Source of the DNA: a virus
Reading direction: 5' to 3' (one strand)
Virus record (IMG/VR): IMGVR_UViG_3300033996_001603
Span: 1 to 20,749 of that record
DNA length: 20,749 bases
Positions 1 through 20,749 of the stretch are shown here, one piece after another. Position numbers and translations under genes: made by a program. Under the pieces are notes generated by a model, which did not search any database, was not told the origin of the DNA, and was given only the letters and a program-made list of their open reading frames with translations. Numbering within the stretch: position 1 is the first letter of the stretch; every line of letters begins with the position of its first letter.

Positions 1-1981
1 TATATAAACTATCACTAGGTACAGAGTTTAATGTATAACCGGTAAAGAAACTTTCATTTACACTATAACCTGATGGATTAACTGAAATTTTTATATCAAA
101 AACACTTTGTAATAAATTGCAACCGGTTTGTCCTACTGTCAAATCTTTAAACCCTTTATTTAACATTTGAACTAACCCAAACTTGGTTTGACTATTTATT
201 GTAAAGTTTTCCCCACCCATAAGATATCTTTGGTAGGAAACATAGAGTTTATCACAATTTATAGTTGTTGACCTTTCTAAAGAACATCCTATATCATCAA
301 CTATTCTTAGAGTATATGTTCCGGCACTTAATCCTTCAACTTGAATTTCTTGAGGATTACCAATAACATTATTAGACCAATAAAACGTAAATGGTGGTGT
401 TCCTGAAGATATTAAAGCATTAATCATCCCATTAGAACCATTTCCACAAGATGTACTATACAAACTAAAATCTAAAGAACTACTTGGATTAACATAAACT
501 TGAGTGGTTTGAACACAACCCGCGGCATCCGTAACGGTTACGGTATGTTGTCCTGAACTAACATTTGAAAATGTAACCGCAGATAATGCGGTATTTGGAA
601 CATTCTGAATTCCATCCAAAGAGTAATTATATGGTGATACTCCACCATTAGTTCTTGTTACCGAGACAATTCCATTGTTTAAATTACAAGTTGTTCCAGT
701 CGTATTTGTTGAGATTGTGTAAGTATCTGTTGCAAATAAAGTAACCTCTTCCATGTAATAACAAGACGAAGAATCTTGAACCGCGACTGAATAAGTCCCT
801 GACGTTAAATTTGGGAATATTTGAACCGTATTATTTCCGCCAATGTTTTTTGTATTACCATTAGGATAAATTAAAGTATATGTGTATGGTGTAACACCTC
901 CAACCACAGATACTTTTATTGACCCGTCAGAACTTGAACAAGTTGACCCACTCGTATCAATAGTGACGGAGACCATTCCTTGAGGAGATATTAATGTGGT
1001 ACCTGCTACAAATGAACACAGTGCCGCATCTGTAACTTGGATAGAATAAAACCCGGGTGATAATCCATTTAAAGTCCAAGATGTCCCATATTGAATTGAT
1101 ACTTCTCCTGTGGACGCAGAATAGTAGAATGGTGCAGTACCTCCTGTAATTTGAATGGTCAATGACCCATCCGCGGCAAAACAACTTGGCGGTACTGCAG
1201 TAAATGTACCTAAACCCACTTGAGGTACATTAACCACATTTACCCCTTTAGTTTGTGAACACCCTAAAGAATCCGTAACAGTTACCGAATAGGCTCCCGA
1301 AGTTAGACCAGTTATCGTAGACCCTGTCGCTCCATTAGACCAAATATAACTATACGGGGGAGACCCAGTGACTCCTGTAACAAAAAGTTTACCTATAGGT
1401 GTTCCTCCACAAGAAGAATTTGGCACATTATATATTCCAAAATTTAATGGGCTAGAATCTTCAATAATAAAATTTTGACTATATCCTGTACAACCTCCAA
1501 TATCAACCACCTTCATATAATATGTTCCGGCACTTAAAGTACCAAAAATAACATCATTGACATTTATATTAGTACTTTGATTCGTGATTTCGTTATCATT
1601 AGAATCATATAAATAAAATTGTGTAGTTGAAAAATTTGAGGATGAGGTTCCTGTAACCGAACCATTATCTAAAGAACAGGTTGTCCCTTGGACTCCAAGA
1701 ATACTAGCACATACTCCTGATGATACAGGTATACTAATATTTAAAGTTTGTTGAACAGGTGCAGTACTATCACTAACGGTGGCTAGGTAATTACCGGAAC
1801 TTAATGAAGTTCTTATTGATGGATACAGAGATGTTATTGTATCTGTCCCCAAACTTGTTGGAGGAGTAGTAAGTAATGTCCATTGGACAATATATGGTTC
1901 ATTACCACCATTAATTGAAAGAGATATTGCACCTGAACCGTTACTTTGACAATCTCCAGTTATTAATAGATTATAATTCAT
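1..1981 (-). CDS. SprB-repeat tail/fibre protein, C-terminus cut off by left window edge
   Basis: An open frame of 660 codons runs from ATG at 1981 to the window edge with no stop, so the 3' end is missing. Residues about 11-566 form seven beta-sandwich-like repeats, the first one weak. Each has a core such as GGTxPYxYxWSNG followed by LxSGTYSVTVTDSxGC, the pattern of the SprB repeat of Bacteroidota adhesins. After residue 566 the sequence changes to a non-repeat module that resembles the C-terminus of the upstream 1000-residue protein. There is no signal peptide: the N-terminus is MNYNLLITGD. That argues for a virion component rather than a secreted host adhesin. The ATG overlaps the upstream TAA by one base (TAATG), so translation is probably coupled. 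A role as tail fibre or receptor-binding protein is inferred from position and repeats. An accessory decoration protein is the alternative. Confidence 0.85.
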   Translation of the reverse strand, partial: MNYNLLITGDCQSNGSGAISLSINGGNEPYIVQWTLLTTPPTSLGTDTITSLYPSIRTSLSSGNYLATVSDSTAPVQQTLNISIPVSSGVCASILGVQGTTCSLDNGSVTGTSSSNFSTTQFYLYDSNDNEITNQSTNINVNDVIFGTLSAGTYYMKVVDIGGCTGYSQNFIIEDSSPLNFGIYNVPNSSCGGTPIGKLFVTGVTGSPPYSYIWSNGATGSTITGLTSGAYSVTVTDSLGCSQTKGVNVVNVPQVGLGTFTAVPPSCFAADGSLTIQITGGTAPFYYSASTGEVSIQYGTSWTLNGLSPGFYSIQVTDAALCSFVAGTTLISPQGMVSVTIDTSGSTCSSSDGSIKVSVVGGVTPYTYTLIYPNGNTKNIGGNNTVQIFPNLTSGTYSVAVQDSSSCYYMEEVTLFATDTYTISTNTTGTTCNLNNGIVSVTRTNGGVSPYNYSLDGIQNVPNTALSAVTFSNVSSGQHTVTVTDAAGCVQTTQVYVNPSSSLDFSLYSTSCGNGSNGMINALISSGTPPFTFYWSNNVIGNPQEIQVEGLSAGTYTLRIVDDIGCSLERSTTINCDKLYVSYQRYLMGGENFTINSQTKFGLVQMLNKGFKDLTVGQTGCNLLQSVFDIKISVNPSGYSVNESFFTGYTLNSVPSDSLY
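284..1951 (-). repeat. Seven tandem SprB-like protein repeats (coding)
   Basis: The repeats are divergent at DNA level but clear in protein. By residue, with window positions, they are: R1 about 11-72 (weak), R2 102-164 (1678-1490), R3 191-241 (1411-1259), R4 267-322 (1183-1016), R5 348-407 (940-761), R6 432-489 (688-515) and R7 512-566 (448-284). R2 to R7 each start at a Cys followed by a D/N-G-S-like turn, and end with a Y-x-V-x-V-x-D strand plus Cys. A 22-27-residue connector separates consecutive repeats from R3 to R7. Confidence 0.8.
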
Positions 1982-4900
1982 TATCGAGCACAATTAATAT
2001 TAATGTTTATTCCTACATAGAGTGAAACTGAACTAATTGTTGTATTATTCAAACAATTTAAATTCGTTATTGTTAATATATTACCACTTACTAAATTGTC
2101 ACTATTAAACGAATAAGAATATCCATAATTTATTAATTGTGGTAAATAATTAAGCAATGCAAATCTCCATTGATTTGGAGTTGGGACATCTAATATACCG
2201 TATCCAGTATAAAAAAGTTCTTTTATTATTTGTTGCCCATCAATAACTAAATCTACATACCATTCAGTTAATACTGAATTTTGGTTACAATCATTTAGGG
2301 TTAAACCTTGTTGTGATAACATATTATTAAGTGTATAACCTAAGATACTACTGAAGTTTGAAACTTTTATATCCTGATTAAACCATGGATAAATGTTAAA
2401 GGTAGCCTCTTCTGAATTACAAGTGTAATCAAAAATACCTGAATTTATATAACATGGATTGACAGGAACTAAAATAAATTCACAACCTCGTTGTCGTCTA
2501 TACGCCAACTTTTGTTTGTGGAAAATAGAATTTTCCAATCTAACTCCCCCATTCCATATTGTAGTTGCAGGAACCATTTGTTCCACCAACTTTGTCCAAT
2601 ATGGTCCAATTCCATTTACATAATCAATTAACTTTTGATAAGTATATTGGTTATTTGGTAATCCAACTGTTTGTTCCGATTCGATATATTTCCAAAAGAT
2701 TGATTGGAGTGTTGGGTATCCTCCGGTTTTTCCATCTGAAATATATTGTCTATTTCTTGTGTTAATCATATTCTCCCAAAATGTTTGAGAAAATTCAAAG
2801 AATGTTTTTTTCTTTGGTTCAGGATTAATGTATGTCCAATCGACTCCTCCAGGTACCGGATATCCCACCGTTAATCCCGATTCAGGTATTGGATAATCAT
2901 ATTGTCTTGATTGGTCCCAAACATCATATACGAGACCTTGCGCGGGATTTAAGAAAATATCAACATTTTTAACATTCAACACTAATTTTTCATTATCCAC
3001 AAAATAATAAGCGTTATAATCTCCTTGAGTCGATATTCTTATTTTATCGTCGCTAGATAACCAAGATTTATTATTATCAACAACTTTTTGTAATTTGAAA
3101 CCTTCACTCATATATGGAAAGTTTCGGTATCGGTTAAGATAAGTCTGACCGTAAGTGAACGGTGTTAGTTGAGTTTGGATATTAAAATTTTGTCCTGTGT
3201 ATACATTTCCGGTTATTTGGACAGCATCAGGACTTCTATGTTGTGGTGTTACTTCATACCAACCTGCACCAATTTGAAAAAAGAATGTTTCCGTATTTTG
3301 AGGTGCTTTTGGATACCCTTCAGTATCAATAGGGTAATCAGTTAAATTTACATTAACATCTTGGTATATCTCACTCGATGTAAATGCGGTATATAAATTT
3401 CCTTGAATCTTGTATGTGTCATTTGGTAAATAACTAGGAACATTATTAACATAAGTTCCACCTGATATAGCAGCCCATTGAGTATCGAATTGTTCAAGAT
3501 TAATTTTTTGGTCAGCCAAATAGATGTGCTCATTGTATTCGATTAATGAATCAGGTGCTCCGATTAATCTTAATAAAAACTCAATTGACCTTCTTGTTCC
3601 TTTTGATTTAAAAAGATAGGAAGCATTGAGAATTAAATTACGATAATAAGCATAATTTAACTCTGTTGGAGTCAGGGCTCTTGCGTATCCAGGATATGTT
3701 GGAGTTGAGGTATTACCAAAAACTGAACTTAAAAAATCTTCATTTGTTATTGGAGAAAAGTTTGATGACCACCCTAATGTTCTTGACAAATTCACCAACA
3801 ATTCTGAAGGGATGTCATTTGAAGGGTTATAGTTAACCGAATTCATATAAGCTAATCCGTCAATGAATTGTTTTACTTGGTCAAAACTTCTACCATAGAT
3901 TTGAAATATTTTTTCAACTTTTTGACCTAAAGTATCAAATTCTTTTAAAGAATCTGTAACTAAAAATCTTGAGATTAAGTTTGTTTTGAAAGAATCTAAA
4001 TTAATCGCAATTGCCTGAATTTCTTCAAGATAGTTGTCGAATAGAAATGAACTAATATCTAAATTCCAAGGTCCTTTTTTCGGCCAAGTAACTTGTTTGT
4101 ATTCAGTATATGTTTGACCATATTCATTTTGTTGTGGGACTTGGAATACTGCAGTATATTCAGGTCTTACTAATCTATTAACCAAGAATTTTTCAACTTC
4201 GTCAAACGATTCTTGGAAAGTTTTATCAACGATATAGTCGTTGGGTCTAACTTGGAACTCATCATTAATTGTTGTTGCGGTGGTTCCGAATGGTGCCCCT
4301 GAAGCGTAAAGTTGAATGTATCCTAATGATAATGTTTCTGATGGAACAAACGCCAATATATTAAAAATATTATCATTAATACTAACACAATAATCCAAGT
4401 AAGTATTATATAGATTTCTATATGGTGACACACTAATCTCTCTGATGTTTAAATTAGTTGTAGCATTTATAGAATAATCAATATCAAAAGGGTTACTAAT
4501 TCTATCTACATTTACTTTAAAATAAGTTTCATCAGCTTCACTATCATACACAATATCATAAGCGGTATTACCTGTAACATAATCATCATTAGTGAACATC
4601 ACATCTAATGATGCCGGAAAGTAATTAATAATTTTTGTTATCGACACACTAAATCTTTTAGATAGTGAACCATACATTGAAAAATTAAGAACTTGGGAAA
4701 TATCGTAATTAGGATAAACTCTAAATTGTGTTGCAAGTATTAGTCTACTTTGTTCCAAACTGTCTACACCCAACATGTCTAACGATATTGGTTCGGAGAA
4801 AGCTCCGACATTGAAGGTTCTGTTCACCTTTTCCGTTACACCCGTAGTAAACTCAAAATTACCTTGCGTAAGTCCTCCCCCTTCAACGGTTTGTAATCCT

Positions 4901-4983
4901 ACAATGTTGTCAGAAAAAGTCCCCGCACCATTACCAGGACGCGGCGGATAAAAGTATTTAGTATTTTTTATCTCTACCGCCAT
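1981..4983 (-). CDS. Large baseplate/tail protein with tail-protein-I-like segment (1000 aa)
   Basis: This is a complete 1000-residue frame. It begins at an ATG that shares one base with the upstream TAA (TAATG) and ends in another TAATG with the downstream SprB-repeat gene. Residues about 440-490 contain YYRNLILNASYLFKSKGTRR followed by SIEFLLRLIGAPDSLIEYNE, a helical pattern like P2 tail protein I and its wedge relatives, where a long helix precedes a K-G-T-R-x-x-E/I-x-x-L-x-x-L/I-G turn. A second compact motif lies at about 798-834 (VEQMVPATTIW, ENSIFHKQKLAYRRQRGC). The last 146 residues resemble the C-terminal part of the next gene's product. The length is close to T4 gp7 (1032 aa), which is also a wedge protein, but I cannot show homology. 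A baseplate structural role is likely and the precise counterpart is uncertain. No signal peptide or membrane segment is visible. Confidence 0.82.
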   Translation of the reverse strand: MAVEIKNTKYFYPPRPGNGAGTFSDNIVGLQTVEGGGLTQGNFEFTTGVTEKVNRTFNVGAFSEPISLDMLGVDSLEQSRLILATQFRVYPNYDISQVLNFSMYGSLSKRFSVSITKIINYFPASLDVMFTNDDYVTGNTAYDIVYDSEADETYFKVNVDRISNPFDIDYSINATTNLNIREISVSPYRNLYNTYLDYCVSINDNIFNILAFVPSETLSLGYIQLYASGAPFGTTATTINDEFQVRPNDYIVDKTFQESFDEVEKFLVNRLVRPEYTAVFQVPQQNEYGQTYTEYKQVTWPKKGPWNLDISSFLFDNYLEEIQAIAINLDSFKTNLISRFLVTDSLKEFDTLGQKVEKIFQIYGRSFDQVKQFIDGLAYMNSVNYNPSNDIPSELLVNLSRTLGWSSNFSPITNEDFLSSVFGNTSTPTYPGYARALTPTELNYAYYRNLILNASYLFKSKGTRRSIEFLLRLIGAPDSLIEYNEHIYLADQKINLEQFDTQWAAISGGTYVNNVPSYLPNDTYKIQGNLYTAFTSSEIYQDVNVNLTDYPIDTEGYPKAPQNTETFFFQIGAGWYEVTPQHRSPDAVQITGNVYTGQNFNIQTQLTPFTYGQTYLNRYRNFPYMSEGFKLQKVVDNNKSWLSSDDKIRISTQGDYNAYYFVDNEKLVLNVKNVDIFLNPAQGLVYDVWDQSRQYDYPIPESGLTVGYPVPGGVDWTYINPEPKKKTFFEFSQTFWENMINTRNRQYISDGKTGGYPTLQSIFWKYIESEQTVGLPNNQYTYQKLIDYVNGIGPYWTKLVEQMVPATTIWNGGVRLENSIFHKQKLAYRRQRGCEFILVPVNPCYINSGIFDYTCNSEEATFNIYPWFNQDIKVSNFSSILGYTLNNMLSQQGLTLNDCNQNSVLTEWYVDLVIDGQQIIKELFYTGYGILDVPTPNQWRFALLNYLPQLINYGYSYSFNSDNLVSGNILTITNLNCLNNTTISSVSLYVGINININCAR
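1984..2421 (-). other. C-terminal module shared with the downstream SprB-repeat protein
   Basis: This is residues 855-1000 of the 1000-residue protein. The stretch FYTGYGILDVPTPNQW (about 924-939) lines up with FFTGYTLNSVPSDSLY near the cut end of the next protein. Upstream of it, a MLxxxx..LTxxxxxC spacing and a hydrophobic beta strand (WYVDLVID versus VFDIKIS) also correspond. I aligned these by eye. The downstream copy occupies roughly positions 2-283 and is incomplete. Confidence 0.55.
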
Positions 4984-5891
4984 TAACTCGTTATTGTTGT
5001 GAAGTTTTTACTAAAATCAATATTATTTCCTCTACTTTGTCTAACCTCATAAAGAAGAGCGTTAAATTGGTCTCTAATTTCGTATAGATTGTATTGTCTG
5101 TAAATATTATTTTCAGAATCGTAAATTGTGTAGATACCATCATCAATAGATTTAGTCTGATTACCATAAAGAGCAATTGCAAGAGATGATATGTCATATT
5201 CAACCATTTCAACCTCTAATGTAACCGGATTGAAAAATGTATTTGTGATTATAATATTTTGGTCAGGTTGTCCAATAAAAGGTGTTGCATTTGGTTTATT
5301 TGTCGGAGAAGATGATGGTGATAGTGTTAAAAAAATTAAATTTGAACTACCATCAACATATCTATATCTTATTGACTTTTGAGTTGTATTTACTTCATTA
5401 GATACAACCGGCTCACAAAAGAAAGATGAAGTCACAACTCTAAAGAAATTTGGTATTTTTGAGCCATCTGGATTCAAATATTCAATTCTAAATCCAACCA
5501 AACCTTGTGGAACAAATTTATTCTGATATTGAACCGGTACATTTGTAATGTCAATTACAATACCTTTAACATTTGGTAATGCACTTAACACACCACAATC
5601 TGTTATTACGGTTCTAATTTGAGCAGGTCTTAGATATAAAGTATAAATTCCAAGAGCGTTAAATTGTTCGGCAGGTAATGTTAAATTATATAACCCCCCC
5701 AAAATTTCAACATTCGCATTCCCACCTGTTTCTGTATTATTAAAATATGGTTTTAGTAATGTTTGAGCATCAAGTTCTGTTAGGATGAAATTATCCGTAA
5801 CATCCCTTGATGGTGTATAGTTCATTATGATTTGAACATCTTCAGGACTTACGTCTGAAGGTCTTATCGTGCCGTAGCTTCCAATTGCCAT
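4983..5891 (-). CDS. Putative virion structural protein (302 aa)
   Basis: This is a complete 302-residue frame with ATG at 5891, 24 bases after the preceding gene. That gap holds a TATTTATA promoter-like element. The TAA overlaps the next ATG by one base. I do not recognise the family. Residues 75-115 form a hydrophobic strand-rich core (QFNALGIYTLYLRPAQI, LPNVKGIVIDI). Residues 125-185 look like a beta domain (GFRIEYLNPDG, FFRVVTSSFF). Residues 189-208 are a Ser/Pro/Asn-rich linker. The C-terminal 40 residues (YDSENNIYRQYNLYEIRDQF...) look helical and could assemble with neighbours. There is no signal peptide or catalytic motif. The position between the PKD protein and the 1000-residue wedge-like protein supports a baseplate or fibre-connector role, by inference only. 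Confidence 0.75.
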   Translation of the reverse strand: MAIGSYGTIRPSDVSPEDVQIIMNYTPSRDVTDNFILTELDAQTLLKPYFNNTETGGNANVEILGGLYNLTLPAEQFNALGIYTLYLRPAQIRTVITDCGVLSALPNVKGIVIDITNVPVQYQNKFVPQGLVGFRIEYLNPDGSKIPNFFRVVTSSFFCEPVVSNEVNTTQKSIRYRYVDGSSNLIFLTLSPSSSPTNKPNATPFIGQPDQNIIITNTFFNPVTLEVEMVEYDISSLAIALYGNQTKSIDDGIYTIYDSENNIYRQYNLYEIRDQFNALLYEVRQSRGNNIDFSKNFTTITS

Positions 5892-5901
5892 TTTGTCTTT
5901 T

Positions 5902-5915
5902 TATTTATAAATAGT
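5902..5915 (-). promoter_or_regulatory. TATTTATA promoter-like element before the 302-residue gene
   Basis: The coding strand reads ACTATTTATAAATA, 11 bases upstream of the ATG at 5891, inside a gap of only 24 bases. Its TATTTATAAATA core (5902-5913) is self-complementary, so it cannot be oriented by sequence alone. It matches the elements at 15085-15092 and 17505-17512. Confidence 0.4.
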
Positions 5916-7025
5916 TTAGTTCTTTTTTTCAACATTAAAAAATCCATACCCATAGTTTATCATATCACCTAAATTATCAACTTCTCCTAATCTTTGAATT
6001 CTTTCATATGCAGAATTCTTTCCGCGTTCAATAAAAATATCGGATTGTATTTGTGCCTGAGCAACAACTTTTAATAAAACTTCATCTTTAGTAATAGGTA
6101 CCGCAGTCAAATTATTATCAGTAAATCCCGAAGATTGTTCAAAAAATATTGTTGTTCCATCGATATAATCAAAGTAATTAACAGAGTTTATAGTATAGGC
6201 CGTATATATTGGATTCATGTCCGTAATTATACCCCATATTTGATTATTTTTAATTACAGGTGTGTTAACTTCATATTTTACCGACCCATATAACGCCAAA
6301 TCAGTAATACTTGATTTTGTTATTCCGGAAACCGTATATGGTATGGTCACGTAATTAATTGATGTTTGAGGTTGAACTTCATTAACCGAGTCACCCGAAA
6401 ATATATAATCGTAACTAACAGGGGTCTGAGACCAGTTACCACCAGCAGGTGTAAAAAACGCTTCACCGTTTGGATTGGTTGGGACAACATTAGTATAAGG
6501 TGTTGTAATCGTTTTACTTACTCTTGTAATCCCCCAAGGGTTTGTCTGTTCTAATGTAATTTGATAAGTTTTATTTGCTGTAGGATATGTGTGACTTAGG
6601 GAATTTGGTGTATATGTTGTTATTGTCTGTTTTGAACTACCATCCCCCCAATCTATTTTATATGAAGACAACTCCAAAAATTTTTGAAATTCACTTGAAG
6701 TATTGTAGATATTAACCGTATATGGGGTTTGGGTTGTAGAAGAAAATATAAAATTCGTAACAACATCTTTTTGTAATACCGCACCATCAAATGGACTATA
6801 ATATCCAACATCTATTGCGGTTTGTCTAATTAGTATTGGAACCGTTAACCCTGTTAATAATGAAGACCCGTTTGGCCCGGAACTAAGAACTTGGGTCATT
6901 GCAGAGTAAACACCGACAGTTTGTCCGGTAGAATTACCACTTACATTGTTTCCTTGTAAATTTACTAAAAATAAATCACCTTTTATTGTCTCAGGTGAAA
7001 CTATTATTTTATAAAAATCTTCCAT
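5916..7025 (-). CDS. PKD-domain virion protein (369 aa)
   Basis: This is a complete 369-residue frame whose ATG overlaps the upstream TAA by one base. Residues about 90-176 form a PKD (polycystic-kidney-disease-like) Ig fold. It has the diagnostic turn YKIDWGDGSS (W126-G129), the SHTYPTANKTYQITLEQ strand (H145-Y147) and a terminal VSKTITTP strand. PKD domains are common binding or spacer modules of extracellular proteins, and in phage they occur in tail and fibre proteins. The C-terminal 40 residues (SDIFIERGKNSAYERIQRLG, then EVDNLGDMINYGYGFFNV) are hydrophilic and look like a conserved docking tail. There is no signal peptide. The flanks (residues 1-89 and 180-320) are beta-rich and unassigned. 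The PKD call is confident. The role as a tail or baseplate decoration is inferred from the operon. Confidence 0.82.
   Translation of the reverse strand: MEDFYKIIVSPETIKGDLFLVNLQGNNVSGNSTGQTVGVYSAMTQVLSSGPNGSSLLTGLTVPILIRQTAIDVGYYSPFDGAVLQKDVVTNFIFSSTTQTPYTVNIYNTSSEFQKFLELSSYKIDWGDGSSKQTITTYTPNSLSHTYPTANKTYQITLEQTNPWGITRVSKTITTPYTNVVPTNPNGEAFFTPAGGNWSQTPVSYDYIFSGDSVNEVQPQTSINYVTIPYTVSGITKSSITDLALYGSVKYEVNTPVIKNNQIWGIITDMNPIYTAYTINSVNYFDYIDGTTIFFEQSSGFTDNNLTAVPITKDEVLLKVVAQAQIQSDIFIERGKNSAYERIQRLGEVDNLGDMINYGYGFFNVEKKN
6498..6758 (-). other. PKD domain coding segment
   Basis: Codons 90-176 of the 369-residue protein encode one PKD-like Ig domain, with the WGDG turn and the HTY strand about 16 residues later, as in typical PKD domains. 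Confidence 0.8.
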
Positions 7026-7867
7026 TATTGAGGATTAACATATTCATACCATTTTATGGGTATAGTCGCACCCGCCCTGTTATTTAAGTTACTATATATA
7101 TTCTGATATTTGTTTATATTAAAAACTTGATAGTTTTGTTTTTCATAATCTAAGTCAACTCTATAATAAAAATAATTTTTATAATCAAAAACGTATTTAT
7201 CTCCCTGTATTGATGATTGAGGCATGTTCATCATTTTTGTGAAAAATCCTCGTCTAGCATCATAAAATTTTGCGGTCATATAGAATGTTGATATGTCCAA
7301 GAAATTTCTTTTCTTTAACCAATAGATAAAAAACCCTTCTTTATCTCCGACATAATCCAAAACAAAATAAGGTCTTTTAATTTTAACGGGAGTCCTATCC
7401 AGCAAAGCATCCTGAGTTAACCCTTGTTGTGTTGGTATTATTATTGTAATATAGTTCGTTTGTCGTTTTTCATCAACACTATCGTATAAATCTAACTTGA
7501 AAAAAGAATTTGAGAAATTATTTGTGTAATAATATATTTCTTGAGTGGTGAATCCTTCGTAAAGGTATGTACCGCTCCAACTTAATGGAGTATTTAAAGA
7601 CCCTCCTGACCAAAAATTAAATTCATACTGAATGTCAGTAAACTCAAAAGGTGTATTACTTAACGGGTCTTGAATGGTTATTGGAGCATGAGCGAATCTA
7701 TCAACTTCAAAATCACCATAATCGCCAGTAACTTGTTTAATGATTTCAGCTTCATATTCATCAATACTTTGGTCTAACCCAAGATAATCCCAAGTTAATT
7801 GAATAGGTATAACCAATTCTTTATTTGTAAATCCGTCTTTCCTTATTTGTATTTTATTCACATCCAT
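7025..7867 (-). CDS. Putative virion structural protein (280 aa)
   Basis: This is a complete 280-residue frame. ATG at 7867 lies 14 bases inside the end of the upstream gene, and its TAA forms TAATG with the next start. The family is not recognised. The protein is rich in Tyr, Phe and Asn. The N-terminal part (MDVNKIQIRKDGFTNKELVI) looks like a start strand. The most patterned part is residues 155-245: TPVKIKRPYFVLDYVGDKEG, GFFIYWLKKRNFLDISTFYM, YDARRGFFTKMMN and NYFYYRVDLDYE, alternating aromatic and charged residues as in beta-sheets. No signal peptide, membrane segment or active-site motif is visible. Coupling to its neighbours suggests the product is incorporated stoichiometrically with them in the baseplate or proximal fibres. 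Confidence 0.75.
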   Translation of the reverse strand: MDVNKIQIRKDGFTNKELVIPIQLTWDYLGLDQSIDEYEAEIIKQVTGDYGDFEVDRFAHAPITIQDPLSNTPFEFTDIQYEFNFWSGGSLNTPLSWSGTYLYEGFTTQEIYYYTNNFSNSFFKLDLYDSVDEKRQTNYITIIIPTQQGLTQDALLDRTPVKIKRPYFVLDYVGDKEGFFIYWLKKRNFLDISTFYMTAKFYDARRGFFTKMMNMPQSSIQGDKYVFDYKNYFYYRVDLDYEKQNYQVFNINKYQNIYSNLNNRAGATIPIKWYEYVNPQ

Positions 7868-9545
7868 CTATCAAAGGTTTTATTGGGAAATCAACTCCAG
7901 TTATTACGGAGTTATAGTTTATTCCTTCAGGTATCAATCTAAATTGAACATCCTTAAATGGGTATTGAGCAAAATTTAAAAAAGGATAATCAACACCTCT
8001 ACCTAAATTATCATTAAACCCATAAGTGTACAAATCTCTCCATCTAAATTGTTGGTCTGAATTGGAGAAATAGGCATAGTTTGGTATTCCTTCAATAAAT
8101 TCTAAATCACCTGTTTCAATATAATCCGAAAACACTCTAATAGTCATTGGTGTATGTGGTTGGTAATAGAACCCTGGTGAATTAGTATCACCCGGAATGT
8201 CAGACGATTGAAATACACTCTGGTTATATTTAATTTTTTGATAATACGGAGAAATAACCCTTTCCAATTGTTCATAGTCGTTCCACTCACAAAAATCTCC
8301 ATCTATGGTATCTCCCGAAATTAAATTTTGATTATAATAAAATGTTTTATTACTTAATGAATAACTTGATGTTGGAATCTTAGTATTTGATTCCGGATTA
8401 GTGTTGTCCCACCAAGAATTTGGTGAATTAGTTAAATTAAATTTCCAACCTTGTTTTAACGCAATGTTACCATTTGTCGGGTAATTAAAATATCCCGTAT
8501 AACCTTTATTTATTATGGTTAAAAATAACTCACTAACAGGTCTTTTCTGATTATCCAATACATTTGCAAGGTCTAAGTCACGTTTAATTGTGATGTTATA
8601 TGAATTACTACTTGTTTTTTGAGAAATTCTAGTAATTTTATTTGGTGTAATTGAACTTAATTCAAGTTGTCTTTCCTCATTAAATACATTTTTTTCAAAC
8701 GCATTTTTTGTCATAACACAATCCTCAAGATTTGTTAAAATCTTATGTTCTCTCACATAATATTTTGATTTTGTTTCCAAAATATTTTCAGGATTTATAA
8801 CTCTCTTGAATGTACCTGTTTTTTGATTTGAGAATGTTCCTCCGCGGTAACCAACATTATAAATATTGAAAATATATTCATCACTATCCAATAAACCATT
8901 TCCTAATGAATAAACTTGGAATAATTTTATTTTGTCATAATCAAATGACAACTCAACATATTCTCCAACATTTAATCCGTGTGGTGCAATACATTGGAAT
9001 CCAATAACACTATTTCCATTTTGGGTTGTATTAAAGATTGAGAACGGGATTCCTTCGGAAGCAGTCCATGTTAAACTAGTGTTATTTAATTCATAAAATA
9101 ATTTCTTATTATAATTGTTTTGGTGAGCATAACTAACATAATAAGTCCAATTGTAAGTATAAGCACTTTTTGCTTGATATCTAATATGTTGGTCACTAAC
9201 ATCAGGTCTATAAAAATCAAACTCATAATATTGTGGGTACCCAAACCAAACATTATTAAAAGAAGATTGTTCGGGTTGAACATAATATAAGGTATTTCTA
9301 AATGGAATATATTCAGTAGTTCCTGTATAAGTGTTGGCGTACAAATAATTTAATTTAAATGTAGGTCTAAATATTGAACAGGTCTGTCTTTCATTGTCAA
9401 ATATTTGAGCCAAACTAATACTCTGACTTCTATCATATTCAGTAATCTGTTGACTTTGTTGTTCCAAAGACAATGAAATTTCTTGGTCAACAAATGGTGC
9501 CGACTTAAATTGTAAACTACTTGGAATAATTGTATACTTATTCAT
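7854..9545 (-). CDS. Putative virion structural protein (563 aa)
   Basis: I place the start at ATG 9545 (MNKYTIIPSS), although the frame can be extended one codon to a TTG at 9548. The ATG overlaps the upstream TAA by 8 bases. The protein is 563 residues, beta-rich and full of Tyr and Asn. Recognisable patterns are APHGLNVGEYVELSF (about 188-202), a turn-plus-strand motif often seen in phage structural proteins; RPVSELFLTIINKGYTGYF (about 335-353); and WRDLYTYGFNDNLGRGVDYP followed by FLNFAQYPFKDVQFRLIPEG (about 502-541), which reads like a conserved C-terminal signature. I cannot name the family with certainty. There is no signal peptide or hydrophobic span, so it is presumably a soluble tail or baseplate component. 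Its place just after the 1843-residue protein and before the 280-residue protein fits an outer baseplate or fibre-attachment layer. Confidence 0.78.
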   Translation of the reverse strand: MNKYTIIPSSLQFKSAPFVDQEISLSLEQQSQQITEYDRSQSISLAQIFDNERQTCSIFRPTFKLNYLYANTYTGTTEYIPFRNTLYYVQPEQSSFNNVWFGYPQYYEFDFYRPDVSDQHIRYQAKSAYTYNWTYYVSYAHQNNYNKKLFYELNNTSLTWTASEGIPFSIFNTTQNGNSVIGFQCIAPHGLNVGEYVELSFDYDKIKLFQVYSLGNGLLDSDEYIFNIYNVGYRGGTFSNQKTGTFKRVINPENILETKSKYYVREHKILTNLEDCVMTKNAFEKNVFNEERQLELSSITPNKITRISQKTSSNSYNITIKRDLDLANVLDNQKRPVSELFLTIINKGYTGYFNYPTNGNIALKQGWKFNLTNSPNSWWDNTNPESNTKIPTSSYSLSNKTFYYNQNLISGDTIDGDFCEWNDYEQLERVISPYYQKIKYNQSVFQSSDIPGDTNSPGFYYQPHTPMTIRVFSDYIETGDLEFIEGIPNYAYFSNSDQQFRWRDLYTYGFNDNLGRGVDYPFLNFAQYPFKDVQFRLIPEGINYNSVITGVDFPIKPLIDGCE

Positions 9546-12500
9546 CAACCGAATATTTTGTTTTAAATTTATCTAATGCGGTTTCACCTTGGATTATACC
9601 AAAATAAAAATGATTAGGAGCTCCAACTAAAAATTTATCCGGTATCGCTCCAACATAGTTGTTTGAGGGTGATGTTGCAGTACTGAACGCATAATCCCCA
9701 TTCGAATTAACCGCAAAGATATACCCTCGTTTATATATATCACTAAGTCCCTCCACACCCTTACTCATAAAATAACTTGGATTATTAGGTGTATCCGGTT
9801 CTCTTCTATTCAAAGATTGGTATTTTTTACTAAAAATACCTTCACTATTTGCACCTCCGTTTGTTTTCCAATTATTTTTTTCAGTTCCAAATATTGTATT
9901 TGTTGATGCTAAATCCCACTGATAAAATGGGACAACTTGTGATTTTATCCCATATTCATATGTGTTTACATTAGAACTATATGGTGACCTAAAATTAATA
10001 ATTCCCGGACTTAAAAAATCTTTATTTTGTAAATCAATTGTTGTTGATGAAAAGAAAACCCCCATAGTTGGTCCGTCAAGTACCACCACAGAACCACTTT
10101 CAGGACTATAATATTGTGGTGAGAATGGTATAACACCATACTCAGAATTAATTGACATAGCTTGAGCTAAATCGCCATCAATTCTAAGCTCTTTTCTTGA
10201 GAATAAGATATTAAGTGAACTATTTAAACCGGATAAAATTTTAGTTAAAAACCCACTATCCGTAATTCTACTAATAACAAATAAATTAACTAAATCTGAA
10301 GTATCTGAATACGTTGTAGGTGATAAACTTTTCATAATATAACCTTTAGCCGCCGGGTCGAATAATACCTCACCATAAAAATCATCTTTATAACCTAAAT
10401 TAACTATTGTTGTTGGGAATAGTAAGTTATCTTTATTTACAGGAGCAAATCCTCTAGCAGGTGAACCAACAAATCTTGAATTGCTAATCGAATATGGAGA
10501 ACTCCTATAATAGAAATTATTTGTTTTATCGTCAAAATAAACAATTTCTTCAGCAAATCTAGGTCTTAATGGTTGATTATTAGTGTCGAAATAAGTGTCA
10601 ATTTGCATCGGGAACATATATAATGACCCATTCACCCAATTATTAACAAATGATTGAGATAAAACCCCCCTACATAATCCATAATAAAATCTAAATCTAT
10701 ATCCCCACTCTCCAAATGTATCTAAATCTTTTGTTAAATCTAATAATGGTCTATTCATCATCACATAACACCCGTTTTCAACATTATCATTTTGTAATGC
10801 TCCAGGTTTTACTCTAAATTTGGAACCATTACCTTCATAATAATCAAGTCCAACCATTTTTTCACAATCATTCATAGTTTCAAAAACGGTTGCTTGTAAT
10901 ACTTGACCTTGAATATCCGCCGTAACTTGTTCTGCACCTGTTGAAAAGCTAGGCGCTCCAAAACTTAAACCAACCTCAGTAGAATAAACCGCAAATGACA
11001 AATTTTGTTGCAATAATCCAACACTACCATTTAAAAACGCAAAATCTGTTGCTCTTTTCTGAACATCAAATCCGTCAGAAGATGGTAAACGGTCAGTTCT
11101 CATTACCATTTGAGTTGGAGAACTAATTATGAGCCCTGAGTTAGGCCCTGTGGTTCCTGTAAATTCAGGTAATAGTAATGGACTAAAATATAAACTAAAT
11201 GGTTGACCTTCAGTTGCCTTATATCCGGAAAAGAGGTCGGTTGCACCACCTCTTCTATAATCCGAAATGAATAATTCCAAAGGTCCTCTAAACATATAGG
11301 CCGCTCCGGATAAGTCTTCATCCAAACGATATCTAGTACTTGGATTTAAAGGGGTATTCCCCCCATAACTAACAGACGCAACATTATCTGTAAATGTTGT
11401 GGTTTGAACCCCAAAAAGGTTTTGGGATGGTGGGGTTACTGCAACCCCTCTCATTAACGATGGAACCCCAACAGAAATAGGATAGACCCCATAGTTTCTA
11501 GTTCTCGTTATTTGAATATCTTCACTAGAAGTAGGTCCCTTTGGTCCTCGTGCAGTAAAAGTACTTGTGTGAAATCCATTTGCGGGAAAAACTTGGTTTA
11601 AAACTGAAGTGATAGTTAGTCGAAGTGGTGGTGTAGTTGTCCTCATATATCGACTATCTAAAGCGCCGTAATACCCTACATTACTCGTAGTATAGGATGA
11701 AAATGCAAGACCTGGTGTTGTTGAAGCATTAGGTATTATATTATTTGGAATACCCGGTGTATAAAAATAAGAACCTGAAAATATTTCACTAACATCTTTA
11801 TGATTTTGGACTGAAATTGTAGAATTAGAAGGTAATGGTTGGATTGGTATATTCATTCTTGTCATTCCTGTAATTACAACCGCATTTTCACTTGAGTGAC
11901 CCAATATTCTTCCAATACCATAGCTATTTGGTAATTTTGGTGAGTATGGGTCAACCCCTCTTTGTAGTATTAAAACCACTTGTTCGTCAAATCCATCTAA
12001 TATTGATGTTGGGAAGCTATAACTAGGACTATTTGGTGGAAAGTAATTATGTCTTACATTTCCTGCGGAAAAGGTACCTCCTCTCCCATCGGTTATTCCT
12101 CCAACATAACCATAATTTTCAAGAACTCCAGGGGTATTGTTGGACAATAAAAACCCTTTATTATCTGCAATTAAGTCATTCCAAAAACCCTTTGTTGGGT
12201 CAGGATTTCCTGCATTGTCAAGGACTTGACCGGGTAATGAATAAATTGTTTTGCCGGTACCAGGTTGAATCTTTGTGTTAATGGTGATTGCGGTTAATAC
12301 TTGGTAATACTCAAGGTCTGAAGGATAAATATATCTTTTACAAGCCGGCCCATAAGTAATTCCACTTATTTCAGCGGTTCCTCCTAATGTTGTGATGTCT
12401 ATACCGTTCTCATTGGTTATTGTTTTAGTTCCAATTGTTGTTGCGGTTACTGTTACTTTATTGTTAGCACAACTAAAATAAGTTGTAGTTCCCGTGGCCA

Positions 12501-15069
12501 CCACATCAAATGTTATTGATAAAAAACAAGTTGAATTACCCGATGGGATAATATATGGAACAATGGTTGGAGCGCCTGTTTGTGTTGTTGCATAAGGCAC
12601 ATTTGCGGTAAACCCGGTATTCTTAATAATACCATTAATACCGTTTAATTTATTAGCCCCAATTGATGTCGTTCCTGTCCATAAAAAATTAACATCTTTA
12701 GTTTTTAATGGGTCAATAAAAGTTAATAAAGTACCAGGTTCAAGAGCTTGTACCGCCAAAACCGTTAATGTGTTATCGTAATGTGTGGTACCGCTTGGTG
12801 ATGTTAAGTTACCCCCATTACTAGGATAATTAAACCTAACACTTATTTTATTAACATTATCAAAATATTTTTTTCTTGTATTATACTTATTAATTCTTTC
12901 TCCCGGAGGTAATGTAATACCCGCAGCAATTAGTTTAGTTCCCTCATTATTATAACTTCCTTGAATTTTCTCAGGAAAAGTAAATGAATCTGAAAAGGTT
13001 GATTTATATATCGTGGGTGTTTTCCTACTAAATCTTCCCGAAATTGCTTGTGAAATTGTAACCGCACTTAATTGTGAACTATCTTCGTTATCGGTATTAG
13101 GGTTAAAAAAACCAACCTCAAGATTATCAATATATAACCCCCCATTAGATAATTGTGTTAATAATCCTGATGGTGGCGCACTCTCTTGGTCTCCTCCTCC
13201 CGGAGCAGTAGTTTCAGGGTCACACTCACAAGATTGACAATCAGGATATGTCATCATAGGTAATTTAAGTCGACCAAATGTATAACTTACAATATCTCTA
13301 AAATTAATTGTTAAGAAAATTGCGCTGACACTATATAAAATTGCAAGTAAGGCGTGTGGGGCAATCATTGCAAGCGTCGCACCAAATGCCGCGGAACCCG
13401 CAATTGCCGCAATAACTAAAATTCCTTGTTGAACCGCAGCTTTAACTAACAACCCAATAAAAAATAATAAGATTGGTGTGGCAAAATTATTCCAAAGAAA
13501 AGCTAAAAAATGAAACACTATTAATAAAGGGATTCCAAGTATTTGTATTATTTGAAGAATTATTGCAAAAATAAAGTAAATTAAATCAAAATTTTTAAAA
13601 CCATCATTAACAGGGAATTTATTAATTGTGTTTGCACAATCCGGACTGTCAATTTCTTTTATACCAATGAAATTTCCTCTTCCACCATTTTTAAATTCAT
13701 CAATTAATCCTGCAATTGTGTAAACTTTGTTAAATTGGAATTCATAAAAAGTATCCTCACAATTAATAATTTCATTTAATCTATTATTTTTTTGATTTCC
13801 GGGAAGAAACCCATTAGTATATCCACTCCACGCCAATCCAAAATAATATGAACTTTGTTGTTTTACTACATCACTCACCGCACCTAAGCCCCATCCATAT
13901 TCTTTAATATTTGGAACTAAATAGTATGGTCTCCTCACCTGTTCAGTTAAACCAGGTGATTGTTGCCATTTTATCTTAAACCTATATTTTGCTTTAGTTG
14001 GTATACCAATTGTTGGGTCATTAGATAAAACTTTTTCACCAAATTCATTGGTAATGAAATAATCCAAGTTCATAGGTAATTCAGTTAACCAAACTCCATT
14101 CCCATCGATAATATTTCCGGATTGTTCTAACTGATGTTGTTCTAACACAGGATTACCTTCATTATCTTGGTAAATTGTTTGTCTAATCGCCAAAATTTGT
14201 CCGGGTCCCGCAACTAATGCACAAAGATTACCCATATCATCCGCAGGTTTTGCGTTTGGTCTAATTCTATATGTGTCAGCAGTAGAATAAATTGACCCCA
14301 TGAATACCGATGTTGGTTGGATGTCGACATTTGCATCATCTCTCAAATCAAAATCAACTCGGTTAATTGCGATAGTACATAATTCAGGGTCTCCCCATAA
14401 TGGAGATACTTCTAAATTTTTAACAAGATTAATAATTTGAGGTAAAGAATTTAAATCATTTGATGTTCTAAATCTTCCTCCGGCAACTTGGGATTCGGTT
14501 GCTAATCCCATTCTAATTAAATCTTGAGGTGTTAAAGAAAATTCTCCAATATCGGATAAGTCAACATCCATAACTATAGTCCGTTCTCCTTGTGGGACTC
14601 CCATTATCATATAGTCACCACTTTCATTAGTTTTTACACTAAATTTGTAATATTTGTCATAAATTTCAACTGCGGTACCACCCGTCAAAACATCTAATCT
14701 TGATGGTAATGTCCCTGTTGCAGCATGAGTTGAATATGATTTTTCATACGGAAGTAAGTTATATCTATAACCATCTTCATTTTTATCACTTGGTGATTTA
14801 TATGGATATATACTTGAAATTATAGGATTTGATTCGTCTACCGAATCTATTGGGATAAAAATTGAAACTCTAGCATTAGGTATTCCGAATCCATTATTTG
14901 CAGTTACTCTACCTACAACTACCCCATATTCGGCACAACTTTTTGTATAGATGTCTTCTTGTTGAAGTTTTAAAGATAAAATCTCTAAAAATTCAAACTC
15001 TTGGTCTAGTTGTACGTTAATCGATTTATTAACCCCTAATTCAGTTCTTATTCTATATGATTGACCCAT
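9538..15069 (-). CDS. Giant tail/baseplate protein with membrane-like segment (1843 aa)
   Basis: I choose ATG 15069 (MGQSYRIRTELG). One further codon upstream, at 15072, is TTG and less likely. Residues about 45-175 resemble a carboxypeptidase-regulatory/SpaA-like beta domain: VVGRVTANNGFGIPNARVSI, a roughly 65-residue insertion, then YKFSVKTNESGDYMIMGVPQG. Residues 492-591 are strongly hydrophobic, enough for three to five membrane helices (FDLIYFIFAIILQIIQILG, LLIVFHFLAFLW, ATPILLFFIGLLV, an Ala/Gly-rich helix, ALLAILYSVSAIFLTI). A Cys cluster (DCQSCECDPE) and a Pro/Gly/Ser linker follow. The remaining 1200 residues are beta-rich with repeated loops, ending in FYFGIIQGETALDKFKTKYS. The gene follows gp6 after a 91-base gap with a promoter-like motif, at the place where a wedge or central hub gene would be expected. 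Its function is unknown. A baseplate component that inserts into a membrane at infection is my inference. Confidence 0.82.
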   Translation of the reverse strand: MGQSYRIRTELGVNKSINVQLDQEFEFLEILSLKLQQEDIYTKSCAEYGVVVGRVTANNGFGIPNARVSIFIPIDSVDESNPIISSIYPYKSPSDKNEDGYRYNLLPYEKSYSTHAATGTLPSRLDVLTGGTAVEIYDKYYKFSVKTNESGDYMIMGVPQGERTIVMDVDLSDIGEFSLTPQDLIRMGLATESQVAGGRFRTSNDLNSLPQIINLVKNLEVSPLWGDPELCTIAINRVDFDLRDDANVDIQPTSVFMGSIYSTADTYRIRPNAKPADDMGNLCALVAGPGQILAIRQTIYQDNEGNPVLEQHQLEQSGNIIDGNGVWLTELPMNLDYFITNEFGEKVLSNDPTIGIPTKAKYRFKIKWQQSPGLTEQVRRPYYLVPNIKEYGWGLGAVSDVVKQQSSYYFGLAWSGYTNGFLPGNQKNNRLNEIINCEDTFYEFQFNKVYTIAGLIDEFKNGGRGNFIGIKEIDSPDCANTINKFPVNDGFKNFDLIYFIFAIILQIIQILGIPLLIVFHFLAFLWNNFATPILLFFIGLLVKAAVQQGILVIAAIAGSAAFGATLAMIAPHALLAILYSVSAIFLTINFRDIVSYTFGRLKLPMMTYPDCQSCECDPETTAPGGGDQESAPPSGLLTQLSNGGLYIDNLEVGFFNPNTDNEDSSQLSAVTISQAISGRFSRKTPTIYKSTFSDSFTFPEKIQGSYNNEGTKLIAAGITLPPGERINKYNTRKKYFDNVNKISVRFNYPSNGGNLTSPSGTTHYDNTLTVLAVQALEPGTLLTFIDPLKTKDVNFLWTGTTSIGANKLNGINGIIKNTGFTANVPYATTQTGAPTIVPYIIPSGNSTCFLSITFDVVATGTTTYFSCANNKVTVTATTIGTKTITNENGIDITTLGGTAEISGITYGPACKRYIYPSDLEYYQVLTAITINTKIQPGTGKTIYSLPGQVLDNAGNPDPTKGFWNDLIADNKGFLLSNNTPGVLENYGYVGGITDGRGGTFSAGNVRHNYFPPNSPSYSFPTSILDGFDEQVVLILQRGVDPYSPKLPNSYGIGRILGHSSENAVVITGMTRMNIPIQPLPSNSTISVQNHKDVSEIFSGSYFYTPGIPNNIIPNASTTPGLAFSSYTTSNVGYYGALDSRYMRTTTPPLRLTITSVLNQVFPANGFHTSTFTARGPKGPTSSEDIQITRTRNYGVYPISVGVPSLMRGVAVTPPSQNLFGVQTTTFTDNVASVSYGGNTPLNPSTRYRLDEDLSGAAYMFRGPLELFISDYRRGGATDLFSGYKATEGQPFSLYFSPLLLPEFTGTTGPNSGLIISSPTQMVMRTDRLPSSDGFDVQKRATDFAFLNGSVGLLQQNLSFAVYSTEVGLSFGAPSFSTGAEQVTADIQGQVLQATVFETMNDCEKMVGLDYYEGNGSKFRVKPGALQNDNVENGCYVMMNRPLLDLTKDLDTFGEWGYRFRFYYGLCRGVLSQSFVNNWVNGSLYMFPMQIDTYFDTNNQPLRPRFAEEIVYFDDKTNNFYYRSSPYSISNSRFVGSPARGFAPVNKDNLLFPTTIVNLGYKDDFYGEVLFDPAAKGYIMKSLSPTTYSDTSDLVNLFVISRITDSGFLTKILSGLNSSLNILFSRKELRIDGDLAQAMSINSEYGVIPFSPQYYSPESGSVVVLDGPTMGVFFSSTTIDLQNKDFLSPGIINFRSPYSSNVNTYEYGIKSQVVPFYQWDLASTNTIFGTEKNNWKTNGGANSEGIFSKKYQSLNRREPDTPNNPSYFMSKGVEGLSDIYKRGYIFAVNSNGDYAFSTATSPSNNYVGAIPDKFLVGAPNHFYFGIIQGETALDKFKTKYSVDE
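13297..13596 (-). other. Multi-helix hydrophobic (membrane-like) segment within the 1843-residue protein
   Basis: Codons 492-591 encode about 100 residues that are nearly free of charge. Exceptions include one Lys in GLLVKAAVQQG and one His in each of two helices. Charged or polar flanks (NDGFKNFD before, NFRDIVSYTFGR after) bracket it. An Ala/Gly-rich helix (VIAAIAGSAAFGATLAM) resembles pore- or fusion-type helices. Hydropathy was judged by eye. Confidence 0.8.
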
Positions 15070-15160
15070 CAAGTTACTTTAATTTATAAATAGTTTATGA
15101 GAGATTTTTAAAACGCTCACACCACTAAATAATAAACTAAAGAAAAATAAAGTGAACTTT
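15070..15160 (-). promoter_or_regulatory. Intergenic gap with TATTTATA promoter-like element before the 1843-residue gene
   Basis: This is the largest gap in the tail operon (91 bases). On the coding strand it carries AAACTATTTATAAATT (core at 15085-15092), about 16 bases before the ATG. The same core occurs before gp25 and before the 302-residue gene. I see no convincing hairpin terminator for the gp6 gene here, only a short AAAGTTCACTTT near-palindrome with too small a loop. The promoter call is inference from position and recurrence. Confidence 0.45.
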
Positions 15161-16999
15161 TTATGAAAAAGTAACTGATTGGAAATTTTTAACCGAAATT
15201 CTAATATCCTTATTCGGATATCTAACTTGATAAACTTGTGAAGGTTGTGCAAAAATTGTATCATCAACAGGTTCAATTAATCTTGTCGCTTCGTCCCTAT
15301 AAGTCATTGAAGTTTCGGCTGAAGAGTATTGCCCTCCAACCTCATTAAATACATCCATACTTGCAACCGTCAATACCCCATTAGTATTTTGAACTAAACT
15401 TCTAAGTTCAGATAAATAAACATTCTGCCCTAATTGTCTTGTTTGTGCATTAAAATATGCAGATATTTTATCAACAACACTTGAAATTACTTGTCCTGAA
15501 TTTTGAGCCGAATCTAACACTATTGAGACATCCAAACTTAAATCAATAACTTCAGCGCTAAAGATTGAAATATAATCATTCATCATTCTATAGTTTGATA
15601 AATAATTTGCAATATTTTGTCTCAAAGTATTTGAAACAATGTTTGTTAACTTACCTGAAGTGTCATATGATAATATTTGAATTAAAATTTTATTATCATT
15701 TTCTGTAATTGATACTTTAGCCGGTGCTCCGAATTGAGCCGGCATATTTCGAATTAATGATTCATAATCTTGAACGGTTACCGCTCTTTTTTGTGCTGAG
15801 AAGTTAAATGAAACATAATTTCTAATTTCTTCCAATGATGGAATACCTGCCCCTCCAACCGCTGCGGTTACATTGACACATCTCAATGAGTTAACAACAG
15901 ATGAATTGGTTGTTTCTGATGGACCATTAACAAAGAACGATACAGTTCCAATTTGATTGATAACATTTGTTCCCAAGTTAGTTGCCAATCCCCCTCCAAC
16001 TCTATACTGAATAAATAATGTCGAATTTGGAGTTAAAGTTGACCCCAATGAAAAGTTATTTGAATATTTTTGTAATTCTAATGTAGTCCCTAAAGTTGTA
16101 AATTGATTTAATTGGTCTTGAGCAGTATTAGTTCCTCCTCCAAATGTCATTTTTTTAAATCCTTCCGGTGTATATTCAGTAATAAATCTATTTTGGGTTT
16201 GAATATATCTACCAACTTTAATACCCGGTTGGTCAGATACTTTTGTCGGGTCTTCAACAAATACCCTATCTTCAGCCAATGCGTCAACCTCATACCATCT
16301 ATTATCCAAACCTAAAAATTCTGCAACTGTAGGAGTATTGGTATAGCTTGTTCCATTCTTCAATAACACACTTGTAATTCCTAAAACATTTTTTTCAGGT
16401 AAAAATAATTCAAAGAAAGGTTTAACATCATTCGCACCAATAACCTTCTTGAAAACTTTAGTAATACCATTCACAACAATTTCTCTCTTTGTTATTGTGT
16501 AATTTATTAAAATATTATTAGCATTGAAGTTTGGAATCTTTAAACGATTTGGGAATCCTTGAGCATTATATGGTGACGCAAAATCAATATCATAAACATT
16601 TTCAAATACAACACCCGCACCAACAACTTGAGACCCTCGAGCCAATGTTCCAAGATATCTCTCATCCTCTTTATCCCCAAAAGCAGGAACTGTGATTGAG
16701 AAGTCTACCAATGAAACAGATGGTCTTTGTCCCGGTAATTTTAACCCGTAGGTTCTTGCTATATTATAAATTGACGACCTTTGTTGAGCATATTGTAGAA
16801 CCGTCTCTTGAATACTTCGGTCAATATTATAATGTAGATTATCTGCAACCGCAGCATTTAAATCAAGAAATACCGAAAATACCGAAGCGTCGTTAAAGTC
16901 TTGGATTAATTCAGGGTAATATGTTCTAGTATAATTTAAAAGTTCAGTTCTAATCGACTGATAATCTCTACTAGCGTATGATATTCTGTTGTTTGCCAT
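15161..16999 (-). CDS. gp6: Baseplate wedge protein, T4 gp6-like (baseplate J family)
   Basis: This is a complete 612-residue frame, close to the 660 of T4 gp6. The N-terminus (RISYASRDYQSIRTELLNYT, then PELIQDFNDASVFSVFLDLN and DRSIQETVLQYAQQRSSIYN) is the typical start of gp6/baseplate-J-like proteins, with the conserved Arg-Asp-Tyr and the long helices. The C-terminal third contains AQKRAVTVQDYESLIRNMPA followed by QFGAPAKV, then LRQNIANYLSNYRMMNDYIS and a VIDLSLDVSIVL strand, again diagnostic. In T4, gp6 dimers form the ring that ties six wedges together and, with gp25 and gp53, links the baseplate to sheath contraction. It starts 5 bases after the gp25 stop, so the two are translated from one message. 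Stop is TAA, followed by a 91-base gap. Family assignment is strong. Confidence 0.93.
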   Translation of the reverse strand: MANNRISYASRDYQSIRTELLNYTRTYYPELIQDFNDASVFSVFLDLNAAVADNLHYNIDRSIQETVLQYAQQRSSIYNIARTYGLKLPGQRPSVSLVDFSITVPAFGDKEDERYLGTLARGSQVVGAGVVFENVYDIDFASPYNAQGFPNRLKIPNFNANNILINYTITKREIVVNGITKVFKKVIGANDVKPFFELFLPEKNVLGITSVLLKNGTSYTNTPTVAEFLGLDNRWYEVDALAEDRVFVEDPTKVSDQPGIKVGRYIQTQNRFITEYTPEGFKKMTFGGGTNTAQDQLNQFTTLGTTLELQKYSNNFSLGSTLTPNSTLFIQYRVGGGLATNLGTNVINQIGTVSFFVNGPSETTNSSVVNSLRCVNVTAAVGGAGIPSLEEIRNYVSFNFSAQKRAVTVQDYESLIRNMPAQFGAPAKVSITENDNKILIQILSYDTSGKLTNIVSNTLRQNIANYLSNYRMMNDYISIFSAEVIDLSLDVSIVLDSAQNSGQVISSVVDKISAYFNAQTRQLGQNVYLSELRSLVQNTNGVLTVASMDVFNEVGGQYSSAETSMTYRDEATRLIEPVDDTIFAQPSQVYQVRYPNKDIRISVKNFQSVTFS

Positions 17000-17004
17000 C
17001 TTAT

Positions 17005-17475
17005 TTAAATATTAATAATCACAAAATCACTTTGACCAAAAGTAGAACCATTGGTTGAGTAATCTATCCTTATTTTTGCAGTATATTCTGAAGTTCCTTT
17101 TCCCGGAAATCGATATACTGACGATTCACTTGTTCCCACAAAATTTTGACCTGTTGCAATATCAACTTCTTCTTGTGGGTCGGCCGGTGTTATACTTAAA
17201 CTATTAACCAATAAATTTGGCATAAAGTTTTCAATCGCATCTCTTATATCAGATTCAATAGCATTAAATGTTAATCCATCAAATGGTTCAAAAAGAAATT
17301 CATATAATCTTGTTCCAAATTCAGGTAGAAAATATCTCGAACCCTTTCTAGTTAACAATAGATGAATTAAATCAGCTTTAATTTCTTCTGATTGTAATTC
17401 TGTTAATTGTAAGTAGTCTCCTCTTAGAGAATCTCTAAACGGAAAATTAATACCATATGTAACACCATTAGCCAT
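17005..17475 (-). CDS. gp25: Baseplate wedge protein, T4 gp25-like (GPW/gp25 family)
   Basis: This is a complete 156-residue frame, slightly longer than T4 gp25 (132 aa). The core FPFRDSLRGDYLQLTELQSE, then IKADLIHLLLTRKGSRYFLP, EFGTRLYEFLFEPFDGLTF and DIRDAIENFMPNL matches the GPW/gp25 lysozyme-like family, including the P-E/P-x-G-x-x-L-x-x-x-L-F-E-P pattern. The extra length is a C-terminal insertion around residues 100-130 (VDIATGQNFVGTSESSVY). In contractile tails this small protein sits at the start of the sheath and transmits the trigger from baseplate to sheath. It is not expected to be an active lysozyme. It opens the tail operon, after the terminator and two promoter-like elements, and is followed 5 bases later by gp6, the same pairing seen in many contractile systems. 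Confidence 0.93.
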   Translation of the reverse strand: MANGVTYGINFPFRDSLRGDYLQLTELQSEEIKADLIHLLLTRKGSRYFLPEFGTRLYEFLFEPFDGLTFNAIESDIRDAIENFMPNLLVNSLSITPADPQEEVDIATGQNFVGTSESSVYRFPGKGTSEYTAKIRIDYSTNGSTFGQSDFVIINI

Positions 17476-17476
17476 A

Positions 17477-17516
17477 ACTATAAATATACCCTTCTGTTTT
17501 TTCTTATAAATAGATT
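17477..17516 (-). promoter_or_regulatory. Two TATTTATA elements before the gp25-like gene
   Basis: Two copies of the octamer lie between the nrdA terminator and the gp25 start. One is at 17505-17512 (coding strand AATCTATTTATAAG), the other at 17479-17486 (GTATATTTATAG, almost at the ATG). They are well placed to restart transcription for the tail operon after the terminator. The assignment is inference. Confidence 0.45.
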
Positions 17517-17517
17517 A

Positions 17518-17549
17518 AAAAAGAAAATCCCAACATATGTTGGGATTTT
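17518..17549 (-). terminator. Intrinsic terminator after nrdA
   Basis: A perfect 26-base palindrome at 17524-17549 (arm AAAATCCCAACAT, axis between 17536 and 17537) starts 4 bases past the nrdA TAA. On the minus strand it is followed by CTTTTTT. The hairpin would lose a few axis bases to the loop. The other strand also has a T-rich flank (TTTTTATTTT), but no plus-strand gene ends here. It marks the boundary between nucleotide-metabolism and tail transcription units. Confidence 0.8.
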
Positions 17550-17553
17550 TATT

Positions 17554-19974
17554 TTAAGAAGAACAACCGAAACATTCAAATGGACTATCTTCGGGTTTAA
17601 CCGATGTATTAATAATATCCACTTTAGGTATTTCGACTTTATTTTTAACTTGTTGTATTTTTGAAACATCAACCGCCAAGTGTTTTGCTCCTGTTGAAAT
17701 CGCTTTAGTTCTTACATAATAACATAAAGTTTTCAAACCTTTTTCCCATGAATGGAAATGTGATGATGTAATTTTTGATAATGTTGGATTAGCCATATAG
17801 ATATTCATTGATTGTGATTGGTCAACGAATGGTGCTCTGTCTGCCGCCATATCAATCAATTCTCTTTGAGATATCTCCCAAATTGTTTTATACTTACTAA
17901 TCAGGTGTTCAGCTCTTTTAACTTTCTTAAGATAATTTTTATCTTCCGGGTCAAGGTAGTTGTTAAAATTAATATTTTGGATAGACCCTTCATTCATAAT
18001 GATTTCATTTTTCAAATCTTCACTCCAAATGCCCATCTTCTCAAAATCATTAATTAAGTATTTGTTTACGATTAATATTTCCCCTCCAACAACTCGTCTA
18101 TTAAATAAGGCAGAGTGAGCTGGTTCGGTCATTTCAAATGAACCTGTAATCTTAGCTGAAGACGCTACAGGCATTTGAGCAGTGAACAAACTATTACAAA
18201 CACCATATTTTTTAACATCTTCTTTTAGTAATGACCAATCCAAAAATAAATCAGTTTCACTTAATCCCCACATATCGAATTGAAGAATACCTTTAGACAT
18301 TGGAGAACCTTCAAAAAACTTATAAGGAGTTCTAACTCCTGACTTACATAATTCCATACTTTCAGTAACCGCTGCGAAATAAATTGCTTCAAAAATGTTT
18401 TTATTTAAAGTTTTCGCATCTTCTGAAGTGAAAATATAATCCATCAAGTAGAATACATCCGCCAATCCTTGTGTTCCAATCGCAATTGCTCTTTGTTCAA
18501 GACCACCTTTTAACCCTTTTTCTGTTGAGTAGTTATTCTTATCAACCACATTATTCAATGCTCTAACAACTTTCCTTACTTCACTGATTAACAAGTTATA
18601 ATCGAATTTACCATCCTTAATGAAATTCTTTAATACCATTGATGATAGGGTACAAATTGCAGTAGTTTCCTCGTCCGTATATTGGTAAATCTCATTACAA
18701 AGATTAGATTGTTTGATTACTCCAATGTTTTGGTGATTTGTCTTTCTATTAGCATTGTCTTTTGAACATAGATATGGAACTCCTGTTTCAATTTGAGACT
18801 CTACAATTTTTGTCCAAATCTCTTGAGCCTTGATTTTTTTTCCAAGTCCCATTTCAACAGCTTTATCATAATTTGATTCATATTCATCCCCATAACATTC
18901 TTGTAGTGGTTTAATTCCCGCCTTAATAATTTCATTAGGACAAAATAGATACCAATCTCCACCTTCTCTAACTGCTCTCATAAAATTATCCGGTATCCAT
19001 AATGCCGTGAACAAATCTCTTGCTCTCAACTCCTCAGCACCTGTATTCTTTTTAATTTCAAGTAAGTCAATAATATCTTTATGCCATGGTTCAAGGTAAA
19101 TCGCCGCACTACCAGGTCTTCTTCCTTGTTGGTTAAAAAATCTCAATGACTCATTAACAATCTTAAGGTATTTCAATAATCCACCGGCAAATCCACCAGA
19201 TGAATTAATTCTACTTTCTTTACTTCTAATATTAGACATTGATAATCCAATACCCGCAGCATCCGAAGAATAAGTTGAGATATCATTCAAAGTTTGTAAT
19301 AAACCATTACGAGAATCTGAATTGTTGTAATGTAATACACAAGAAGCCAATTGAGGAACTTTAGTCCCCGAATTAATCATAATTGGAGTTGCTGGTGATA
19401 TTAATTGGTTCGATAATGAATTGTAATAATCCATCGCTTCTTCAAATGAATTTGTAACCCATATCGCAACCCTCATATACATATGTTGAGGTCTTTCAAT
19501 CACTTTACCTTGTGGTGTTTTTAACAAATACATTTCCTGTAATGACCTCCAAGCAAAATAGTCGAAATTATAATCATTATCATGATTAATAACTTCATCA
19601 ATTTTTTCCGGTCCGTAGTTATTGATAGTCTCAATAAACTTGTCATTAACCACCCCCGTTTCATAGAGTTCCATCATTGTCTCTGAAAAACTATCTTTAG
19701 TTTCCTTATGATACGCTGAAATAGCAACTGATGATGCTAGTCTTGAGTAGTCGTGGTGACTACCCGTATATGCCGCAGCGATTTCATAAACAAGTTTATC
19801 CAATTCTTTTGTTGTAATCAAACCTTCAGTTGGAACTGAAGTTATTACTTTTATAAAAATCTCGTCAGAATTAACATTTAATCCTTTTGCCGCTCTTTTA
19901 ATTCTATTGTAAATTTTTTGAGGATTAAAGGGAGCATCCTCTCCACCTCTTTTTTTAATTCTTAATGACATCAT
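17554..19974 (-). CDS. nrdA: Ribonucleoside-diphosphate reductase large (alpha) subunit, class I
   Basis: This is a complete 806-residue frame. It reduces ribonucleotides to deoxyribonucleotides together with NrdB. An N-terminal ATP-cone (about 3-95, MSLRIKKRGGEDAPFNPQKI) provides overall activity control. Visible catalytic features are the redox Cys212 (LASCVLHY), N424/C426/E428 in SNLCNEI (radical Cys), Cys441 (AICTLSS), the PVASSA loop (602-607), the radical-path Tyr752-Tyr753 (CYYVRTKA), and a C-terminal thioredoxin/glutaredoxin-type Cys pair (C801, C804 in ECFGCSS). All key residues are present, so the enzyme should be active. No intein or intron interrupts it. The start is ATG at 19974 or the adjacent ATG at 19971. 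The gene lies 12 bases after nrdB, implying an operon, and ends just before a perfect-palindrome terminator. T4 NrdA is somewhat shorter (754 aa). Confidence 0.97.
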   Translation of the reverse strand: MMSLRIKKRGGEDAPFNPQKIYNRIKRAAKGLNVNSDEIFIKVITSVPTEGLITTKELDKLVYEIAAAYTGSHHDYSRLASSVAISAYHKETKDSFSETMMELYETGVVNDKFIETINNYGPEKIDEVINHDNDYNFDYFAWRSLQEMYLLKTPQGKVIERPQHMYMRVAIWVTNSFEEAMDYYNSLSNQLISPATPIMINSGTKVPQLASCVLHYNNSDSRNGLLQTLNDISTYSSDAAGIGLSMSNIRSKESRINSSGGFAGGLLKYLKIVNESLRFFNQQGRRPGSAAIYLEPWHKDIIDLLEIKKNTGAEELRARDLFTALWIPDNFMRAVREGGDWYLFCPNEIIKAGIKPLQECYGDEYESNYDKAVEMGLGKKIKAQEIWTKIVESQIETGVPYLCSKDNANRKTNHQNIGVIKQSNLCNEIYQYTDEETTAICTLSSMVLKNFIKDGKFDYNLLISEVRKVVRALNNVVDKNNYSTEKGLKGGLEQRAIAIGTQGLADVFYLMDYIFTSEDAKTLNKNIFEAIYFAAVTESMELCKSGVRTPYKFFEGSPMSKGILQFDMWGLSETDLFLDWSLLKEDVKKYGVCNSLFTAQMPVASSAKITGSFEMTEPAHSALFNRRVVGGEILIVNKYLINDFEKMGIWSEDLKNEIIMNEGSIQNINFNNYLDPEDKNYLKKVKRAEHLISKYKTIWEISQRELIDMAADRAPFVDQSQSMNIYMANPTLSKITSSHFHSWEKGLKTLCYYVRTKAISTGAKHLAVDVSKIQQVKNKVEIPKVDIINTSVKPEDSPFECFGCSS

Positions 19975-19986
19975 AATTTATATGGT

Positions 19987-20749
19987 TTAGAAATCTTCTG
20001 TAAATGTTATTGTTTCGTTCAATTTTGCCTTTTGGTATTCCATCGTTCTTGACTCGAAGAAATTACCTTTGGTCTCAACCGCAATTTGTTCCATGAACTT
20101 AAATGGTTGTTCAACATTAAACTCTTTTTTACATCCAAGTTTAACCAAAAGTCCGTCAACAACAAACTCAAGATATTGTTTCATCAAGTTTGAGTTCATA
20201 CCAATAAGTGAAACCGGTAAAGATTCTGTGATAAATTCTTTTTCAATTTCCAAAGCAGATAATAAGATTTCTTTAATTCTTTTTTCACTTGGTTTATCCT
20301 CTATGTGATTATTTAACAAGTGAATTGCAAAATCACAATGTAAGTTCTCGTCTTTAAAGATTAATGAATTAGCGTTACATAATCCTTGCATGATTCCTCT
20401 TGATTTCAACCAGAAGATTGAACAGAATGAACCTGAGAAGAAGATACCTTCAACCGCGGCGAACGCAACCAATCTTTCTTGGAAAGATGCATTCTTAATC
20501 CAATCGAGAGCCCATGATGCTTTCTTCTGAACCGCCGGTAATCTATCAATCGCATGGAAACACTCATCTTTTTCTTTAGGATTTGAAACATATGTATCAA
20601 TCAAAAGTGAATACATTAACGAGTGAATATTCTCCATCATAAGTTGAAATCCATAAAAGAATTTCGCTTCAGGATATTGAACTTCCTTTAAAAAGTTTTC
20701 CGCCAAATTCTCATTGACGATTCCATCTGATGCCGCAAAAAATGATAAA
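19987..20749 (-). CDS. nrdB: Ribonucleoside-diphosphate reductase small (beta) subunit, N-terminus beyond right edge
   Basis: The frame stays open to the right edge, so the gene is 5'-truncated. The in-frame TTG at 20706 is not the start: the codons before it read [14 protein letters not shown], which is conserved NrdB sequence. Numbering the 253 visible residues from the edge, all six di-metal ligands are present with the spacing of class Ia beta: D8 (ASDG), E39 and H42 (MENIHSLMY), E100 (VEGIFFSG), E134 and H137 (DENLHC). The radical Tyr is Y46. The C-terminus TITFTEDF matches the acidic/Phe tail that docks into the alpha subunit. The product is therefore likely an active tyrosyl-radical class I beta subunit. 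nrdA follows after 12 bases. About 80-100 N-terminal residues lie outside the window. Confidence 0.96.

Follow-up and report, generated by a model that had tools for sequence, protein, structure and literature searches.

The SprB-repeat protein encoded at the end of the viral contig IMGVR_UViG_3300033996_001603 is probably a conserved tail adhesin or fibre stem of a large contractile-tailed Bacteroidota phage, equipped with exchangeable receptor-binding tips. Seven Ig-like repeats of the SprB type would make up the stem, the domain that follows them probably acts as a joint, similar to the joint at the end of the upstream tail protein, and the far end would consist of a P/T-rich linker with an exchangeable tip, or of the next coupled small protein in that role. 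The demonstrated part of this model comes from the repeats, the synteny, the age of the repeats, a phage-only domain, the exchange of tips, the downstream fibre genes and the absence of secretion signals. We infer that the protein is present in the virion, that the domain after the repeats serves for docking or as a joint, and that the tip contacts the receptor. The protein would belong to what looks like the receptor-binding apparatus of large phages that form a widespread group and have no close relative in culture.

The window, i.e. the whole stretch of DNA analysed, is the entire IMG/VR record of 20,749 bases, a fragment, and carries every long gene on its minus strand. Six large unnamed genes lie between the baseplate genes and the SprB-repeat gene, which is the last:
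17554-20748, same strand as the baseplate genes and directly upstream of them: genes for ribonucleotide reductase (the large and apparently the small subunit)
17005-17475, minus strand: gp25-like baseplate wedge protein (phrog_261, E 2.9e-19)
15161-16999, minus strand: gp6-like baseplate wedge protein (phrog_219, E 2.2e-23)
9538-15072, minus strand: 1844-aa tail-operon protein with no confident family match
4983-9548, minus strand: four genes of the tail operon (302, 369, 280 and 564 aa), conserved but functionally unassigned, present in 167 of 167 related phage loci (a redundant count)
1981-4983, minus strand: 1000-aa tail-operon protein, coupled to and upstream of the SprB-repeat gene (TAATG overlap), always preceding the SprB core
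1984-2460, minus strand: C-terminal domain of the 1000-aa protein, which looks paralogous to the domain after the SprB repeats
2-1981, minus strand: SprB-repeat tail protein, 660 aa seen, its 3' end cut by the contig end

The SprB-repeat ORF starts with the ATG at 1981-1979, the first base of which is shared with the stop codon of the upstream gene (1983-1981), and leaves the contig at base 2. The preliminary description of this DNA had presented a protein without a signal sequence, translationally coupled to a baseplate gene. The coupling is confirmed by the TAATG overlap, and no signal peptide was recognised by inspection of the N-terminus (MNYNLLITGDCQ...), which has the same character throughout the family. 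The term 'baseplate gene' for the coupled partner held in part: it is supported by the position downstream of gp25- and gp6-type genes and by distant matches of the 1000-aa protein to the equivalent gene of Immutovirus and of phage Mel-JY01, but the protein has no family match of its own. Its identification as P2 gpI, suspected from gene order and a motif, was not supported in Pfam or PHROGs.

The repeats were recognised by Pfam family SprB (PF13573) with an E value of 1.3e-21 and 76.3 bits, against a cut-off of 28, four stretches being significant individually, and the relatives score 71-99 bits. A six-frame scan gave five SprB matches at 368-1429 of the window and none in 14 control genomes, and seven repeats were in register in an alignment with 27 relatives. 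Both the count of seven and the SprB type, as first proposed, were thereby upheld, the type by a profile match that goes beyond a generic Ig-like fold; PHROGs contained no match to the protein. The seven-repeat region spans about 1981-254, slightly more than the 284-1951 given earlier:
1733-1981, minus strand: repeat 1, the most divergent (alignment position; own clade in the repeat tree)
1454-1732, minus strand: repeat 2 (alignment; own clade)
1220-1453, minus strand: repeat 3 (six-frame scan, alignment, own clade)
977-1219, minus strand: repeat 4, the best Pfam SprB match (Pfam, six-frame scan, alignment, own clade)
722-976, minus strand: repeat 5 (six-frame scan, alignment, own clade)
476-721, minus strand: repeat 6 (six-frame scan, alignment, own clade)
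254-475, minus strand: repeat 7 (six-frame scan, alignment, own clade)
2-253, minus strand: first part of the phage-only domain that follows the repeats (cut here, about 140 aa in relatives), absent from 49/49 cellular loci

The AlphaFold model consists of all-beta Ig-like repeats with pLDDT mostly 70-89, the confidence for the whole chain being low (pTM 0.36). The top PDB matches in Foldseek were fragments of the grappling-hook protein of Aureispira (E 1.3e-17, 16-18 % identity), and the sequence search of the PDB returned only marginal Ig-like matches, to phage whisker and decoration proteins. The VIA-align list contained almost exclusively leucine-rich proteins, the tip dominating the comparison, so that the repeats were not probed by it. 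Grappling hook protein A (PDB 9flp, 9fly, 9flw) is likewise a chain of Ig-like repeats, but it is a bacterial adhesin of more than 5000 residues and its global superposition is poor (TM 0.1-0.2), so the likeness is one of repeat type and not of assembly. In most repeats (window 254-1981) a pair of cysteines is found 50-59 residues apart, as in a secreted relative encoded by LR756502 (see below); these pairs could possibly form disulfides in the assembled tail.

When viral contigs were searched with the upstream gene, ignoring the repeats, 80 loci were obtained, and the SprB core was found directly downstream of that gene in all 77 other contigs that were long enough (a redundant count), as expected of the tail-operon phage protein first described. 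Some contigs represent the same phage sampled repeatedly, and merging those at least 95 % identical left 47 sequences, a set which also takes in loci from a second search and the window. The profile search gave at least 567 relatives. The core has a near-constant length of about 711 aa, contigs with the SprB-type tail operon reach 326 kb, and each of seven long contigs tested has a contractile tail sheath gene, which shares its strand with the SprB gene. Terminase_6C, the only terminase family searched, had no match on 7 contigs. That a host gene was misassembled onto a phage contig, as the cut ORF at the contig end and the frequency of cellular SprB proteins in Bacteroidota might suggest, has a practically negligible probability, and was rejected: the junction is internal to the contig, the two genes overlap there by one base, and the same arrangement is seen in dozens of independent contigs of up to 326 kb.

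The SprB repeats are absent from Immutovirus and Mel-JY01, which are the nearest cultured relatives by their baseplate genes, so the repeats are dispensable in the wider tail type. The gp6, gp25 and 1000-aa relatives of Microcystis phage Mel-JY01 (L223, PP395634.1) stand at about the same distance as the ones in Immutovirus of Flavobacterium; as the listed host of Mel-JY01 is cyanobacterial, either this kind of tail is found in phages of more than one phylum, or the host listing is worth checking.

The age of the repeats was addressed with a tree in which 135 cellular repeats were combined with 91 repeats from 13 phages. Each of the seven repeat positions formed its own clade across the 13 phages (support 0.955-1.0), which means that the repeat order was fixed before these phages diverged and was not refreshed from hosts. 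The largest all-phage clade contained 26 of the 91 repeats with a support of 0.1, and does not separate a single from a multiple origin of the phage repeats. Matches in 49 cellular loci cover mainly the repeats, with at most about 35 % identity over long stretches, and the domain after the repeats and the tested tail-operon genes were absent from all 49. The suggestion that the fibre had been captured recently from a host adhesin was thus not borne out, since at least 13 diverse phages have orthologous repeats and no cellular match exceeds 35 %, and recent transfer from host SprB was rejected on the same two observations. As judged from these sequences, the SprB-repeat stem is an old inherited part of the tail and not a freshly captured host gene; the same repeat would serve cell adhesins and the tails of the phages of those cells through old rather than recent transfer.

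The repeats had also been taken as a clue to the host, and this proved useful, 48 of the 49 cellular loci being labelled Bacteroidota or subgroups. SprB exceeded the cut-off in 19 of 99 sampled genomes of Flavobacterium's phylum, often with tens of copies, and in 1 of 59 genomes of a contrast phylum. The closest annotated phage reductases are those of Cellulophaga and Tenacibaculum phages, and a gp6 relative with 27 % identity is found in Flavobacterium phage immuto. The host of the window phage is therefore likely to belong to Bacteroidota, an assignment which is well supported and to which the repeats themselves point.

Tandem PF13573 modules are shared with SprB, the gliding adhesin of Flavobacterium johnsoniae, and with other SprB-repeat surface proteins of Bacteroidota. 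Unlike these adhesins, proteins of the window type have neither a signal peptide nor a T9SS sorting domain, are 700-1131 aa in full instead of thousands, and always occur in a phage tail operon with the phage-only domain after the repeats. The common module, together with the proposal that the phage receptors of Flavobacterium are likely part of the gliding machinery (PMC7345892), would fit an adhesin mimic that attaches to the moving SprB layer or to the ligands of that layer, the phage then being transported over the cell by gliding. Such mimicry is very unlikely here, as the likeness to SprB does not go beyond a widely shared repeat (no more than about 35 % identity), this repeat occurs generally in surface proteins of Bacteroidota, often with many copies in one genome, and the part likely to make contact is the variable tip behind the repeats.

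The full gene was recovered from the 99 % identical locus L086 on a 74.8-kb contig, where it codes for 1131 aa: the seven repeats come first, then a domain of some 140 aa, and the protein ends in a leucine-rich tip (PF13855, E 1.1e-16). Since tips are exchanged between members, the window phage probably has a leucine-rich tip too, though this is not certain. The check for a T9SS sorting domain suggested earlier was negative for the L086 protein, as it was at the C-terminus of all six full genes scanned, in which weak T9SS-domain hits below the cut-off fall inside the repeats; the scan detected positives in cellular relatives and in one phage protein. An adhesin secreted by the host T9SS and exposed on the infected cell, where it might for instance prevent superinfection, has a precedent in the phage-encoded T9SS cargo reported in Cryophage (PMC7468147) and in the 642-kb genome LR756502, which encodes a protein bearing a T9SS type B domain as well as a signal peptide. 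For the window protein, T9SS cargo was rejected and display of this kind is highly improbable, given the lack of a signal peptide and of a sorting domain in the six full genes, whereas most complete cellular relatives do end in such a domain (by inspection, three being checked by search). The LR756502.1 protein (L224:10828-15840, from an uncultured phage) has 1670 aa with many SprB-like repeats; inspection shows a signal peptide, and the type B sorting domain for the T9SS (TIGR04131) scores 50.1 bits against 35. It is apparently a phage-encoded adhesin secreted by the host, the opposite arrangement to that of the window protein.

In some of the sequences read, the core is followed by a linker, which is often P/T-rich, and by a tip of leucine-rich, propeller-like or other type, but most lack such an extension. 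The cores of L087 and L088 are 86.7 % identical and their tips have no detectable similarity, those of L087 and L089 are 86 % identical with tips 97 % identical over 149 aa, and those of L015 and L016 are 99.7 % identical with tips at 80 %. By these comparisons the tips change faster than, or independently of, the cores. A tip of the L088 type also ends the fused second-gene protein of L053, a neighbouring tail protein (37 % identity, E 4e-30). Retroelement (DGR) diversification of the tips was considered too, and no reverse transcriptase (RVT_1) was found on 10 long but partial contigs. The leucine-rich tips of L086 (10365-11250) and L090 are built of near-identical 23-residue units whose copy number varies between related phages, which suggests that these units expand and contract.

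The SprB-repeat gene sits between baseplate and fibre genes. Downstream of it come a small coupled protein (about 100 aa), then a protein made of linker and tip, and then collagen-like giants. These downstream proteins match tail-fibre families, with scores inflated by low complexity; the collagen-like giant of L054 has a C-terminal Peptidase_S74 chaperone (7e-17). In its position after gp25- and gp6-type genes, its exchangeable tips and the downstream fibres with an S74 chaperone the protein resembles phage tail fibres and tail proteins decorated with Ig-like domains, from which it differs by a stem of a Bacteroidota-type repeat and by the lack of a PHROG match. As far as gene content goes, the constant core, exchanged tips and downstream fibres are the genetic pattern of receptor-binding tail parts. 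Weak general stickiness has been proposed for Ig-like domains of other phages, and the SprB-repeat protein could be a purely structural piece of the baseplate or tail, an Ig-like spacer of that kind, with recognition left to the downstream collagen-like fibres. This is unlikely: in most relatives the SprB-repeat protein does end at 711 aa and bears no tip, and classical fibre genes and a chaperone do follow, but some members bear large exchangeable tips on this very protein, in the way that receptor-binding parts evolve. Read as a tail adhesin, the exchanged tips on a constant stem would offer a natural set for studying host recognition in Bacteroidota phages.

Tests at the sub-domain level indicate that the domain after the repeats is probably paralogous to the C-terminus of the upstream protein. 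The two were aligned by hhalign with a score of 32.4, whereas none of 40 column permutations scored above 19.9 and the reversed profile scored 11.4, and the HMM of the domain matched the expected place in two upstream proteins in hmmsearch (E 1.8e-4 and 0.07). Models of both show the same order of helices and strands, the model of the upstream protein having a mean pLDDT of 35 and being usable in its C-terminal part only. Comparison of the whole profiles of the two proteins gave a probability of only 5 %, and direct BLAST between the two window proteins gave nothing significant. The upstream protein, the domain that follows the repeats and most of the tips are without a name in the family libraries. 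An extended form of the tail-adhesin model, in which the upstream protein and the stem both end in the same joint, segments dock serially as a plug-in chain, linker-tip cassettes swap at two or more positions (SprB core or next gene), and the host-adhesin module possibly lets the phage enter and ride the host adhesin layer, is unlikely as a whole.

No description of SprB repeats in phages was found in the open papers searched, the single one that contains both words being unrelated, and SprB repeats on viral proteins are already present in databases by annotation. The best viral match of the window protein (34 % over 726 columns, E 1.4e-57) is A0A6J5LD72, named 'SprB repeat', of an uncultured Caudovirales phage in BFVD; with 714 aa it has about the size of the core, it is known from a predicted structure and an automatic name only, and it probably represents a deeper branch of the same family. 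Two of these phages' long contigs additionally carry another group of proteins that combine P/T linkers with SprB-like modules, at a distance from the main tail operon (L226:1505-4189 and L227:1889-4378), and a third contig, G002, has a weak match in a frame of 829 aa.

Follow-up and report, generated by a model that had tools for sequence, protein, structure and literature searches.

A giant protein of 1843 residues, encoded directly after the gp25- and gp6-like baseplate genes of a 20.7-kb virus record (the whole of which, 20,749 nucleotides with its genes on the minus strand, is referred to as the window), was found to carry in its middle a hydrophobic, probably helical module that is kept throughout a large family of uncultivated phages. 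It is tentatively proposed, at somewhat short of an even chance, that the giant is a baseplate component of a T4-related phage clade and that its helical module inserts into a host membrane at infection. If the unlikely case of contact during assembly is added, membrane contact of either the virion or the assembling baseplate appears probable. The case for a membrane module is comparative, not structural, and the location of the giant in the virion is something that we infer from gene order.

An earlier note, made from the DNA sequence, had described a multi-helix membrane-like domain of about 100 nearly uncharged residues at positions 13297-13596, which are exactly codons 492-591 of the 1843-residue minus-strand ORF (M1 being the ATG at 15069, with the stop at 9538). 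The composition was borne out, as only 4 of the 99 residues in 494-592 are charged and the mean Kyte-Doolittle hydropathy is +1.72, compared with 17.4% charged residues and a mean of -0.29 in the remainder of the giant. Residues 496-542 (47 residues) are uncharged and are followed by Lys 543 and then by another uncharged run up to Arg591. Residues 492-591 are the sole strongly hydrophobic stretch in the giant, and a hydropathy scan of the other ORFs of the window found none near this hydrophobicity. The best 19-residue octanol sum of the module is -15.7 kcal/mol. When the composition of the giant was shuffled 5000 times, the 19-residue maximum was reached in 40 shuffles and the 36-residue maximum in 2, and the hydrophobicity observed in 60- and 98-residue windows was never matched (1.79 observed over 98 residues vs. 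a shuffle maximum of 1.18). The 19-residue window is unimpressive by itself, and the longer windows carry the weight.

Table 1. Coordinates of the baseplate-cluster genes in the window and of the parts of the giant protein.
Feature	Position	Strand	Basis
gp25-like baseplate wedge subunit	17005..17475	-	sequence match
gp6-like baseplate wedge subunit (Baseplate_J)	15161..16999	-	sequence match
Giant baseplate-cluster protein, 1843 aa	9538..15069	-	ATG start at 15069; 96 non-redundant relatives
Candidate N-terminal beta-sandwich, carboxypeptidase-regulatory-like, ~residues 45-170	14560..14937	-	weak PF13620 in relatives; model strands
Invariant Cys478, upstream bracket of module	13636..13638	-	alignments
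Hydrophobic module, residues 494-592	13294..13590	-	hydropathy, model; kept in 96/96 relatives
Proximal conserved hydrophobic helix, residues 494-528	13486..13590	-	96-row alignment; polar/small stripe, G-x-P kink at 512-514
Distal hydrophobic part, residues 529-592	13294..13485	-	variable; three length classes in relatives
Invariant Y-P-x-C-x2-C-x-C, residues 608-616 (Cys 611, 614, 616), downstream bracket	13222..13248	-	alignments
1000-aa protein, weak candidate for a gpI/gp7-like third wedge component	1981..4983	-	sub-threshold PF09684 matches in relatives

Relatives were collected by scanning IMG/VR four times with the window protein or diverged relatives as query; each scan returned 465 to 536 relatives, of which the best 80 were kept, giving 207 loci, 198 copies with a start and 96 copies after reduction at 95% identity. 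The hydrophobic stretch is kept in all 96 non-redundant relatives, and homologues lacking hydrophobicity at this place, which had been named beforehand as grounds for abandoning the membrane reading, were thus not found. The first 36 residues of the stretch are the most hydrophobic 36 of the whole protein in 93 of these 96 relatives. Simple hydropathy scoring assigned 1 to 4 crossings per copy and none outside the module in 91 of 94 copies, and the conserved hydrophobic segments are long enough to cross a bilayer, as would be required of a membrane-inserting tail component. A parity rule, under which the number of crossings would always be even, is not claimed, as counts of 1, 2, 3 and 4 were all predicted. 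A frame-shifted or fused membrane gene was ruled out as an artefact, since all 96 copies keep a single reading frame across it. By sequence comparison, the stretch is a family feature and not the oddity of one sequence.

The family itself, as judged by these searches, is undescribed and unnamed, and the window protein is covered by no curated profile. Sequence and profile searches of the window giant against PHROGs, Pfam and PDB yielded no match above chance (ribosome-recycling-factor and TRPV4 matches with E of 0.38-1.8 were rejected), and no relative of the giant was detected among isolate phages (INPHARED, tblastn, two divergent copies as query). Thirteen pattern matches in GTDB genomes included no true relative, so that GTDB gave neither evidence of integrated copies nor a host. 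A weak PF13620 match in the N-terminal part was obtained for 5 of 26 relatives (E 0.0012 at best) but not for the window copy itself. Foldseek identified a single relative among predicted viral structures, the uncharacterized protein A0A8S5LA66 of Myoviridae sp. ctPuP5; it is homologous to the giant by structure and sequence (44% identity over 362 columns, E 1.8e-20), and its record of 994 residues is possibly a part.

The window reads, in order, NrdB-like/NrdA, gp25-like, gp6-like, the giant, proteins of 564, 280, 369, 302 and 1000 residues, and a SprB-repeat protein; NrdA was recognized by an RNR profile match, and the NrdB-like protein was assigned from likeness to relatives and position. 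Every locus of sufficient length shows gp25-gp6-giant-564-280-369-302-1000 without interruption, and a T4-type Gp23 capsid protein is present on 5 of 10 large contigs. One contig with a relative and a Gp23-type capsid gene is 309 kb long (L195/L228), larger than those of 165-182 kb, and represents either a jumbo member of the group or a joined assembly. The SprB-repeat protein (PF13573, E 1.4e-21; window 2-1993, minus strand) lies at the operon end, is truncated by the window edge and points to a Bacteroidota host. PF09684 gave sub-threshold matches (E 0.05 and 0.11) to the 996- and 1003-residue ORFs of relatives, which were the sole matches in those genomes, and the 1000-residue protein of the window is related to a 1336-residue protein of Microcystis phage Mel-JY01 (E 3.5e-9). 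The latter phage and Flavobacterium phage immuto are the closest isolates by gp6 (26-27% identity); both encode gp25 and gp6 together with a large relative of the 1000-residue protein of the window, but neither contains a match to the giant or a strongly hydrophobic ORF after gp6.

The module consists of two unequal parts bracketed by cysteines. In the 96-row alignment, the first ~35 residues are conserved, with N493, F494 and F499 invariant and a G-x-P near 512-514. Position 509 (Q509) is polar in every relative, as is position 520 (H520; 80 His and 9 Arg), Q506 is polar in 95% of relatives, position 502 is S/A, and position 527 is N in most. These five polar or small positions (502, 506, 509, 520 and 527) share one heptad-like face with 4-3-like spacing, and the remaining faces of the helix bear the large hydrophobics Ile/Leu/Phe/Val. 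Hydropathy along the proximal helix has a period close to 100 degrees (permutation p 0.01), and no significant periodicity was observed for its conservation measured as entropy (p 0.47). A soluble coiled coil has the reverse pattern, which suggests that the proximal helix lies in lipid or is fully enclosed by protein. The distal part is variable, and the whole module falls into three length classes, short (~49-69 residues), mid (71-84) and long (102-116). The long class is Ala/Gly-rich and is the kind found in the window, and the mid class is often Cys-rich with an R-P-F-G motif; mid-class copies (L163, L166, L172, L188, L201 and others) often show a distal CxxC...RPFG(F/W)xC...C, that is, four extra cysteines beside the hydrophobic helix. 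The short class has only ~50 residues, which leaves room for one or two crossings, so that relatives may not all share one topology. Eight cysteines (45, 231, 283, 437, 478, 611, 614 and 616) are invariant in a 59-sequence alignment, and seven of them stay so in the 96-row alignment, cysteine 437 being nearly invariant there. C478 lies 16 residues ahead of the stretch, which is followed at the same distance by the Y-P-x-C-x2-C-x-C motif, so that the excursion begins and ends near a candidate node, possibly a metal or disulfide site.

Structure models agree with the description of the giant as an otherwise soluble, beta-rich protein, the model of residues 1-700 doing so at low overall confidence. 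AlphaFold, run on residues 1-700 with 96 alignment rows, gave a mean pLDDT of 54.6 and a pTM of 0.33, and the low confidence around the helices means that the site on which they pack is unreadable from this model. Residues 645-1843 were modeled better (mean pLDDT 68.5, pTM 0.62), with many strands and 278 residues at 90 or above. The number of helices, originally put at three to five potential ones, is less sure: the hydropathy scan splits the stretch into four segments, and AlphaFold draws two helices (496-558 and 565-588, block pLDDT 69-92) and a short one at 590-594. A confident structure placing the segment in the core of a soluble fold, the other outcome named beforehand as contradicting a membrane domain, was not obtained, AlphaFold giving long helices with no soluble fold around them. 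Foldseek comparison of both models with PDB returned no match with E below 0.001; transthyretin- and dioxygenase-like matches to the N-terminal part (E 0.03 and up) were set aside, the fit to the beta-sandwich being loose. The membrane-like reading of the stretch stands in part: the stretch is real, present in 96 of 96 relatives and matched to no known soluble fold, and against it the conserved His/Arg and Gln inside the helix would cost energy in a bilayer unless paired.

The evolution of the module differs from that of the rest of the protein. Pooled dN/dS was calculated from 45 close pairs, some of which are not fully independent because several contigs are near-copies. It was 0.03 for residues 1-250, 0.07 from there to 488, 0.11 in the proximal and 0.33 in the distal part of the module, and 0.17-0.20 in the C-terminal parts. 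Constraint is tightest in the N-terminal part and loosest in the distal hydrophobic part, which still stays hydrophobic; no pooled ratio exceeded 1 in any part, and hence there was no sign of positive selection by this measure. A tree of the sequence preceding the module requires 13 changes among the three length classes vs. a shuffled mean of 35, and at least 8 changes, for the long class, are forced by well-supported branches; the classes are clustered on the tree yet switch repeatedly. Several pairs of copies change abruptly in similarity along the gene. L122 and L172 show 100% identity over roughly the first 350 residues; the value then changes to 82, 59 and 66% in successive 50-residue blocks before the module and is at most 52% over most of the sequence beyond. 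In both L127/L149 and L014/L159, the first 250 residues are nearly the same in the two copies, identity thereafter is ~62-86%, and it drops sharply at residue 500. A near-identical N-terminus with a far less alike remainder in these three pairs is a sign of recombination within the gene, but mixed-assembly fragments may also lie behind the pattern. A fourth pair (L054/L142) is 98-100% identical up to residue 500, 62-78% at 501-650 and 76-100% after.

Comparison with known systems corrects one point of the earlier note, which held that known membrane-active tail components are usually tape-measure or tip proteins and not wedge-adjacent giants; the contrast is too strong, as T4 gp7, also beside gp6, has a predicted membrane domain. 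Like the giant, gp7 (1032 residues) is a large protein encoded directly after gp6, and its annotation predicts an integral membrane domain near the C-terminus, at about residues 878-913. The same hydropathy scan found one segment in gp7, at residue 886 (19-residue Kyte-Doolittle 2.07, octanol -10.7), which is single, shorter and near the C-terminus, whereas that of the giant covers ~99 residues in mid-protein. As gp7 structures have been solved in the assembled baseplate, a predicted membrane segment alone is no proof of insertion and may lie hidden within a soluble machine. No sequence relation between the giant and gp7 was detectable by profile comparison (probability below 20%); by the features of gp7/gpI wedge proteins, the giant is adjacent to a gp6 homologue but shows no sequence homology to gp7 or Tail_P2_I, the weak PF09684 matches having fallen on relatives of the 1000-residue protein instead. 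Tape measures offer another comparison: that of JBD30 has putative transmembrane parts proposed to insert into the host membrane for DNA passage, and channel-forming tail proteins released on infection, mostly tape measures, have been proposed elsewhere (PMC11445458). They share with the giant hydrophobic helices in a tail protein. The giant is not the long, mostly helical rod expected of a tape measure filling the tube and setting tail length; its models are rich in beta structure and have most of their long helices in the module, and gene order would place it in the baseplate. A further comparison is the contractile injection system of Anabaena, a tail machine that sits in the thylakoid membrane via baseplate and fiber extensions; Cis12 and Cis13 resemble the giant in that a baseplate component extends to the membrane and, with a fiber-like protein, makes the contact, the transmembrane helix there being in Cis13 and Cis12 having only a putative amphipathic helix (PMC8894136).

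Other membrane-signal candidates were sought in the genomes of relatives. Among the ORFs of 250 residues or more in a 182-kb relative, a strong membrane signal was confined to the giant (38 windows above 1.8, compared with 3 in the runner-up), and in a 170-kb relative the giant again ranks first (19 windows) before a low-complexity Leu/Val/Gln ORF (12) that is perhaps spurious. A 612-residue ORF near the sheath gene of the 182-kb relative, a tape measure candidate by eye, has no strong hydrophobic segment and was not recognized by PHROGs. Several moderately hydrophobic helices were also observed in a 700-residue protein encoded just upstream of a gp5-like hub/lysozyme candidate (L262:2903-5002 (+), and the 692-residue ORF at G003:C1:95693-97768), possibly another membrane-active tail protein. 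Elsewhere on the 182-kb contig (L258/L259, ~33863-41506), a ~2500-codon frame spans the join of two fetched pieces, the larger part of it without a PHROG match.

Membrane insertion, its moment and the oligomerization of the module, all of which we infer, could be arranged as follows. The very conserved N-terminal ~490 residues would dock the giant in the baseplate, the C-terminal ~1200 residues would form a beta-rich body, and the hydrophobic helical excursion would project from the node of invariant cysteines between both parts. In the virion, the helices of the module would be packed on each other or on neighboring subunits; after attachment or sheath contraction they would swing out and insert into a host membrane, where several copies may join through the polar stripe, either to keep the baseplate fixed there or to line a passage that admits the tail tube or DNA. 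The distal part would adapt to the membrane or membrane partner of each host. A polar stripe on a hydrophobic helix and a freely changing, ever-hydrophobic distal part fit a membrane segment. A bolder version is doubtful, namely that exchangeable membrane-penetrating helices of the baseplate insert in several copies around the tail tube as an inside-polar ring, the distal cassette being swapped between phages to match the inner-membrane lipids of the host or a receptor in that membrane, with host range partly set there rather than by fibers or the tape measure.

Insertion at infection has to be weighed against a module that never meets lipid, being a helical bundle inside the baseplate like the gp6/gp7 wedge core bundle. 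In XM1, helix-turn-helix arms of two gp6-like subunits and one gp7-like subunit form the core bundle that holds myophage wedges (PMC10457771), and such an arrangement would suit the well conserved proximal part, its long modeled helices and the precedent of gp7, with its predicted membrane domain in a solved baseplate. A buried core should, however, co-evolve with its partners, and here the distal part is the fastest and the module varies from ~50 to 116 residues across relatives in which gp6 stays ~77-94% identical; moreover, the outward faces are wholly hydrophobic with a single polar face, and the 1000-residue protein is, weakly and by profile similarity, a better candidate than the giant for the gpI/gp7 role. 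A buried bundle is thus considered rather unlikely, if the foremost rival.

Two further explanations accept the membrane but change the occasion or the protein. In the producing cell, the module might fix the giant to the inner membrane, as a platform for baseplate assembly late in infection and not as an entry device. Hydrophobic helices in mid-protein would probably be bound by the signal recognition particle and inserted during translation, and positive residues flank the module on both sides (K492; R591, R600 and K602). T4 heads also begin assembly on the inner membrane (PMC3185693), and the thylakoid tail machines (PMC8894136) are a comparable case; but finished virions must leave the membrane, no sign was found of the release or masking step needed, and generic lipid binding does not obviously explain the rapid turnover of the distal part, which makes an assembly anchor unlikely. 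Least probable of all, the giant might be a late membrane protein (e.g., for lysis timing or superinfection exclusion) that lies in the baseplate operon by chance; a virion location based on synteny leaves room for this, and variability of the membrane part would be in keeping with an exclusion protein that has to deal with competitors, yet the strong constraint on residues 1-250 and the fixed place of the gene between gp6 and downstream structural candidates in long loci speak against it.

How the DNA of contractile-tailed phages crosses the inner membrane is, to our knowledge, still largely unexplained, with tape measures and tip proteins making up most of the candidates so far. A phage group as widespread as this one, with a conserved and exchangeable membrane-like module in a baseplate-cluster protein, would make the question of DNA passage testable. 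The comparative data suggest that the tail base of these abundant uncultivated T4-like phages may contact a host membrane.
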